Source of the DNA: Shinella sp. WSJ-2
Lineage (GTDB): Bacteria; Pseudomonadota; Alphaproteobacteria; Rhizobiales; Rhizobiaceae
DNA length: 64,000 nucleotides
Assembly: GCF_003432075.1 (NCBI RefSeq)
Contig: NZ_QWBU01000004.1
Span: 1-64,000, forward strand
Direction of reading: 5' to 3'
Under the pieces are notes generated by a model, which saw only the letters and a program-made list of their open reading frames with translations, did no database searches and was not told the DNA's origin. The translations under genes were made by a program, and so were the position numbers. Positions 1-64,000 of the stretch are shown one piece after another (the stretch's first letter is position 1; each line of letters starts with the position of its first letter).

Positions 1-127
1 CATGAAGGACTCCAAGGTCATCGTCGCGATCAACAAGGACGAGGAAGCACCGATCTTCCAGGTCGCCGACTACGGTCTCGTCGCAGACCTCTTCGAAGCC
101 CTGCCGGAATTGCACAAGGCGCTTTGA
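1..127 (+). CDS. etfA: Electron transfer flavoprotein alpha subunit, C-terminal fragment
   Basis: Only the last 41 codons and the stop lie in the window; the gene begins upstream. The visible protein begins [19 protein letters not shown] and continues [16 protein letters not shown]. This is the typical end of the FAD-binding domain of ETF alpha, where the [10 protein letters not shown] and AD(Y/L)GLVGD motifs contact the FAD adenosine part. ETF passes electrons from acyl-CoA and related dehydrogenases to ETF:ubiquinone oxidoreductase. It converges on the minus-strand ABC operon; the 134 bp between them hold no recognisable gene or strong terminator. The call rests on a short but well-conserved stretch. 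Confidence 0.8.
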
Positions 128-261
128 CAGGCATTGCAAGGGGTGCGCCCAATATCATCCCACTCAGCGAATGCCAGATGGGCGATCAAGCTCCCTTCGA
201 TTCATCTCTTCTTGCGCATATCGTTTTTGAAGAGTTTCTGGGCACTATCGCACGACATGCA

Positions 262-1905
262 CTAGTCTCGGAAAGAGCGCATCTGAAGAACTTCGTCGAG
301 CCAGTCTGAGCGCATTTCCGGAACCGAGGAAAGCAGCAGCTTGGTATAGGGATGATAGGGCGGTGAAAATATTTCGGACGTCTCTCCATAGGCGACGACC
401 TCACCCTTTCGCATGACCGCTACCTTGTTTGCGAGGCGGCGAACGGTGCTGAGATCGTGGGTGATGAACAGATAGGCGAGGCCGAGCGTTTCCTGCAGTC
501 GGCGTAGAAGGCCGAGAATTTCCTCAGCCACTAACGGGTCGAGGGCGGAGACGACCTCGTCGCAGATGACGATGTCCGGCTCGGCGGCAAGGGCGCGTGC
601 GATGCAGACGCGTTGCTTCTGGCCGCCTGACAGGGCCGGCGGCTTGCGCAGAAGATAGCTTTCCGGAAGCTCGATCTGGCGGAGAAGCGCCAACACCCGC
701 TCGCGCGCCTCTTCCTTCGATTTGCCGAGATAGAATTCGATCGGCCGGCCGATGATCTCCAGCAAGGTCTGCTTCGGGTTCAGCGCGAGATCCGGGATCT
801 GGTAGATCATCTGGATGCGCCGCAGCGTATCGCGCGAGCGCTCGTGCAGCGCCGGCGGCAGGCGCTCGCCCTTGAAGTCGATATCGCCACTTTCGCGCGG
901 CAGCAAGCCGACGACGACGCGTGCCAGCGTGCTCTTGCCGGAACCGGATTCGCCGACGATGGCCAGCGTTTCACCACGCTTCAGCTCGAGGCTGACATCG
1001 CTGACGGCACGGTTCAGGCTGCTATAGCTTGCCACGACGGCTTTCAGGCTGAGAACAGGCGCTTCTCCCGCGTGATTATCGGCAATGAAATGCCCGATCA
1101 TGGCGGCGGCCCGCTCGGCGACAAGCTGCTTCGTATAGGTCTCCCGCGGGTGTTGCAGGATATCGTCCGCATCGCCCGTCTCGACCGTCTTTCCATGCCG
1201 CAACACCATGATGCGGTCAGCGATCTGGGCGACGACGGCGAGGTCGTGGGTGATGTAGAGCGCGGCGGTTCCGCGGTCGCGGATGAGCTTGCGGAAAGCG
1301 GCGAGCACTTCCACCTGGGTGGTGACGTCGAGCGCGGTGGTGGGTTCGTCGAAGACCAGCAGGTCCGGCTCGGTGATCATCGCCATGGCGGCCATCGCGC
1401 GCTGCAACTGGCCGCCGGAGGCCTGGTGCGGGTAGCGGTTGCCGAAAGTTTCCGGGTCAGGCAGTTCCAGCGTGCGGAATAGATCTACCGCCCGCTGTTT
1501 TGCCTCCGCCTTGCCGAGAATCTTGTGGCGTATCGCCACCTCGCAGACCTGCCGGCCGATCGTCAGCGCCGGATTGAACGAGGCAGCCGCGCTCTGCGCG
1601 ATATAGGCGATCCGAGCACCGCGCAGGGCGCGTCCCTCGCGTTCGGAAAGATTCAGGATGTCGCGGCCGTCGAAGAGGATGCGGCCGGCGGTGATTGCGC
1701 AGCCAGCCCGTGTATAGTTCATGCTGGCGAGGCCGATGGTCGATTTTCCAGCGCCGGATTCGCCGATGAGGCCCAGAACCTCGCCGCGCTTCAGCGTGAA
1801 GCTGGCGTTTTCGACCAGAACCGCCGCGGCACCCGACGGCGTTAGCGCCTCGATGCGCAGGCCTTGCACGTCCAGCAGTGTCGTATCTCGTTGCCTGTCA
1901 TTCAT
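262..1905 (-). CDS. Peptide/nickel-type ABC transporter, fused double ATP-binding protein (DppD-DppF type)
   Basis: A 547-residue cytoplasmic ATPase with two complete ABC domains in one chain, energising the permease pair encoded just upstream. Domain 1 has Walker A GESGAGKST (about residue 50), signature ASGGQ and Walker [13 protein letters not shown]. Domain 2 has Walker A GESGSGKST, signature LSGGQKQ and Walker B IVICDEVVSALD, where the usual DEP is DEV. Each half ends with the peptide-family tail (HPRETYTKQL; PPYHPYTKLLLSS). I chose the ATG at 1905 (MNDRQRD) because it lies 8 bp after the preceding permease stop; a longer frame upstream would overlap that permease. Last gene of the operon 5275-262. 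Confidence 0.9.
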   Translation of the reverse strand: MNDRQRDTTLLDVQGLRIEALTPSGAAAVLVENASFTLKRGEVLGLIGESGAGKSTIGLASMNYTRAGCAITAGRILFDGRDILNLSEREGRALRGARIAYIAQSAAASFNPALTIGRQVCEVAIRHKILGKAEAKQRAVDLFRTLELPDPETFGNRYPHQASGGQLQRAMAAMAMITEPDLLVFDEPTTALDVTTQVEVLAAFRKLIRDRGTAALYITHDLAVVAQIADRIMVLRHGKTVETGDADDILQHPRETYTKQLVAERAAAMIGHFIADNHAGEAPVLSLKAVVASYSSLNRAVSDVSLELKRGETLAIVGESGSGKSTLARVVVGLLPRESGDIDFKGERLPPALHERSRDTLRRIQMIYQIPDLALNPKQTLLEIIGRPIEFYLGKSKEEARERVLALLRQIELPESYLLRKPPALSGGQKQRVCIARALAAEPDIVICDEVVSALDPLVAEEILGLLRRLQETLGLAYLFITHDLSTVRRLANKVAVMRKGEVVAYGETSEIFSPPYHPYTKLLLSSVPEMRSDWLDEVLQMRSFRD

Positions 1906-1913
1906 AGCGGTTC

Positions 1914-2729
1914 TCAATGTTCGGCTGCGGTTTGCGAGGTGAGCCAGTCGACCACGAGGTTGATACCGATGGTCAGGAGGGCAATGGCGCCGGCGGGATA
2001 GAAGACGGTGGGAACACCGAGCATGATCATGGCCGAATAGTCCTTCACCATGCTGCCCCAGTCGGCGCTGGGTGGCTGGATGCCGAGGCCGAGGAAGCTC
2101 AGGGCCGAGATGAAGAGGAAGGTGAAGCAAAAGCGCAGCCCGAATTCGGCGACGAGCGGCAGAACGGCATTGGGCATCACCTCGCGGCGCACGATCCACC
2201 ACAGGCCTTCGCCGCGCAACCGTGCCACCTCGACGAAATCGAGCGCGACGATGTTCATCGCCAGCGCCCGGCTGACGCGGAAGATGCGGGTGGCGTCGAG
2301 CAGGCAGATCGTCACGACGAGTACGACAAGATCGGTGCCGAGCACCGACAGGACGACCATGGCGAAGATCAGGGCGGGCATCGACAGGAACAGGTCGACG
2401 ATGCGCGAGAGCACCATGTCGGCCGTCTTGCCGAGCACGGCGGCGGAAAAGCCGCCGAACACGCCGAGCGAAAAGGAGAGCGCGGTGATCAGCAGCGAGA
2501 GGCCGATGGAAAGCCGCGCGCCGTAGAGAAGGCGCGAGAGCACGTCGCGTCCGAGATTGTCGAGGCCGAGCCAGTGTTCGGCGGAGGGACCTGCCCAGGC
2601 GCGCCCGAGCACGTCCGCTTCCGGATAGGGGGCGATGACGGGGACGAGGAGGGCCGCGAACGCGTTGATGACGACGATGGCAAGGCCGATTTGCGCCTTG
2701 AGCGACATCTTATGACCGAAAAGCCGCAT
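1914..2729 (-). CDS. Peptide-type ABC transporter permease (DppC family)
   Basis: A 271-residue inner-membrane permease with about six hydrophobic segments. It carries the DppC hallmarks: an N-terminal segment (LVPVIAPYPEAD), the periplasmic stretch WLGLDNLGRDVLSRLLYGARLSI, and the ATPase-coupling loop near VARLRGEGLWWIVRREVMPNA. It forms the channel with the DppB-type partner encoded 5 bp upstream. I chose the start MRLFGHK at 2729, which keeps the gene at family length; the reading frame stays open further upstream but there it overlaps the partner gene. Substrate class cannot be told from the permease. Confidence 0.88.
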   Translation of the reverse strand: MRLFGHKMSLKAQIGLAIVVINAFAALLVPVIAPYPEADVLGRAWAGPSAEHWLGLDNLGRDVLSRLLYGARLSIGLSLLITALSFSLGVFGGFSAAVLGKTADMVLSRIVDLFLSMPALIFAMVVLSVLGTDLVVLVVTICLLDATRIFRVSRALAMNIVALDFVEVARLRGEGLWWIVRREVMPNAVLPLVAEFGLRFCFTFLFISALSFLGLGIQPPSADWGSMVKDYSAMIMLGVPTVFYPAGAIALLTIGINLVVDWLTSQTAAEH

Positions 2730-2734
2730 GGATG

Positions 2735-3682
2735 TCACCTCGGATGCCGCAGGCGCGGATTGCTGACGATGGCCAGGATATCCGCGATCATGTTGAGCGA
2801 TATGAAGACGGCGGCAAAGATCAGGCCGCAGGCCTGCACGACCGGAACATCCCGCTTGGAGACGGCGTCCACCATGGACTGGCCGAGGCCTGGATAGACG
2901 AACACGACCTCGATCACCACCACGCCGACGATGAGATAGGCGAGGTTGAGTGCGACCACGTTGATGATCGGCGCCAGCGCATTGGGCAAGGCGTGCTCGA
3001 CCACGACGCGCCATTTCGCCAGCCCCTTGAGAACGGCCATCTCGATATAGGGGCTGGACATGACCGAGATCACCGAGGCGCGCGTCATGCGCATGATATG
3101 CGCCATGATGACCAGCACGAGCGTCAGCATCGGCAGGAAGGTCATGTAGAGCCGCTCAGTGAAGGAGGTTTCGGGTGTCACGCTTGCCAGCACCGGGAAG
3201 AGGCCCCACTGCACCGCCACCCATTTGATCAGCAGATAGCCGAGGAAATATTCCGGCAGCGAGATGGCGAGCAGCGTCACGGCATTGGCCGCGCTGTCGA
3301 AGGCGCTGCCCTGCCAGGCGGCGGCAAGCACGCCGAGCCCGACGGACAGCGGGATCGCGATGATAGCGGCATAGAGCGCCAGGAAGAACGTGTTGTAGAG
3401 ACGCGGCGCAAGATCCTGCGCCACGTCGCGATGGTTGACGAGGGAGGTGCCGAGATCGCCGTGCACGGCATTGCCGAGCCATTCGGCGTAGCGCTCCACG
3501 GCCGGCCGGTCGAGGCCAAGTTCCTCGCGCAGCGCGGCGACGTTCTCGGGGGTCGCATTGTTCTGCAAAACCGCCTGCGCCAGATCCCCCGGAAGGATCT
3601 GGGTGCCGGCGAAGATCAGCACGGATGCGGCCCACAAGGTTATCAGCCCGAGTGCCGCCCGTTTGAGCACGAGATTGAGCAC
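2735..3682 (-). CDS. Peptide-type ABC transporter permease (DppB family)
   Basis: A 315-residue inner-membrane permease. It shows the DppB family start (LKRAALGLITLWAASVLIF), the conserved loop GDLAQAVLQ...ELGLDRP(A)VERY, GDLGTSLVNHRDV, and a coupling loop with KGLAKWRVVVEHALPNALAP. It pairs with the DppC-type protein 5 bp downstream. It follows the binding-protein gene by 33 bp in the same direction, so the order is binding protein, DppB, DppC and fused DppDF ATPase, the usual order in rhizobial peptide importers. Confidence 0.88.
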   Translation of the reverse strand: MLNLVLKRAALGLITLWAASVLIFAGTQILPGDLAQAVLQNNATPENVAALREELGLDRPAVERYAEWLGNAVHGDLGTSLVNHRDVAQDLAPRLYNTFFLALYAAIIAIPLSVGLGVLAAAWQGSAFDSAANAVTLLAISLPEYFLGYLLIKWVAVQWGLFPVLASVTPETSFTERLYMTFLPMLTLVLVIMAHIMRMTRASVISVMSSPYIEMAVLKGLAKWRVVVEHALPNALAPIINVVALNLAYLIVGVVVIEVVFVYPGLGQSMVDAVSKRDVPVVQACGLIFAAVFISLNMIADILAIVSNPRLRHPR

Positions 3683-3715
3683 GGTTCCCCCTTCCTGTTG
3701 TACGGCGCGGCCGGA

Positions 3716-5275
3716 TCAGGCGTCGAGCCAGACCTTTTCGCACAGCCGGCCGTTGGCAAGATCGAACTGCGTGTGCGGCGTGTGTCCCTTCACATGCGAG
3801 CGGTGCGCGTCGAGCCAGTCGGAGAACACGGGGATCAGTGCGCCTCCGTCGTCGGACAGCATGGTCTGCATGTCGCCGATGATCGTCTTGCGCTTGGCCT
3901 CGTCCACCTCGGCCTTTGCGGCGGCGAGAAGCTGATCGAATGTTTCGTTCTTCCAGTGCGTCTCGTTCCAGCTTGCACCGGAATAATAGGCAGAAGCCAG
4001 CATATCGGTCGCCGAGGCGCGGCCGGCCCAATAGGAGGTGCAGAAGGGCGCCTTCAGCCAGACATTGCTCCAGAAGCCGTCATGCGGCTCCTTCTTCACA
4101 TCGATCGTGAGGCCGGCCTTGGCGGCTGAGGCCTGGAACAGCACACTCATGTCGACGGCACCGACATAGGCGGCATCGGAAGCCGAAAGCGTGATGGTGG
4201 TGTCGACAAGGCCGGATTTCTTCAGATGGAACTTCGCCTTGTCGAGATCGAAGGCCCGCTGCGGCAGGGCCGCGTTGAAGAATGGGTCCGAAACCGGGAT
4301 CGGATGGTCGTTGCCGATCCGCCCGAAGCCGTTGAACAGCGCGTTGAGGATCTGCTCGCGGTCGCAGGCATATTTCAGTGCGAGACGGAAGTCCGGGTTG
4401 TTGAAGGGCGCGACGTCGCTCTGCATCGCCATGATCGTGTGCCAGCCGCCGGGCGCCTGTACGAGCTCGATGCCGGGGGCTGCGCGGAAGAGATCGACAG
4501 CGCGCTTGTCGACGTCGTTGATCACGTCGACCTGGCCGGCCACCAAGGCGTTCATGCGCTGCACGATGTCGTTGACGACTGTGATCTCGATGCGCTCGAC
4601 ATTGCCGCGGCCGGATTTCCAGTAGTTGCCGGCATTGCTGAGCACGCAGCGCACGCCCGGATCGAAGCTCTCGACGGTGAAGGCACCGGTGCCGACCGGC
4701 TTTGCCCAGTCGGTAAAACCTTCCGGAACGACGAGAAGATGGTAGTCGGCGAGCGCATAGTGCAGGTCGACGTCGGAGGACGACAGCACGATCTTGATCT
4801 GGTGCGTGCCGAGCTTCTGGATTTCGCTGATGTGCTTCAGGCCGCCGGCGGCGGGCGACTTGCTGTCCTTGCCGGTGTGCAGCGAGAGGGAGTAGAGCAC
4901 GTCGGCGGCGGTCATTTCCTTGCCGTTGTGGAAGGTCACGCCCTTGCGGACGTTGAAGACCCACTCCTTGGCCTCAGCGCCGATTTCCCAGCTTTCGAAC
5001 AGTTCCGGCTGCGGCACGCCCTTTTCGTCGATCTCGATCAGGCCGTTCATGACGGCATAGCCGACAAGGAGCGGCACCGCGTTGGAATAGGAGGTCGGGT
5101 TCAGCGTATCGGTGGTGCTGCCGCCGCGCATGCCGATCCTGAGGGTTCCGCCCTTCTTGGGCGTCTCCTGCGCGAAGGCGGAGTGCACCATATAGGGTGC
5201 GGCCGTGGCGGAAAGCCCGAGTGCTGCCGCCGTCTTCAAGAAATCGCGCCGCGATTGCTGACCGATCCGTTTCAT
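3716..5275 (-). CDS. Extracellular solute-binding protein, family 5 (DppA/OppA type), Tat-exported
   Basis: A 519-residue periplasmic binding protein that delivers the substrate to the DppB/C permeases. The N-terminus carries a twin-arginine signal (SRRDFLKTAAALG, cleavage near AFAQE). Mature landmarks are GGTLRIGMRGGSTTDTLNP, the family-5 motif WVFNVRKGVTFHNGKEMTAADV and the closing QTMLSDDGGALIPVFSDW. A GGGAGG-type ribosome site lies 6 nt before the ATG at 5275. A PLP-dependent Met/Cys lyase-like gene ends 102 bp upstream in the same direction, so the importer may be co-transcribed with it. Family-5 proteins bind peptides but also nickel, opines and glutathione, so the ligand is open. Confidence 0.88.
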   Translation of the reverse strand: MKRIGQQSRRDFLKTAAALGLSATAAPYMVHSAFAQETPKKGGTLRIGMRGGSTTDTLNPTSYSNAVPLLVGYAVMNGLIEIDEKGVPQPELFESWEIGAEAKEWVFNVRKGVTFHNGKEMTAADVLYSLSLHTGKDSKSPAAGGLKHISEIQKLGTHQIKIVLSSSDVDLHYALADYHLLVVPEGFTDWAKPVGTGAFTVESFDPGVRCVLSNAGNYWKSGRGNVERIEITVVNDIVQRMNALVAGQVDVINDVDKRAVDLFRAAPGIELVQAPGGWHTIMAMQSDVAPFNNPDFRLALKYACDREQILNALFNGFGRIGNDHPIPVSDPFFNAALPQRAFDLDKAKFHLKKSGLVDTTITLSASDAAYVGAVDMSVLFQASAAKAGLTIDVKKEPHDGFWSNVWLKAPFCTSYWAGRASATDMLASAYYSGASWNETHWKNETFDQLLAAAKAEVDEAKRKTIIGDMQTMLSDDGGALIPVFSDWLDAHRSHVKGHTPHTQFDLANGRLCEKVWLDA

Positions 5276-5377
5276 TCCATTCCTCCCGTTGTCATCTGTT
5301 CTGTCGGCGGGTGGTCTGCCGAGGCAATTCGTGTGACGCCGTTCGCCCGGCGCAGGTGCCGGTTTGCGGCGGCCGCG

Positions 5378-6511
5378 TCAACCGAGCGCAGTCTTCAAGT
5401 CGTCGATCAGGTCGCTCACGGCCTCCACGCCGACCGAAAGGCGCAGCAGGCCCGGCTCGACATGCGAATCCGCGCCCTCGATGGCGGCGCGCCGCTCGAT
5501 CAGGCTCTCGACGCCGCCAAGCGAGGTGGCCGGCTTCCAGATGCGCGTGCGCGTCATCACGCGCTCGGCCGCCTCCAGCCCGCCCTTAACGACGATCGAC
5601 ACCATGCCGCCGAAGCCGCCCGCCATCTGGCGAAGGGCAAGGGCGTGGCCGGGATGCGAGGGCAGGCCGGGATAGTAGACCGTCTCCACCTGCGGATGAT
5701 CGAGGCAGGCGGTGGCGATGGCCATCGCGCTTTCGCTGGCGCGCTCGATACGCAGGTGCAGCGTGCGCATGCCGCGCATCAGAAGTGCTGCCGGAAACTG
5801 GCCGAGAATGCCGCCGTGATAATCGCGGTTGAAGCAGACGCGCTCCCAGAACTCGTTCGTCGCCGCCGTCATGGCCGCGCCGGCCAGCACGTCGCTGTGG
5901 CCGTTGAGATATTTGGTGGCGGAATGCACGACGATATCGGCACCGAAGGCAAGCGGCTGCGTCAGGAGCGGCGTCGCGACCGTGTTGTCGACCACCAGCC
6001 GCGCGCCGGCGGCATGGGCGATGTCGGCAAGGGCCGCGAGATCGTAGAGGTACCAGTGTGGATTGGATGGCGTCTCGGCCCAGACGATGGCGGTGGTGCC
6101 CGGCACGACGGCGGCGCGCACGACGTCGAGGTCGGTCATGTCGACATGCTCGATCCGCATGCCCCAATGGGCGGCGTAGCGTTTCAGCCAGGTCCGCATG
6201 CCGTGATACATGTCGATCGGGAAGATGCAGTGTGCGCCGGGCTTCAGCGCCAGCATCACAGCGGTCATGGCCGACATGCCGGAGCTGAACAGCCGGCAGT
6301 CCGCAGCACCCTCCAGCGCCTTCAGCGTGGCTTCCGGCTGCTCCAGCCCCGGATAGCCATAGCGGCTGTAGCTCCAGCCCGTGGCGGAATAGCCTTCCGG
6401 CGGGCGCAGGAAGGTGGTGGCGAGATGGATCGGCGGGATGACGGCGCCCGTCGAATCCGGGTCGTGACAGGTGCCCTGGGCGAGGATCGTATCGGGAATA
6501 TATTGACGCAT
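5378..6511 (-). CDS. Cys/Met metabolism PLP-dependent enzyme (methionine gamma-lyase / cystathionine gamma-synthase-like)
   Basis: A 377-residue cytosolic fold-type I PLP enzyme of the trans-sulfuration family. Visible landmarks are SYSRYGYPGLEQPEATL (about 47-64), FSSGMSA (75-81), the cofactor-stacking Tyr in DMYHG (Y102), the cofactor Asp in VVDNT (D175), and the Schiff-base lysine in HSATKYLNGHSD (K200). The Cys that follows Tyr-Gly in Pseudomonas methionine gamma-lyase is not present (YHGM), so the exact reaction is uncertain. I chose the ATG at 6511, which gives the usual family start; a TTG at 6571 is the alternative, and neither has a strong ribosome site. It faces an Lrp regulator and lies in an mdeA/mdeB-like neighbourhood. 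Confidence 0.78.
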   Translation of the reverse strand: MRQYIPDTILAQGTCHDPDSTGAVIPPIHLATTFLRPPEGYSATGWSYSRYGYPGLEQPEATLKALEGAADCRLFSSGMSAMTAVMLALKPGAHCIFPIDMYHGMRTWLKRYAAHWGMRIEHVDMTDLDVVRAAVVPGTTAIVWAETPSNPHWYLYDLAALADIAHAAGARLVVDNTVATPLLTQPLAFGADIVVHSATKYLNGHSDVLAGAAMTAATNEFWERVCFNRDYHGGILGQFPAALLMRGMRTLHLRIERASESAMAIATACLDHPQVETVYYPGLPSHPGHALALRQMAGGFGGMVSIVVKGGLEAAERVMTRTRIWKPATSLGGVESLIERRAAIEGADSHVEPGLLRLSVGVEAVSDLIDDLKTALG

Positions 6512-6815
6512 GCGAAGCCGCCACAAAGCCTGAAGAAGCCGGATCACCGCACCGGTAATCCCTGTTTTCAAGGCGAGTATGGCACCCTTGCCGGTGATGG
6601 ATTTCTCGTTCTCACGGCTCTCGATGAGAAATTTATAACCGCGCGACGGCTTTTGCGGATAAAACTCTCACCTGTTCGAAACGGTCGGTTTCGGGATTTC
6701 GGGGTACAGGAAACGGGATCGCGGCAATCTTCCCGTTTGCCGCATTTGGGCGGCGCCAGGTGATTTCACTTGGCGGCAAAATGCTTTAGAGCAGGTCCGT
6801 TGTTGGGAGCGCGTG
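6512..6815. promoter_or_regulatory. Divergent control region between PLP lyase and Lrp regulator, with three GCGGCAA repeats
   Basis: This 304 bp gap separates divergent genes and holds no gene. It carries GCGGCAA at 6721-6727, its inverse TTGCCGC at 6737-6743 (7-bp arms, 9-nt spacer) and a further direct copy at 6773-6779. A three-copy motif in front of a self-standing Lrp gene is a reasonable candidate binding array, since Lrp proteins bind cooperatively to repeated sites. Function is inferred. I see no convincing -35/-10 pair. Confidence 0.4.
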
Positions 6816-7298
6816 ATGTCCTCGTCGAAAGTGAGCCTCGATCGTATCGATCGCAAGCTGCTCAACCTGTTGCAGCAGTCGAGCATGTCCACCTTCCAGC
6901 AGCTTGCCGACAAGGTCGGCATTTCCCAGCCCGCCTGCCATCGCCGCATTCATCGGCTGCGCGATGCCGGCGTGATCGCCGGCGACGTCTCGCTCGTCAA
7001 TCCCGCCTATGCCGAGCGCCGCATGGCGATCTGGATCGAGATCTCGCTCTCGTCGCACGAGTTGAAGATGTTCAACGAGCTCATCGAGGTACTGAGAACC
7101 TCGCCCTATGTGTCCTGCTGCGATGTCATCACCGGCGATACGGATATCCTCGCCTGCATCACCGTGGCCGATATGGACGAGTTTCGCGAGGTGACGCGCG
7201 AATTCATGCGGCGGTGCCCGATCATCAAGACCTACAGGTCGATCACGGTGGCGCAGCGGGTGAAGCTCAATCCCGTCTATCTCTTCGACGAGACCTGA
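6816..7298 (+). CDS. Lrp/AsnC family transcriptional regulator
   Basis: A 160-residue regulator. The N-terminal winged helix (about 8-60: LDRIDRKLLNLLQQ, then QQLADKVGISQPACHRRIHRLRDAGVI) binds DNA. The C-terminal RAM domain (about 65-150) would sense an amino acid, with the typical VLRTSPYVSCCDVITGDTDILACITVADMDEF stretch. The ATG at 6816 is preferred over the adjoining in-frame GTG at 6813 because GGGAG lies about 6 nt before it. It faces the PLP lyase and is followed by a hairpin terminator. It most likely controls the lyase and perhaps the E1-like gene, in the manner of MdeR or BkdR; that role is inference. Confidence 0.88.
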   Translation: MSSSKVSLDRIDRKLLNLLQQSSMSTFQQLADKVGISQPACHRRIHRLRDAGVIAGDVSLVNPAYAERRMAIWIEISLSSHELKMFNELIEVLRTSPYVSCCDVITGDTDILACITVADMDEFREVTREFMRRCPIIKTYRSITVAQRVKLNPVYLFDET

Positions 7299-7306
7299 CC
7301 CGGACG

Positions 7307-7339
7307 AAAAAGGGCGGTGCCGTGGACACCGCCCTTTTT
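7307..7339. terminator. Bidirectional intrinsic terminator
   Basis: A perfect inverted repeat with a GGGCGGTG/CACCGCCC core, flanked by a run of A on the left and T on the right (AAAAAGGGCGGTG, 7-nt loop, CACCGCCCTTTTT). It lies between the convergent Lrp gene and the E1-like gene and can stop transcription from both sides. Confidence 0.85.
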
Positions 7340-7361
7340 GTCGTCGTCGTTTCCGGCCGTG

Positions 7362-9764
7362 TCAGCCGGCGTTGGCTTGCCGCGGGCCGGCGTCCCGCCC
7401 TGCGACGGACTCCGCCGCTTCGATGATCGCCTGGGTGTCGATGCCGAAATGCGCGTAGAGATCGGCGATCGTGCCGGTCTGGCCGAAATGCTCGACGCCG
7501 AGCGAGACGGTCCTGTGTCCCTCAACGGAACCCAGCCAGCCGAGCGTTGCAGGGTGCCCGTCGGTGACGGTGATCAGGCTCGCACTGCGTGAGATGGTGT
7601 CGAACAGCGCCTCGATATGGCTGCGGGCGGTGGTGTCGCCCTGGCGGCGGGCGCGCTGCGCCGCCGTCCAGCCGGCATTGAGCCGGTCGGCGGAGGTGAC
7701 GGCGAGCACGGCGATGTCGCCGTGGCGCCCGGCCAGCCGCCCAGCCGCCATCAGCACCTCGGGCGCGATGCAGCCCTGATAGGCCAGCACGATGCGGGTG
7801 CGGGCTGAGGGTGCACGCAGCCAGTAGGCGCCGTCGATCACGCCTTGCCGGAAGGCGGGATCCTCGCGGCGCAGCGCAATCTGCTCCAGCGGTCGCGTCG
7901 TCAGGCGCAGATAGACCGAGCCGCCGGTGCCGTCACGCAGCCAGGTGCGCGTGTCATGCGTGCCTTCGCCGTCGCGCTGCATATAGTCGAAGGACCAGTC
8001 CATGATGATGGACAGTTCGTCGAGATAGGCGGGCTCGAAACTCGCCAGGCCGTCCTGGCTCATTCCGATCAGCTGCGAGCCGATGGACTGGTGCGCGCCG
8101 CCTTCCGGCGCCAGCGTCACGCCCGAGGGCGTGCCGACGATCATGAAGCGCGCATCCTGGTAGCAGGCATAGTTCAGCGCATCGAGGCCGCGCGCCACGA
8201 AGGGATCATAGACGGTGCCGATCGGCAGCAGGCGCTCGCCGAACAGCTGATGGGAAAGGCCGGCAGCGCCGAGCAGAAGGAAGAGGTTCATTTCAGCAAT
8301 GCCAAGCTCGATATGCTGCCCAGCCGGGCCGAATTCCCATTTCTGGACCGAGGGCACCTGTTCGTCGCGGAACGTATCGGCCTGCCGCTCGCGGGCAAAG
8401 AGGCCGCGCCGGTTGACCCAGGGGCCGAGATTGGTCGAAACCGTGACGTCGGGCGCGGTGGTGACAATCCGGGCCGAAAGGGCGTCGTCGCGTTTTGCCA
8501 GCGCATCGAGGACCTTGCCGAAGCCGGCTTGGGTCGACAATTCGCGATCGTCGAGGAAGACGGGGCCGGCGGAGGGCAGAGCGGGGGAGGCGAAGCGCCG
8601 GGTGCCCCTGGCGAAGAACGGCACGGTCTTCAGGAACGCCCGCACCGGTTCAGGCGAGGGGATTGCGCCGAACGTCTCCCATTCCCGGCCGGGCGCGACG
8701 CCGACGCGGCTCTGGAACAGCTCCATCTGCGCCTTGGTCATCAGGCCGGCATGGTTGTCCTTGTGCCCGGCGAGCGGCGTGCCCCAGCCTTTGATCGTAT
8801 AGGCGACGAAGACGGTCGGCCGGTCGTGATCGATGCTCTCGAAGGTGCGGATCAGCGTTTCCAGGCAATGGCCGCCGAGATTGTTCATCAGGTCGGAAAG
8901 CGCCTCGTCGCTGCGGGCGGCGAGAAGACCGGCGACGCCCGGTTCGTGGCCGATCTCGTCGGTCAGCCGCTTGCGCCAGGCGCCACCGCCCTGGAAGGTC
9001 AGCGCCGAATAAAGCTGGTTCGGGCAGCGATCAATCCAGTCGCGCAGCGCCGCTCCGCCAGGCTCGCGGAAGGCGGCTTGCTGCAACGCGCCGTATTTTA
9101 GCACCTTCACATCCCAGCCGAAGGCTGTGAAAATGCCCTCGATGCGCTGCCAGAGGCCTTCGCGCACCACGCCGTCGAGGCTCTGCCTGTTATAATCGAT
9201 CACCCACCAGGTGTTGCGCAGGTCGTGTTTCCAGCCCTCCTGGAGGCATTCGTAGATATTGCCCTCATCGAGTTCGGCATCACCGACCAAAGCAATCATG
9301 CGCCCCTGTCGCCGGTCCTTTGACCACGATTTCGCGGCGATGTAATCCTGCACTATCGAGGCGAAGGCGGTGATCGCGACGCCCAGCCCGACGGAACCCG
9401 TGGAAAAATCGACGTCATCGATATCCTTGGTGCGGCTCGGATAAGATTGCGCACCGCCGAAGCCGCGGAAATTTTCAAGTTTTTCACGGGTCTGATTGCC
9501 CATTAGATACTGGATGGCGTGAAAGACCGGCGAGGCATGCGGCTTAACCGCTACGCGGTCTTCCGGCCGCAGGACATGAAAATAGAGCGCCGTCATGATC
9601 GAGGCGAGGGATGCGGACGAGGCCTGGTGGCCTCCGACTTTCACTTCGCCCTTTTCGCGCAGATGATTGGCATTGTGGATTGTCCAGCAAGCGTGCCACA
9701 GAATCTGCTTTTCCAGTTCCTTTAGGCGCGCCAAGATGTCTGGCATCAAAGCCGGTTCCTTCAT
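7362..9764 (-). CDS. 2-oxo acid dehydrogenase E1-like / transketolase-family ThDP enzyme (AceE/MdeB type)
   Basis: About 800 residues; related to homodimeric pyruvate dehydrogenase E1 (AceE), which uses thiamine diphosphate to decarboxylate 2-oxo acids. Landmarks are GGHQASSASLASIMTALYFH (about 45-65), the ThDP-Mg motif GDAELDEGNIYECLQ with NRQSLDG about 30 residues later, and the pyrimidine-domain stretch HIELGIAEMNLFLLLGAAGL with the activating Glu. It is shorter than E. coli AceE. An AGGAGG site lies only 2 nt before the ATG at 9770 but 8 nt before the ATG at 9764, so the second Met is the better start. No E2 or E3 gene is nearby. With the PLP lyase and Lrp genes it resembles the mde 2-oxobutyrate pathway. 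Confidence 0.78.
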   Translation of the reverse strand: MKEPALMPDILARLKELEKQILWHACWTIHNANHLREKGEVKVGGHQASSASLASIMTALYFHVLRPEDRVAVKPHASPVFHAIQYLMGNQTREKLENFRGFGGAQSYPSRTKDIDDVDFSTGSVGLGVAITAFASIVQDYIAAKSWSKDRRQGRMIALVGDAELDEGNIYECLQEGWKHDLRNTWWVIDYNRQSLDGVVREGLWQRIEGIFTAFGWDVKVLKYGALQQAAFREPGGAALRDWIDRCPNQLYSALTFQGGGAWRKRLTDEIGHEPGVAGLLAARSDEALSDLMNNLGGHCLETLIRTFESIDHDRPTVFVAYTIKGWGTPLAGHKDNHAGLMTKAQMELFQSRVGVAPGREWETFGAIPSPEPVRAFLKTVPFFARGTRRFASPALPSAGPVFLDDRELSTQAGFGKVLDALAKRDDALSARIVTTAPDVTVSTNLGPWVNRRGLFARERQADTFRDEQVPSVQKWEFGPAGQHIELGIAEMNLFLLLGAAGLSHQLFGERLLPIGTVYDPFVARGLDALNYACYQDARFMIVGTPSGVTLAPEGGAHQSIGSQLIGMSQDGLASFEPAYLDELSIIMDWSFDYMQRDGEGTHDTRTWLRDGTGGSVYLRLTTRPLEQIALRREDPAFRQGVIDGAYWLRAPSARTRIVLAYQGCIAPEVLMAAGRLAGRHGDIAVLAVTSADRLNAGWTAAQRARRQGDTTARSHIEALFDTISRSASLITVTDGHPATLGWLGSVEGHRTVSLGVEHFGQTGTIADLYAHFGIDTQAIIEAAESVAGRDAGPRQANAG

Positions 9765-9892
9765 CAGCATATCCTCCTCGCTGTTTTGGGAGGAAAGCTA
9801 TCCAGGCTTTCAGGGAAAATCTGATCTAAGTTGACGGATTTCGAGGAGAATGCGAATAAAATAACCTGTCTTGCAATATTTTCCGGTAAAAC

Positions 9893-10387
9893 ATGCCAGC
9901 TTCCAAGTCAGTGCTCGATCCTGCCTCCGTCCGTATTCTCGACCTGCTGCAGGAAAATGCCGAAATGAGCATCGCGGACCTTGCTGAAGCTACGGGTCTG
10001 TCGGCCTCTCCCTGCTGGCGACGCATCAACGAGCTGAAAGAGAGTGGTGTCATCAAGGGTACGGTGGCGCTGGTCGATGCACCTTCGCTGGGACTGGCCG
10101 TCAATGTCTTCGTGCAGGTGTCGCTGAAACAGCAGGACCGGCAGTCCCTCGATATCTTCGACGCCGCCATCCGCACGAAGCCTGAAATCGTCGAATGCTA
10201 TTTGATGACGGGCGAGGCGGACTACATGCTGCGCGTTGTCGTGGAGGATCTTTCTAAGTTCCAGGCGCTTGTTGTTGACTTCCTCACGCTGATCCCCTGT
10301 GTCGCCAACATCCGGTCGAGCTTTGCACTGAGCCAGATCAAATACACGACGGCCTTGCCGACGGAGCATCTCAGAGGGAAGAAGTGA
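9893..10387 (+). CDS. Lrp/AsnC family transcriptional regulator
   Basis: A 164-residue regulator facing the E1-like gene. It has a winged helix at about 8-60 (LDPASVRILDLLQENAEMSIADLAEATGLSASPCWRRINELKESGVI) and a RAM ligand-sensing domain (EIVECYLMTGEADYMLRVVVEDLSKFQALVVDFL). It is a second Lrp protein in the same locus, clearly distinct in sequence from the one at 6816. The divergent placement suggests it controls the E1-like gene, as BkdR does for branched-chain keto acid dehydrogenase. The ATG at 9893 lacks a strong ribosome site. Confidence 0.88.
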   Translation: MPASKSVLDPASVRILDLLQENAEMSIADLAEATGLSASPCWRRINELKESGVIKGTVALVDAPSLGLAVNVFVQVSLKQQDRQSLDIFDAAIRTKPEIVECYLMTGEADYMLRVVVEDLSKFQALVVDFLTLIPCVANIRSSFALSQIKYTTALPTEHLRGKK

Positions 10388-11009
10388 TTTCCGTTAATCT
10401 CTGAACGCCGCTGGTTTTCGCGAACGACAGGTCTTTACTCTCTTCGCCAAGGCGAAAAAACGCATCGTCGAATTTCAGAATAAAATGGGCCATGGCCGGC
10501 GAGACATCACATAATCAACATTATGGAACATTCGCTCATCGGTGCGCGACGGAAGAAATACAAACATTCCTGATGAACCAATTCAAAGATCGCAGTTACG
10601 GTCTATGAACCCACCCCTTTCATGGCGCCAACAAACTGCGACGATGAGCGACGCGGAGAAGATCACAAAGAGCTGCATAACTTTGATGCCGCCATCCGCC
10701 ACCACGCTAGGCGCCGTGATGCTGAAGCTATGATCCGGGCAACGGCTGTATCTTCTTCAGAACGGCAAACACCGTGCAAAACGGCGAGCTTGCCTAGTGA
10801 CCCGCATGGCGGGAAAACCTGATATGGGCCTTTCGCCTCTTCCGGGGCAGCAACCTCCTTGAGCGACCGGCAACTGACATTTCCAACAAGCGAGACTATG
10901 ACCTTGAGCGGTTACCGCTTATCTCGGATCCCCTCCAACATGTTGTTATCCAGGGCTCCGGGTGACGGCGGAGCGCACGGGGATATGTCGGCAACTACAG
11001 AGAAAAAAA
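10388..11009. other. Long intergenic region, no gene recognised
   Basis: About 620 bp between the second Lrp gene and the operator of the next operon. Base composition looks less GC-rich than the neighbours. Short frames exist on both strands (for example 10542-10733) but show no recognisable motif, good ribosome site or codon pattern. It could be leader DNA or decayed sequence; I cannot tell which. Confidence 0.4.
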
Positions 11010-11032
11010 GAAATGTAGCTTACCTACATTTC
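11010..11032. promoter_or_regulatory. Palindromic operator GAAATGTAG-N5-CTACATTTC
   Basis: A perfect inverted repeat with 9-bp arms and a 5-bp spacer sits directly upstream of the -35 box of the importer operon. A third half-copy (AAATGTAG at 11040-11047) lies inside the promoter spacer. A protein bound here would overlap or abut RNA polymerase, so this looks like a repressor or activator site. The RpiR regulator at the operon end (15989) is the obvious local candidate; that is inference. Confidence 0.65.
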
Positions 11033-11034
11033 TT

Positions 11035-11063
11035 TTGACAAATGTAGATTTCTTCACTATACC
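11035..11063 (+). promoter_or_regulatory. Sigma-70-type promoter of the AfuABC-like operon
   Basis: A perfect -35 box TTGACA (11035-11040), 17-bp spacer, and -10 box TATACC (11058-11063, four of six consensus bases). It points at the binding-protein gene starting at 11144, leaving a leader of roughly 70 nt. Confidence 0.7.
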
Positions 11064-11143
11064 CATGATCACGCACGGTGAGCGAGACCTTAAAGCCAGA
11101 AGGCTTAGGCAGGGGCCGTGCGTTCACCTGGAGGAAATCAACA

Positions 11144-12163
11144 ATGAAACGCCGTTTCGCGCTGGCTTCAGCGCTTGCAGTCCTGTGCTCGCACGTCTTT
11201 TCGGCCGGTGGCGCCGAGGCTGCGGGAATGACCGTCTATTGCCCGATGTCGGAAGACGATTGCGGCGCCGTGCTGAAGGCGTTCAAGGACGATACCGGCA
11301 TCGAAGCGCAATTTGTGCGTATCGGTGCAGGCGAAATTCTGGCCCGTATCCGCGCTGAAAAGGCCAATCCGCAGGCTGGCCTGTGGCTCGCCGGTGCCGC
11401 CGACAATTTCATCCAAGCCTCATCCGAAGGCTTGCTAGCACCGCACAAGACTGCCGGCATCGACAAGGTCGACCAGCGCTACACCGACAAGGAAGGCCGC
11501 TGGACGCCGATCTCGCTGTCGCCCATCGTCTTTGCTTATAGCCAGCAGGTACTCGACGAGATCGGCGCCAAGCCGCCGACGAGCTGGAAGTCCTTCGCCG
11601 ATCCAGTCTTCAAGGACGGTATTGCACTCGCCCATCCGGCCTCTTCCGGCACCGCCTATGTGGCGCTCGCCTCGATCGTCCAGCTTCTCGGTGAAGAGCC
11701 GGCTTTCGAACTGATGAAGGAAATCGACAAGAACGTCGTGCAATACACCCGCTCGGGCGTCGCCCCCTCGCGCATGGTCGCCAACAACGAGATCGCGCTC
11801 GCCATGGCCTATACGCAGGACATCGAGGCGGCTCTCGCACAAGGCTATCCCGTCGGTTATTCCTTCCCGGAGGAAGGCACCGGCTTCGAGGTGAATGCCG
11901 CCGCCGCCATCGCCAATGCCCCGGAAGAGCAGGCCAAGAGTGCCGCAGCGTTCCTTGACTGGGTGCTGACCGAAAAGGGCCAGGCCGCCATCGGCGCCAC
12001 GTTCCGCGGTCCGATCGTGCCAGGATACAAAAACCCGGAGGCGAAGATCGACCTCTCCAATGTGAAGATGATCGACTACAACTTCACCTGGGCTGGCGAG
12101 AACCGCGCACGCCTGCTGGAGCGCTACGAAAACGACGTGCGTCACAAGGCTGACGCCAAGTAA
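11144..12163 (+). CDS. Periplasmic solute-binding protein, family 1 (AfuA/FbpA-like)
   Basis: A 339-residue secreted binding protein. It has a Sec signal peptide (KRRFALASALAVLCS, cleavage near AEAAG), then MTVYCPMSEDDCGAVLKAFKDDTGIEAQF. The latter is typical of the iron/sugar-phosphate cluster, where proteins usually begin LTVYCSxxxD. WLAGAADNFIQA, PTSWKSFADP and the C-terminal FRGPIVPGYKNPEA also fit. GGAGG lies 9 nt before the ATG at 11144. AfuA of Actinobacillus, once thought ferric-specific, binds hexose phosphates. The adjacent phosphatase and RpiR regulator make a phosphorylated ligand more likely than iron here (inference). Confidence 0.85.
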   Translation: MKRRFALASALAVLCSHVFSAGGAEAAGMTVYCPMSEDDCGAVLKAFKDDTGIEAQFVRIGAGEILARIRAEKANPQAGLWLAGAADNFIQASSEGLLAPHKTAGIDKVDQRYTDKEGRWTPISLSPIVFAYSQQVLDEIGAKPPTSWKSFADPVFKDGIALAHPASSGTAYVALASIVQLLGEEPAFELMKEIDKNVVQYTRSGVAPSRMVANNEIALAMAYTQDIEAALAQGYPVGYSFPEEGTGFEVNAAAAIANAPEEQAKSAAAFLDWVLTEKGQAAIGATFRGPIVPGYKNPEAKIDLSNVKMIDYNFTWAGENRARLLERYENDVRHKADAK

Positions 12164-12190
12164 CCACGCCACGCCCCACACAGCAGGCAG

Positions 12191-12223
12191 GAGCATTCCG
12201 CTTTTCTCCGAAGCGGAATGCTC
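12191..12223. repeat. Intercistronic 13-bp stem-loop
   Basis: GAGCATTCCGCTT, a 7-nt loop, then its perfect complement, between the binding-protein and permease genes. No T-run follows, so it is not a classic terminator. Such stem-loops commonly protect the upstream mRNA and lower permease expression relative to the binding protein. It may also be a dispersed palindromic repeat; I saw no second copy in this window. Confidence 0.6.
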
Positions 12224-12286
12224 TATCCCTTCGTCATATGCGATTCCGAGCGGAAACCGTTCCTGGAATTGCCCTAGGAGCCTTCC

Positions 12287-13969
12287 ATGACCCTCGTCTC
12301 GCAAGCGACGCCGTCCGTCAGGGACCGATCGTCGCCGGCCCTCCTGCGCAAGATCGTTGTCGACCCCTGGCTGTTCGGCATTTTCGTCCTCGTCACGCTC
12401 TCCGTTCTGATCTTCGCGGCGCTGCCGATCTTCGTGGTGATGAAACAGGCCGTGGTCACCGATCACGGTTTCGATCTCGGCGTGCTCATCGAAACGCTGT
12501 CCCAGTCCTTCGTCTGGACTTCGCTTGGCAACACGCTGCTGCTCGGCCTTGTGTCGGCGATCGTCGCCACCGCCGCCGGCTTCCTGCTCGCCTTTTCAGC
12601 AACCCGCACCACCATGCCCGGCAAGACCTTCGTGCATGGCGTGGCGCTGCTGCCGATCATCTCTCCGCCCTTCGTCATGGCGCTGGCGGTGGTCATCCTG
12701 TTCGGCCGCTCGGGTCTCATCACCCGCGAGCTGCTCGGCATCCGCAACGCCAATGTCTACGGCTTCCATAGTCTTGTCCTGATCCAGTCGCTGGCCTTCA
12801 CGCCCATCGCCTATCTCAACATCCGCGGCATGCTGCAGTCGATCGACACGGCGCTGGAAGATGCCTCCGCCTCGCTCGGCGCCTCGCGCTGGACGACTTT
12901 TTCACGGGTGACGCTACCGCTGGTGACGCCGGCGATCCTCTCCTCGACGCTGCTCGTCTTCGTCAAGTCGGTGGAGGATTTCGGCAATCCGATGCTGATC
13001 GGCGGCAATTACAACACGCTCGCCGTCGAGGCCTATTCGCAGATGGTCGGCTACTTCAACCTGCAGGCCGGTGCGCTGCTCGCCAGCCTCATGCTGGTGC
13101 CGTCGATGACCGCTTTCCTCATCCACCGCTACTGGGTGAGCAAGCGCAGCTACGTCACCGTGACCGGCAAGCCGTCCGCCCAGACGATCCGTATTTCCGG
13201 TGGGGTCGTGGTACCACTGGCGCTCGGCTGCTACGCCATCGTCTTCGCCATCCTGCTGTTCTATCTGACGGTGGTCTATGTCTCCTTCACCAAGCTGCCC
13301 GGCGTCAACAACACGCTGACGCTGGATCACTACGCCACCGTCTTCACCGCCGGTTTCCAGACCCTCACCAATTCGTTGCTCTTGGCCGGGATCGCCACGC
13401 CGATCACCGCCGTCGCCGGCATGCTCATCGCCTATCTTCTCATCCGCAAGGCCTTCCCGGGCAGCTTCCTGCTGCGCTGGGCGACGCTGCTGTCCTTCGC
13501 CGCCCCCGGTACGATCCTCGGTATCGGCTATGTCAGCACGTTCAACGCAGCACCGCTGCTTCTCACCGGCACCGCGTTCATCGTCGTCGCCGCCATGGTG
13601 GTAAAGAACCTGCAGGTCGGCATCGAGGCCGGTTCCAACCAGCTGCGCCAGATCGACAAGTCGATCGAGGAAGCCTCCACCATCCTCGGCGCCTCGAACA
13701 CGCGCACCTTCTTCCAGGTCACGCTGCCGCTGCTGAAGCCAGCGCTGTTCACCTCGCTCTCCTATGCGCTGACCCGTTCGCTGACGACGCTCTCGGCGGT
13801 GATCTTCCTCGTCTCGGCCAACTGGACGCTGATCACGGTCACCATCCTCTCGCAGGTGGAAACGCTGAAGCTCGGCGTCGCGGCGGCCTATTGCAGCATC
13901 CTCGTCTTCGTCGTGCTTGCCATCCTGGCGGTCATGCAGCTCGTTCTCAATTCGACATCGAAGAGGTAA
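12287..13969 (+). CDS. ABC transporter permease, fused two-domain (FbpB/AfuB type)
   Basis: A 560-residue inner-membrane protein with about twelve hydrophobic segments arranged as two homologous halves, as in ferric/sugar-phosphate type permeases. Each half has a coupling (EAA) loop: DASASLGASRWTTFSRVTLPLVTPAI at about 185-212, and EASTILGASNTRTFFQVTLPLLKPAL at about 463-488. One polypeptide therefore provides the whole channel. It begins 123 bp after the binding-protein gene, across the stem-loop at 12191-12223, and ends 5 bp before the ATPase. Confidence 0.88.
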   Translation: MTLVSQATPSVRDRSSPALLRKIVVDPWLFGIFVLVTLSVLIFAALPIFVVMKQAVVTDHGFDLGVLIETLSQSFVWTSLGNTLLLGLVSAIVATAAGFLLAFSATRTTMPGKTFVHGVALLPIISPPFVMALAVVILFGRSGLITRELLGIRNANVYGFHSLVLIQSLAFTPIAYLNIRGMLQSIDTALEDASASLGASRWTTFSRVTLPLVTPAILSSTLLVFVKSVEDFGNPMLIGGNYNTLAVEAYSQMVGYFNLQAGALLASLMLVPSMTAFLIHRYWVSKRSYVTVTGKPSAQTIRISGGVVVPLALGCYAIVFAILLFYLTVVYVSFTKLPGVNNTLTLDHYATVFTAGFQTLTNSLLLAGIATPITAVAGMLIAYLLIRKAFPGSFLLRWATLLSFAAPGTILGIGYVSTFNAAPLLLTGTAFIVVAAMVVKNLQVGIEAGSNQLRQIDKSIEEASTILGASNTRTFFQVTLPLLKPALFTSLSYALTRSLTTLSAVIFLVSANWTLITVTILSQVETLKLGVAAAYCSILVFVVLAILAVMQLVLNSTSKR

Positions 13970-13974
13970 GCCCC

Positions 13975-15068
<1,094 letters not shown>

Positions 15069-15072
<4 letters not shown>

Positions 15073-15926
15073 TCCTCATCAAGCCCATGAGCAACGATCT
15101 CCACGACATGATCGCGACCGTCGCCTGCGAGGCCGCGCTCGCCGCCGGCATGGTGGCGCATCGGGGCTTCGTCAATGCCAGCCCTGAAACGCTGGCGACG
15201 GAACAGAAGGCCGGCTTCTTCGATATCGTGACGGCCTCCGACAAGGCAGCCGAGCGGGCCGCCTGCGACACAATCTGGTCGCGTATCCCCGCCTCCCGCA
15301 TCCTCGGCGAGGAAGGCGGCTGGCAGGGTGAAGGCGACACGACCTGGATCATCGACCCGATCGACGGCACCAGCAACTTCGCTTCTGGCCTGCCCTTCTT
15401 CTGCGTCTCGATTGCCGCTTACCACAAGGGCGAACCCGTCTGCGGCGTCGTCTACGATCCGGTGCGCGAAGAGCTGTTCATGGCAAACCAGGGGCGCCTG
15501 ACGCTGAACGGCAAGAAGGTCGAGCCCTTCCTGCGCGGGCGCACCGACCGCGAGGTCGAGGTGTTGACCAATGCGCCTTATGAGGGCGAACGCCCCTCGC
15601 GCGCAGCGCAGGAAGCCCATGCCGATCTCGTCAATTCCTTCCGCGCGGTGCGCCGCCTCGGCTCCTGCGCCCTGCATCTGGCCTATGTCGCTGTCGGGCG
15701 CGTAGCGGTCTGCTATGAATCGAAGTTCAGCGCCTGGGACATCGCCGCCGGCATCCAGCTCGTTCAGGCCGCCGGCGGATTGGTCAACGTGCAGAACGCT
15801 GAAGGCGGTAGCATCGAACCGCATGAGAATGCCTTGGGATCGGTGAAAAGGCTCGTTGTCGCGCAGGCCGGTTTTGACTATCAATCTTCCAACCTGTCCA
15901 AGCAGATGGCCGACGGGGTTCTCTAG
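15069..15926 (+). CDS. Inositol-monophosphatase-family phosphatase
   Basis: A 285-residue cytosolic Mg2+-dependent phosphatase. All family metal sites are visible: the E81-E82 pair in LGEEGGW, the D96-P-I-D99-G-T motif, and WDIAAG at about 219-224. The family includes inositol-, histidinol- and fructose-1,6-phosphatases and 3'-phosphoadenosine phosphatases. Translational coupling to the ABC ATPase suggests it dephosphorylates the imported compound. An internal ATG at 15087 (MSNDLHD) is an alternative start. The exact substrate cannot be told from sequence. Confidence 0.85.
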
Positions 15927-15988
15927 CTTTTGAACAGAAGGCTGCTCCATGATACGCGCCATCCCGACGCCAAATCTCGGTGGGCCTC

Positions 15989-16777
15989 ATGCTTGACCTG
16001 ATCAGGCAGTCCCTCGCCCAGTTCACGCCCGCCGAACGCAGGATCGCCGAAGCGATCCTCGACACGCCGAGCACGGCCATCACGTGGTCCATCACGGATG
16101 CGGCCCGCATCGCCAAGGTCAGCGAGCCCTCGATCATCCGCTTCTGCCGGCGGCTCGATTGCGACGGCTTTCCGGATTTCCGCCTGAAGCTTGCCCAACA
16201 ACTGGCCGTGCGCCAGGCGCCGGCAAGCCAGTCGGAAGCCGGCGACGATCCATTCACAGGCCTTGTCGACGACGTCTTCAACCGCGCCATCGAATCGCTG
16301 CGCGAGGCCCGTCACGATCTCGATCTCGAGGGCCTGCGCCGTGCCGTCGATATGCTTGCCAAGGCGCGCCGGATCGACATTTACGGTTATGGCGGATCTG
16401 GCTTCCTCGCCAGCGAGGCCCAGCACCGCCTTGCCTCGCTCGGCATGGCGAGCGTCGCCTATGCGGACCCCACCCTGCAGATGGTCTCTGCCCCGCGCCT
16501 GACCACCGAAGATGTGCTCTTCGTGCTCTCCTTTTCGGGTCGGACGAGCTATCTGATCTCCAACATGGAAATCGCCAGGAAGGCGGGCGCCCGCATCCTC
16601 TCCGTCGCGCCAGGCGGCTCCGTCGTCGCCTCGCTCGCCGACGAGAACATCAACCTCAACGCCTACCGCGCATCCGGCCACCCGCTCATCGTGCCGACCG
16701 GACGAGCACCGATGTATGTGATGCTCGACGTGCTTTTCGCGCTTCTGGCACGCCGGCAAAACGCAGCCCTCGCATAG
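15989..16777 (+). CDS. RpiR (MurR) family transcriptional regulator
   Basis: A 262-residue regulator. The N-terminal helix-turn-helix (about 1-77) contains FTPAERRIAEAILDTPSTAITWSI and VSEPSIIRFCRRLDCDGFPDF, typical of RpiR. A C-terminal SIS domain (about 110-245) contains DIYGYGGSGFLASEAQHRLASLG and VLSFSGRTSYLISNMEIA. SIS domains bind phosphosugars. The ATG at 15989 has GGTGG 5 nt upstream; an in-frame GTG at 15980 is the alternative. It follows the phosphatase by about 60 bp and is probably the operon's own regulator, sensing the imported phosphorylated ligand or a product of it. Confidence 0.87.
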   Translation: MLDLIRQSLAQFTPAERRIAEAILDTPSTAITWSITDAARIAKVSEPSIIRFCRRLDCDGFPDFRLKLAQQLAVRQAPASQSEAGDDPFTGLVDDVFNRAIESLREARHDLDLEGLRRAVDMLAKARRIDIYGYGGSGFLASEAQHRLASLGMASVAYADPTLQMVSAPRLTTEDVLFVLSFSGRTSYLISNMEIARKAGARILSVAPGGSVVASLADENINLNAYRASGHPLIVPTGRAPMYVMLDVLFALLARRQNAALA

Positions 16778-16780
16778 CGG

Positions 16781-18589
16781 TCAACAGGCCCCACGCTGCT
16801 CGACAATCGGCCGTGTCTGCGCCAGAAGAAAGGCGCGTGTCTGCGGGCGGATATGGGCGAGCAGAGCCTCCCGCACATGGGCGTGATAGTCGTCCAGGAA
16901 GGCGATTTCGCCGGGGCTGAGCGCATCGAGGTCGGCCATCGTGAGATCGATGGGCGCAAGCGTCAGCGAGGCGAAGCGGCAGAAGCCCGAACCGTCCGTC
17001 ACGACCTCCACCTGGTTTTCGATCCGCATGCCGAAGGCACCCTGTTTGTAGTAACCGGGCTCTACCGTCATGATCGTACCGGGTTCCAGCACGTGGAGGT
17101 TCGGCTTGCGATCGAAGCGATGCGGATATTCGTGGACCAGCAGATTGTGGCCGACACCATGGCCGGTGCCGTGGTCGTAGTCGAGGCCGACATCCCAGAG
17201 CGGGCGACGTGCGAAGGCATCCAGCTGGTGGCCCTGCGTTCCCACCGGGAAACGCGCGGACATCAGGGAGATGAAACCCTTGAGCACGGCCGTATAGGCA
17301 ATCCGCATCTCCGCAGTCGGCTCACCCAGCATGATGGTGCGCGTCAGATCGGTCGTTCCGTTGAGATATTGCCCGCCGGAATCCACCAGATAGGGTGCTG
17401 CTCCGTCGATCGGCGCATCGGTCTCTGCGCTGGCTGCATAGTGGCACATGGCGGCATTGGCGCCGGCGGCCGAGATGGTGCGGAAGCTCGTTTCGAGGAA
17501 ACCCGGCCGCTCTTTCCGGAGCGCCAGAAGCTGGGCTTCGGCGCCAAGCTCGGTCAGCGGGTGTGCCTCCTTGAGCCGGGCCGGCACTTCCAATGCAAGC
17601 CAGGCAAGGAATTCGGTGACGGCGATGCCGTCCTCCAGATGGCAATCGCGAAACCCCTGCAATTCGGCCGGCGTCTTCATGGCCTTGGCAAGGGTGATCG
17701 GGCTCGTCTGCGGCGCAATCCGGCCGCCGGCCGCAAGCACCGCGGCCCGTACGGCCTGCGGTGCGAAATCCGGATCGATCGCTACGGTCTTTTCCGCCGT
17801 CCCCTCGGCAAGACGATCGAGAAAACGCTCCGGCGGCAATAGGGTCACGCCCTCCAGTTCGTAGGCGTCGAGATCGTTGCCGAGCTTGCGACGGTCGACA
17901 AACCATTCGAGGTCGTTGTCCGCCCTGAGCAGCAGGAAGGAATGCGGCACCGGGTTCATCGGGACATCCGAGCCGCGCACATTGAGCAGCCAGGCGATAT
18001 TGTCGGGCAAGGTCTCGACAAGAAGGTCCGTCCCGCGCTGCCGAATGCCTTGGGCGATCCGCGCCCGTTTGTCCGACGCGGTCTCCCCAGCGACCTGCGC
18101 CGGCATCGCCCTGATCGCGCCCAGCGGACGGAGCGGACGATCTCGCCACACCGCATCGAAGGGATCGGCCTCAAGCGCAACCAGATCCGCATGGGCGGCG
18201 GCACAGCCGGTGAGCAGACGATCGTAAAGGCTGCCGCCCACCAGCATAGCATCGATGCCGATGCGCCAGCCGCGTTGCGCATGCTGGCCGAGCCAGCGGT
18301 CGAGCGGATCGTCGTGCAGGTGATGTACCTCGAAGAGGGAGGGATCGACCTCCCGCCGCACCTGCACCTGATAGCGCCCGTCGACGAAGATGAGCGCCCG
18401 GTCTTTCAACACCAGGGCCAATCCGGCCGAACCGGAAAAACCGCTGAGATAGCGCAGGCAATCGTCGTGCGGCGCCGTCACTTCGCTCTGGTGGGCATCG
18501 GTGCGCGGCACGATCAATCCGTCCAATCCGGACGCGTCGAGCCAGCCGCGAAGCGCCGCAAGCACCGGCGCACGGTCATTCATCGTCAT
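16781..18589 (-). CDS. Xaa-Pro aminopeptidase (M24B, aminopeptidase P)
   Basis: A 602-residue cytosolic metallopeptidase that removes an N-terminal residue preceding proline. It has the three-part layout of long aminopeptidase P: two creatinase-like N-terminal domains (about 1-300) and a C-terminal pita-bread domain. Dinuclear metal ligands are visible: the two Asp in YLVDSGGQYLNGTTDLTR, the His in HGTGHGVGHNL, and the Glu residues in EPGTIMTVEPGYY and GMRIENQ. It follows an S33 peptidase and a peptide ABC importer on the same strand, so it probably helps digest imported proline-containing peptides. ATGs at 18589 and 18583 are both possible starts. Confidence 0.9.
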   Translation of the reverse strand: MTMNDRAPVLAALRGWLDASGLDGLIVPRTDAHQSEVTAPHDDCLRYLSGFSGSAGLALVLKDRALIFVDGRYQVQVRREVDPSLFEVHHLHDDPLDRWLGQHAQRGWRIGIDAMLVGGSLYDRLLTGCAAAHADLVALEADPFDAVWRDRPLRPLGAIRAMPAQVAGETASDKRARIAQGIRQRGTDLLVETLPDNIAWLLNVRGSDVPMNPVPHSFLLLRADNDLEWFVDRRKLGNDLDAYELEGVTLLPPERFLDRLAEGTAEKTVAIDPDFAPQAVRAAVLAAGGRIAPQTSPITLAKAMKTPAELQGFRDCHLEDGIAVTEFLAWLALEVPARLKEAHPLTELGAEAQLLALRKERPGFLETSFRTISAAGANAAMCHYAASAETDAPIDGAAPYLVDSGGQYLNGTTDLTRTIMLGEPTAEMRIAYTAVLKGFISLMSARFPVGTQGHQLDAFARRPLWDVGLDYDHGTGHGVGHNLLVHEYPHRFDRKPNLHVLEPGTIMTVEPGYYKQGAFGMRIENQVEVVTDGSGFCRFASLTLAPIDLTMADLDALSPGEIAFLDDYHAHVREALLAHIRPQTRAFLLAQTRPIVEQRGAC

Positions 18590-18604
18590 GTCTTTTACTT
18601 TCGT

Positions 18605-19906
18605 TCAGCGGCCGGTCTTCAGCGGACCGCCCTTTTCGGCCACCATCGCGACGAGCCGGTCGAAGACCGCACCCGACTGGCGGATGCCGTCATGTTCGAA
18701 TTCGTTGGTGATCCAGACATCCATGTTGCCGACGGCGCTAGCGGTCTGAAGCGAGATTCCGGCATCGACATACATGTCGTCGTGATAGACGACCGCTGCG
18801 AGCGGCACGGTGTTCTCGGCGAGGCGCGACTTGTCGTAGAGCTGGCTGTGACGCGGACGGCGGGCCAAAGCCTCGGCGGCGGCGTGGAAGGGTTTGAGCA
18901 GGGCGACCTCCTCGAACATCGACGGATAGATCATCTCACCGGTGAAGAGCAGCGGCCGTGCCTTGGCGTCGAATTCCGGGAATTCCGCCAGCAGCCGCTC
19001 GGCCGACCAGGCGGTCGCGCCCTCTCCCTGCCCGTAGATCGCCTCGTGGATCACTGCGAACAGCGGATTGCCGTGATAGGCCGTGGCTTGCATGACCGAG
19101 CCGAGGAACTGGTCCGACAGGCGATCGGGCGCGGCAAAGGCTTCGTCGAGCAGCCAGTGGATATTTTCGAAGCCCGGCCCCATGCCGAAGTCCAAGCCGA
19201 GGCTCTGGAAACGACGCACCGAAAGACGGTCACCATCCGGCAGCATGACGGGATTGGCGTCGATGAAATCCGCAATGCGGGCGACCAGCGCCTTGTCATC
19301 GGGATAGCGCTTGTAGAAGATTTCGTTCTTGGCGCGCACGCGCGGATAGGTGTGCCGGTAGACCTCGTCCGCGGAGGGATCGAGGCTCGGGATGCCGCCG
19401 GCGACATAGCAGGCGGACAGGCCTTCCGGCGCGCGGCTGAGATAGGTCAGCGTCAGGAAGCCGCCATAGCTCTGGCCGAGCGTCTGCCAGCGCTCGCCGC
19501 CGAAGATCGTCTTTCTGAAATGCTCGAGGTCGTCGACGATGGAATCGGCGCGGAAGCAGGCGAGGTAGTCCGCACCCGCTTCACCGTCGAAACGGGAGAT
19601 GGTCGCCGCGTCGACCGGTGTGGAGCGACCTGTGCCGCGCTGGTCGGGCAGGATGATACGGTGCGTCCTCAGCGCCTTGGCGAGCCAGGAGGGGCTGCTC
19701 TTCGTCGGGCGCGGGGATTTGCCGCCCGGTCCGCCCTGCAGGAAGCAGAGGAGCGGCAGCGCCTCGTCCTTGCGAGCGGGATCGACCACCTCGCGGGCGA
19801 AGAATTCGATGGTCCTGCCCTCGGGCTTCGACCAGTCGAGCGGCACGGTCACCACATGATCGCGCACATGCAGGCCGGGGATGGTGTATTCGGAGACGAT
19901 CATCAA
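18605..19906 (-). CDS. Alpha/beta-hydrolase, prolyl aminopeptidase-like (S33 family)
   Basis: A 433-residue hydrolase. The oxyanion region is FLQGGPGGKSP, followed by IILPDQRGTGRS and the nucleophile elbow LGQSYGGFLTLTYL, all typical of proline iminopeptidases. The catalytic Asp and His would lie near DVWITNEFEHDG in the C-terminal part. The ribosome site AGAGGA is about 8 nt before the ATG. It sits 33 bp downstream of the DppB-type permease and 15 bp upstream of the Xaa-Pro aminopeptidase, so it very likely belongs to one peptide uptake and cleavage operon. Confidence 0.87.
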   Translation of the reverse strand: MMIVSEYTIPGLHVRDHVVTVPLDWSKPEGRTIEFFAREVVDPARKDEALPLLCFLQGGPGGKSPRPTKSSPSWLAKALRTHRIILPDQRGTGRSTPVDAATISRFDGEAGADYLACFRADSIVDDLEHFRKTIFGGERWQTLGQSYGGFLTLTYLSRAPEGLSACYVAGGIPSLDPSADEVYRHTYPRVRAKNEIFYKRYPDDKALVARIADFIDANPVMLPDGDRLSVRRFQSLGLDFGMGPGFENIHWLLDEAFAAPDRLSDQFLGSVMQATAYHGNPLFAVIHEAIYGQGEGATAWSAERLLAEFPEFDAKARPLLFTGEMIYPSMFEEVALLKPFHAAAEALARRPRHSQLYDKSRLAENTVPLAAVVYHDDMYVDAGISLQTASAVGNMDVWITNEFEHDGIRQSGAVFDRLVAMVAEKGGPLKTGR

Positions 19907-19939
19907 AATTTCCTCTTTGCCGCCTGTAGCGCGACGAAT

Positions 19940-20893
19940 TCAACGAACGCGCGGATCGAGCAGCACGTAAAGCAGGTCGACCACGATATTGGCAATGACG
20001 ATGAACAAGCCGCCCAACAGCACGACGCCGATGATGATCGGCCGGTCCTGATTTGCGACCGCCTGCACGGCGAGGGCGCCGACGCCCTGCAGACCATAGA
20101 CCTGCTCGATGACGATGACGCCGCCCAGCAGAAGGGCGATATCGGCGCCGAGCTGCGTGACGAGCGGCGTCAGCGCGGCGCGCATGCCATGCTTCCAGAC
20201 CACCCGGCGTTCCGTCAGGCCCTTGGCGCGGGCGGTGCGGATATAGTCCTCGCCCATCACGTCGAGCATCTGTCCGCGGGTGAGACGGGCATAGATCGCC
20301 GCCATGGTCATCGCCAGCGTCGTCCACGGCAGAGCGAGATGCCAGGCCCAGAGTGCGGGATTGGACGCGAGCGCCTTGTAGCCGCCAGCAGGAAACAGCG
20401 TGAAACCGGCCTGTTTCGGCATGAAATAGAGCAGGTAGAGCGACATCATGCCCAGCACGAAAGTCGGGAAGCTAAGGCCGACGAGAATAAAGGCCTGCCC
20501 CAACCGGTCCCGCAGGCTGCCGACATGCCGGGCCGACATGATGCCGATCGGCACGCCGATGGAAAGCCACAGCACCGCACCGCCGAGCACCAGCGACAGC
20601 GTCACGGGAATGCGCCGCAGGATGATCGGCGCGACCGGCTGCTGGTTGCGGTAGGAGAATCCGAGGTCGCCCGACAGCGCCTTCTGCATGAAGACGCCGT
20701 ATTGCACGACGATCGGCCGGTCGACGCCGAGATTTTTGCGGATCTGCGCGAGCTGGCTTTCGGTCGCCTTGTCGCCGGCAATCATGCGGGCGGGATCGCC
20801 GGGCGCGACGAAGAACAGGAAGAAGACGAAGGCCGAGAGGACGAGCAGCACGCCCGCGCCAAAACCGACGCGATGGGTGAGAAAACGGATCAT
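19940..20893 (-). CDS. Peptide-type ABC transporter permease (DppB family)
   Basis: A 317-residue inner-membrane permease. It starts MIRFLTHRVGFGAGVLLVLS and carries the DppB motifs FFVAPGDPARMIAGD, IRKNLGVDRPIVVQYGVFM, GDLGFSYRNQQPV and the coupling loop RTARAKGLTERRVVWKHGMRAAL. The ATG at 20893 overlaps the stop of the DppC partner by 4 bp (ATGA); the frame is open much further upstream, but that stretch is antisense-like overlap of the neighbour. Second peptide importer of the window. Confidence 0.88.
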   Translation of the reverse strand: MIRFLTHRVGFGAGVLLVLSAFVFFLFFVAPGDPARMIAGDKATESQLAQIRKNLGVDRPIVVQYGVFMQKALSGDLGFSYRNQQPVAPIILRRIPVTLSLVLGGAVLWLSIGVPIGIMSARHVGSLRDRLGQAFILVGLSFPTFVLGMMSLYLLYFMPKQAGFTLFPAGGYKALASNPALWAWHLALPWTTLAMTMAAIYARLTRGQMLDVMGEDYIRTARAKGLTERRVVWKHGMRAALTPLVTQLGADIALLLGGVIVIEQVYGLQGVGALAVQAVANQDRPIIIGVVLLGGLFIVIANIVVDLLYVLLDPRVR

Positions 20894-21854
20894 GGCTTGG
20901 CTCCTGCCTTCGGCCGCCGCTTGAGGCGGCGCATGGTGCGGGCGCTTTTCGGGTCGAGCGCGTCGCGCAACCCGTCGCCGAGGATGTTGAAGGCAAGCGT
21001 CGTCATCAAGAGCGCGGTGCCGGGCACGAAGATCAGCCACCAGGCGACGAGATAGAGCGAGTTGGAGGATGCATCCGCCAGCATGCCGCCCCAGCTCGGC
21101 GTCGGTGGCACGATGCCCATGCCGAGGAAGGACAGCGTCGCCTCGAAGACGATGGAATTGGGAATCTGCATGGTGGTGTAGACGATGATCGGCACGGCGA
21201 GATTGGGCAGGATATCGATCACCATGATCGACAACGGCCCGGCGCCGAGCGAACGGCTGGCCAGCACGAAATCCTGCCGGCGCAGCGAGATCACCTGGCC
21301 GCGGATGACACGCGCCATCGGCGCCCAGCTGAAGAAGACGATGACGGCGACGGACAGCGTCAGGCTCGGCCCGAAGGCCGAGACGAGCGCCAGCGCGCAG
21401 AGCAGGAAGGGCACGCTCATGACGAGGTCGGTCAGCCGGCTGAGGACCAGATCGACCGTGCCGCCGAAATAGCCCGCCGTCGTACCGACGACAACCGCGA
21501 TCAGCGAGGCAAGCAGGGCGGCGAAGACGCCGACGAGCAACGACACCCGCGCGCCATAGGCCAGCCGGACCAGCACATCGCGGCCGAGCTGGTCGGTGCC
21601 GAACCAGAACTCGCTGCCGGGCCCGACCGGAATGCCGGCCGGCGAAAGGCCGGTCTCGCGGAACTGCTCGATCGGCGAATGGCCGGTGATATCGGCCACC
21701 CAGGGCGCGACGATGGCGAGCACGATGATTGCGAAAATCACGCAGAGTGCGGCCATGCTGGCCGTGTCGCGCCGGAGCCGCCGCACCGTCAGCGCGAAGG
21801 AACCGCGCTGGACGACTTCGGTCTGCGGTGAAGGTTCTTTCGTCGTCACGTCGC

Positions 21855-21858
<4 letters not shown>
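20890..21858 (-). CDS. Peptide-type ABC transporter permease (DppC family)
   Basis: A 322-residue inner-membrane permease. Landmarks are a cytosolic N-terminus, FAIIVLAIVAPWVADITGH, FWFGTDQLGRDVLVRLAYGARVSLLVG, the coupling loop around ASRSLGAGPLSIMVIDILPN, and the family-typical ATLSFLGMGIVPPTPSWGGMLAD. It overlaps the ATPase gene upstream and the DppB gene downstream by 4 bp each, showing a tightly coupled operon. Confidence 0.9.
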
Positions 21859-23747
<1,889 letters not shown>

Positions 23748-23776
23748 CGTCCGGCGCCGGCTACGGTTTCAAATGA

Positions 23777-25522
23777 TCAGCGCTCGATCCAAAGATTGGT
23801 CCAGTCGCCTTCCACACCCAGCGCATAGGGCTGGAAGTTCTTGACCGCCTCGCTGCGGTAGCGCGGGTTCTTGTTGGCGATCAGCGGCACGACCGGCGAA
23901 TCCGCCATGACGAGTTCGTCGACTTCGGCCCAGAGCTTGCCCGTCTCCTCCGGCGTCGTGGCGTTGATCGCCTTGGCGGCGATCTCGTTGGCCTTCGGGT
24001 TGTTGTAGTCGGTGTAATTGTAGGTCTGGTGCGTGCCGTCGAAGGTGAACTGCGGCTGGAAGACCGAGCGCGCGGCACCACCCACCCAGTCCGGCGTCCA
24101 GCCCACGGGCGCGATGTCCCAGGTGCCGTCCTTGGTGTTGACCGGGTTGGTTATGAACTTTGAATAGTAGTCGGCCGCGGTGACCGGCGTCATTTCCAGC
24201 GTGATGCCGGCGCGCGCAAGGCTTGCCTGGATCGTCGCGGCGGTCGCCACTTCAAGGTCCTTGTTGCGATAGGGCATCTTAAGCGTGATGCCGTCAGGGA
24301 AGCCGGCTTCCTTCAGAAGGGCCTTCGCCTTTTCCGGATCGCCCTTGGCATCCGCCGAGGGATAAAGGTCGAATTTGTGGTGGCCGAGCACGCCGATGCC
24401 GAAGATGCCGTTGGCGGGCTCCGCCACCGTCGCGCCACCCCACTGCTGCACGATCGCGGCCTTGTCGACGGCATATTGCAGCGCCTGGCGCACGCGCAGG
24501 TCCTTCAGCGCGCCGTTGTTGTTGTCCGAGACCGTGTTGATGAACAGGAAATTGGTGTTGCCGGCGGACATGGCCGTCAGCTTCTCGTCGCCGGTGGCGG
24601 CAAGCGTCGAGAGGATCGCGGTCGGCACGTTGATGTCATAGGCGAGATCGCCGTCGCCCGACTGGAGCTGCTGCATGATCGCATCGGCCTGCATGCCCAT
24701 GGTGATGTCGATCTCGTCGACATAGGCCTTGCGCAGCGGATCGCTCTCCACCTTCCAGGCCGGATTGCGCACCAATTTCAGGCTGGTGTCGGGCGTGTAT
24801 TCGCCGAGCGTGTAAGGGCCGCTGCCGAGGAAGTTTGCGCGATATTCCGGGCTGTCGGGAATGTAGTCCAGCGTCTCGATGGCGGTCGGCGCAGGCATCG
24901 GCAGGGAGAGCATGTAGATGAAATCGCCCGCCCGCTCCTTGAGCTTGAAGACGACGGTCTTGTCGTCCGGCGTCTCGATGCCAGAGACGTCGTTGCCTTC
25001 CATGTAGGCCTTCATCGCCGCCGGCGTCGGCTCGACCTTGGCAAATCCGTCGCAGAATTCCGTCAGGCCGGAGATCAGGGCGGTGAAATAGGTGAGCGTC
25101 GCCGCCTGCATATGCGGATTGCAGAGGCGCTTGAAACCGCGCTCCACGTCGGCCGAGGTGATCTGGCGCGCGCCGGAGGGCGCATTCCACATCGCGCCGT
25201 CGCGCAGGGTGAAGGTGTAGGTCAGGCCGTTATCGGTCGGCTGCGGGATTTCGGTCGCAAGGTCGCCGACCGGCGTGATCGCAACGGTCGGGTCGGTGGA
25301 GGCCTCGTAGCTGACGAGCTGGCGGGAAATGGCGCGCATGAGATTGTTCGTGGTCACCATGCCGGCAAGCGTCGGATCCATATGGTCGGGCTCGCCCGTC
25401 GCCAGAATGCGCAGCACGCCACCGGTCTGCGGCTCCTCCTGCGCCAGTACGGTACCGGCCTGCAACCCGCCGAGCACGGCCGCCGTCGCCATCAGAATCG
25501 TCCAGTTCTTGTGCATTCGCAT
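23777..25522 (-). CDS. Extracellular solute-binding protein, family 5 (peptide type)
   Basis: A 581-residue periplasmic binding protein. It has a Sec signal peptide (cleavage near VLAQEE), then GGVLRILATGEPDHMDPTLAG, YTFTLRDGAMWNAPSGARQITSADV and FLGSGPYTLGEYTPDTSLKLVRN, all family-5 landmarks. Many Asn-rich stretches (DNNNGAL, YNYTDYNNPK) are seen. GGAGG lies about 6 nt before the ATG. It is the first gene of the operon 25522-16781 (binding protein, DppDF, DppC, DppB, S33 peptidase, M24 peptidase) and faces an XRE-cupin regulator. Confidence 0.9.
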   Translation of the reverse strand: MRMHKNWTILMATAAVLGGLQAGTVLAQEEPQTGGVLRILATGEPDHMDPTLAGMVTTNNLMRAISRQLVSYEASTDPTVAITPVGDLATEIPQPTDNGLTYTFTLRDGAMWNAPSGARQITSADVERGFKRLCNPHMQAATLTYFTALISGLTEFCDGFAKVEPTPAAMKAYMEGNDVSGIETPDDKTVVFKLKERAGDFIYMLSLPMPAPTAIETLDYIPDSPEYRANFLGSGPYTLGEYTPDTSLKLVRNPAWKVESDPLRKAYVDEIDITMGMQADAIMQQLQSGDGDLAYDINVPTAILSTLAATGDEKLTAMSAGNTNFLFINTVSDNNNGALKDLRVRQALQYAVDKAAIVQQWGGATVAEPANGIFGIGVLGHHKFDLYPSADAKGDPEKAKALLKEAGFPDGITLKMPYRNKDLEVATAATIQASLARAGITLEMTPVTAADYYSKFITNPVNTKDGTWDIAPVGWTPDWVGGAARSVFQPQFTFDGTHQTYNYTDYNNPKANEIAAKAINATTPEETGKLWAEVDELVMADSPVVPLIANKNPRYRSEAVKNFQPYALGVEGDWTNLWIER

Positions 25523-25571
25523 GGGGCTCCTCCCTTGAGCTCTATCCTCACCGGGCAGAGTTGTTACTCAA

Positions 25572-25598
25572 AAATTGAACCAATGCAAAAGAAATTGA
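25572..25598. promoter_or_regulatory. Paired AAATTGA direct repeats
   Basis: AAATTGA occurs at 25572-25578 and 25592-25598, start to start 20 bp (about two helical turns). They lie in the AT-richer gap between the divergent peptide-binding-protein gene and the XRE-cupin regulator gene. The spacing puts both copies on one DNA face, as expected for a dimeric regulator. Function inferred only. Confidence 0.35.
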
Positions 25599-25759
25599 GG
25601 ACTTGTGGTAAAATTTTTATAGGAGTACGAAACGGCGGGCAGCGATGCGGCGCAAAGCGCGGCAATTCGCTGGACGAGCGCCATGGCGTGCATCGACTTT
25701 GCCGATGGCATGGCTCATATTTCGGCGGATTTCGAACCGATCCGCACACGGGTGTTGTG

Positions 25760-26353
25760 ATGTCGCCAGAGGCGAAAGCGAGAAAGAAGGACGTGGCAGA
25801 GAGCGTTGCGGAAGAAGCCCTCGGCAAGAAGATACGCAAACGTCGACGTGAAATGGACATGACGTTGCAGCAGGTTGCCGAGCGCGTCGGACTGTCCATC
25901 GGCTTCCTGTCACAGGTCGAGCGCGGCACCTCGACGCCGTCGCTTGCTTCGCTGTGCAACATCGCCGAAGCGCTGGGCACGCACGTCGATGCGTTCATCA
26001 AGGCCCCGCGCCAGTCGGGTTCCGTGTCGCGTCCCGGCGAGCGTGAAACCTTCAGCCTCGGGGACATAAGGCGGACCTATGAGTTGCTTGGCGCCGGTTT
26101 TCCCGGTGCCAAACTGCATCCAACCCTCGTACGCCGCCCGCCGGGGCATGTGTCTGAGATCATGCACAACGAGGGCGAAGACTTCGTCTATGTGCTGGAA
26201 GGCTGCATTTTGCTGGAGGTGGGCGGCGAACGCCATATCCTCAACAAAGGCGATTCCATGCACTTCCAGTCCCATCTTCCGCATCGTTCCGCCACGCTCG
26301 GCGGTGAAACGACCTTGGAATTATGGGTTCGAACGCAGCCGCTTTTCTCGTGA
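25760..26353 (+). CDS. XRE-family regulator with C-terminal cupin domain
   Basis: A 197-residue regulator. A basic N-terminus is followed by an XRE helix-turn-helix at about 22-80 (KIRKRRREMDMTLQQVAERVGLSIGFLSQVERGTSTPSLASLCNIAEALG). A cupin small-molecule sensor follows at about 115-190, with the motifs VSEIMHNEGEDFVYVLEGCILLEVGGERH and GDSMHFQSHLPHR. This PuuR/SutR-like architecture is common for regulators of amino acid, polyamine and peptide uptake. The ATG at 25760 follows an in-frame GTG. It faces the peptide importer operon and is its likely regulator. Confidence 0.87.
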   Translation: MSPEAKARKKDVAESVAEEALGKKIRKRRREMDMTLQQVAERVGLSIGFLSQVERGTSTPSLASLCNIAEALGTHVDAFIKAPRQSGSVSRPGERETFSLGDIRRTYELLGAGFPGAKLHPTLVRRPPGHVSEIMHNEGEDFVYVLEGCILLEVGGERHILNKGDSMHFQSHLPHRSATLGGETTLELWVRTQPLFS

Positions 26354-26673
26354 CCTCAATCCGAAAAATCGTCAGCAGCTGCCCGCTGTCTTTTGGGTGC
26401 TAATGAATTGAGCCCAGGATGTATCTGGGCAAAACCACTCCCCATGCTGCGGGGTACGTTCTCACGCCGCCCGTTAACGGCAGTGGGCGCCTCCGCGGTG
26501 CACGCCATCGCACTCGCGAAGTTCGCAACCTGTCGAACCCGATGCGCAGCACCCATCATGTGTTTAAGACGGCTCCGTTCCGAGTTACCACTATCGCCGA
26601 TGTCGGCGCCCTCGCGGCCAATCCGATCGATTGGCTCGACGCCCCTTGGCTGCTCGAAGAGAACAGCAGATCG
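26354..26673. other. Intergenic region, no gene recognised
   Basis: A 320 bp gap between the 3' ends of the XRE-cupin gene and the minus-strand gene at 26674. It holds a weak 6-bp stem (GCCCAG/CTGGGC, 26412-26430) that could end either transcript, but has no proper T-run. The open frame across it is antisense to the next gene and shows no protein family. Confidence 0.35.
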
Positions 26674-27537
26674 CTAAACACCCGTATTTTCGTCAGGAGC
26701 AGTGTATCGGCTTCTCTCGTAAGCCTCCGAGATCGCATCAAATTTCACGCCCTGCCAGCTGGCGTAGTCCTGAAGCAATTTGCCGGAGACAAACAGGTCG
26801 CCCTGGTTACCCGGCAGGCTCCAGACCAGCAGTCCTTCCGCCCGCGCCCGCGAGAACACCCTCTGCACATGACCGCGCGACAAAGTGTGCCGGGTCGAGA
26901 CCTCGCTTGCGTGGAGCGGGCCGAGGCGGATCGGATCCGCCATGCTCGTTATGTCGGTGGGCAGGCGGCAGATCAGCTCGTGAAGAATGTTGCTTCCTGA
27001 TTCCGTGCGGACGAACAGGTCCACGCTCGCGGGGGGCTCCGCCCAAGCGGGATCGAAGACCAGAGCGCGAATCGCCAGTGGATGGATGCGGGCCAGCAGG
27101 TGCGGATTTCCAGTAAGCGTCGGAGTGCGGTTGCCGCCGTCCATCCGGTCGAGGGCCGATAGATGGCTTTCCAGCCACTGGCCGACCAGCGCCTCGCCGT
27201 ATGGGCTGAGTTGCAGCGGCTTGACGCGCTTGTCCCGGCTCTCCAGCGGCACGAGCAGTCCATAGGTGCGCAGCTCCGCAAGATGCGCGGTGAGCGTGTT
27301 CTTGCTGAAGGGTTGGTGTTCGGCGAAGAAATCGATCAGCGATCCGGCGGTGAGCGGCGGCCGCGCCTCGTCGTGCTTCCGCTCGAAATGCAAGGCGACG
27401 ATTGCCTGGGTGATCAGCCATTTCTGCCTGCTGGCCACATAGCGGACCACACGCGGTGCGGTGTCGTGCATGGCAAGCAGCTGTTCCGCCGCATCGCGCA
27501 AGACCGCGAAATATGTCGAATCGCCGTTCCATTTCAT
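26674..27537 (-). CDS. Hypothetical protein, MarR/winged-helix-like
   Basis: A 287-residue protein I cannot assign to a named family. It reads as a soluble, two-module protein. Residues about 40-130 (WLITQAIVALHFERK, PLTAGSLIDFFAEHQPFSKNTLTAHLAELRTYGLL, SRDKRVKPLQLSPYG) look like a MarR-type winged helix. Residues about 210-260 (PLHASEVSTRHTLSRGHVQRVFSRARAEGLL) look like a second helix-turn-helix. There is no signal peptide or membrane segment. It is transcribed away from the subtilase autotransporter gene, 213 bp apart, and may regulate it. DNA-binding is inferred from pattern only. Confidence 0.6.
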   Translation of the reverse strand: MKWNGDSTYFAVLRDAAEQLLAMHDTAPRVVRYVASRQKWLITQAIVALHFERKHDEARPPLTAGSLIDFFAEHQPFSKNTLTAHLAELRTYGLLVPLESRDKRVKPLQLSPYGEALVGQWLESHLSALDRMDGGNRTPTLTGNPHLLARIHPLAIRALVFDPAWAEPPASVDLFVRTESGSNILHELICRLPTDITSMADPIRLGPLHASEVSTRHTLSRGHVQRVFSRARAEGLLVWSLPGNQGDLFVSGKLLQDYASWQGVKFDAISEAYERSRYTAPDENTGV

Positions 27538-27750
27538 CGCACTAAAATCACTTTTCGAACCTGGATGATGCGCTTCATCTCGGGCGTTATGGCACGCGTT
27601 TCCGTCTTCCTACCAGTGCAGCCTCGCATCGGTATGTCAGTGCGTCCCGCGGGTGACTCAATTTTGGGTGCACCCCGATATCGCCGGCTTCCTCGGTTGA
27701 TCCCGCCTTCCCCCTCTCGCTATGAGTGCCTAAACATCTGGGGAAACATT

Positions 27751-29721
27751 ATGAAATCAATTTCTTATCGCTTGCGCGCATGCTGCGCCATCGCCTTGCT
27801 CATGTCCTCTGTCGCCAGCGCGCAGGATTTTCAGGCCGAGTTCGACAACCAATGGGGCCTGCGCATGATCGGCGTCGACAAGGCGCTCAAAAAGGGTCTC
27901 GACGGCAAGGGTGTTCGAGTCGGCGTGGCCGATACAGGCCTGCAGATCGGTGACAAGCTGCATCCTGAGCTGGTCGGACGCTTCCGCGGCCTCGGCATTG
28001 ATGGTTTCGGCGGCAGCCTCGACGATGATAACGGTCATGGAACCCATGTGGCGGGCATCATCGCCGCCAGCCGGGATGGCGAGGGCATGATGGGCGTCGC
28101 CTCGGGCGCCGAAATCGTCGCCATGAGAGTGCTGTTGGACGGCGCGTCTCTGGAGGAACAGCAAGTCGCAGCTGAAACCGCCTATCGCTATGCCCTCAAG
28201 CAAGGCGTGCGCATTTTCAACGCGTCCTATGGCTATCCCGGCCCGTTCACCGATTACAGCCCGGAAATGATCGAGTCCTTCGCCGGGCGCGAATTGAATG
28301 TCTACCGCGAGGTCGTCAATGCTGGCGGTGTCATGGTTGTAGCGGCTGGTAATGACAGCTGGGCGGAGCCAAGCGTTCCCGGCGCTTTGCCGATGTTCTT
28401 CCCCGAGTTGCAGCGCGGCTGGATGACGGTCGCCGCTGTCAATCCCGATGCAGAACTCGCCTGGTACTCGCAGGGCTGCGGCGGCGGCACGAAATATTTC
28501 TGTATTTCTGCGCCGGGTGGCGACGACACCTACGGCGAAGAAGGCCTGATCAACTCGACCTGGCTCGACGGGAAATATCTTGGTGAGCAAGGAACCTCCA
28601 TGGCAGCGCCGCACGTGACGGGCGCGCTTGCCATCGCCAAGCAGCTTTATCCCAATGCCAGCGAGCAGGAACTCGCCCAGCTGGTGTTCCAGACAGCCAC
28701 TGATATCGGCGCTGCGGGTCTTGATGACATCTACGGCTGGGGTCTACTCAATGTCGGCAATTTGGTGACGACAAATGAAATCGAAGCGGGTGCGATCTAT
28801 GCGCAGGCGGCCTGGTCTCACGCAACGACCGTGAACCGGATCGCCGATGTGATCGAAAGCCATCCGGCGCACGCCGAGACGGATGGCTACGGCATCTGGC
28901 TCACTCCGTTTGCCAGCCGGGCAGGTCTCTCACTCGGAAGTGCCGGCCTCTCGGGAGATTACACGACCGGCGGCCTGATCGGTGGCGTCGACTACGCGAT
29001 CGACGACCGCTGGACCGTGGGGGCTGCCGTCGGCTTCAGCCAGAACCGGTTCACCGCCGACAATGGTAATCGCGTCGAAGACACGAGCTATCATGCGGCG
29101 CCCTATATAGGCTTCGATGACGATACGTTCTTTGCCGATGCCACAGTCGGCGCCAGCTTCTTCTCCGGCAAAACGCGCCGCGTGCGGGCACCGGGCATGG
29201 ACGACACGATCCTCGGCCTCGCAGGTCTCGACATCGCCGGCGATCAGAGCGACCGTGCTTTGTGGGCGACCACGCGCATCGGCAGCCACTTTGCGCTCGA
29301 TGACCTGAAGCTTTCGCCTTATGTCTTCAGCAGGATGGTGCGCCAGCATCTGGGCGGCGTGAATGAAACCGGGACCAGCGTTCTCGTGCTGAACGCCGCC
29401 AGCGCCACTGAGACGACCGGCGAAGTCGGGTTCGGCATGAAAGTCAGCACGGCACCTGTCGTTTTGAGCGGCCTTGACGTGACGCCGTCGCTGAACATCG
29501 CCTACGGCCGGAGCTTCGGCGACTTCAAGCGTACCCTCGAGCTCATGGGTTCCCCGATCGTCAGCAAGATCGATCCGGATAAAAACCGGGTGGCTCTGGA
29601 GACGGATCTGCTGTTTGCCCGCTCGACCTCGGCGCTCGAGGGAAAGCTGAGTTATCGTGCCAGCGTGAACAGCGACACAGTCAGCCATACGATCGCAGCG
29701 AACCTGAGCCTCAAGTTCTAA
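27751..29721 (+). CDS. Subtilisin-like autotransporter serine protease
   Basis: A 656-residue type Va autotransporter. A signal peptide (1-24, VASA|Q) is followed by an S8 protease domain (about 38-335). The catalytic triad is complete: D61 (VADTG), H96 (NGHGTHVAG), S283 (GTSMAAP), with oxyanion N201 (AAGND). An outer-membrane beta-barrel follows (about 378-656), beginning GYGIWLTPFASRAGL and ending in the outer-membrane C-terminal Phe (NLSLKF). Most autotransporters carry a long beta-helix; here the protease is joined almost directly to the barrel by a short linker (about 340-377). It may stay cell-surface bound or free itself by cleavage. Confidence 0.9.
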   Translation: MKSISYRLRACCAIALLMSSVASAQDFQAEFDNQWGLRMIGVDKALKKGLDGKGVRVGVADTGLQIGDKLHPELVGRFRGLGIDGFGGSLDDDNGHGTHVAGIIAASRDGEGMMGVASGAEIVAMRVLLDGASLEEQQVAAETAYRYALKQGVRIFNASYGYPGPFTDYSPEMIESFAGRELNVYREVVNAGGVMVVAAGNDSWAEPSVPGALPMFFPELQRGWMTVAAVNPDAELAWYSQGCGGGTKYFCISAPGGDDTYGEEGLINSTWLDGKYLGEQGTSMAAPHVTGALAIAKQLYPNASEQELAQLVFQTATDIGAAGLDDIYGWGLLNVGNLVTTNEIEAGAIYAQAAWSHATTVNRIADVIESHPAHAETDGYGIWLTPFASRAGLSLGSAGLSGDYTTGGLIGGVDYAIDDRWTVGAAVGFSQNRFTADNGNRVEDTSYHAAPYIGFDDDTFFADATVGASFFSGKTRRVRAPGMDDTILGLAGLDIAGDQSDRALWATTRIGSHFALDDLKLSPYVFSRMVRQHLGGVNETGTSVLVLNAASATETTGEVGFGMKVSTAPVVLSGLDVTPSLNIAYGRSFGDFKRTLELMGSPIVSKIDPDKNRVALETDLLFARSTSALEGKLSYRASVNSDTVSHTIAANLSLKF

Positions 29722-29822
29722 AACCGTTCAACCCGGCGTCGCACCATCGTCAGGCAGTCGCCATCGATATCGCGCCGCCGGGATCTACAGGCCAGACGGG
29801 TCGGCGCAAGCGCGCCGATGCC

Positions 29823-30434
29823 TCACAAGCCGCCCTGCAGACGCAGAAAATCGATGATCGGCGCCAGACCGTCGCCGCGTTTCATGTCGGAGAAGACGAA
29901 TGGACGCTCGGCGCGCATGCGCGTCGCGTCCCGTTCCATCACCTCCAGATCCGCGCCGACATAGGGGGCCAGATCCTTCTTGTTGATGACGAGCAGGTCG
30001 GAGCGGGTGATGCCCGGTCCGCCCTTGCGCGGGATTTCCTCGCCCTGGCAGACGGAGATAACGTAGATCGTCAGGTCCGCCAGATCGGGCGAGAAGGTCG
30101 CCGCCAGATTGTCGCCGCCCGATTCGATGAAGACCACGTCGAGATCGGGGAACCGCCGGGAGAGATCGGCGATTGCCTGGAGATTGATCGTGGCGTCCTC
30201 GCGGATCGCGGTGTGCGGGCAGCCGCCGGTTTCCACGCCGACGATGCGGTCCGACGGCAGCGCCTGCATGCGCATCAGCGCCTCCGCGTCCTCCTTGGTG
30301 TAGATGTCGTTGGTCACCACGGCGACGGAATAGTGCTCGCGCATCGCCTTGCAGAGCTTTTCGGTGAGCGCCGTCTTGCCCGAGCCGACGGGGCCGCCGA
30401 TGCCGACGCGCAGGGGGCCGTTCTTCGATGTCAT
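29823..30434 (-). CDS. ureG: Urease accessory GTPase UreG
   Basis: A 203-residue SIMIBI GTPase that drives nickel insertion into urease together with UreD, UreF and UreE. P-loop [11 protein letters not shown] is near the start, with [13 protein letters not shown], the metal-binding Cys-Pro-His in [14 protein letters not shown], the [17 protein letters not shown] motif and [14 protein letters not shown] placed the start at the ATG at 30434 because GGAGG lies 5 nt before it; the in-frame ATG at 30446 overlaps that ribosome site. Last gene of the urease operon. Confidence 0.95.
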
Positions 30435-30462
30435 GGGAACCTCCATTGAATTTCTTGCCCGC

Positions 30463-31125
30463 TCATGAGCGGAAGAGCCTTGTCGGCAGGGTTTCGTGCC
30501 GCAGGCTCGCGATTTCCGCCCGCATGGTCGCCGCGCCGAGATCGTCGAGCGTGGAACCTGCGGCCACGTTTGCGAACGTCACGATCCGCGCCTCCAGCCC
30601 CGCCAGCACCGCCACGCCATGCGTCTGGCCGATGACGCCGCAGCGGATGGCGACCGACACGAGATTGGACGTGACGGCATGCAGATAGGCGGCAAGCCCC
30701 GCCTCCGCCGCAATACCATGGGCGGCCGCAACGGCGCCGACGGCGACGGGATAGGCCGCCGCGCCGCTGAGATGATCGAGAACCGCATGCGGCCAGCCTG
30801 CCGCCGCAGCAAGAAAGGCCTCGCCCTGCAACATGGTCTCGCGATGCCGCTCTGCCGAGCCCGACAGCGCCTCCGCCAGCGCCGCAACCTCCGCCAATCG
30901 ATCTGCGTCACCGGCAGCGCGGTGCGCCTGGGCAAACAGCACGGCGTCATTCCAGAGATTACCCTGCGCAAGCAGGCTTTCCAGCCAATCGCGCAAGGTG
31001 CCGGCATCCCGCACATCGCCATCCGCCACGACCTGTTCCAGACCGCCGGAATAGGAGAAGGCCCCAATCGGGAAGGCGGGCGACAGCCAGGTCATCAGCC
31101 GGATGAGGTCTCTTGTTTCAGCCAT
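30463..31125 (-). CDS. ureF: Urease accessory protein UreF
   Basis: A 220-residue, mostly helical accessory protein that bridges UreD and UreG during urease activation. It shows the UreF start [30 protein letters not shown] and later [21 protein letters not shown] and [24 protein letters not shown]. It overlaps the end of ureE by 8 bp and precedes ureG by about 28 bp. Confidence 0.93.
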
Positions 31126-31582
31126 GGCCGTGATGATGGTGCCCCTGGCCGTGATAGGCGCCGCGCAGCGGATGGAAGGGTTCCGATATCTCGCGCACTG
31201 TAGCGCCGAGCCCCGTCAGCATGTCGTGGATGACGTGATCGCGCAGGATGAGGATGCGCGCCTCCTCGATCTGCGCCGACAGATGACGATTGCCGAGGTG
31301 CCAGGCGAGTTCGACGAGATGCAGGCTGTCCCGCGGTGTCACCTCGTAGAGCAGCTCTTCTGCCGCGATCACCTCGATGGTCTCGCCGGTCTCCGTCAGG
31401 AGAAGGTCGCCGTGGGCAAGCAGAACCGGCGCTTTGAGGTCGAGCATGACGACGTCGTCATGCTGCATGTGCAGGAGCTTGCGGCGCACATGACGCTGGT
31501 CGTGCGTCAGCACGACCACGTCGATCGGCAGGCGATCGCCGCCGGCGCCGGATGGCAGGATTTCGGTGGAGCGATAAGGCAA
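31118..31582 (-). CDS. ureE: Urease accessory nickel chaperone UreE
   Basis: A 154-residue nickel metallochaperone. The N-terminal peptide-binding-like domain includes [25 protein letters not shown]. The C-terminal metal-binding domain includes [38 protein letters not shown], with the conserved nickel-site His in the RDHVIHDM segment. The C-terminus ends in a His-rich tail ([12 protein letters not shown]) that would bind extra nickel. Confidence 0.94.
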
Positions 31583-31593
31583 GACGATTTCTC

Positions 31594-33305
<1,712 letters not shown>

Positions 33306-33306
<1 letters not shown>

Positions 33307-33617
33307 CAGAGTTTCCCCATCACTTGCTGGCGAAAGCCGTAGATTTCGCGTTTACCGCCAATCGGCACGAGCCGGACCAGCCGCTCCTGCCCCGGCTCGA
33401 AGCGGACGGCTGTGCCGGCGGCAATGTCGAGGCGCATACCGCGCGCCAGTGCGCGGTCGAAGGCGAGCGCCGGATTGGTTTCGAAGAAATGATAGTGTGA
33501 GCCGACCTGGACCGGACGGTCGCCGGTATTGGCGACCGTCAGCGTCACGGTCTCGGCGCCGGGATTCAGCACGATCTCGCCCTCGGCGGTGAGGATTTCG
33601 CCCGGGATCATGGTCAT
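33306..33617 (-). CDS. ureB: Urease subunit beta
   Basis: A 103-residue structural subunit. It shows [60 protein letters not shown] and the closing [14 protein letters not shown], all standard UreB motifs. The ATG at 33617 overlaps the ureJ stop (ATGA); the second in-frame ATG at 33611 gives the usual MIPGE start and is equally possible. A longer frame upstream is antisense-type overlap of ureJ. Confidence 0.95.
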
Positions 33618-34192
33618 GCCCCCGCAACCAACCAGAGGCCGCCAAGTGCGGTCAGGCCGCCGGCAAACCGCGCGACGATCCGGCCGGCACGACCGCCGAT
33701 GCCGAGACCGAGCGCCACGCCCGCGCCATGCAGCAGCGCGGTCGCCGCAACGAAACCGCCCATGAAGGCAAAACCGCTCGCGCCGCCAAGCTCCAGACCG
33801 TGGGCATAGCCATGAAACAGCGCGAAGAAACCGACCACGGCCATGCCGATTGCCGTCGGGACCTGAAGCGCCACCAGCGCCAAAAGCCCGATCACCACGA
33901 CCGACGCGGCAATCGCCGGCTCGACGAAGAGCAGATGGAAACCGCCGAGCGCGGCCAGAAAACCGAGGCTCATGGCCATGACGAAGGCGGCGGGCACGGC
34001 CCACAGCGCCCGCTCGCCGATCAGGGAAGCCCAGAGGCCGACGGCGACCATGGCGAGCAGATGATCGGCCCCGGTCAGCGGATGGGAGAAGCCGGCACCG
34101 AGCGAGCCGTGCGCGATGGGATCGAGATGAGCGAAGGCGGGGCTCGCAATTGCACCTGCCATGAGCAGGGTGGCGAGAAACAGTCTTTTCAT
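33614..34192 (-). CDS. ureJ: HupE/UreJ family nickel permease
   Basis: A 192-residue membrane protein placed between ureA and ureB, as in many rhizobia. It has a cleavable signal (SPAFA|H), then the family motif [27 protein letters not shown] (HPxxGxDH metal motif), about six membrane segments and the second motif [13 protein letters not shown]. It is thought to bring nickel in for urease. It overlaps ureB by 4 bp. Confidence 0.92.
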
Positions 34193-34212
34193 TCGCGTAT
34201 CCTTTCTAGAAA

Positions 34213-34515
34213 TCAGCGGATCGGCTGGTGCACGGTCACCAGCTTGGTGCCGTCGGGGAAGGTCGCTTCCACCTGAACGTCGTGGATCATCTCGGCGATG
34301 CCCTCCATCACCTGGTCGCGGTTGACGACATGCGCGCCGGCCTCCATCAGGTCAGCGACGGAGCGACCGTCGCGCGCGCCCTCGACGACGAAATCGGTGA
34401 TCAGCGCGATCGCCTCGGGATGGTTGAGCTTGACGCCGCGCTCCAAGCGCTTGCGCGCCACGATGGCGGCCATAGCGATCAGCAGCTTGTCCTTTTCGCG
34501 GGGGGTGAGATTCAT
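34213..34515 (-). CDS. ureA: Urease subunit gamma
   Basis: A 100-residue structural subunit. It starts [27 protein letters not shown], then [31 protein letters not shown] and [20 protein letters not shown], which are classic UreA. The ATG at 34515 gives the exact family length; the frame is open upstream into ureD. It begins 11 bp after the ureD stop. Confidence 0.95.
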
Positions 34516-34525
34516 GGATTTGTTC

Positions 34526-35374
<849 letters not shown>

Positions 35375-35685
35375 CGGACCTGCCTATCAAACCGGACGAT
35401 CGGATAGGAGAAAACGGTCGAAATCGCGCATGGCTTGCAGGTCCCGGTGGCTTTCCAACCACGATGCAAAGGCCATGCCATTCATCCAGGAGGCAGGAAA
35501 ACAGCAAAGTGCCTCTTCCGGAACAGCGCCTGCTTTCGTTCCAGGACCGGTGAAGCCCGAAAATTATGCATGCGCACAATTTTTCATCCTCAAGGAACCT
35601 TCCGCGTCCAAACGACCATCTCTGTCACGTCGTGGCCGCGAAGCGAACAAGATCGCCCCCGTTGGTATTCCAAGCCCTTGTCTGC
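35375..35685. other. Urease upstream intergenic region
   Basis: 311 bp between ureD and the LysR gene, both on the minus strand. It holds the sigma-54-type site at 35465-35480. The stretch upstream of it (about 35555-35600) is more AT-rich, contains ATGCATGCGCAC and is where an enhancer would be expected, but no full NtrC box (TGCACC-N5-GGTGCA) is visible. No gene seen. Confidence 0.4.
35465..35480 (-). promoter_or_regulatory. Candidate sigma-54 (-24/-12) promoter of the urease operon
   Basis: Read on the minus strand the site is TGGCATGGCCTTTGCA. The sigma-54 consensus is TGGCACG-N4-TTGCW; this has one mismatch (T for C at position 6) and the required GG-N10-GC spacing. It lies about 90 bp before the ureD start. 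Sigma-54 control with an NtrC-type activator would make urease nitrogen-responsive, which is known for several bacterial urease operons. The enhancer site was not convincingly found. Confidence 0.65.
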
Positions 35686-36573
35686 TTACTGGTCTCCGTC
35701 GGCCTGCGTTTTCAGCCAATCCCACACGCCCCGCACATCGTCGTCCTTCAACCGCGCCGGGCTGGAGATGGCATACCAGCCACGCCCGGTCTCGATCGTC
35801 GTCGCAAAGGGCCGCACCAGTGTGCCGGTTGCGATTGCGTCACCGGCGAGGAACACGCTGGCGAGGGCGACACCCTGGCCGAGTTCGGCGGCGGCGAGCG
35901 CAATATCGCCATCGCTGAAATTGCTGCCGCGCCAAACGCCATCAGACGCCATCCCCCCGTCGCCCAGCCAATCAGCCCAACCGATGGGGCCTTCTTCATG
36001 GATCAGGGGTGCGTTCTGAAGATCGGCTGGGTGGCGCAGCGTCCGCGCCAGTGCCGGTGCGGCGACCGGGGAAACATGGCTACGGACGAGGAGCAGGTTC
36101 TCGCTACCTGTGGGTGGCTCATGCGCGTGGATGATGGCGATATCGACCTCCATCGTCTCGAAATCGATGGCGGCACCACTGGTGTCCAGCCAAGGCTCAC
36201 AGGCTGGGACAGCCGTCTTGAGCAGTGGTAGCCGCTGGAGAAGCCAGCGCCGCGTCACGTCACGCGGAGCGTAGATGACCACGCTGCCGGGCTTGCGATA
36301 GGGCTCCAATCGCCGATAGCCCTCCTCCATCATCTCCAGGCAACGCCGCACCGTGCGGTGATAGTCGCGACCGGCATCGGTGAGACGCACCTCGCGACCG
36401 ATGCGCAGGAACAGCGGCTGACCGATCTGCCCTTCAAGCAGACGCATCTGATGGCTGACGGCCGATTGCGTCAGGCCGATCTCCTCGGCCGCCCGGCTGA
36501 AGCTCTCAAGCCGCGCCGCGGCCTCGAACCCCTTCATGAACTGGGTCGGCGGGATATGACGGAACTTGACCAT
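35686..36573 (-). CDS. LysR family transcriptional regulator (GcvA-like)
   Basis: A 295-residue regulator. The N-terminal winged helix-turn-helix (about 8-68) contains FMKGFEAAARLESFSRAAEEIGLTQSAVSHQMRLLEGQIGQPLFLRIGREVRLTDAG. The effector domain is at about 95-290, with WDWLKTQ at the C-terminus as in GcvA-like proteins. It faces the agmatine deiminase gene with a T-N11-A LysR box between them, so it probably controls the agmatine/polyamine genes and its own expression. Confidence 0.9.
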   Translation of the reverse strand: MVKFRHIPPTQFMKGFEAAARLESFSRAAEEIGLTQSAVSHQMRLLEGQIGQPLFLRIGREVRLTDAGRDYHRTVRRCLEMMEEGYRRLEPYRKPGSVVIYAPRDVTRRWLLQRLPLLKTAVPACEPWLDTSGAAIDFETMEVDIAIIHAHEPPTGSENLLLVRSHVSPVAAPALARTLRHPADLQNAPLIHEEGPIGWADWLGDGGMASDGVWRGSNFSDGDIALAAAELGQGVALASVFLAGDAIATGTLVRPFATTIETGRGWYAISSPARLKDDDVRGVWDWLKTQADGDQ

Positions 36574-36584
36574 CCATGAAATCC

Positions 36585-36603
36585 ATTCATCGAAAATAGG
36601 AAT
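36585..36603. promoter_or_regulatory. LysR-type operator ATTC-N11-GAAT
   Basis: ATTC (36585-36588), 11 bp, GAAT (36600-36603). This is a perfect-armed T-N11-A box in the 96 bp between the divergent LysR and agmatine deiminase genes. It is the standard form of a LysR binding site, and its position fits autoregulation plus activation of the divergent gene. Confidence 0.6.
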
Positions 36604-36669
36604 GCTTCTCGTTTGTATCGGCGGAAACCGAGGTCAATAATGATCGCCATACATGAATAGGAGTCAATC

Positions 36670-37692
36670 ATGGACACGACGACACGGCTGCAACCGAATG
36701 TGAAGCTGCGCCGGCCGGGCGAATTCGAGCCGCACGCCAAGACCTGGATGGCGTGGCCGCACCGCCAGGATCTCTACGGCGCGCGCCTGCCGGACATGCA
36801 GCGCGCTTACGCTAATGTCGCCAAGGCTATTGCGCAATTCGAGCCCGTCAGCATGGTCGTCCATCCGGATTACACGCAGGGCGCCCGCGCCTTGCTTGCC
36901 GATGCCATCGAGATCGTCGCCCTGCCGATCGACGATTGCTGGATCCGCGATTCCGGGCCGACCTTCCTCAAGCGCACCGATGGCGGCCTTGCCGGCGTCT
37001 CCTGGCGTTTCAATGCCTGGGGCGGCAAACACGCGCCCTTCTATGCCGACGATGCGCTCGCCGGCCGTGTCCTGGCCTATGAGGAGGCCGATATCGTCCG
37101 CTCCTTCCTGCATTGCGAAGGCGGGTCGCTCGCCTGTGACGGCGACGGCACCCTGATCGTCACCGAAACGAGCCTGCTCAACCCCAACCGCAATCCTGGC
37201 CTCTCCAAGGCTTGGGTGGAGCAGGAACTCACGCGCATGCTCAACGTCGAGAAGGTCGTCTGGCTGCCCGGCGATCCGCTCGATTTAGAGACGGATGGCC
37301 ATGTCGACGGCATGTGCTGCTTCGTGCGGCCCGGCGTTGTGATGTTCGAATACAATCCCGATCCGAGCGACCTGCACGGCCGCATCCTCGCCGACAATCT
37401 GGCGGCGCTCAAAAGCCAGACGGATGCACGCGGCCGCAGTTTCGACGTCATCCCCATCCCGGAAGCCTATGACGTGGAAGCGACCAGCGAGATTTTCGCG
37501 CGCTCCTACATCAACTTCGCCCTGACCAATGGCGGCATCGTGATGCCGACCTTCGGCCGCCCGTCCGGCGACGAGGCCAAGGCAGCGGTCGCCCGTGCCT
37601 TCCCGGACCGGCGGATCGTGACGGTCGACATGGGCGCCGTCGCCCCCGGCGGCGGAGCCATCCACTGCATCACGCAGGAACAGCCGCTTTAA
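36670..37692 (+). CDS. aguA: Agmatine deiminase
   Basis: A 340-residue peptidyl-arginine-deiminase-fold enzyme that converts agmatine to N-carbamoylputrescine and ammonia. Landmarks are PGEFEPHAKTWMAWPHR, PIDDCWIRDSGPTF, FNAWGGKHAPF, HCEGGSLACDGDGTLIVTE, the acid-His motif TDGHVDGMCCFV, and the catalytic Cys C333 in GGGAIHCITQEQP. The product normally goes to AguB (a nitrilase-fold amidase), which is absent here. A polyamine-type binding protein and an amidase of another fold follow on the same strand. Confidence 0.92.
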   Translation: MDTTTRLQPNVKLRRPGEFEPHAKTWMAWPHRQDLYGARLPDMQRAYANVAKAIAQFEPVSMVVHPDYTQGARALLADAIEIVALPIDDCWIRDSGPTFLKRTDGGLAGVSWRFNAWGGKHAPFYADDALAGRVLAYEEADIVRSFLHCEGGSLACDGDGTLIVTETSLLNPNRNPGLSKAWVEQELTRMLNVEKVVWLPGDPLDLETDGHVDGMCCFVRPGVVMFEYNPDPSDLHGRILADNLAALKSQTDARGRSFDVIPIPEAYDVEATSEIFARSYINFALTNGGIVMPTFGRPSGDEAKAAVARAFPDRRIVTVDMGAVAPGGGAIHCITQEQPL

Positions 37693-37751
37693 CCGCAGGC
37701 GCGGCACGCAACAGCTACCCGATAACCTGCCATCAGAAACGGAGAAAGACG

Positions 37752-38837
37752 ATGAAACGCTGGCTCGCGCTTGCGACGGCATGCCTTTTCACGACCTCGG
37801 CTTGGGCAGAGGAAAAGGTGCTCTACCTATACTCCTGGGAATCCTATTTCAGCGCCCAGTCGATTGCCGCCTTTGAAAAGGAGACGGGCATCAAGGTCTC
37901 TTACGACCTGTTCGATTCCAACGACATCGTCGAGACCAAGATGCTGACGGGCAAGTCGGGTTACGACCTCGTCACCGTCAATCTCTCACCACACTTCCTG
38001 CGCCAGCTGCCCGTCGGCATCTGGGCGCCGGTGGATCGCGCGCGTCTCAGCAATCTCGGCAATCTCGATCCCGCAGTTCTCGCCCGCGGGGCCGAGGTCG
38101 ATCATGACAACGCCCATAACGTGCCGTGGATGTGGGGCACGACCGGCGTCGGCTACAATGTCGAGAAGGTGAAGGCGATCATGCCGAATGCGCCGGTCGA
38201 CAGCCTGCGCATGGTCTTCGATCCCGCCATCGTCGAAAAATTCGCCTCCTGCGGCGTCGGCATGCTCGACGATGCCGAGCAGGTGCTGGGCCTTGCCCTC
38301 ATCTATCTCGGGCTGAACCCCGACACGACCGACAAGGCCGAACTGGAAAAAGCCGTCGAGGTGGTCGCCAAGGTGCGCCCCTATGTACGCAAGTTCCACA
38401 GTTCCAGCTATGTCAACGATCTTGCCGACGGCGGTCTCTGCCTCGCCATCGGCTTTTCCGGGGACATGCTGATTGCCAGCAGTCGGGCAAAAGAGGCAGG
38501 CAAGCCGTTCAGTATCGCCTATCGCCTTTCGAAAGAAGGCAATCTCGTCTGGGTCGACGTCCTCGCCATCCCGGCCGACGCGGCCCATCCTGAAGCCGCG
38601 CACGCCTTCATCGATTTCTTCCTGCGCCCGGAAATCGCGGCGGTCGCGGCTACGGAAACGGGCTTCTCCACCGCCAACAAGGCCGCACTCGCCTTGCTGG
38701 ATGAGAAGCTCAGGACGAATCCCGACCTCTATCCTTCCGAAGAAGACCAGAAGCGCCTGCACCTGCCGAAGGCGTTGAGCCAGAAGGCCCTGAAGATGTG
38801 GACCCAGGCATGGGACCGCGCGAAGGGTGTGCGCTAG
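37752..38837 (+). CDS. Polyamine-type periplasmic binding protein (PotF/PotD-like)
   Basis: A 361-residue secreted protein. It has a signal peptide (SAWA|E), then KVLYLYSWESYFSAQSIAAFEKETGIKVSYDLFDSNDIVETKML, which is very typical of PotD/PotF spermidine/putrescine binders. NVPWMWGTTGVGYN and FHSSSYVNDLADGGLCLAIGFSGDM add support. GGAG lies 7 nt before the ATG. No permease or ATPase genes adjoin, so it is an orphan that must borrow a transporter or act as a sensor. Its place after agmatine deiminase suggests agmatine or putrescine as ligand. Confidence 0.86.
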   Translation: MKRWLALATACLFTTSAWAEEKVLYLYSWESYFSAQSIAAFEKETGIKVSYDLFDSNDIVETKMLTGKSGYDLVTVNLSPHFLRQLPVGIWAPVDRARLSNLGNLDPAVLARGAEVDHDNAHNVPWMWGTTGVGYNVEKVKAIMPNAPVDSLRMVFDPAIVEKFASCGVGMLDDAEQVLGLALIYLGLNPDTTDKAELEKAVEVVAKVRPYVRKFHSSSYVNDLADGGLCLAIGFSGDMLIASSRAKEAGKPFSIAYRLSKEGNLVWVDVLAIPADAAHPEAAHAFIDFFLRPEIAAVAATETGFSTANKAALALLDEKLRTNPDLYPSEEDQKRLHLPKALSQKALKMWTQAWDRAKGVR

Positions 38838-38860
38838 TCGCCCCCGCGGGAAGCGATGCC

Positions 38861-38876
38861 TGTCCCAGATGGGACA
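38861..38876. promoter_or_regulatory. Palindrome TGTCCCA-N2-TGGGACA
   Basis: A perfect inverted repeat with 7-bp arms and a 2-bp spacer, in the 170 bp between the PotF-like and amidase genes. TGTCCC/GGGACA arms are of the type used by some sigma-54 activators, but no acceptable -24/-12 promoter follows. It could also act on a sigma-70 promoter. Function unknown. Confidence 0.4.
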
Positions 38877-38948
38877 TTGCCGCTGAAAAGACCGAAGGCT
38901 AGAACCGATGCGATGGCATCGCGGATGGTGAGCCTTGCGCAACAGGCG

Positions 38949-38969
38949 ATGCCCGCCGATGGCGGGCAT
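38949..38969. repeat. Stem-loop upstream of the amidase gene
   Basis: ATGCCCGCC, 3-nt loop, GGCGGGCAT: a perfect 9-bp stem ending about 40 bp before the amidase start. No T-run follows, so it is not an ordinary terminator. It could shield the amidase mRNA or partially end the upstream transcript. Confidence 0.5.
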
Positions 38970-39007
38970 TCATCATCCACGCGCATACCCCTTGGAGGAA
39001 GATCATC

Positions 39008-41008
39008 ATGAAGGTTGTCGAGGCGTCGATTGCCGAGCTGCGCGAAGCACTGGAGACGGGAGAGACGACCAGCGTCGGTCTGGTAGCAGCCTATCTGAAC
39101 CGCATCGCCTTCTACGACCGGCATGGTATTGCGCTCAACGCAGTGCCGGTGCTCAATCCTGACATGTTCGCTGACGCCCGTGCCGCCGATCTGCGGCGTG
39201 CGCGCGGCGAAACCCTCGGCCCGCTCGACGGCATCCCCTATACCGCCAAGGACAGCTACAAGGTGAAGGGGCTGAGCGTCGCCTCCGGCTCGCCGGCCTT
39301 CGCCGACCTGATCGCCACGGAAGACGCCTTTGCGATCTCCAGGCTGCGGGCGGCCGGTGCCGTGCTGATCGGCCTCACCAACATGCCGCCGATGGCCAAT
39401 GGCGGCATGCAGCGCGGCGTCTATGGCCGCGCGGAATCGCCCTACAATCCCGACTGGCTGACCGCCGCCTTCGGGTCCGGTTCGTCCAACGGCTCGGGCA
39501 CCTCGACGGCCGCAAGCTTCGGCGCCTTCGGGCTCGGCGAAGAAACCTGGTCGAGCGGGCGGGCGCCCGCCGCCAACAACGGGCTCTGCGCCTATACGCC
39601 GAGCCGCGGCGTCATCTCGGTGCGCGGCAACTGGCCGCTCGTGCCGACCATGGATGTCGTGGTGCCGCACAGCCGCTCGATGGCCGACATGCTGGAACTG
39701 CTCGACATCATCGTCGCCGACGATCCCGAGACGCGTGGCGATCTCTGGCGCAGACAGACCTGGATTGCCATCCCCAAGGCCTCCGAGATCCGGCCGCGGT
39801 CCTATATGGATATTGCCGCGACGGCGAGCCTTTCGGGCAAACGCTTCGGCCTGCCGGCGATGTATATCAACGCGGACCCACAGGCCGGAACTGGCGAAAA
39901 GGTCGGGATCGGTGGCGCGACGGGCCAGAAGATCGCAACCCGCGCCTCGATGATCGTGCTATGCAATGCGGCGCGCGCCGCACTGGAAGCAGCGGGCGCG
40001 GAGGTGGTGGTCACCGATTTTCCCGTCGTCAGCAACTACGAGGGCGACCGGCCGGGTGCGCCGACCATCGCGACGCGCGGCCTTGTGAGCGCCGACTATC
40101 TTCACCGCGAGATCGTCGATCTCTCCGCCTGGTCGTGGGACGATTTTCTGGCGGCCAATGCGGACCCGAAGCTGTCGCGGCTCGCCGATGTCGATGGCAG
40201 CCGCATCTTCCCCTCCCCGAAGGGCAGCCTGCCCGACCGCTATCACGGCTTCGACGATCACATCGCCGACTACCCCGCGCATAGGCGCAACCACGGCGTC
40301 GCCTCCTTCGAGGATATTCCAGGCCTTGCCGAAGGGTTTCGCGGACTTGAGGAAACCCGCCGTATCGATCTGGAAGCGTGGATGGACGAACTGGGGCTGG
40401 ACGCGGTCATCTTCCCGGCCGTCGCCGATATCGGCCCGGCCGATGCCGATGTGAACCCCGCCTCGGCCGATCTCGCCTGGCAAAACGGCACCTGGGTGGC
40501 GAACGGCAATCTGGCGATCCGGCATTTCGGCATTCCCACGGTGACCGTGCCGATGGGAATGCTGGCCGATATCGGAATGCCGGCCGGACTGACCTTTGCC
40601 GGTCGGGCCTGGGACGACACGGCCCTTCTCGCCTATGCCTGCGCCTTCGAAAAGACCGGCGCCTATCGCGAAGCGCCGACGCGAACGCCGGAGCTTCAAG
40701 ACCTGTCAACCGCCGCAGCAACAGGCCCAACCGATACGGCCGAGCTTCGGCTTTCAGTGTCACTGGTCCCTATCGAGCATGGCCGTCAGCGGCTGTCGAT
40801 ACAGCTGCAGAGCACGATGCCGCTCTCGTGGCTGACGGTGAACGGCCAGCCGGTCGCTTTCCGGCAGGAGGGCGTTGAGGTCAGCGCAAGCCTCGATCTG
40901 GACGATAACACTCATATCCACAGCGAGTGGCGTGCACCCTACGGGCATATCGTCATCGCCTGCGCCAATGGGCAGGCCGTTTTCGCCAGCCTGGGCGGCA
41001 CGGCCTGA
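39008..41008 (+). CDS. Amidase-signature family amidohydrolase, atypical
   Basis: A 666-residue enzyme of the Ser-cisSer-Lys amidase family. The catalytic Lys is K81 (PYTAKDSYKVKG). The cis-Ser is S159 in FGSGSSNGSG, and the nucleophile position is S183 in EETWSSGRAPA. The usual DTGGSxRxPA motif is altered (GG replaced by WS), which should reshape the oxyanion loop. A beta-rich C-terminal extension of about 120 residues (from about 540) contains MPLSWLTVNGQPVAF and looks like an accessory domain. GGAGG lies 9 nt before the ATG. It follows the agmatine deiminase and PotF-like genes. It might hydrolyse N-carbamoylputrescine or another amide; this is inference. Confidence 0.82.
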   Translation: MKVVEASIAELREALETGETTSVGLVAAYLNRIAFYDRHGIALNAVPVLNPDMFADARAADLRRARGETLGPLDGIPYTAKDSYKVKGLSVASGSPAFADLIATEDAFAISRLRAAGAVLIGLTNMPPMANGGMQRGVYGRAESPYNPDWLTAAFGSGSSNGSGTSTAASFGAFGLGEETWSSGRAPAANNGLCAYTPSRGVISVRGNWPLVPTMDVVVPHSRSMADMLELLDIIVADDPETRGDLWRRQTWIAIPKASEIRPRSYMDIAATASLSGKRFGLPAMYINADPQAGTGEKVGIGGATGQKIATRASMIVLCNAARAALEAAGAEVVVTDFPVVSNYEGDRPGAPTIATRGLVSADYLHREIVDLSAWSWDDFLAANADPKLSRLADVDGSRIFPSPKGSLPDRYHGFDDHIADYPAHRRNHGVASFEDIPGLAEGFRGLEETRRIDLEAWMDELGLDAVIFPAVADIGPADADVNPASADLAWQNGTWVANGNLAIRHFGIPTVTVPMGMLADIGMPAGLTFAGRAWDDTALLAYACAFEKTGAYREAPTRTPELQDLSTAAATGPTDTAELRLSVSLVPIEHGRQRLSIQLQSTMPLSWLTVNGQPVAFRQEGVEVSASLDLDDNTHIHSEWRAPYGHIVIACANGQAVFASLGGTA

Positions 41009-41017
41009 CCTGCGCGG

Positions 41018-41635
41018 TCAAACCGTTACGAACCGGCCCGACAGGAGAATGGCGGCCGCCGCGAGCGCGGCGACGATCAGCACGATCTGGTTCAGCCGCT
41101 GCTCGATGAAAAGCGCGACGGCCTCACCGTAGCGGCGCACAAGATAGGCAAAGAGGAAGAAGCGCGCTCCGCGGGTCACCGCGGCGCAGAGGATGAAGAC
41201 CGGCAGCGCCATATGCACCGCGCCCGACAGGATCGTCACGACCTTGATCGGCGGCAGATGCGCGATCCCCGAAGTGATCATCAGGAGCAGAATCCAGCGG
41301 TCATCGATCGAGGCTTTCAAATGCTCGAATTCGGCCAGCTTGCCATAGAAGGACAGGATGGGCTTGGCGACGGTCTCATAGGCGAAATAGCCGAGCGCCC
41401 AGCCCGCGATGCCACCCAGAACCGAAGCCACCGTTGCGATGGCGGCGTATCGATAGGCCTTCTTCGGCTGCGTCAGCACCATCGGCAACAGCAGAACATC
41501 GGCCGGCACGAGGAAAATCGAGCTTTCGACGAAAGCGATCACGGCAAGCCAGATCTGCGCCGTCGGGCGGGCGGAAAGGGACAGAACCCACTTGTACAAT
41601 CGTCGCAGCATTGGCGGTCTGTTGTTCTCTTTCAA
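41018..41635 (-). CDS. YqaA/DedA-type inner-membrane protein (SNARE-associated family)
   Basis: A 205-residue membrane protein with about four to five hydrophobic segments. It shows the family pattern AFVESSIFLVPADVLLLPMVL, GGIAGWALGYFAYETVAKPIL, and the amphipathic segment HLPPIKVVTILSGAVHMALPVFILCAAVTRGARFFLFAYLVRRYG. DedA/YqaA relatives act in lipid scrambling or membrane homeostasis. It converges on the amidase gene. Confidence 0.83.
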   Translation of the reverse strand: MKENNRPPMLRRLYKWVLSLSARPTAQIWLAVIAFVESSIFLVPADVLLLPMVLTQPKKAYRYAAIATVASVLGGIAGWALGYFAYETVAKPILSFYGKLAEFEHLKASIDDRWILLLMITSGIAHLPPIKVVTILSGAVHMALPVFILCAAVTRGARFFLFAYLVRRYGEAVALFIEQRLNQIVLIVAALAAAAILLSGRFVTV

Positions 41636-41763
41636 TGCGATTCAAGGAGAGGGGCTGTGCGGAGCCGCCCGAAGCACTTGCCTCCGCATAGCCCACATTC
41701 TCGGCATTGTCGCTGGCACCATCTAAATTTACGTTTCAGCGATCCTACTCCGCGTGTCCCGGC

Positions 41764-42339
41764 CTACTGGATGCAAGCCTTGCCCACCGGCGTTGCGGGA
41801 TCGCATGCGAGAACGTTCTGCAGTTCGAAAATGTAGAAACGCGGGCGCTCGCTGCAATTCACGGTGTTCGATTTGCCGGTGCGCAGATTGCGCACCGTCA
41901 CGCCGGCGGAACCGGCAGCGCCCTCGGCAGAATCCGCATCCGGCCAGCTTTCCGTGAAGACCGTGTAGCTGAAGCCTGCGGATTTGAAGCGGACGGATTG
42001 CGTATAGACACCCTTGTGCGTGTAAACAGCCCCGAAGAACCGGCCGAGAGAGCCGGCCGGCCTGTCCGGAAATTCCAGTTCCACCGCATCATCCCTGCCC
42101 TCCGGCGTCTGGGAACCGAAGCGATATTGAAGCGTAGACGGCGCGCCGCCCGGTTCGCCCGAGGCGCACAATTCGATGAATTTGCGCCCGTCATCCGCCT
42201 CGCAGCTGAAGATGGGCTGCGCATCCGGCTCACAGGCATGAGCGAGGCTGCTGGAGAGGAAAAGGCCGGCAAACAGCGCCATCGGCAGCGTGCCAGATTT
42301 CACGGGGCATCGAAATAATCTTGAGAAAAAGGTCCTCAC
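41764..42339 (-). CDS. Secreted hypothetical protein, Cys-rich
   Basis: About 191 residues, family not recognised. A hydrophobic signal (MALFAGLFLSSSLAHA|CEPDA) leads into a periplasmic domain with six Cys (CEPDAQPIFSCE, IELCASGEP, VNCSERP, LACDPATPVGKACIQ), probably disulfide-bonded. An SD-like GAGGAGG lies 9 nt before the GTG at 42339 and 6 nt before a TTG at 42342; the ATG at 42282 would give the shortest form. I chose the GTG. Function unknown; it could be a small outer-surface or periplasmic binding protein. Confidence 0.6.
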   Translation of the reverse strand: MRTFFSRLFRCPVKSGTLPMALFAGLFLSSSLAHACEPDAQPIFSCEADDGRKFIELCASGEPGGAPSTLQYRFGSQTPEGRDDAVELEFPDRPAGSLGRFFGAVYTHKGVYTQSVRFKSAGFSYTVFTESWPDADSAEGAAGSAGVTVRNLRTGKSNTVNCSERPRFYIFELQNVLACDPATPVGKACIQ

Positions 42340-42520
42340 CAACGTCGCCCTCCTCAAGAAACATGCAAAACACCGCCGGACGAGCCCTTCATCAACCGGG
42401 CCACCTTCATCAGGTGAGGCTGCGGTCAGGTTGCAAACGGCCGCCCGCTCGCTCCGCGTTCTCGCAATACGGGTGATGAAAGCCGTTTATTCTTCCCTTG
42501 CCGGCACACGGTCCCGGCCG

Positions 42521-43261
42521 TCAGCTGTTGTCGTCCTCTGCCGTCTCGACGTCCTTGAGAAGCCGGAAGGTAAAACCTCTGGCCTTGAGTTCGAGAATGC
42601 CCTTCGCGACGCCCTCCCCCGACATGCGGTTCGGCTGGTTGATATGGGCGATGATGACGTCGCCGTCCCTCGCCCGGCCGATGGTCCTCGCCGCCTTGAA
42701 GGCCGACGCCGTGGCGCCCTCGTCGCCGCTGACGGAATAGCCGGCAATGCGGAAACCGAGCGACTTGATCAGCGCCAGCGCATCCGGGCTATAGAGCGCC
42801 GTCGCACCGCGAAACCAGCCGGCCCGTACGCCGAGATCCGTGGCAATCGCTCCGGCTCCGCCTTCGACCTCCGCCTCGACGGCCGCCAGCGTTCCCGCCG
42901 GCTTGATGCCATAGACCGCCTTGCTGCCCAGCACCGCCGGCACATGCTCGGCACCGTGATCCTCGATCTCGAAAAGCTCGGGATGGCCGGCCAGTACCCT
43001 GACGGTCGGGCCGTTGCGGGCAAGCCAGCGACGGGTCACGAACAGCGTTGCGGGGATTCGGTTGTCGATGAGCGTATCCAGGATCCGACGGTCGATGCCG
43101 CCGCTGCAGGCATCGAAGGTGAGCGCGACCTGCGGATGCTCCGGCCCGCCCTTGGCGATGGTCAGGCGCGGCTCATGCAGCGGCTTGGCCATGGCAGGAG
43201 AAATGAGCGCGAACAGAACGACGACGAATCCAAACCGCATGAAGCGTTTTCCCAGGCGCAT
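42521..43261 (-). CDS. Polysaccharide deacetylase (NodB-fold), secreted
   Basis: A protein of about 246 residues. A signal peptide (LFALISPAMA|K) is followed by a NodB-homology domain. Motif 1 is QVALTFDACSGGIDRRILDTLI, where the usual TFDD is TFDA. Motif 2 is the HxxxH of EDHGAEH, with the catalytic-base region RAGWFRGATAL and the closing GDVIIAHINQPNRMSGEGV containing the late His. The TFDAC variant occurs in a subset of the family. Likely acts on cell-wall or exopolysaccharide N-acetyl groups. I prefer the ATG at 43261; ATG 43240 also fits. Confidence 0.8.
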   Translation of the reverse strand: MRLGKRFMRFGFVVVLFALISPAMAKPLHEPRLTIAKGGPEHPQVALTFDACSGGIDRRILDTLIDNRIPATLFVTRRWLARNGPTVRVLAGHPELFEIEDHGAEHVPAVLGSKAVYGIKPAGTLAAVEAEVEGGAGAIATDLGVRAGWFRGATALYSPDALALIKSLGFRIAGYSVSGDEGATASAFKAARTIGRARDGDVIIAHINQPNRMSGEGVAKGILELKARGFTFRLLKDVETAEDDNS

Positions 43262-43363
43262 CCCCGTGGCGGAAGGACACCGCTGGAAGAGCGCATCGCC
43301 GCTGTATGACCGGCCCGGTACGAAATTATGTCCTTTTATGGCGCGAGGGCGTGATGCGAGATG

Positions 43364-43403
43364 AAAAAAACGAGGTAAGCCCACCCGCGGTGCACGGGTG
43401 GGC
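43364..43403 (-). terminator. Intrinsic terminator of the DUF899 operon
   Basis: A 9-bp perfect stem (GCCCACCCG at 43379-43387, CGGGTGGGC at 43395-43403, 7-nt loop) extended by flanking GAGG/CCTC pairing. On the minus strand it is followed by a run of seven T. It lies about 20 bp after the stop of the gene at 43425. Confidence 0.85.
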
Positions 43404-43424
43404 TCCTCTATCCTGTACCGAACA

Positions 43425-44126
43425 TCAGGCTCCGTATTGGTCGTGCAGCCGCACCCAACTCATGATGCCGCCCACCTCATTTCGCCCCTTCGGCGTCAGG
43501 TCGAGCCAGTTGAATGCCCCCATCAGCAGCTCGGTCCCGCGATGATAGGTCGAGTAGCTGTGAAAGATTGCCCCGTCCTCGTCCTTCACGAAGACGCTGA
43601 GGCCGAACATGTCGGCGCTGCGCTTGATGGTCGTTAGGCCGTAGTTGTAGAGGGCGCGATCGGCGTCCCGATCCTCCTGTGTGAAGGACACGCCAAAGTC
43701 ATAGTTGAAATCGCCGTCGCCGGCCGAAACCCACGGAAAGGTCCAGCCCATGCGCGCCTTCACGGCCTCGATACGCTCGACGGGCGCGCGGGACACGGCG
43801 GCAAAGGAGAGGTCGGCATGCTCGAAATGCTGCCGCGCCGCATCGGCATGGTCTGCCGTGTAGGAGCAGCCCGGGCAAATGTGATCGGATCCCGGCGTCA
43901 GCATGAAATGATAGATGGCGAGCTGGCTGCGCTCGCCAAACAGCGCGTCGAGCGTGACCGGCCCGTCCGCCCCTTGGAAGACATAGTCCTTTTCAACCCG
44001 CACCCAGGGGAGCCGGCGGCGCTCGGCGCGCAGCTCGTCGAGGGCGTGGGTCATGGCGCGTTCCTTGTCGAACAGCGCCTTGCGCGCGTCGAGCCATTCA
44101 GCGCGGGAAACAATCTCGTGTTGCAT
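43425..44126 (-). CDS. DUF899 / thioredoxin-like family protein
   Basis: A 233-residue cytosolic protein of the DUF899 thioredoxin-fold family. The start (MQHEIVSRAEWLDARKALFDKERAMTHALDELRAERRRLPWVRVEKDYVF) is highly typical. The CxxC-type site is SDHICPGCSYTADH, and the late motif is HSYSTYHRGTELLMGAFNWLDLTPKGR. A redox role is likely but the substrate is unknown. It follows a small membrane-protein gene by 23 bp on the same strand. Confidence 0.88.
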   Translation of the reverse strand: MQHEIVSRAEWLDARKALFDKERAMTHALDELRAERRRLPWVRVEKDYVFQGADGPVTLDALFGERSQLAIYHFMLTPGSDHICPGCSYTADHADAARQHFEHADLSFAAVSRAPVERIEAVKARMGWTFPWVSAGDGDFNYDFGVSFTQEDRDADRALYNYGLTTIKRSADMFGLSVFVKDEDGAIFHSYSTYHRGTELLMGAFNWLDLTPKGRNEVGGIMSWVRLHDQYGA

Positions 44127-44149
44127 CGTCTTTCTCCTTGATTGGGACG

Positions 44150-44368
44150 TCAGCGGCGCCGGGCGAATTTCAGCCAGGGCGCCAGGTGGGAAAGAGCCAT
44201 CAGCAGGTACATCGTCGTCATGCTGCCGAGCGGCGAGAGATCGGGACCGGAGCCGCAGATCGAGGCCTGAGACCCGTCAGACAGCGAAACCGCCGCCATC
44301 ACGGCGAAGGTCGGCGCTGCCGCCAGGCCGAGCCAGTGGACGCCGTCGCTCGTGGTGTTTGCCATCAT
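44150..44368 (-). CDS. Small two-helix membrane protein
   Basis: A 72-residue protein with two hydrophobic segments (WLGLAAAPTFAVMAAVSL at about 12-29, and TTMYLLMALSHLAPWLKFA at about 51-69) and a basic end (RRR). An AGGA-type ribosome site precedes the double ATG (44368/44365). It starts the two-gene unit with the DUF899 gene and faces the aldehyde dehydrogenase. I judge it real from the ribosome site, membrane pattern and operon position; function unknown. Confidence 0.65.
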   Translation of the reverse strand: MMANTTSDGVHWLGLAAAPTFAVMAAVSLSDGSQASICGSGPDLSPLGSMTTMYLLMALSHLAPWLKFARRR

Positions 44369-44476
44369 GGTTGTCGTCCTGCTCCGAATGATCGATCCGG
44401 GGACAGGCTACGGCACCCAAGCGCTGCGCGAGAGTTACAAGTGTGACGGGATTGCGTTGGAGCGGTCACGGGCTGA

Positions 44477-44499
44477 CAATCGATACAATTGTTCGATTG
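44477..44499. promoter_or_regulatory. 23-bp nested palindrome, candidate operator
   Basis: Arms CAATCGA (44477-44483) and TCGATTG (44493-44499) are perfect complements, and the centre ACAATTGT is itself a perfect palindrome. It lies in the 190 bp between the divergent small-membrane-protein and aldehyde dehydrogenase genes, 60 bp before the latter's start. It looks like a site for a dimeric repressor; no regulator gene adjoins. Confidence 0.55.
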
Positions 44500-44558
44500 C
44501 GAACACCCTTGCGCTCTCATATCTCTGCGTCACCAATATCGTGACCGGGAGGACGCCC

Positions 44559-46034
44559 GTGGCCCTGACGCAAAATCTCCTTCGCCGCCTCCAGAACCCC
44601 GATCTTTTTGCGGCGATCACCGACCCGGCATGGCTCGGCCTGCCTTTCGGCGGCGCAACCTTCGAGGTTTTCAATCCCGCTACGGGCGAACTGCTCGCGG
44701 AAATCCCGGATATGGGCGTCGCCGACACACGGGCCGCCATCGAGCGCGCCACCGAGGCGCAGACGGAATGGGCTGCCCGCACGGCCCGCGAACGGTCCGA
44801 CACGCTCTGGCGCTGGCACCAGCTGATCGTGCGCCACACCGACGATCTCGCCGCCATCCTGACCGCTGAAATGGGCAAGCCGCTCGCCGAGGCGAAATCG
44901 GAGGTGTCGCACGCCGCCGCCTATCTTCAATGGTATGCAGAGGAAGCGAACCGCATCTATGGCGAGACCATTCCCGCCCCCTCACGCGACCGGCGCATGA
45001 TCGTCATCAAGCAGCCAATCGGCGTGGTCGGCGCCATCACGCCGTGGAATTTCCCGGCGTCGATGGTTGCGCGCAAAATCTCTCCAGCGCTCGCTGCCGG
45101 CTGCACGGTCGTGCTGAAGCCGGCGGAACAGACGCCGCTGGTGGCGGGCGCGATGTTCGCGCTGGCGGAGAAGGCCGGTTTTCCGCCCGGTGTCGTCAAC
45201 CTGATCTATGCCTCGGAGGGTGATGCGGTCGGCCGCGAACTCTGTACCCACCCGCAGGTGCGCAAGATCAGCTTCACCGGCTCGACGGAAGTCGGCCGCC
45301 TCCTGATGCGTCAATGTTCCGACCAGGTGAAGAAGCTCAGCCTGGAACTGGGCGGCAACGCCCCCTTCATCGTCTTCGACGATGCCGATGTCGATGCGGC
45401 CGTCGACGGCGCCATCCAGGCGAAATTCCGCAATGCCGGCCAGACCTGCGTTTCGGCAAACCGCCTTTATGTGCAGGCCGGCGTCCACGACGAATTCGCC
45501 GAAAAGTTCACCGCCCGCGTCCGGACGCTCTCCGTCGGCGACGGATTTGATCCCAATGTCGCGATCGGGCCGCTGATCGATACACGCGCGCTCGCCAAGA
45601 TCGAAGCGCATGTCGCCGACGCGGTCGAGCGCGGTGGCAGCGTGCATTGCGGCGGCAAGCGGATCGAGGGCGCCGGCACGTTCTTCTCGCCGACGGTGCT
45701 GACCGGCATCGCCCGCGACATGCGCATCGCGCAGGAAGAGACGTTCGGTCCGCTCGCGCCCATCATCCGCTTCACGGATGCCGACCAAGTGGTGCGCGAG
45801 GCAAACGACACGATCTACGGTCTCGCCGCCTATTTCTACGCCTCCAATCTCAGCCGCGTGTGGCGGGTGGCCGAAGCTTTGGAATACGGCATGGTCGGCA
45901 TCAATACGGGCCGCATGTCTTCCGAGGCCGCGCCTTTCGGCGGCGTCAAGCAATCCGGCATGGGCCGCGAGGGCTCCCGCCACGGCCTGGAGGACTATCT
46001 GGAGATGAAATATCTCTGCATGGGCGGCATCTGA
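44559..46034 (+). CDS. gabD: NAD(P)-dependent aldehyde dehydrogenase, succinate-semialdehyde type
   Basis: A 491-residue enzyme oxidising an aldehyde to an acid, most like succinate/glutarate-semialdehyde dehydrogenase. Motifs are GAITPWNFPASMVARKISPALAAGCTVVLKPAEQTPL (cofactor site), SFTGSTEVGR, the general-base Glu in LELGGNAPF, the nucleophile Cys in FRNAGQTCVSANR, EETFGPLAPI and FGGVKQSGMGREGS. GGGAGG lies 6 nt before the GTG at 44559, which gives exact family length; the frame is open further upstream. The neighbouring polyamine genes would produce 4-aminobutyrate, so a role there is possible. Confidence 0.85.
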   Translation: MALTQNLLRRLQNPDLFAAITDPAWLGLPFGGATFEVFNPATGELLAEIPDMGVADTRAAIERATEAQTEWAARTARERSDTLWRWHQLIVRHTDDLAAILTAEMGKPLAEAKSEVSHAAAYLQWYAEEANRIYGETIPAPSRDRRMIVIKQPIGVVGAITPWNFPASMVARKISPALAAGCTVVLKPAEQTPLVAGAMFALAEKAGFPPGVVNLIYASEGDAVGRELCTHPQVRKISFTGSTEVGRLLMRQCSDQVKKLSLELGGNAPFIVFDDADVDAAVDGAIQAKFRNAGQTCVSANRLYVQAGVHDEFAEKFTARVRTLSVGDGFDPNVAIGPLIDTRALAKIEAHVADAVERGGSVHCGGKRIEGAGTFFSPTVLTGIARDMRIAQEETFGPLAPIIRFTDADQVVREANDTIYGLAAYFYASNLSRVWRVAEALEYGMVGINTGRMSSEAAPFGGVKQSGMGREGSRHGLEDYLEMKYLCMGGI

Positions 46035-46037
46035 CGA

Positions 46038-46808
46038 TCAAAGGCTCGTGGTGATGCCGCCATCGACATAGAGCGTGTGGCCATTCACGAAGGACGATGC
46101 GTCGCTCGACAGAAACACAGCCGCGCCGACCAGCTCCTCGACATTGCCCCAGCGCCCGGCCGGCGTGCGCTTTTCCAGCCAGGCAGAAAAGTCCAGATCG
46201 TTGACCAGCGCCTGATTGAGCGGTGTGCGGAAATATCCTGGCGCGATGGCGTTGATCTGCAATCCGTGTTTCGCCCAGTCGGCGCACATGCCACGGGTCA
46301 GGTTCTTCACCGCGCCCTTCGTTGCGGTGTAAGGCGCGATACCCGGCCTTGCCAATTCGCTCTGGACGGAAGCCACATTGACGATCTTGCCGCGGCCCCG
46401 CGCGATCATGCGACGGGCGACCGGCTGGCTGACGAAGAAGACGCTCGATATATTGGTCGTCAAAAGCTGCTCCCAGCGCTCGACGGGAAAATCCTCGAGC
46501 GGCGTGCGAAACTGCATACCGGCATTGTTGATCAGGATATCGATCGGCCCGACCTCATTCTCGATCCGCTCGATCTCCGGCGCGATCGCCGCAGGATCCG
46601 TGACGTCGAATGTCGCGGCATGTGCCGGGTAAGCGTTGTCACGAAGGGTGGCCGCAGCCGCCTGCACCGCCGGGGCATTCCGGCCGTTGAGCACGACAGT
46701 CGCCCCCTGCCGCGCCAGACCGTCGGCAAGAGCGAAACCGATGCCCTGGCTCGAACCGGTGACGAGGGCGACCCGCCCGGCAAGGGAAAACAAGGTGTTG
46801 GTGCTCAT
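46038..46808 (-). CDS. Short-chain dehydrogenase/reductase (gluconate 5-dehydrogenase-like)
   Basis: A 256-residue Rossmann-fold oxidoreductase. The cofactor motif is TGSSQGIG (about 17-24), with NNAG at about 92-95, catalytic Ser in NVASVQSE and YTATKG (Tyr-x3-Lys). The cofactor-loop residue after strand 2 is NGRN, compatible with NADP. The sequence around LTTNISSVFFVSQPVARRMIARGRGKIVNVASVQSELARPGIAPYTATKGAVKNLTRGMCADWAKHG recalls gluconate 5-dehydrogenase (IdnO). It converges on the aldehyde dehydrogenase with only 3 bp between the stops. Confidence 0.84.
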   Translation of the reverse strand: MSTNTLFSLAGRVALVTGSSQGIGFALADGLARQGATVVLNGRNAPAVQAAAATLRDNAYPAHAATFDVTDPAAIAPEIERIENEVGPIDILINNAGMQFRTPLEDFPVERWEQLLTTNISSVFFVSQPVARRMIARGRGKIVNVASVQSELARPGIAPYTATKGAVKNLTRGMCADWAKHGLQINAIAPGYFRTPLNQALVNDLDFSAWLEKRTPAGRWGNVEELVGAAVFLSSDASSFVNGHTLYVDGGITTSL

Positions 46809-47069
46809 GGCCTGCTCCGGAACGTGCCGAGAAACCGATCCTCGGAAGATCCACCGTGGTAACCGATCCGCGGCGTGAAGGCGAGGATCGGGAGGGAGCG
46901 GCGATCATCTAGCGCCAGTTTAGACTGAAGAAGTTGGGCAGTTCCAAGCGATACCGTACGAAGCCCGGCGCGTTGGACCTAGCGGCATGCACTGGGACAC
47001 ATGAGGCGGCATCGTTCGCACGACCCCACCTGCGTCGGATGGCAGCATTTCGAGATGCTAGAAGAGCCC

Positions 47070-47612
47070 TTAGCGGGAGACAGCGTGGTAGCGGCCGTCC
47101 TGATAAAGCAGCGAGTGGCCGGTGCCGAGGCGGATCGCCAAAACCTTGCCGATGACAATCACATGGCTGTGCCGCTCGATGGCCTCCTCGACGGTGCAAT
47201 CGATCGCGGCCACGGCATCGATCAGCAGCGGGGCGCCGCTCAGCGCCGTGGTCCATTCTGCGCCGCGATAGCGGTCCGGACCGCGCAGACCACCGCGGCC
47301 GGCGAACTGGTTGGCGATGGTCTCGTGCTCGGCACCGACGATGTTGATGCCAAAATGGCCGTAGCGCTCGACGACGGGCCAGGTGGAGGAGGAGCGGTTG
47401 AGCGAGACCAGCATGCGCGCGGGCTCGACCGAAAGCGCGGTCGCCGACGTGACGGTGGCGCCAGTGCGGGCCTCGCCCTCACCGGCCGTGATGATGCTGA
47501 CACCGCCGCCGAGTGTCCGCAACGCCGCCTTCAGGCGGTCGGCATCCGCCGGGTGGTCGAGCAAGGTCGTGCTGTGGGTATTGAAATGCGTGTTCTCCGC
47601 ATGAGCATTCAT
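47070..47612 (-). CDS. Flavin reductase-like domain protein
   Basis: A 180-residue FMN-binding split-barrel protein of the flavin reductase family (HpaC/RutF type), which supplies reduced flavin to a monooxygenase. It shows LRTLGGGVSIITAGEGEARTGATVTSATALSVEPARMLVSLNRSSSTWPVVERYGHFGINIV and the late motif HSHVIVIGKVLAIRLGTGHSLLYQDGRYHAV. The ATG at 47612 gives family length; the frame continues upstream without similarity. No flavin-dependent monooxygenase gene adjoins. Confidence 0.83.
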   Translation of the reverse strand: MNAHAENTHFNTHSTTLLDHPADADRLKAALRTLGGGVSIITAGEGEARTGATVTSATALSVEPARMLVSLNRSSSTWPVVERYGHFGINIVGAEHETIANQFAGRGGLRGPDRYRGAEWTTALSGAPLLIDAVAAIDCTVEEAIERHSHVIVIGKVLAIRLGTGHSLLYQDGRYHAVSR

Positions 47613-48007
47613 CCGTCCCGCTCCACTGCAATCATCTGATGCGCCTAGGGATAACAAACGAAAACGAAGGGAAGCAGGCACGGCTTTCTTAAATTGACTG
47701 TTTTTATAGAAAATATGCACTTCAAAAGCCGAGATTGTTATATCGTCATCGCCCGCGACCAAACCGATGGAGAGGGCCGCCTCATAGTCAACGACTTCGG
47801 AGGGTCCCTATTCACCCTGCCTGCAGTGTGCCGGTCTGGGGCGACTTCAGCGCGCCTTTACCACTGAGATGGCCGCAGGATGCCGATGGAGGCCACCGCC
47901 TCTTGCCGCAGTCACCAAGGGATAGAGGCTGCGCCGCGTTTCACACCACGCCCATCTGTCGCCGTATTCCACTGCTTGATGGCACCTTTCGACAGAAAGG
48001 ATACGCC
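47613..48007. other. Intergenic region between flavin reductase and I78 lipoprotein
   Basis: About 395 bp between divergent genes. The left part (about 47640-47760) is notably AT-rich and probably holds the flavin reductase promoter; the rest shows no recognisable gene or repeat. An open frame runs through part of it in phase with the lipoprotein gene but has no plausible start before 48008. Confidence 0.35.
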
Positions 48008-48316
48008 TTGCTTCCCATTCGCCACACCGCTGCCCTCGCAGCCACCGCTCTCGCTCTCCTCGCCGCCGGCTGCCAGAAGGAGAAAGAGCCCGAAGCCGCT
48101 GCCGCCGTCGAATCCGGCATCTGCAAGCGGGAAGCGGCCGAGACCCTCGTCGGCAAGGACAAGATTTCCGATGCCGAGGCGATGAAGCTGACGGGTGCGA
48201 CGATCGTGCGCCAGATCAAGCCGGGCGACGGCGTGACCATGGACCTGCGGCAGGAGCGCGTGACAATCGAGACAGACCCGGCAACGGGAAAAATCACCCG
48301 CGCCATGTGCGGCTGA
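48008..48316 (+). CDS. I78-family peptidase inhibitor-like lipoprotein
   Basis: A 102-residue lipoprotein starting at TTG 48008, 6 nt after an AAAGGA ribosome site; no ATG or GTG fits. Residues 8-22 form a lipoprotein signal (lipobox LAAGC, C22), so the mature protein is membrane-anchored. The mature domain matches the I78 inhibitor pattern: ICKREAAETLVGKDKISDAEAM, TGATIVRQIKPGDGVTMDLRQERVTIETDPATGKITRAMCG, with the invariant Cys pair at both ends. I78 proteins inhibit serine proteases, and this window also encodes a surface subtilase. A strong terminator follows at 48340-48377. Confidence 0.82.
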   Translation: MLPIRHTAALAATALALLAAGCQKEKEPEAAAAVESGICKREAAETLVGKDKISDAEAMKLTGATIVRQIKPGDGVTMDLRQERVTIETDPATGKITRAMCG

Positions 48317-48339
48317 CCGAACGCCGTTTCGACGGCCTT

Positions 48340-48377
48340 AAAAAGGGGAGGATCCATACGGAATCCTCCCCTTTTTT
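48340..48377 (+). terminator. Intrinsic terminator
   Basis: GGGGAGGAT (48345-48353), 9-nt loop, ATCCTCCCC (48363-48371), then six T; a run of A precedes the stem. It ends the lipoprotein transcript about 24 bp after its stop. Confidence 0.9.
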
Positions 48378-48492
48378 GCGCGTTTGTTCGCATACCGATT
48401 TTGCGCCGCCGTATTCCAGGCAGCGTCGTCGGCACCGTCGTCATCAGCAGAGGACTGCCGGCGGGCGGTGGCGGCGCCCGGACCGCCGGTCG

Positions 48493-49215
48493 CTATTGCT
48501 CGACGAGACTCTTCTGCGTGAACAGCTGAACGAGATCAACCGCCTCATGGGGCTTGGCATCCAGCTGGAGATGGCTTTCGATGTGCTTCAGGTGGAGCGT
48601 CATCATCCAGGCCGCCTTTTCGGCATCACCCGTGTGGAAAGCATGCACGATGGATGCGTGGTCGTCATCGCGACAGCTGTTCAGGCCAGGCGCACCGAAG
48701 AGTCCGATGATGAGGGAGGTCCGCGTCACCAGTTCCTTCACCGTGCGGATGAGGATCGCATTGCCGGCGATCTGCGCCAGCATGGTGTGAAACTGGCCCG
48801 AAAGACGGATCGCGTCGTGCCGGTGCCGCTCCTTGTGCGCGACATATTCCATTTCGAGGAGCCGGTTCAGCTCCGCGAGGTCGTCCTCGCCGGCGCGCTG
48901 GACGGCAAGGCGCGTGATGTTCGGCTCCAGCGCAAGCCGCGCCTCGAAGACTTCACGCGCCTGATCGGGCGTCGGTGAGGCGACGAAGGCGCCGCGATTG
49001 GCATGAAGCTCGACCACTTCCCGGCTGGCCAGCAGCAGAAGCGAGCGGCGGATGCGCATGCGTCCGACGCCGAAAGCCTCGCACAAAGCGGACTCGGAGA
49101 GTTTCGTACCCGGCGGCAGTCGCTGCTCGACCACGGCTTCGAAGATGCGTTCCACGATATCGCTTTCGTCGATTTCCTCCGCCTCGACCGGATTTTCCCG
49201 CCCCAAATCAACCAC
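48493..49215 (-). CDS. GntR family regulator, FCD subfamily
   Basis: A 240-residue regulator. The N-terminal winged helix (about 18-80) contains IVERIFEAVVEQRLPPGTKLSESALCEAFGVGRMRIRRSLLLLASREVVELHANRGAFVA. The C-terminal helical FCD effector domain (about 90-225) carries the metal/ligand residues in EARLALEPNI, FHTMLAQIAGN and the DDHASIVHAF region. It faces the branched-chain-type importer operon at 49441. A palindrome inside that operon's promoter is the likely operator. Confidence 0.88.
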   Translation of the reverse strand: MVDLGRENPVEAEEIDESDIVERIFEAVVEQRLPPGTKLSESALCEAFGVGRMRIRRSLLLLASREVVELHANRGAFVASPTPDQAREVFEARLALEPNITRLAVQRAGEDDLAELNRLLEMEYVAHKERHRHDAIRLSGQFHTMLAQIAGNAILIRTVKELVTRTSLIIGLFGAPGLNSCRDDDHASIVHAFHTGDAEKAAWMMTLHLKHIESHLQLDAKPHEAVDLVQLFTQKSLVEQ

Positions 49216-49269
49216 CGCACCACCTCGATATGCGCACTCTACTGCACTTCGTTTTTAAATAGAGCCGAT

Positions 49270-49304
49270 TTCATCAACCAACAAGTCGCGATTTCGTTGA
49301 TGAA
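49270..49304. promoter_or_regulatory. Inverted repeat TTCATCAAC-N17-GTTGATGAA
   Basis: Perfect 9-bp arms separated by 17 bp, in the 225 bp between the divergent GntR gene and the importer operon, about 25 bp upstream of the importer -35 box. Candidate binding site for the GntR protein or another regulator, possibly acting on both divergent promoters. Confidence 0.45.
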
Positions 49305-49329
49305 GTGGTTCCGTGTTGTGCACGACGGC

Positions 49330-49358
49330 TTGACAGGATTGTTAACAATGCATTGAAT
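49330..49358 (+). promoter_or_regulatory. Sigma-70-type promoter with embedded operator
   Basis: -35 TTGACA (49330-49335), 17-bp spacer, -10 TTGAAT (49353-49358). The spacer contains the 12-bp perfect palindrome ATTGTTAACAAT (49338-49349), of the TTGT-N2-ACAA type seen for FCD-subfamily GntR operators. A bound repressor would block RNA polymerase directly. It drives the ABC operon starting at 49441. Confidence 0.7.
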
Positions 49359-49440
49359 GCTCTGGCCAAGGCGTGACGTGGCCGCCCTCGCAGCCCGCTC
49401 GCCACTAGAAAATAAATCAATGGCCCAGAGGAAGAACAAT

Positions 49441-50628
49441 ATGCACAAGCGTACATTCCTGAAGTTTTCCGCCCTCGCAGCAGCGACCTTCCTGTCCCTG
49501 CCGCTGATGGCGCATGCCGAGAACGCCAAGCTGAAGATCGGCTTCGTCGGCGTCACCTCCGGCCCGGCCGCGGCCTGGGGTATTTCCAACCAGCGCTCGA
49601 TGGAAGCGCGTGCTGCCTGGCTTAACGAACTCGGCGGCGTGAAGATCGGCGACAAGACCTACGACATCGAGATCGTGCCCTTCGACGACCAGAAGGACCC
49701 GAAGCGCGCCATCGCCGGCATGGAGAAGATGGCACAGGACGGCGTGCACTATGTCGTCGGCCCGAACGTCGATGACGGCGCCGCAGCGGTGCGCCCGGTC
49801 GCCGAGCACAACGGCATCATGTATTTCCCCTACGCCTTCCCGAAAGAGCTTTTCACGGCACCGGCCTCAAACGCGATCCTCGGCATGGTGGCAAACTACC
49901 AGTCTGGCCCGGCCATCTACAAATATCTCAAGGAAAACAAGGGCGTGAAAAAGATCGCCTTCGTTGCCGCCAACGAATCCGACCCGCTCAGCCAGCGTGA
50001 ATCCGGCATTGCCGCCGCCGAGGGTCTCGGCCTCGAAGTAGTGTCCGGCAATGTGACCTACCAGGTGGACACGACCGACTTCACGCCAGTCCTGCTGCCT
50101 GTCATCCAGGCCTCGCCCGACCTTCTCGTTCTCTCGGGCGTTTCGCCGGCCAATGCGCCGCAGCTCATCCGCTCTGCCCGCGAGCTCGGCTATACCGGCT
50201 TCATTTCCACGGAAACGGGACAGGACGCGACCGTTCTGCAGGAAGGTGCAGGCGAACTTGCCGAAGGCTTCATCTCGGTCGGTGGCGCGTCCACGCCGGA
50301 ACTCGCCAGCGACACGATGAAGGAATTCGTCGACCGCTATACAAAGATGTTCGGCGAGTACAACGACGAGTCAAACACCAAGGTCTATGCGCTCGAATAC
50401 ATCCTCGAGACGCTGAAGGCGAACCCGGCGGCAATCGACAATGTCGAGGAATACAAGAAGACCATGGATACGTTTGAAGCGCCGAACCCCTTCATGAAGG
50501 GCGACGCCAAGCTGCGTTATGTCGGCATGACCTCCTTCGGCCAGAAGCGTCAGGTCTCCGTCCCGCTCGTGGTGAACGAATTTAAGGGCGGCAAGTTCGA
50601 GACGATGTTCGTCGGCCAGGTCGACTGA
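49441..50628 (+). CDS. Branched-chain amino acid/amide-type ABC transporter binding protein
   Basis: A 395-residue periplasmic type I binding protein. It has a signal peptide (LMAHA|E), then LKIGFVGVTSGPAAAWGISNQRSMEARAAWLNELGGVKIGDKTYDIEIVPFDDQKDPKRAIAGMEKMAQDGVHYVVGP, the LivJ-like pattern, and PLSQRESGIAAAEGLGLEVV. GAGGA lies 8 nt before the ATG at 49441; the ATG at 49420 overlaps that site. First gene of an operon with LivH/M/G/F-type partners and a hydantoin-type racemase. The racemase suggests a hydantoin, amide or amino-acid derivative as ligand rather than leucine. Confidence 0.88.
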   Translation: MHKRTFLKFSALAAATFLSLPLMAHAENAKLKIGFVGVTSGPAAAWGISNQRSMEARAAWLNELGGVKIGDKTYDIEIVPFDDQKDPKRAIAGMEKMAQDGVHYVVGPNVDDGAAAVRPVAEHNGIMYFPYAFPKELFTAPASNAILGMVANYQSGPAIYKYLKENKGVKKIAFVAANESDPLSQRESGIAAAEGLGLEVVSGNVTYQVDTTDFTPVLLPVIQASPDLLVLSGVSPANAPQLIRSARELGYTGFISTETGQDATVLQEGAGELAEGFISVGGASTPELASDTMKEFVDRYTKMFGEYNDESNTKVYALEYILETLKANPAAIDNVEEYKKTMDTFEAPNPFMKGDAKLRYVGMTSFGQKRQVSVPLVVNEFKGGKFETMFVGQVD

Positions 50629-50653
50629 TCGGAGCCTAGGCATCGATGAGACA

Positions 50654-50690
50654 GGGATCCGGACGCCGCCGCGTCGTTCGGCCGGATCCC
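50654..50690 (+). repeat. Intercistronic stem-loop
   Basis: GGGATCCGG (50654-50662) and its complement CCGGATCCC (50682-50690) around a 19-nt GC-rich loop, between the binding-protein and permease genes. No long T-run follows. It probably stabilises the binding-protein mRNA and lowers expression of the membrane subunits. Confidence 0.6.
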
Positions 50691-50724
50691 TCTTGCCTGA
50701 ACGTCCTTCCATTGGAGGCTCACG

Positions 50725-51594
50725 ATGGAACAGATAATCGCCAACGGTCTCTATCTCGGGGCGCAATATGCGTTGATCGCCCTCGGACTGACCCTGATCT
50801 TCTCGCTGATGAACGTGCTGAATTTCGCCCACGGGCAGATGTACGTCTTCGGCGGCTTTGTCACCTATACGGTCGTCGTCCAGCTCGGCCTGCCCTTCAT
50901 CGTCGGCCTCTTCGCGTCGGCGGTGGTGCTGGCGATCATGGGGGCGGCCATCGAAAAATTCCTGTTCGCGCCGGTCGTGCGCCGCTCCAAGCGCGATGAA
51001 TCGACCATGCTGCTGGCAGCCGGCGTCGCCTTCTTCCTCGATGCGGTCATCCTGCTCTTCTTTGGCGAAAAGCAGCGCGGCGTGCCGAAGGTCGTCAACG
51101 GCGTGCTCAACCTCGATATGCGCATCATCATGCCCTATGACCGCATCCTGATCGGCGTGCTCGCCATCCTGCTGATCGTGGTCTTCATCGGCTTCATGAA
51201 CTATTCCAAGACCGGCCGCGCCATGCGGGCGCTCGCCCAGGACAAGATGGCGGCGCAGTTGATGGGCGTGAACGTCGCCCGCTACTCGATGATCGGCTTT
51301 GCGCTCGGCGCCATGCTCGCCGGCCTCGTCGGCGGCCTTCTCGTCACCATCACCGGCGTCAATCTCGGCATGGGCGGCCCGACGTCGGTCAAGGCCTTCC
51401 TGATGATCATGATCGGCGGCGCGGGTGTCATTTCCGGTGCGATCGCCGGCGGCTTCATCCTCGGCATGATGGAGAGCGTCGGCCTGACCGTGCTCTCGGC
51501 CTATGGCGACATCACCTATCTCGTCATCTTCGCCACGCTGATGGTTTTCCTCGCCGTCCGCCCGCAGGGGCTGATGGGCAAGCCGTGGGGTTAA
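50725..51594 (+). CDS. Branched-chain-type ABC transporter permease (LivH family)
   Basis: A 289-residue inner-membrane permease with about eight hydrophobic segments. Family landmarks are GLYLGAQYALIALGLTLIFSLMNVLNFAHGQMYVFGGF near the start and the coupling region GRAMRALAQDKMAAQLMGVNVARYSMIGFALGAMLAGLVGGL, then GGAGVISGAIAGGFILGMMESVG. Pairs with the LivM-type protein 4 bp downstream. Confidence 0.92.
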   Translation: MEQIIANGLYLGAQYALIALGLTLIFSLMNVLNFAHGQMYVFGGFVTYTVVVQLGLPFIVGLFASAVVLAIMGAAIEKFLFAPVVRRSKRDESTMLLAAGVAFFLDAVILLFFGEKQRGVPKVVNGVLNLDMRIIMPYDRILIGVLAILLIVVFIGFMNYSKTGRAMRALAQDKMAAQLMGVNVARYSMIGFALGAMLAGLVGGLLVTITGVNLGMGGPTSVKAFLMIMIGGAGVISGAIAGGFILGMMESVGLTVLSAYGDITYLVIFATLMVFLAVRPQGLMGKPWG

Positions 51595-51598
51595 GGTC

Positions 51599-52570
51599 AT
51601 GAACACGAAAAGACTTCTCGGCTTCGCAGCCTTCCTACTCACCGTCTTCGTTCTCGTCCCGCTGTTCATTAACGCGACCGGGCGCTGGGACTTCTACTAC
51701 ACGCTGACCTCCGTCGCCCTGCTCTCCGTGGGTGCGGCCGGTGTCTGGCTCACCTTCTATATCGGCCGCATCAATATCGGCCAGGGCGCCTATGCGCTGG
51801 TCGGCGGCTACGTCTCGACGATCCTCGTCACGAAGGCCGGTGTTTCCTTCTGGTGGACGCTGCCGCTGGCTGGCCTGTTCTGCGCCTTCATCTCCGTGCT
51901 GATCGGCCTGCCGATCCTCAGGCTGCGCGGCGTCTATTTCGCCATGGTCACGCTGGTTCTGACGGAAGTCGCCCGCCTGTCCGCCCTCGCCTTACCCATT
52001 ACCAACGGCGCCAAGGGCATCACCTCGATCCCGCAGCCGGGCGAGCTCTCGCTCTTCGGCCTGACGATCATCCCGGACTTCGCCACGCTCTCCAATCCAC
52101 GCGTCGGCTTCTACGTCATGGCCGTGGTGCTGATGATCATCACCTATCTGGTGCTCTGGCGCATCGTGAACTCGCGGCTCGGCCATCTCTGCCGCAGCCT
52201 CCAGCAGAATGAGGAACTGTCGGCCTCGATCGGCGTCAACACCGCCTATCTGCGCCTTCTCGCCTATGCGATCTCCTCGTTCTTCGGCGGCATTGCCGGC
52301 GCGATGTTCGCCTCCATCGCCCAGTCGATCTACCCGTCGTCCTTCGTGGTCGCCGACAGCGTGAACTTCATGCTCTACTGCTTCCTCGGCGGCCTGGGTT
52401 ACGTCTTCGGCCCGATGCTCGGCACGCTGCTGCTCTATTTCGGTTGGGATCTGCTGTCGATCGCCAAGGAATACCAGCTGCTCATCTATTCCGGCGTCAT
52501 GATCCTGCTCATGCTGGTCCTGCCGAACGGTGTCCTCAGCCTTCTCGACAAGAAGGAGGGCCGGGCATGA
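51599..52570 (+). CDS. Branched-chain-type ABC transporter permease (LivM family)
   Basis: A 323-residue inner-membrane permease. It shows the LivM pattern FYIGRINIGQGAYALVGGYVSTIL, LPILRLRGVYFAMVTLVLTEVARL, the coupling loop GHLCRSLQQNEELSASIGVNTAYLRLLAYAISSFFGGIAGAMFA, and YCFLGGLGYVFGPMLGTLLLYF. Its stop overlaps the ATPase start (ATGA). Confidence 0.91.
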   Translation: MNTKRLLGFAAFLLTVFVLVPLFINATGRWDFYYTLTSVALLSVGAAGVWLTFYIGRINIGQGAYALVGGYVSTILVTKAGVSFWWTLPLAGLFCAFISVLIGLPILRLRGVYFAMVTLVLTEVARLSALALPITNGAKGITSIPQPGELSLFGLTIIPDFATLSNPRVGFYVMAVVLMIITYLVLWRIVNSRLGHLCRSLQQNEELSASIGVNTAYLRLLAYAISSFFGGIAGAMFASIAQSIYPSSFVVADSVNFMLYCFLGGLGYVFGPMLGTLLLYFGWDLLSIAKEYQLLIYSGVMILLMLVLPNGVLSLLDKKEGRA

Positions 52571-53349
52571 CCCCGATCCTGCAGATCAAGAACATCACCA
52601 AGCGCTATGGCGGCCTGACGGCGGTGAACGACGTCACCTTCGACGTCAACAAGGGGGAAATCCTCTCGGTGATCGGCCCGAACGGTGCCGGCAAATCGAC
52701 GCTGTTCAAGCTGATCTCCTCCTTCGTGCCGGCGACATCGGGCGAAGTGCTGTTCAACGGCACGCGCATTTCGAGCCTCGCGCCGCACAAGGTGGCGCAG
52801 ATGGGCGTGGTGCGCACCTTCCAGGAAACGACGATCTTCCGCTCCATGACGGTGCGCGAAAACATCATCGTCTCCCATCACCTGCGCTCGACGGCGAGCC
52901 TCTTCGGCTTCTTCATCGGCACCAAGCAGGCGAAGGAGGATGAGGCGGCCTTCGCCAAGTCGGCCGACGACATCGTCGATTTCCTGGGGCTTCAGGCGAT
53001 CCGCAACGAGCTCGCCTCCAACCTGCCGCAGGGGCACCTGCGCGCGCTCGGCATGGCCATCGGCCTTGCCACCGATCCGAAGGTCATCCTGCTCGATGAG
53101 CCCTTCGCCGGCATGAACCACGACGAGACGATGAAGATGGTCGGGCTCGTCCGCCGCCTTCGCGACGAGCGTGGCGTCACTGTTCTCCTCGTCGAGCACG
53201 ACATGCCCGCCGTGATGAAGATCAGCGACCGGATCGTGTGCATCAACTTCGGCCAGAAGATCGCCGAGGGCACGCCCAAGGAAATCCGCGAGAACGAGAA
53301 GGTGATCGAAGCCTATCTCGGCTCCGAAGATGCGGCGATCGGGATGTAA
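52567..53349 (+). CDS. Branched-chain-type ABC transporter ATP-binding protein (LivG family)
   Basis: A 260-residue ATPase. Walker [10 protein letters not shown] is at about 38-46, with the LivG insert [27 protein letters not shown]. The signature is atypical ([18 protein letters not shown], where LSGGQ/LPYGxQR is usual), and Walker B is [23 protein letters not shown] and [38 protein letters not shown] complete the family pattern. It works with the LivF-type partner encoded 3 bp downstream. Confidence 0.91.
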
Positions 53350-53352
53350 GCC

Positions 53353-54075
53353 ATGACCAAGATATTGAGCGTTGAGAATATCGAACTCTACTACGACCAT
53401 ATCTATGCGCTGAAGGGCGTATCGATCGATGTGGATGAAGGCGAAACCGTCGCGCTGATCGGCGCGAACGGGGCAGGCAAATCCTCGATCCTGCGGGCGA
53501 TCACCGGGCTCCGGTCCGTCAAGTCGGGCCAGATCTTCTATCAAGGGCAGAAGCTGAACGGCACCTCGGCGGCCGAGATCGTACGGCGCGGCATCTCCAT
53601 GGTGCCGGAGGGGCGGCGCGCCTTCCCGTTGATGTCGGTGAAGGACAATCTGCTGATGGGCGCCTTCACCCGCACCGACAAGGCGGAGATCGAGCAGACG
53701 CTGGAAAACGTGCTGACACGCTTTCCGCGCCTGCGCGAACGCTATCACCAGCAGGCCAGCACCATGTCGGGTGGCGAGCAGCAGATGATGGTGATCGGCC
53801 GCGCGCTGATGGCGCGCCCGAAGCTCCTGCTCCTGGACGAGCCATCGCTCGGCATCGCGCCCAAGCTGGTGCAGGACATCGCCCGCGCCATTGTCGCCAT
53901 CAGCCGCGACGAGAAGGTCTCCATCCTCCTCGTCGAGCAGAACAGCCGCATGGCCCTCTCCATCTCGAACCGAGCCTATGCGCTCTCCACCGGGTCGATC
54001 GCGCTGTCAGGCAATTCGAAAGAGCTGATGAACGACGACCGCATCAAGGCTGCCTACCTCGGAGGCGAACTCTGA
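53353..54075 (+). CDS. Branched-chain-type ABC transporter ATP-binding protein (LivF family)
   Basis: A 240-residue ATPase. It shows Walker A GANGAGKSS (about 37-45), the LivF motif GISMVPEGRRAFPLMSVKDNLLMGAF, signature MSGGEQQMMVIGRALM, Walker B LLLLDEPSLGIAPKLV and the closing VEQNSRMALSISNRAYALSTGSIALSG. Completes the five-gene importer and ends 1 bp before the racemase start. Confidence 0.93.
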   Translation: MTKILSVENIELYYDHIYALKGVSIDVDEGETVALIGANGAGKSSILRAITGLRSVKSGQIFYQGQKLNGTSAAEIVRRGISMVPEGRRAFPLMSVKDNLLMGAFTRTDKAEIEQTLENVLTRFPRLRERYHQQASTMSGGEQQMMVIGRALMARPKLLLLDEPSLGIAPKLVQDIARAIVAISRDEKVSILLVEQNSRMALSISNRAYALSTGSIALSGNSKELMNDDRIKAAYLGGEL

Positions 54076-54076
54076 C

Positions 54077-54793
54077 ATGAAAATCCTCGTCATCAACCCC
54101 AACACGACCGCCTCGATGACGGATCATATCGGGAAGGCGGCGCGCGCCGCCGCCTCTCCCGGCACCGACATTACTGCCGTCAACCCGGCGCACGGCCCCG
54201 TCTCCATCGAAGGCTATTTCGACGAGGCGATGAGCCTTGCAGGCCTGCTCGATACCATCCGCCGCAACCCCGATTGCGACGCCGTCGTCATCGCCTGTTT
54301 CGACGATACCGGTCTCGACGCCGCTCGCTGCCTCACCGACAAGCCGGTCATCGGCATCGGCGAAGCCGCCTATCACTTCGCCTCGATGATCGCCAACAAG
54401 TTCTCCGTCGTCACGACGCTGGCCCGCTCCGTCCCGGCGCTGGAACATAACCTTGCCCGCTACGGCCTTGACGCGCGTTGCGCCCGCGTACGTTCCTCCG
54501 AAGTCGCCGTGCTGGAACTGGAGCAGCCCGGTTCGAATGCACGGCAGAAGATCAGCGCGGAAATCGGCGTCGCCGTCGCGGAGGATCGCGCCGAAGCCAT
54601 CGTGCTCGGCTGCGCCGGCATGGCGAGCCTCGCGGCCGATCTTGCTGCCGAACACGGCCTGCCCGTGCTCGACGGCGTATCCTGCGCGGTGAAGATGGCC
54701 GAAGCCATGGCCGGTCTCAACATGCGCACCTCCCGCCGTGGCGGCTACGCCCCGCCGCCCTCCAGCAAGCTGGAGCGTATATTTGGAGCCTAA
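54077..54793 (+). CDS. Asp/Glu/hydantoin racemase family protein
   Basis: A 238-residue cofactor-independent racemase. It starts KILVINPNTTASMTDHI and has the two catalytic cysteines in the expected places, C74 (VIACFDDTG) and C179 (IVLGCAGM). IGEAAYHFASMIANKFSVVTTLA and LPVLDGVSCAVKMAEA are also typical of hydantoin/allantoin racemases. It follows the importer with a 1 bp gap, so it probably epimerises the imported compound (a hydantoin or allantoin-like ring) for a stereospecific downstream enzyme. Confidence 0.88.
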   Translation: MKILVINPNTTASMTDHIGKAARAAASPGTDITAVNPAHGPVSIEGYFDEAMSLAGLLDTIRRNPDCDAVVIACFDDTGLDAARCLTDKPVIGIGEAAYHFASMIANKFSVVTTLARSVPALEHNLARYGLDARCARVRSSEVAVLELEQPGSNARQKISAEIGVAVAEDRAEAIVLGCAGMASLAADLAAEHGLPVLDGVSCAVKMAEAMAGLNMRTSRRGGYAPPPSSKLERIFGA

Positions 54794-54937
54794 ACGCGGC
54801 TTCGCGGCATCGTGCCCTGGATGAAACATAGGCTGCAATTATAGTATTGTTCATGCGCTTGTTCGGCTTATTCACCATGGACATAGCCGGCCTGCGCATG
54901 CAATTTGCGGGCGTATTTTCGGACAGGAGATTGCCGC

Positions 54938-55642
54938 ATGGCGCCGAAAGCAGCCAATTCCAGCCGGGGACGCTCGCCGGCCGTTCATCGTGCCCTGAAG
55001 CGCGCAATCCTCGATCAGGCGCTGCTTCCCGGCGCGAAGCTTCCGGAAGATCTGCTCGGCGAACGTCTCGGGGTCAGCCGCACGCTCGTGCGCGAAGCCC
55101 TGGTGCGCCTCAGTGAAGAAGGCCTGGTCGACCTCACCCCCAACAAGGGCGCGACGGTTGCGCGGCCGACGCTGGAGGAAGGGTTGAACCTTTTCATCAC
55201 GCGCATGGCCCTCGAACGCCTTGTCGTGGAATCGCTTTCGGGCAAGCTGACGAAGGCGCAGATCGAAACGCTGACCGCACATATCGCAGCGGAAGAGGCC
55301 GCCAAGCCGGAGCATGCCGTGTCGATCCGCCTTGCCGGGGAATTCCACACGATCCTCGCGCAGATGACCGAGAATGCCAGCCTGATCCGCTATGTGAACG
55401 AGACCGTCGCCCGCAGCTCCCTCATCCTGGCGCTCTACGGGCGGCCGCATTCGTCGGATTGCGCCGTCTCCGAGCATCAGGAAATTCTCCGCCATCTCAT
55501 CGCCGGCGAGACGGATGCCGCCTCCAAGCTGATGATGCACCATCTCGACGCAATCTCGACCCGCGCGCTCCTCCCCCGCGACAGCGACCGGGACATGAAG
55601 GACGTCTTGTCGGACTATGCTGTTGCGGAAGGCCTGCTCTGA
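54938..55642 (+). CDS. GntR family regulator, FCD subfamily
   Basis: A 234-residue regulator. It has a winged helix (about 14-75: VHRALKRAILDQALLPGAKLPEDLLGERLGVSRTLVREALVRLSEEGLVDLTPNKGATVA) and an FCD effector domain (about 85-215), with ITRMALERLVVESL, EFHTILAQMTEN and the EHQEILRHLIAGE helix. An AGGAGA ribosome site precedes the ATG. It is the second FCD regulator in this part of the window and stands just upstream of the Rieske oxygenase genes, so it may control them. Confidence 0.9.
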   Translation: MAPKAANSSRGRSPAVHRALKRAILDQALLPGAKLPEDLLGERLGVSRTLVREALVRLSEEGLVDLTPNKGATVARPTLEEGLNLFITRMALERLVVESLSGKLTKAQIETLTAHIAAEEAAKPEHAVSIRLAGEFHTILAQMTENASLIRYVNETVARSSLILALYGRPHSSDCAVSEHQEILRHLIAGETDAASKLMMHHLDAISTRALLPRDSDRDMKDVLSDYAVAEGLL

Positions 55643-55717
55643 CCTGCATGGCCTTCCCGCTCTGTCGTGCCGCCCAAAACCCTTATCACAAGCCGATCGA
55701 GCCGCTATTCTGCGGAA

Positions 55718-56011
55718 ATGACGACGCTGTTGGAGCCCTCCGTGCCGGGTGAAACCTATACTCTCTTGCGAGAACGTATGACGATCCGCGGCGAGCTTGA
55801 CGCGGACAGTTTCCTGCCGTGGATCCGCCGCCATGCCAGTAAGCTCGGCCTTTTCCAGGACATCGTTCATAGTGGTCCCGACCGCATCGAAGTGGACCTT
55901 GCCGGTGCGCCGGAGCTCATCGATATGATGGAGGTTGGCTGCCTGTTGGGGCCGATTAACGTATGGGTTGAAACCATCGATCGCAGGCGCGTCAGCAATG
56001 CCGGTGGATAG
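55718..56011 (+). CDS. Acylphosphatase-like protein, catalytic residues lost
   Basis: A 97-residue small protein. The stretch ERMTIRGELDADSFLPWIRRHASKLGLFQDIVHSGPDRIEVDLAGAPELIDMMEVGCLLGPINVWVETI follows the acylphosphatase pattern (GxVQGVGFRxWVRRxAxxLGLxGWVRNxxDGxVEV...KxGPxxAxV). The active-site GVGFR becomes DADSF and the catalytic Asn position (WVRN) is IVHS, so it should not hydrolyse acyl phosphates. It probably keeps the fold as a binding or partner domain. Start at the ATG 55718. It lies between the GntR gene and the Rieske genes on the same strand. The family call is by pattern only. Confidence 0.6.
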   Translation: MTTLLEPSVPGETYTLLRERMTIRGELDADSFLPWIRRHASKLGLFQDIVHSGPDRIEVDLAGAPELIDMMEVGCLLGPINVWVETIDRRRVSNAGG

Positions 56012-56034
56012 CCGGAAAAGCCGCCATTCTGATA

Positions 56035-56073
56035 TTTGATCAAACTTGCCAATGCGGAATTGTTTGTGCAAAC
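56035..56073. promoter_or_regulatory. Tandem TTTG-N2-CAAA palindromes upstream of the Rieske operon
   Basis: TTTGATCAAA (56035-56044, followed by C) and GTTTG-TG-CAAAC (56062-56073) share the form TTTG-N2-CAAAC. Their centres lie 28 bp apart, in the 109 bp before the Rieske protein gene. Two copies of one palindromic motif in a short gap suggest a real operator pair. The FCD-GntR protein encoded just upstream (54938) is the nearest candidate. Confidence 0.5.
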
Positions 56074-56120
56074 GTAGAAGGGATCTTTCGTCTTCTGCAA
56101 AATCAAGCGGTTGAAGTCAC

Positions 56121-56777
56121 TTGGAAAATATCCTCATACCTGCAGGGCCGACGGGCTCTTGGGTTCCGGTCGCCCTTTCTTCGGATCTACCGGCGGGAAC
56201 CGTCCTGCCGGCGCGCATTCCCGCAGGCGCGCTCGCGCTCTGGCGCAGCCAGTCCGGCCGTGTCGCCGCCTCGGCGGATCGATGTCCACACCGCGGGATG
56301 AGCCTTTCGCACGGTTTCGTGCGGGGCGAGACGCTCTCCTGCATCTATCACGGCTGGAGCTATGGGCAGGCCGGGAACTGTCTGCGCATCCCCGCCCATC
56401 CCGGACTGACGCCGCCTGACGCGATCCGCACTGTCACCCATCCGGTGACAGAGGCCGATGGCGTGGTCTGGGTCGCCGTCGACGAACCCACTGCCGCGCC
56501 CCCGGGCCTTGCCGGCCTTGTGCCCTTGCGCTCGCTCACCGCCTTCGCCGACATTGCCGCAATCGAGGCGGCCGCCGGAGTCAAGGCGACGGCCGATGGG
56601 CTGGTGAACGCGGGAGATATCCGCCTCCTGCTGTCATCCACCCGAGATGGCGAAACTCTTATCCATGTACTGGTCTCGGCCGATGCCGGTCCTGCCGCCC
56701 GTATTGCGGCGGCGCGCATCGCCGAAGGTCTGCGCCGCAAGGCCGAGGATATCTACAAGAAGGGAGCCGCCCGATGA
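56121..56777 (+). CDS. Free-standing Rieske [2Fe-2S] protein
   Basis: A 218-residue cytosolic electron carrier. The Rieske cluster ligands are complete: C55-P-H57-R-G and C74-I-Y-H77-G-W, as in oxygenase-type Rieske domains. After about residue 120 there is no oxygenase catalytic domain; the last 80 residues form a small helical/beta region (VPLRSLTAFADIAAI...DIYKKGAAR). The start is TTG at 56121 (no ATG or GTG fits, weak ribosome site). Its stop overlaps the ATG of the Rieske-less oxygenase (ATGA), so the two are translationally coupled. It probably gives the [2Fe-2S] centre that the oxygenase lacks. Confidence 0.82.
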   Translation: MENILIPAGPTGSWVPVALSSDLPAGTVLPARIPAGALALWRSQSGRVAASADRCPHRGMSLSHGFVRGETLSCIYHGWSYGQAGNCLRIPAHPGLTPPDAIRTVTHPVTEADGVVWVAVDEPTAAPPGLAGLVPLRSLTAFADIAAIEAAAGVKATADGLVNAGDIRLLLSSTRDGETLIHVLVSADAGPAARIAAARIAEGLRRKAEDIYKKGAAR

Positions 56778-57619
56778 TCGTAGGCCCCATGCTCGATGAA
56801 TGGTACCCGGTCGGCATCTTCGGCCAGCTCGACGAAGCCGGCCGCAAGACCATGCTGATGGGCGAACCGATCGTGGTCGCGCGCAATGGAAACGGCGACG
56901 CCAGGGTGACCGACAGCACCGGCCGCAGCCTGCCGGTGCGCGTGCGCTACGGCCATGTCTGGACCTCGCTTGGCGATCCGCAAAAAGAACTCTTTGCGAT
57001 CCCTGAGGCCGACCAGCCGGGCCGCCGCTTCGTCGATGTCGGCGTTGTTCGGGTGCGCTGCTCGCCGCTTCGCGCCGTCGAGAATTTTTTGGACATCGCC
57101 CACTTCCCCTTCGTGCACACCGATATTCTCGGCGCCGAGCCGCATACGGAAGTGCAGGCCTACAAGGTCGAAATCCGCGAGGATGTCGATGAGGTCTGGG
57201 CCACGCAGGTGCAGTTCTACCAGCCGCAGGCGGCGAAATCGGCAAGTGGCGGCATCACCACGCAATATATGTACCGCGTGGCCGGACCGACCTCGACCGT
57301 GCTCTACAAGACCTGCCCGCCGAAGCCGAGCGAATGGGACGTTATCACGCTCTTCGTGCAGCCGCTCACCGAGGATCTCTGCGACGTCTGGCCCTGGATG
57401 GCGCTGTTCGACGACGACACGCCGATGACCGATCTCATCCATTTCCAGCAGACGATCTTCCTACAGGACCGCTCGATCCTGGAAAACCAGGTGCCGCGCC
57501 TCCTGCCGCTCGATCCCGGCATGGAAATGCCGACGCGCGCGGACCTGACCTCCGTCGCCTACCGGCGCTGGTTGAAGCGTCACAACTTTACCTATGGTGC
57601 GCAGCTGGTGGCGCAATGA
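56774..57619 (+). CDS. Non-haem iron oxygenase catalytic subunit lacking a Rieske cluster (NdmC-like)
   Basis: A 281-residue protein with the C-terminal half of a Rieske oxygenase alpha subunit. The mononuclear iron site is intact: N104-x2-D107-x2-H110-x4-H115 (ENFLDIAHFPFVH) and the third ligand D232 (LQDRSILENQ). The N-terminus (EWYPVGIFGQL...GEPIVVARNGNG) keeps the scaffold of a Rieske domain but has none of the CxH/CxxH ligands and is shortened. This matches NdmC, the Rieske-less subunit of bacterial caffeine N7-demethylase, which takes electrons from a Rieske domain on another protein. It is coupled upstream to a Rieske protein and downstream to a GST-like gene. Reaction (N- or O-dealkylation, or hydroxylation) is inference. 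Confidence 0.82.
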   Translation: MIVGPMLDEWYPVGIFGQLDEAGRKTMLMGEPIVVARNGNGDARVTDSTGRSLPVRVRYGHVWTSLGDPQKELFAIPEADQPGRRFVDVGVVRVRCSPLRAVENFLDIAHFPFVHTDILGAEPHTEVQAYKVEIREDVDEVWATQVQFYQPQAAKSASGGITTQYMYRVAGPTSTVLYKTCPPKPSEWDVITLFVQPLTEDLCDVWPWMALFDDDTPMTDLIHFQQTIFLQDRSILENQVPRLLPLDPGMEMPTRADLTSVAYRRWLKRHNFTYGAQLVAQ

Positions 57620-58278
57620 TGAAGCTTTACGACTACATTCTCTCACCGAGCTGCTACAAGGTGCGCCTGATGGCGGCACTGACAGGCGTCAAGCTCGACC
57701 TGCGCGCCGTCGATTTCCATCCCGGCCTCGAACATCGCGGTCCGGAACTGCTGGCGCTCAATCCCGCCGGCTCGATCCCCATCCTTGAAGACGGCGATCT
57801 GCTCCTGACCGAATCCTCCGCCATGCTCGTCTATCTCGCGGCGAAAGCCGCCCCGGACTGGCTTGCCGGCAGCGATGCGCAAGAAGCCGCCCGCGTGCAG
57901 CAATGGCTGTCCTTCTCCGGCCGGCTCACGGCAAGCCTCGGCGGTGCGCGTCTGCACGAAATGCTGCTGCGCCCGGGTGATATCGACGCTCTTCGGGCAT
58001 CGGGCATCGCCGCCCTTCGCGAACTGGAACTCGGCCTCGTCGAGCAGGCGGAACGCGGACAGAACTTCCTGGCAGCGAACCGGCCGACCGTCGCCGACAT
58101 CGCCTGTTTCCCCTACGTGGCGCTGGCGCCCGATGGCGGCGTGCCGCTCGATCCCTATCCGGCGATCCGCCTCTGGTCGCGCCGGCTCCGCTCGCTTCCC
58201 GGCTTCATCGAAATGCCCGGCATCCACCGGCTGCACGAACTGAAGCCCGAGCCGCAGCTCGAAACGGGCGAGGCGTGA
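57616..58278 (+). CDS. Glutathione S-transferase-like protein (NdmE-like partner)
   Basis: A 220-residue GST fold. The N-terminal thioredoxin-like domain (about 1-80) contains KLYDYILSPSCYKVRLMAALTG, the cis-Pro loop AGSIPILEDGDL and the ESSAM motif. The helical C-terminal domain (about 90-200) contains NRPTVADIACFPYVALAPDGG. The start overlaps the oxygenase stop (ATGATG; ATG 57616 or 57619). In the caffeine N7-demethylase a GST-like protein, NdmE, holds the Rieske-less oxygenase and its Rieske reductase together; the placement here argues for that structural role rather than a detoxifying one. Confidence 0.8.
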   Translation: MMKLYDYILSPSCYKVRLMAALTGVKLDLRAVDFHPGLEHRGPELLALNPAGSIPILEDGDLLLTESSAMLVYLAAKAAPDWLAGSDAQEAARVQQWLSFSGRLTASLGGARLHEMLLRPGDIDALRASGIAALRELELGLVEQAERGQNFLAANRPTVADIACFPYVALAPDGGVPLDPYPAIRLWSRRLRSLPGFIEMPGIHRLHELKPEPQLETGEA

Positions 58279-58279
58279 C

Positions 58280-59650
58280 ATGACCGGCCATCTCCTGAAG
58301 AACTGCGCCGCCGTCATCGTCAATGACGGCAATGGCCCGACGGTCCGGCGCAATGTCGACCTCCTCACCGAGGGCCCCGCCATCAAGGCGATCGGCGAGA
58401 ACCTGTCCGCCGGCCCCGGCATTGAGGTGCAGGACGCCACCGGCTGGTTCGTCTATCCCGGCCTCGTCAACACGCATCACCATTTCTTCCAGTGCTTCGT
58501 GCGCAACCGCGCCGATCTCGACTGGACGAAACTCTCCGTCATCGAGTGGCTGGACCGCATCTATCCGATTTTCTCGCAGCTCAACGAGGAATGCTTCTAC
58601 CATTCCTCCGTCACGGCCATGGCCGAGCTGATCAAGCATGGCTGCACCACCGCCTTCGACCACCAGTACAATTTCCCGCGTCATGCCGGGAAGCGGCTGA
58701 TCGACCGGCAGTTCGAGGCCGCCGACCTGCTCGGCATGCGTTTCCACGCAGGCCGCGGCGGCAACACGCTACCGAAATCCGAAGGATCGACCATCCCCGA
58801 CGCCATGCTGGAGACGACGGACGAGTTCATCGCCGATTGCGCCCGTTTGATCGATACCTATCATGACGCAAAGCCCTTCAGCATGCGCCAGGTCGTCGTC
58901 GCGCCCTGCCAGCCGGTGAATTGCTATCGCGAGACCTTCGTGGAATCCGTAGCGCTGGCGCGCGATCGCGGCGTCTACCTGCACACCCATGTCGGCGAGG
59001 GCGAAAGCCCTGTTATCGCGGCGCGCCACGGCAAGCGCACGGTCGATTATCTGGAGGAACTGGGTTTTGCCGGCCCGGATGCCTTCTATGCCCATTGCTG
59101 GGAACTGACGCATGATGAGCTGAAGACCATGGCGGCAAGCGGCACCGGCGTGTCGCATTGCCCCGAGCCTGTCTATCTCGTCGGCGCGGAAGTGACCGAC
59201 ATCCCCGCCATGGCGGCTTTCGGCCTGCGCGTCGGTCTCGGCTGCGACGGTGCGGCCTCCAACGACAATTCCAACCTGATGCACTGCCTGCACTCGGCCT
59301 ATATGCTGCAATGCCTCGTCGCCTCGACGCGCAAGCATCCCGTGCCCGATCCGGTCGATTTCCTCGGCTATGGCACGACGGGCGGCGCGAGCCTGCTCGG
59401 CCGGCCGGATATCGGCCGGCTCGCGCCCGGCATGGCCGCCGATCTCTTCGCCATCGACACGCGCCGCATGGATTATGTCGGCACGCGGCATGATCCCGTC
59501 AGCCTGATCCCGCGTGTCGGCATCGGCATGGCGACGGACATGACGATGATCAATGGCCGCATCGTCTGGCAGGACGGCGCGTTTCCGGGCCTCGACGAGG
59601 CGAAGCTTGCCGCCGATGCGGAAGCCGCGCTCGCCACCGTAGAATTCTAA
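58280..59650 (+). CDS. Amidohydrolase, 8-oxoguanine deaminase-like (TrzA/AtzB/guanine deaminase group)
   Basis: A 456-residue metal-dependent deaminase. Metal ligands are H66-x-H68 (NTHHHFFQ), H235/H237 (LHTHVGEG), H272 (FYAHCWELT) and D323 (GLGCDGAASNDNSN). The region around VIEWLDRIYPIFSQLNEECFYHSSVTAMAELIKHGCTTAFDHQYNFP reads like 8-oxoguanine deaminase. It starts 1 bp after the GST-like stop. It would deaminate a purine-type or triazine-like ring. Its place between the oxygenase set and a nucleoside-type importer supports catabolism of a purine derivative. Confidence 0.86.
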   Translation: MTGHLLKNCAAVIVNDGNGPTVRRNVDLLTEGPAIKAIGENLSAGPGIEVQDATGWFVYPGLVNTHHHFFQCFVRNRADLDWTKLSVIEWLDRIYPIFSQLNEECFYHSSVTAMAELIKHGCTTAFDHQYNFPRHAGKRLIDRQFEAADLLGMRFHAGRGGNTLPKSEGSTIPDAMLETTDEFIADCARLIDTYHDAKPFSMRQVVVAPCQPVNCYRETFVESVALARDRGVYLHTHVGEGESPVIAARHGKRTVDYLEELGFAGPDAFYAHCWELTHDELKTMAASGTGVSHCPEPVYLVGAEVTDIPAMAAFGLRVGLGCDGAASNDNSNLMHCLHSAYMLQCLVASTRKHPVPDPVDFLGYGTTGGASLLGRPDIGRLAPGMAADLFAIDTRRMDYVGTRHDPVSLIPRVGIGMATDMTMINGRIVWQDGAFPGLDEAKLAADAEAALATVEF

Positions 59651-59673
59651 AAAACCAACCAGAGGGAACCATC

Positions 59674-60771
59674 ATGACCAACCTGACCCGCAGAAACCTG
59701 ATGAAGGCCGCGGCCGCCACCGGCCTTGCCGGCGTGCTCGGCAGCCGCCTTGCCTTCGCCGCCGACGAGCCGCTCGGCATCACGCTCGTCGTGCCCTCGC
59801 CGATCGGCGATGTGGGCTGGGGCCACGCGCTTTCCGCCAGCCTGGAGCCTGTCAAGGCCAAGTACGGCGACAAGGTGAAGGTCACGGTGCTGGAAAACAT
59901 CATGGAAGGCCCAGACGCTGACCGCATCATGACCAAGACCGTCGCTGACGGAAACAAGTTCCTGATCGCCGGCTCCTTCGGCTACCAGAACGGCGCGCTG
60001 CAGGTCGCCCGCCGCGATCCCGGCGTCACCGTGCTGCATGCCTCCGGCTTCCAGGTTGCGCCGAACTTCTCGCCCTTCGCCGCGAAATATTTCCAGGGCA
60101 CCTACCTGCTCGGCATGGCCGCGGCAGCGCTCTCCAAGACCGGCAAGCTCGGCTCCGTCTCGGCTTTCGCCATTCCCGAACTCATAACCTCGATCAACGC
60201 CTTCACGCTCGGCGCCCAGGCCGTGAACCCGGATATCGAGGTCTCCGTCGTCTGGGTCAATTCCTGGTTCGACCCCGCCAAGGAACAGGAAGCGGCCAAG
60301 GCCCTGATCGCGCAGAAATGCGACGTGATCTTCTCTAACGCGCAAGACACGCCCTCCGTCGTGGCGGCCTGCGAGGATGCCGGCGTTTATTCCTTCAACC
60401 TCAACTCCTCGATGAAGAAATATGCCGAGAAGACCTATCTCGGCTGCGTCGCGACCGACTGGTCGCCCTTCTTCCTGGCCTCGGTCGAAGCCCATCTCGC
60501 CGGCACCTTCAAGGGTGCCAATGCCTTCCTCGGCGTGGCCGACAAGGTGGTTCAGGTTACGGACTGGAACCCTGCGATCCCTGCCGACGCGATGACGAAG
60601 ATCAAGGAAACCGAGGCCAAGATCGCCGACGGCAGCTTCTCGCCCTTCACCGGCCCGATCGCCAAGGCCGACGGGAGCGAGGGTGTCGCGGCTGGCGCCA
60701 CGATGACCGACCCCGAGATCATCGCGATGGACTGGCACGTCAAGGGCGTCGCCACCCCGCTGCCGAAGTAA
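59674..60771 (+). CDS. BMP family ABC transporter substrate-binding protein (nucleoside/purine type)
   Basis: A 365-residue periplasmic protein of the BmpA/PnrA family. It has a twin-arginine-type signal (TRRNLMKAAAATG, cleavage near AFAAD). Mature landmarks are ITLVVPSPIGDVGWGHALSASLEPVKAKYGDKVKVTVLENIMEGPDADRIMTKTVADGNKFLIAGSFGY, FAAKYFQGTYLLGMAAAALSKTGKLG, and SVVWVNSWFDPAKEQEAAKALIAQKCDVIFSNAQDTPSVVAACE. Family members bind nucleosides or nucleobases. It follows the deaminase by 23 bp and starts the importer genes. Confidence 0.9.
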   Translation: MTNLTRRNLMKAAAATGLAGVLGSRLAFAADEPLGITLVVPSPIGDVGWGHALSASLEPVKAKYGDKVKVTVLENIMEGPDADRIMTKTVADGNKFLIAGSFGYQNGALQVARRDPGVTVLHASGFQVAPNFSPFAAKYFQGTYLLGMAAAALSKTGKLGSVSAFAIPELITSINAFTLGAQAVNPDIEVSVVWVNSWFDPAKEQEAAKALIAQKCDVIFSNAQDTPSVVAACEDAGVYSFNLNSSMKKYAEKTYLGCVATDWSPFFLASVEAHLAGTFKGANAFLGVADKVVQVTDWNPAIPADAMTKIKETEAKIADGSFSPFTGPIAKADGSEGVAAGATMTDPEIIAMDWHVKGVATPLPK

Positions 60772-60775
60772 GCCC

Positions 60776-62293
60776 ATGACCCCGCCCCTCCTGTCGCTGC
60801 GCGGCATCTCGAAGAGCTACGGACCGATCAAGGCCAACCAGGGCATCGATCTTGATGTGGCCGAGCGGTCGATCCACGCGATCCTCGGCGAGAACGGGGC
60901 GGGCAAATCGACGCTGATGAAACTCATCTACGGCGTCGAACAGCCGGACGACGGCACCGCGACCTGGCAGGGCGAGCCACTCGCCCTCGCCTCCCCCGCC
61001 GAGGCGCGGCGGCAGGGTATCGGCATGGTCTTCCAGCATTTCTCGCTGTTCGAGACCCTGACGGTGGTGGAAAATATCCGCCTCGTCGTGCCCGGCAAGA
61101 AGGCTGAACTGACCGAGCGCATCCGCACGCTCGGACGCGATTTCGGTCTGGAGGTCGATCCGCTCGCCCATGTGCATGCGCTCTCGGTCGGCGAGCGTCA
61201 GCGGGTGGAGATCATCCGCTGCCTGATGACAAATCCGAAATTGCTGATCCTCGACGAGCCGACCTCGGTCTTGCCGCCGCAACTGGTGGAAAAGCTCTTC
61301 GACACGCTGCGGCGCCTGCGCGACGGCGGCGTGTCCATTCTCTTCATCTCGCACAAGCTGGAGGAAATCCGGGCGATCTGCGACCGCGCAACGATCCTGC
61401 GCGCCGGCCGCGTGACCGGCAATGTCGATCCGCGCGAGCACGACGCGCATGATCTTGCCCGCATGATGATCGGCCGCGATATGCCCGAGCCGATGCCGGC
61501 CGAACCCCGGAGCGGCGGCGACAAGCAGCTCGAGATCGTCGGCCTCGACCATACGCCCGACGATCCCTTCGCCGTGCCGCTCGCCGATATCAATCTGACG
61601 GTGCGTGCCGGCGAGATCCTCGGCATCGCCGGCGTTTCCGGCAATGGCCAGAGCGAACTCGCTGCCCTGATCTCCGGCGAGAACCGGCTTTCCCGTCATG
61701 AAAAGGATCGTATTTTCATGATGGGCGCCGACGTCGGTCAGCTTGGCCCGGCGGCACGCCGCGCGCGCGGCTTCGCCTTCGTGCCGGAAGACCGGCTCGG
61801 CCGCGGTGCGGTGCCCGAAATGTCGCTGGTGCTGAACGGGCTGCTGACCGCCCATCCGCTGAAGCTCCTGAAAAACGGCCTCGTCGACAAGGCTGGGGCC
61901 ACTGCCTTCGCCGAGACCTGCATCCGCGACTTCGACGTACGCACGCCCGGCCCGCAGGCGGAAGCCGGGGCGCTTTCCGGCGGCAATCTGCAAAAATTCA
62001 TCGTCGGCCGGGAGATCATGCTGGCACCGAAACTGCTTTTCGTCGCCCAGCCGACCTGGGGTGTCGATATCGGCGCGGCCTCGGCCATCCGCCGCCGGCT
62101 GATAGCACTGCGCAATGCGGGCATGGCGATCCTCGTCATATCGGAGGAGCTGGAAGAATTGTTCGAACTCGCCGATACGATCCAGGTGCTCTATCATGGC
62201 CACCTCAGCCCGCCGCTGGTGACACGTGACACGCGGCCGGAAGAGATCGGCCGCTATATGATGGGCGCAAAGCCGGAAAAGGCCGACGCATGA
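60776..62293 (+). CDS. Nucleoside-type ABC transporter ATP-binding protein (YufO family), double domain
   Basis: A 505-residue ATPase with two ABC domains. Domain 1 has Walker A GENGAGKST (about 39-47), signature-region LSVGERQRVEIIRCLM and Walker B LLILDEPTSVLPPQ. Domain 2 has a degenerate nucleotide loop (GVSGNGQSEL at about 286), signature LSGGNLQKFIVGREI and Walker B LLFVAQPTWGVDIGAA, where DEP is replaced by AQP. Such asymmetric sites are normal for the sugar/nucleoside ATPase group. Starts 4 bp after the binding-protein stop. Confidence 0.9.
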   Translation: MTPPLLSLRGISKSYGPIKANQGIDLDVAERSIHAILGENGAGKSTLMKLIYGVEQPDDGTATWQGEPLALASPAEARRQGIGMVFQHFSLFETLTVVENIRLVVPGKKAELTERIRTLGRDFGLEVDPLAHVHALSVGERQRVEIIRCLMTNPKLLILDEPTSVLPPQLVEKLFDTLRRLRDGGVSILFISHKLEEIRAICDRATILRAGRVTGNVDPREHDAHDLARMMIGRDMPEPMPAEPRSGGDKQLEIVGLDHTPDDPFAVPLADINLTVRAGEILGIAGVSGNGQSELAALISGENRLSRHEKDRIFMMGADVGQLGPAARRARGFAFVPEDRLGRGAVPEMSLVLNGLLTAHPLKLLKNGLVDKAGATAFAETCIRDFDVRTPGPQAEAGALSGGNLQKFIVGREIMLAPKLLFVAQPTWGVDIGAASAIRRRLIALRNAGMAILVISEELEELFELADTIQVLYHGHLSPPLVTRDTRPEEIGRYMMGAKPEKADA

Positions 62294-63384
62294 GCATGAC
62301 GCATTTCGTGCCCAATCTCGTGCGCCGCGAACGTGCCTCGCGCAAGGCGATGCTGCTTGCGCCGCCGCTGGCGCTCGCCGCCGCGATCCTGCTCAATCTC
62401 GCGCTTTATGTGCTGATGGGGCGCGATCCAGCTGCCGTCGTGCATGCCATGCTGCTGGAGCCCTTCCTCTCCTGGTCGTCGTTTTCCGAAGTACTGCTGA
62501 AGACCGGGCCGTTGCTTCTCATCGCGCAGGGCCTCGCCATCGGCTTCCGCGCCAAGGTGTTCAATATCGGCGCGGAGGGGCAGTTCATCCTCGGCGCGAT
62601 CTTCGCTTCCGCCATCCCGATCTGGTTTCCGCAAGCGACTGGCGGCTGGATCTGGCCTGCCATGCTCCTGATCGGCGCCATCGGCGGCGCGCTGTGGGCC
62701 GGCATCACCGCCTTCTGGCGTGTGCGGCTCAACGCCAACGAAATCCTCGTCTCACTGATGCTGAGCCTGGTGGCTGCGCAACTCCTCTATTACCTGCTGC
62801 TCGGCCCCTGGAAGGATCCGAACGGCTTCAATTTCCCGCAATCCGTGATGTTCCAGTACGACGCCATGGTGCCGACGCTGTTTGCCGGCACGCGCGTCAA
62901 CGTCTCGCTCCTGATCGCGCTCGCACTGTCGCTCGCCGCCTGGGTCTTCATGCAGAGAAGCTTTATGGGCTACAAGCTGCAGGTCGGCGGCCTTGCCCCG
63001 CGCGCTGCCGGCTATGCCGGCTTCAGCGAGGGCGGAGCGATCTGGCTGTCGCTGCTCATCGGCGGTTTCGCCGCAGGTCTTGCCGGGGCGGCGGAAGTCG
63101 CAGGGCCGCTGGGCCAGCTCCAGCGTTCGATCTCCACCGGCTACGGCTATTCCGCGATCATCGTCGCCTATCTCGGCGGCCTGCATCCCATCGGCATCGT
63201 CATCTCCTCGCTGGTCATGGCGGCGATCTCGATCGGCGGCGACAATGCCATGGTCTCGGCCAACCTGCCGATTGCCGCCGTGCGCGTCTTCCAGGGCAGC
63301 CTGCTGCTTGCCTATCTCGTCGCCGTCGCCTTCGTGCGCTATCGCCTCGAATGGCCGCAGATATCAGCGCGGAGCCCGTCATGA
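62290..63384 (+). CDS. Nucleoside-type ABC transporter permease (YufP family)
   Basis: A 364-residue inner-membrane permease with about ten hydrophobic segments. It shows LLIAQGLAIGFRAKVFNIGAEGQFILGAIFA, WAGITAFWRVRLNANEILVSLMLSLVA, MGYKLQVGGLAPRAAGYAGFSEGGAIWLSLLIGGFAAGLAGAAEVAG and the late GYGYSAIIVAYLGGLHPIGIVISSL, the standard pattern for the BMP-linked importer. Its ATG overlaps the ATPase stop and its stop overlaps the next permease start (ATGA). Confidence 0.9.
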   Translation: MSMTHFVPNLVRRERASRKAMLLAPPLALAAAILLNLALYVLMGRDPAAVVHAMLLEPFLSWSSFSEVLLKTGPLLLIAQGLAIGFRAKVFNIGAEGQFILGAIFASAIPIWFPQATGGWIWPAMLLIGAIGGALWAGITAFWRVRLNANEILVSLMLSLVAAQLLYYLLLGPWKDPNGFNFPQSVMFQYDAMVPTLFAGTRVNVSLLIALALSLAAWVFMQRSFMGYKLQVGGLAPRAAGYAGFSEGGAIWLSLLIGGFAAGLAGAAEVAGPLGQLQRSISTGYGYSAIIVAYLGGLHPIGIVISSLVMAAISIGGDNAMVSANLPIAAVRVFQGSLLLAYLVAVAFVRYRLEWPQISARSPS

Positions 63385-64000
63385 ACGCCGTCGAATTCAT
63401 TCTTGCCGGCATGCTGGCGGCGGCAACGCCCTTCCTGCTCGCAGCCCTCGGCGAACTGGTGGTCGAGCGGGCCGGCGTGCTCAATCTCGGCGTCGAGGGC
63501 CTGATGGCCTTCGGCGCGGTCATCGCCTTCATCATCGTCTATCATGGCGGCGGGCATTTCATCGCCTTCATCGCCGCCGGGATCTGCGGCGCGCTGCTTT
63601 CGCTCGTTTTCGCCCTCATCGCGCTCGGCTTCCGCGCCAATCAGGTCGCGACGGGCCTTGCCATCGGCATTCTCGGCCAAGGCCTGTCCGCCCTCTTCGG
63701 CAAGAGCTACGAGAGCCTGACGGTGAAGGGCCTGCCGAAGATCGGCATTCCCGGTCTTGCCGACCTGCCTGTTATCGGCGGCCTCTTCGTTCAGGATAGT
63801 GTCGTCTGGCTATCCTTGCTGGCGACGCTCTGCATCTGGGCGACCTTCGCCTTCACCAAGACCGGTCTCGTCATTCGCGCCGTTGGCGAAAACCCGAAGG
63901 CTGCGCATGCCATCGGCTATCCCGTCATCGCCGTGCGCGTCGCCGCCGTCGCCTTCGGCGGCATGATGGCCGGCCTTGCCGGCGCCTATGCCTCGGTGGT
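63381..64000 (+). CDS. Nucleoside-type ABC transporter permease (YufQ family), cut by window end
   Basis: The first 206 codons are visible, and the frame is still open at base 64000. It starts MNAVEFILAGMLAAATPFLLAALGELVVERAGVLNLGVEGLMAFGAVIAF, the typical second-permease start of BMP-linked importers, with LGFRANQVATGLAIGILGQGLSALFGKSYESLTVKGLP and TKTGLVIRAVGENPKAAHAIGYPVIAVRVAAVAFGGMMAGLAGAYASV following. It pairs with the YufP-type permease, overlapping it by 4 bp. Confidence 0.9.
   Translation, partial: MNAVEFILAGMLAAATPFLLAALGELVVERAGVLNLGVEGLMAFGAVIAFIIVYHGGGHFIAFIAAGICGALLSLVFALIALGFRANQVATGLAIGILGQGLSALFGKSYESLTVKGLPKIGIPGLADLPVIGGLFVQDSVVWLSLLATLCIWATFAFTKTGLVIRAVGENPKAAHAIGYPVIAVRVAAVAFGGMMAGLAGAYASV

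Follow-up and report, generated by a model that had tools for sequence, protein, structure and literature searches.

A Rieske oxygenase moves its electron between subunits, from one subunit's Rieske cluster to the mononuclear iron of the next, over a distance of about 12-15 angstrom. The closest described relative of the system reported here is NdmCDE of Pseudomonas putida CBB5, which demethylates 7-methylxanthine (PMC4408171). A 2025 review sees a significant barrier in how little is known of the specificity with which Rieske oxygenases and redox partners pair, and states that no self-sufficient Rieske oxygenase system has been identified (PMC12445004). The locus analysed here resembles NdmCDE in having a Rieske-less oxygenase, a Rieske centre on another polypeptide, a GST-like third protein and a purine context. 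It differs from NdmCDE in that its Rieske protein is not fused to a reductase and its cluster contains no reductase. We hold it to be quite probable that these three proteins (hereafter the trio) form an NdmCDE-like, purine-associated oxygenase in which the halves of the alpha subunit have become separate proteins by complementary loss, and which works with a GST and with an electron donor encoded outside the cluster.

The window (the whole stretch of 64,000 nucleotides that was analysed) carries the following features:

56121..56777, + strand: RSK, free Rieske [2Fe-2S] protein of 218 aa, with a TTG start
56774..57619, + strand: OXY, Rieske-less NdmC-like non-heme iron oxygenase of 281 aa
57616..58278, + strand: GST, NdmE-like protein of glutathione-transferase fold, 220 aa
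58280..59650, + strand: amidohydrolase, 8-oxoguanine-deaminase-like
59674..60771, + strand: BMP-family substrate-binding protein, AtzT-like
60776..62293, + strand: ABC transporter ATP-binding protein, annotated in the same order in Shinella zoogloeoides
62290..63384, + strand: ABC transporter permease, in the order found in Shinella zoogloeoides
63381..64000, + strand: second ABC transporter permease, an open frame from the ATG at 63381 that runs beyond the window end, again in the Shinella zoogloeoides order

The amidohydrolase, the BMP binding protein, the ATPase and the two permeases thus lie downstream of the trio, all on the same strand. The earlier note had described overlaps of 4 bp between the three genes of the trio; this holds for RSK and OXY (ATGA), and for OXY and GST only if the first ATG of ATGATG is taken as the GST start, the overlap being otherwise 1 bp. 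Searches against Pfam identified a Rieske domain in RSK (3.2e-21), VanA_C in OXY (7.4e-20) and GST_N in the third protein (9.5e-13). In GC-rich loci a longest-ORF gene caller placed genes wrongly, so that architectures at the loci of relatives were read from profile hits.

RSK is the top of eight Rieske matches in this genome. Its Rieske ligands (C55/H57 and C74/H77) are found at the positions given by the earlier note and are invariant in the 72 RSK rows of alignment A5, so that the complete site proposed there is corroborated; redundant loci were thinned before this alignment and that of OXY (63 rows). The Rieske domain is closest to those of Rieske oxygenases (SxtT, E 1.4e-25), not to ferredoxins. 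An AF2 model of RSK (mean pLDDT 93.6) consists of the Rieske domain followed by b-a-b-b-b-a elements over residues 133-217, an order that in our reading of the model resembles a shrunken helix-grip catalytic domain. The claim that RSK has no oxygenase domain is therefore right as regards a working one and needs qualification as regards a shrunken remnant, apparently kept at residues ~133-217. In OXY, the iron-site residues N104, D107, H110, H115 and D232 occur as previously described and are invariant in 63 rows (alignment A6); we take D107 to be the bridging Asp, and H110, H115 and D232 to be the iron ligands (2-His-1-carboxylate). No Rieske motif (C-x-H...C-x2-H) occurs in the 121 OXY rows scoring >150 bits, in agreement with a mononuclear iron site lacking Rieske ligands. 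OXY retains the frame of a Rieske domain, and exactly the cluster-binding part is missing. No second OXY copy was detected in this genome, where the next matches reached only E 0.05 and 0.4. The GST-like nature of the third gene product was borne out by the GST_N match and by 40% identity to the NdmE homologue of the P. putida Tik1 plasmid. It contains an SPSC stretch (from residue 10), an IPIL stretch (from 54) and ES (from 66), and it shares ESSA or ESAA, presumably a glutathione-site motif, with 65 others among 129 GST rows.

In order to survey the conservation of the trio, a genome scan was carried out, from which the best 80 of at least 502 confirmed relatives were retained as named loci. 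In all 80 of these best matches, a free, motif-bearing RSK lies on the same strand as a Rieske-less OXY and within 3 kb of it, with GST present; an amidohydrolase is found within 3 kb in 70 of the same 80 best loci and a BMP protein within 6 kb in 75. As the scan retained the nearest relatives, these 80 loci do not represent the full range of architectures. The closest named relative among them is Shinella curvata (95%), and in another of the 80, L128, OXY, GST and amidohydrolase are split into several frames. Thirty short loci, including the window's own, comprised 25 with free RSK and GST, one NdmD fusion and four in which no RSK was found inside the 3.8 kb stretch. A tblastn search of plasmids with OXY returned 303 records; identity was 80-95% in 123, and Rhizobium predominated among the matches listed. 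The annotated regions of Shinella zoogloeoides and R. leguminosarum WSM1325 have the window's gene order throughout, RSK first and the second permease last. Across the phylum, 24 of 398 genomes gave a match at E 1e-30, a count that includes intact forms. The group spans Rhizobiaceae, Phyllobacteriaceae, Paracoccaceae, Roseobacteraceae, Geminicoccaceae and others; it is large, and no rarity. These results confirmed that the three genes are conserved together, and the presence of the trio in every one of the 80 best loci indicates that the split is not a local error.

The oxygenase phylogeny was reconstructed from 77 rows, after many near-identical free rows had been thinned and two long-branch rows left out. 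All Rieske-less oxygenases formed one clade (99/99), with two groups inside it: the oxygenases of NdmD-fusion loci (90/84) and the free-Rieske lineage that includes the window (97/89, 40 rows, in six of which RSK does not adjoin OXY). The Variovorax oxygenase-reductase fusion and a further free form, L177, fell outside both groups, and the closest rows outside the Rieske-less clade were intact enzymes of ~330 aa. OXY thus shares a clade with NdmC-like proteins and does not group with intact oxygenases, and a quick tree of all 79 rows agreed (100, 93, 88). A tree of Rieske domains (97 rows, 124 columns), with many open forks and very long outgroup branches, gave a similar outline: RSK and NdmD together 91, NdmD 96 and the main free group 91. 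L207, L209 and L210, labelled as free and placed elsewhere in this tree, are probably ordinary oxygenases.

The gene neighbourhood bears on the substrate. The amidohydrolase scored 367 bits against NCBIfam NF006055 (8-oxoguanine deaminase), below the cut-off of 532, and contains HHH66, HTH235, AHCW271 and CDGAAS322, which we take to be metal-site-like; another of its relatives is 2paj, listed as a putative cytosine/guanine deaminase and presumably an isoxanthopterin deaminase. The closest solved relative of the BMP protein is AtzT, six of whose nine guanine-site residues are identical in it (the changes being Y45 to W, N169 to S and N220 to D). AtzT binds guanine at ~110 nM (PMC6834077). The substrate of the trio is probably a purine, and perhaps an N7-methylated one. 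The operon would import the purine, the oxygenase would dealkylate or hydroxylate it, and the amidohydrolase would deaminate it. Were the trio an N-demethylase, 7-methylguanine might be deaminated to 7-methylxanthine and then demethylated; literature searches returned nothing relevant on such a pathway. Alternatively, the trio might hydroxylate the ring of a non-methylated purine or pterin, a reading that we take seriously but do not favour. It would suit an amidohydrolase that resembles 8-oxoguanine deaminase and has 2paj as a further relative, an AtzT-like binding protein, and the xanthine hydroxylase annotation (HpxD) carried by some intact Rieske enzymes, whereas the nearest characterised purine-acting relatives, NdmC and NdmA, are N-demethylases. 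Some relatives of the trio adjoin genes for a GMC oxidoreductase, an aldehyde dehydrogenase or xanthine-dehydrogenase-like proteins, which makes reactions other than N-demethylation likely in the wider family. An as yet unassigned purine pathway is indicated on many rhizobial plasmids, in an operon of root-associated bacteria.

No NdmD-class reductase gene was found beside the trio in the window. In three free-Rieske genomes outside the window's subclade (G085, G226 and G591), a separate reductase gene adjoins the trio. The order sample contains 31 free-Rieske genomes. With at most seven candidates scored per genome and an E limit of our own (1e-50), a VanB/NdmD-class match was obtained in 12 of them and was missing from 19. 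Fifteen of these 19 genomes, chosen for absence, were re-scored with all candidates together with G591, leaving out G244, G237, G067 and G021. The best reductase in the 15 reached E 1e-35, and G180 and G223 had no match at E 1e-8 even then, while G591 gave 3.2e-101 inside its cluster. The idea of a three-part oxygenase plus a reductase still to be found consequently has to be amended on the side of the reductase: since 19 of the 31 genomes lack a match, the donor is often not of the VanB/NdmD class. The best reductase matches in the genome studied here were PaaE and a GbcB-like protein beside a GbcA-like oxygenase (both below their family cut-offs). Neither was accepted as a dedicated partner: PaaE (C25) scores above its own family cut-off and adjoins PaaC and PaaD, and the GbcB-like reductase (C22) adjoins the GbcA-like oxygenase, although it may be shared with the trio.

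It is rather unlikely that such sharing is the whole explanation, that is, that the supply is ordinary and comes from a reductase encoded elsewhere for another oxygenase, GbcB-like here and VanB-class in others. The 12 genomes with a VanB/NdmD-class match and the position of the GbcB-like gene fit that account, as does the frequent promiscuity of Rieske oxygenase redox partners noted in PMC12445004; the 19 genomes without such a match, and the weak or missing matches after re-scoring, oppose it. One candidate for a donor outside the cluster is a reductase with PF14759 (the BphA4-type reductase domain). Every one of the 31 free-Rieske genomes carries this domain, whereas 160 of the 266 others in the order sample do (8 of the 15 that are NdmD-type, and 152 of the remaining 251). 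Fisher's test against all 266 others gave p 5e-7, uncorrected for kinship and genome size; the genome groups were tallied by hand, and five of the 15 (G179, G005, G222, G259 and G150) were called NdmD-type only by the position of the reductase hit and the frame length. A PF14759 ferredoxin reductase as donor is thus a lead, not an identification.

In five genomes (G099, G278, G293, G237 and G643) two Rieske-less oxygenases occur with a single strong RSK match (1e-59 or better). Below it, RSK-profile matches fall to 1e-20 to 1e-24 and lie mostly in frames of 344-448 aa, sizes as for intact oxygenases; one of these, in G237, lies in a 186-aa frame, and no further RSK-profile match was found in G643. 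Three of the five genomes belong to one genus. Similarly, two NdmC-like genes precede one NdmD-like gene on S. meliloti pSymA. In the proposed mechanism, RSK carries the [2Fe-2S] centre and OXY the mononuclear iron, where O2 and substrate would bind. If RSK and OXY alternated around a ring, an odd-numbered trimer would be impossible. On OXY, RSK would take the place that the neighbouring subunit's Rieske domain occupies in an alpha3 oxygenase, electrons would pass from RSK to OXY via the bridging D107, and GST would keep the two together; the window's branch, with no reductase gene in its cluster, would draw on another electron donor. Mirror-tree analysis provided no evidence of contact, since the RSK-OXY correlation (0.853) is hardly above that of RSK with other genes of the operon (0.834-0.847).

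It seems improbable to us that RSK is instead a diffusible Rieske ferredoxin serving an independent one-domain oxygenase without a stable complex, GST being an unrelated detoxification enzyme. In its favour, the weaker RSK matches include Rieske ferredoxins, ESSA/ESAA is kept in the window GST as in 65 further rows out of 129, and a diffusible partner would agree with the five genomes in which a single RSK accompanies two OXY genes. Against this, the Rieske domain of RSK is nearest to oxygenases (SxtT, E 1.4e-25) and groups with that of NdmD, and GST is present in all of the best 80 of at least 502 loci. If the trio is a separated oxygenase as we propose, its natural two-protein form opens the Rieske-to-iron electron step to direct study and titration, because each centre could be purified alone.

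Further insights into the origin of the two halves came from profile comparisons of the segment between the Rieske and reductase domains of NdmD. This segment matched the OXY profile with a score of 39 (E 1.5e-5; none of 150 column shuffles as high), and the profile of intact enzymes with a score of 22.4, which is not significant (one of 150 shuffles as high). The whole RSK profile aligned to intact enzymes over residues 7-134 only (the Rieske part), and the C-terminal segment of RSK alone gave a weak match (E 0.007-0.14) that nevertheless falls on the same hairpin. RSK ends after the segment that matches the NdmD inter-domain stretch, where NdmD continues into its reductase. The resemblance of the NdmD post-Rieske segment to the OXY catalytic domain suggests that RSK and OXY are complementary wrecks of a duplicated oxygenase. 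By sequence comparison, then, RSK (with the N-terminal region of NdmD) and OXY would be paralogues derived from one ancestral oxygenase, the remnant signal being significant only for NdmD. An ancestor of ~330 aa may have been duplicated and then reduced by complementary loss to RSK and OXY, with RSK fusing to its reductase in one branch to give NdmD; this direction of the fusions and losses is the one we consider plausible. More tentatively, and with somewhat less than even confidence, we suggest that complementary degeneration turned a homotrimer into a hetero-oligomer whose RSK is reduced by a general ferredoxin/ferredoxin-reductase chain and serves several catalytic subunits. Conservation of the trio together with the phylogeny excludes a freshly broken intact oxygenase, and the idea of a decaying or mis-assembled one, split by a deletion or sequencing error, can practically be dismissed: OXY does miss precisely the cluster-binding part of the Rieske domain and L128 does lie in several broken frames, but the ligands are invariant in 72 RSK and 63 OXY rows, the trio is present in all of the best 80 of at least 502 loci, 123 plasmid records match OXY at 80-95% identity and the Rieske-less oxygenases form a single clade, a conservation that already refutes it.

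The comparison with NdmCDE made use of two plasmid loci, L044 (P. putida) and L043 (K. pneumoniae), each with an NdmC-like gene, a 585-aa NdmD-like gene and an NdmE-like GST, the labels NdmC and NdmE having been given by gene order and size, not from reference sequences. Their 585-aa NdmD-like proteins contain Rieske and reductase in one chain; the L044 reductase matched the solved NdmD ferredoxin chain at 8.5e-35, and L043 also encodes an NdmB-like protein (1.4e-186). Between the window OXY and the two NdmC-like proteins, identity is 43-46%; RSK shares 30-33% with the N-terminal region of NdmD, and GST 40-41% with the NdmE-like proteins. Identities of OXY, RSK and GST to the homologues of the P. 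putida Tik1 plasmid, which stand here for the CBB5 proteins, are 43, 33 and 40%. All three proteins therefore match Ndm counterparts and the trio is conserved, which upholds the kinship with NdmCDE that the earlier note had proposed; its view of a distinct architecture is likewise sustained, as the Rieske protein is free and not reductase-fused. SxtT and SxtDIOX are the closest solved sequences to each half (RSK and OXY), yet have both centres in one chain, and so do NdmA and NdmB, which are weaker matches. Intact oxygenases of 327-387 aa (L150, L151 and L179-L185), the closest rows outside the Rieske-less clade, have a similar transporter context but, unlike the trio, Rieske and iron sites in a single protein. 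Nine of the 11 nearest-looking intact relatives (327-387 aa) adjoin a BMP gene, and no GST match was found near L150, L151 and L179-L185 in the stretches covered (3.7 kb for most). The Variovorax paradoxus VAI-C plasmid (L048) has a free RSK, an NdmC-like oxygenase, a GST and a BMP protein, as in the window, but its oxygenase is fused to a reductase (604 aa).

Homologous clusters in Mesorhizobium were reported by the original 2013 NdmCDE work, as PMC4408171 records. The Mesorhizobium loci of this analysis are of the free type (e.g., L070 and L080), so that the authors of that work may have seen them. The accessible parts of PMC4408171, PMC8055839 and PMC12445004 describe no free-Rieske form, in searches that covered literature outside subscription journals. 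As far as these searches show, what is new is that the Rieske protein is free, that an NdmD-class reductase is often missing, that a single Rieske protein is paired with two oxygenases, and that there is evidence of complementary degeneration. Intact enzymes, free parts, the Rieske-reductase fusion and the oxygenase-reductase fusion now provide a comparative series for the assembly of multi-component oxygenases, in which the trio is a widespread, unfused variant of the NdmCDE kind.

Upstream of the trio of overlapping genes coding for the free Rieske protein (RSK), the Rieske-less oxygenase (OXY) and the GST, the window contains the following features:
49357-55642, branched-chain/urea-type ABC transporter, Asp/Glu/hydantoin racemase and GntR regulator
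54077-54793, the racemase
54905-55642, the GntR regulator
55667-56011, small ORF

The first of these is possibly a second uptake unit, for ureide or hydantoin. In Shinella zoogloeoides, an annotated acylphosphatase gene lies immediately upstream of RSK.

Two Rieske-less oxygenases per genome versus a single strong RSK match were found in genomes G099, G278, G293, G237 and G643. At five other loci (L138, L140, L141, L154 and L155), OXY relatives were clustered with genes for a GMC oxidoreductase, an aldehyde dehydrogenase, a xanthine-dehydrogenase-like molybdenum protein and an amidohydrolase; these names come from profile matches at L154 and were assigned via clustering at the other four. Rhizobium sp. 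RCAM05350 (L128, CP087974) contains a window-type operon in which OXY, GST and amidohydrolase are broken up over several frames, due to either decay or sequencing error. Three further loci contain:
L252 (genome G591), 7907-8476, OXY frame without its N-terminal part
L048 (Variovorax paradoxus VAI-C plasmid CP063167), 9968-11782, Rieske-less oxygenase and FNR/2Fe-2S reductase in one chain of 604 aa
L043 (Klebsiella pneumoniae plasmid CP024507), 7850-13379, NdmB-, NdmC-, NdmD- and NdmE-like genes in one stretch

RSK, GST and a separate reductase all accompany the shortened frame, and the Variovorax fusion gene is flanked by a free Rieske gene upstream and a GST gene downstream. The Klebsiella plasmid, which carries counterparts of the caffeine N7-demethylase components NdmC, NdmD and NdmE of Pseudomonas putida together with that of the intact Rieske oxygenase NdmB, is typed as conjugative and comes from a rectal isolate.
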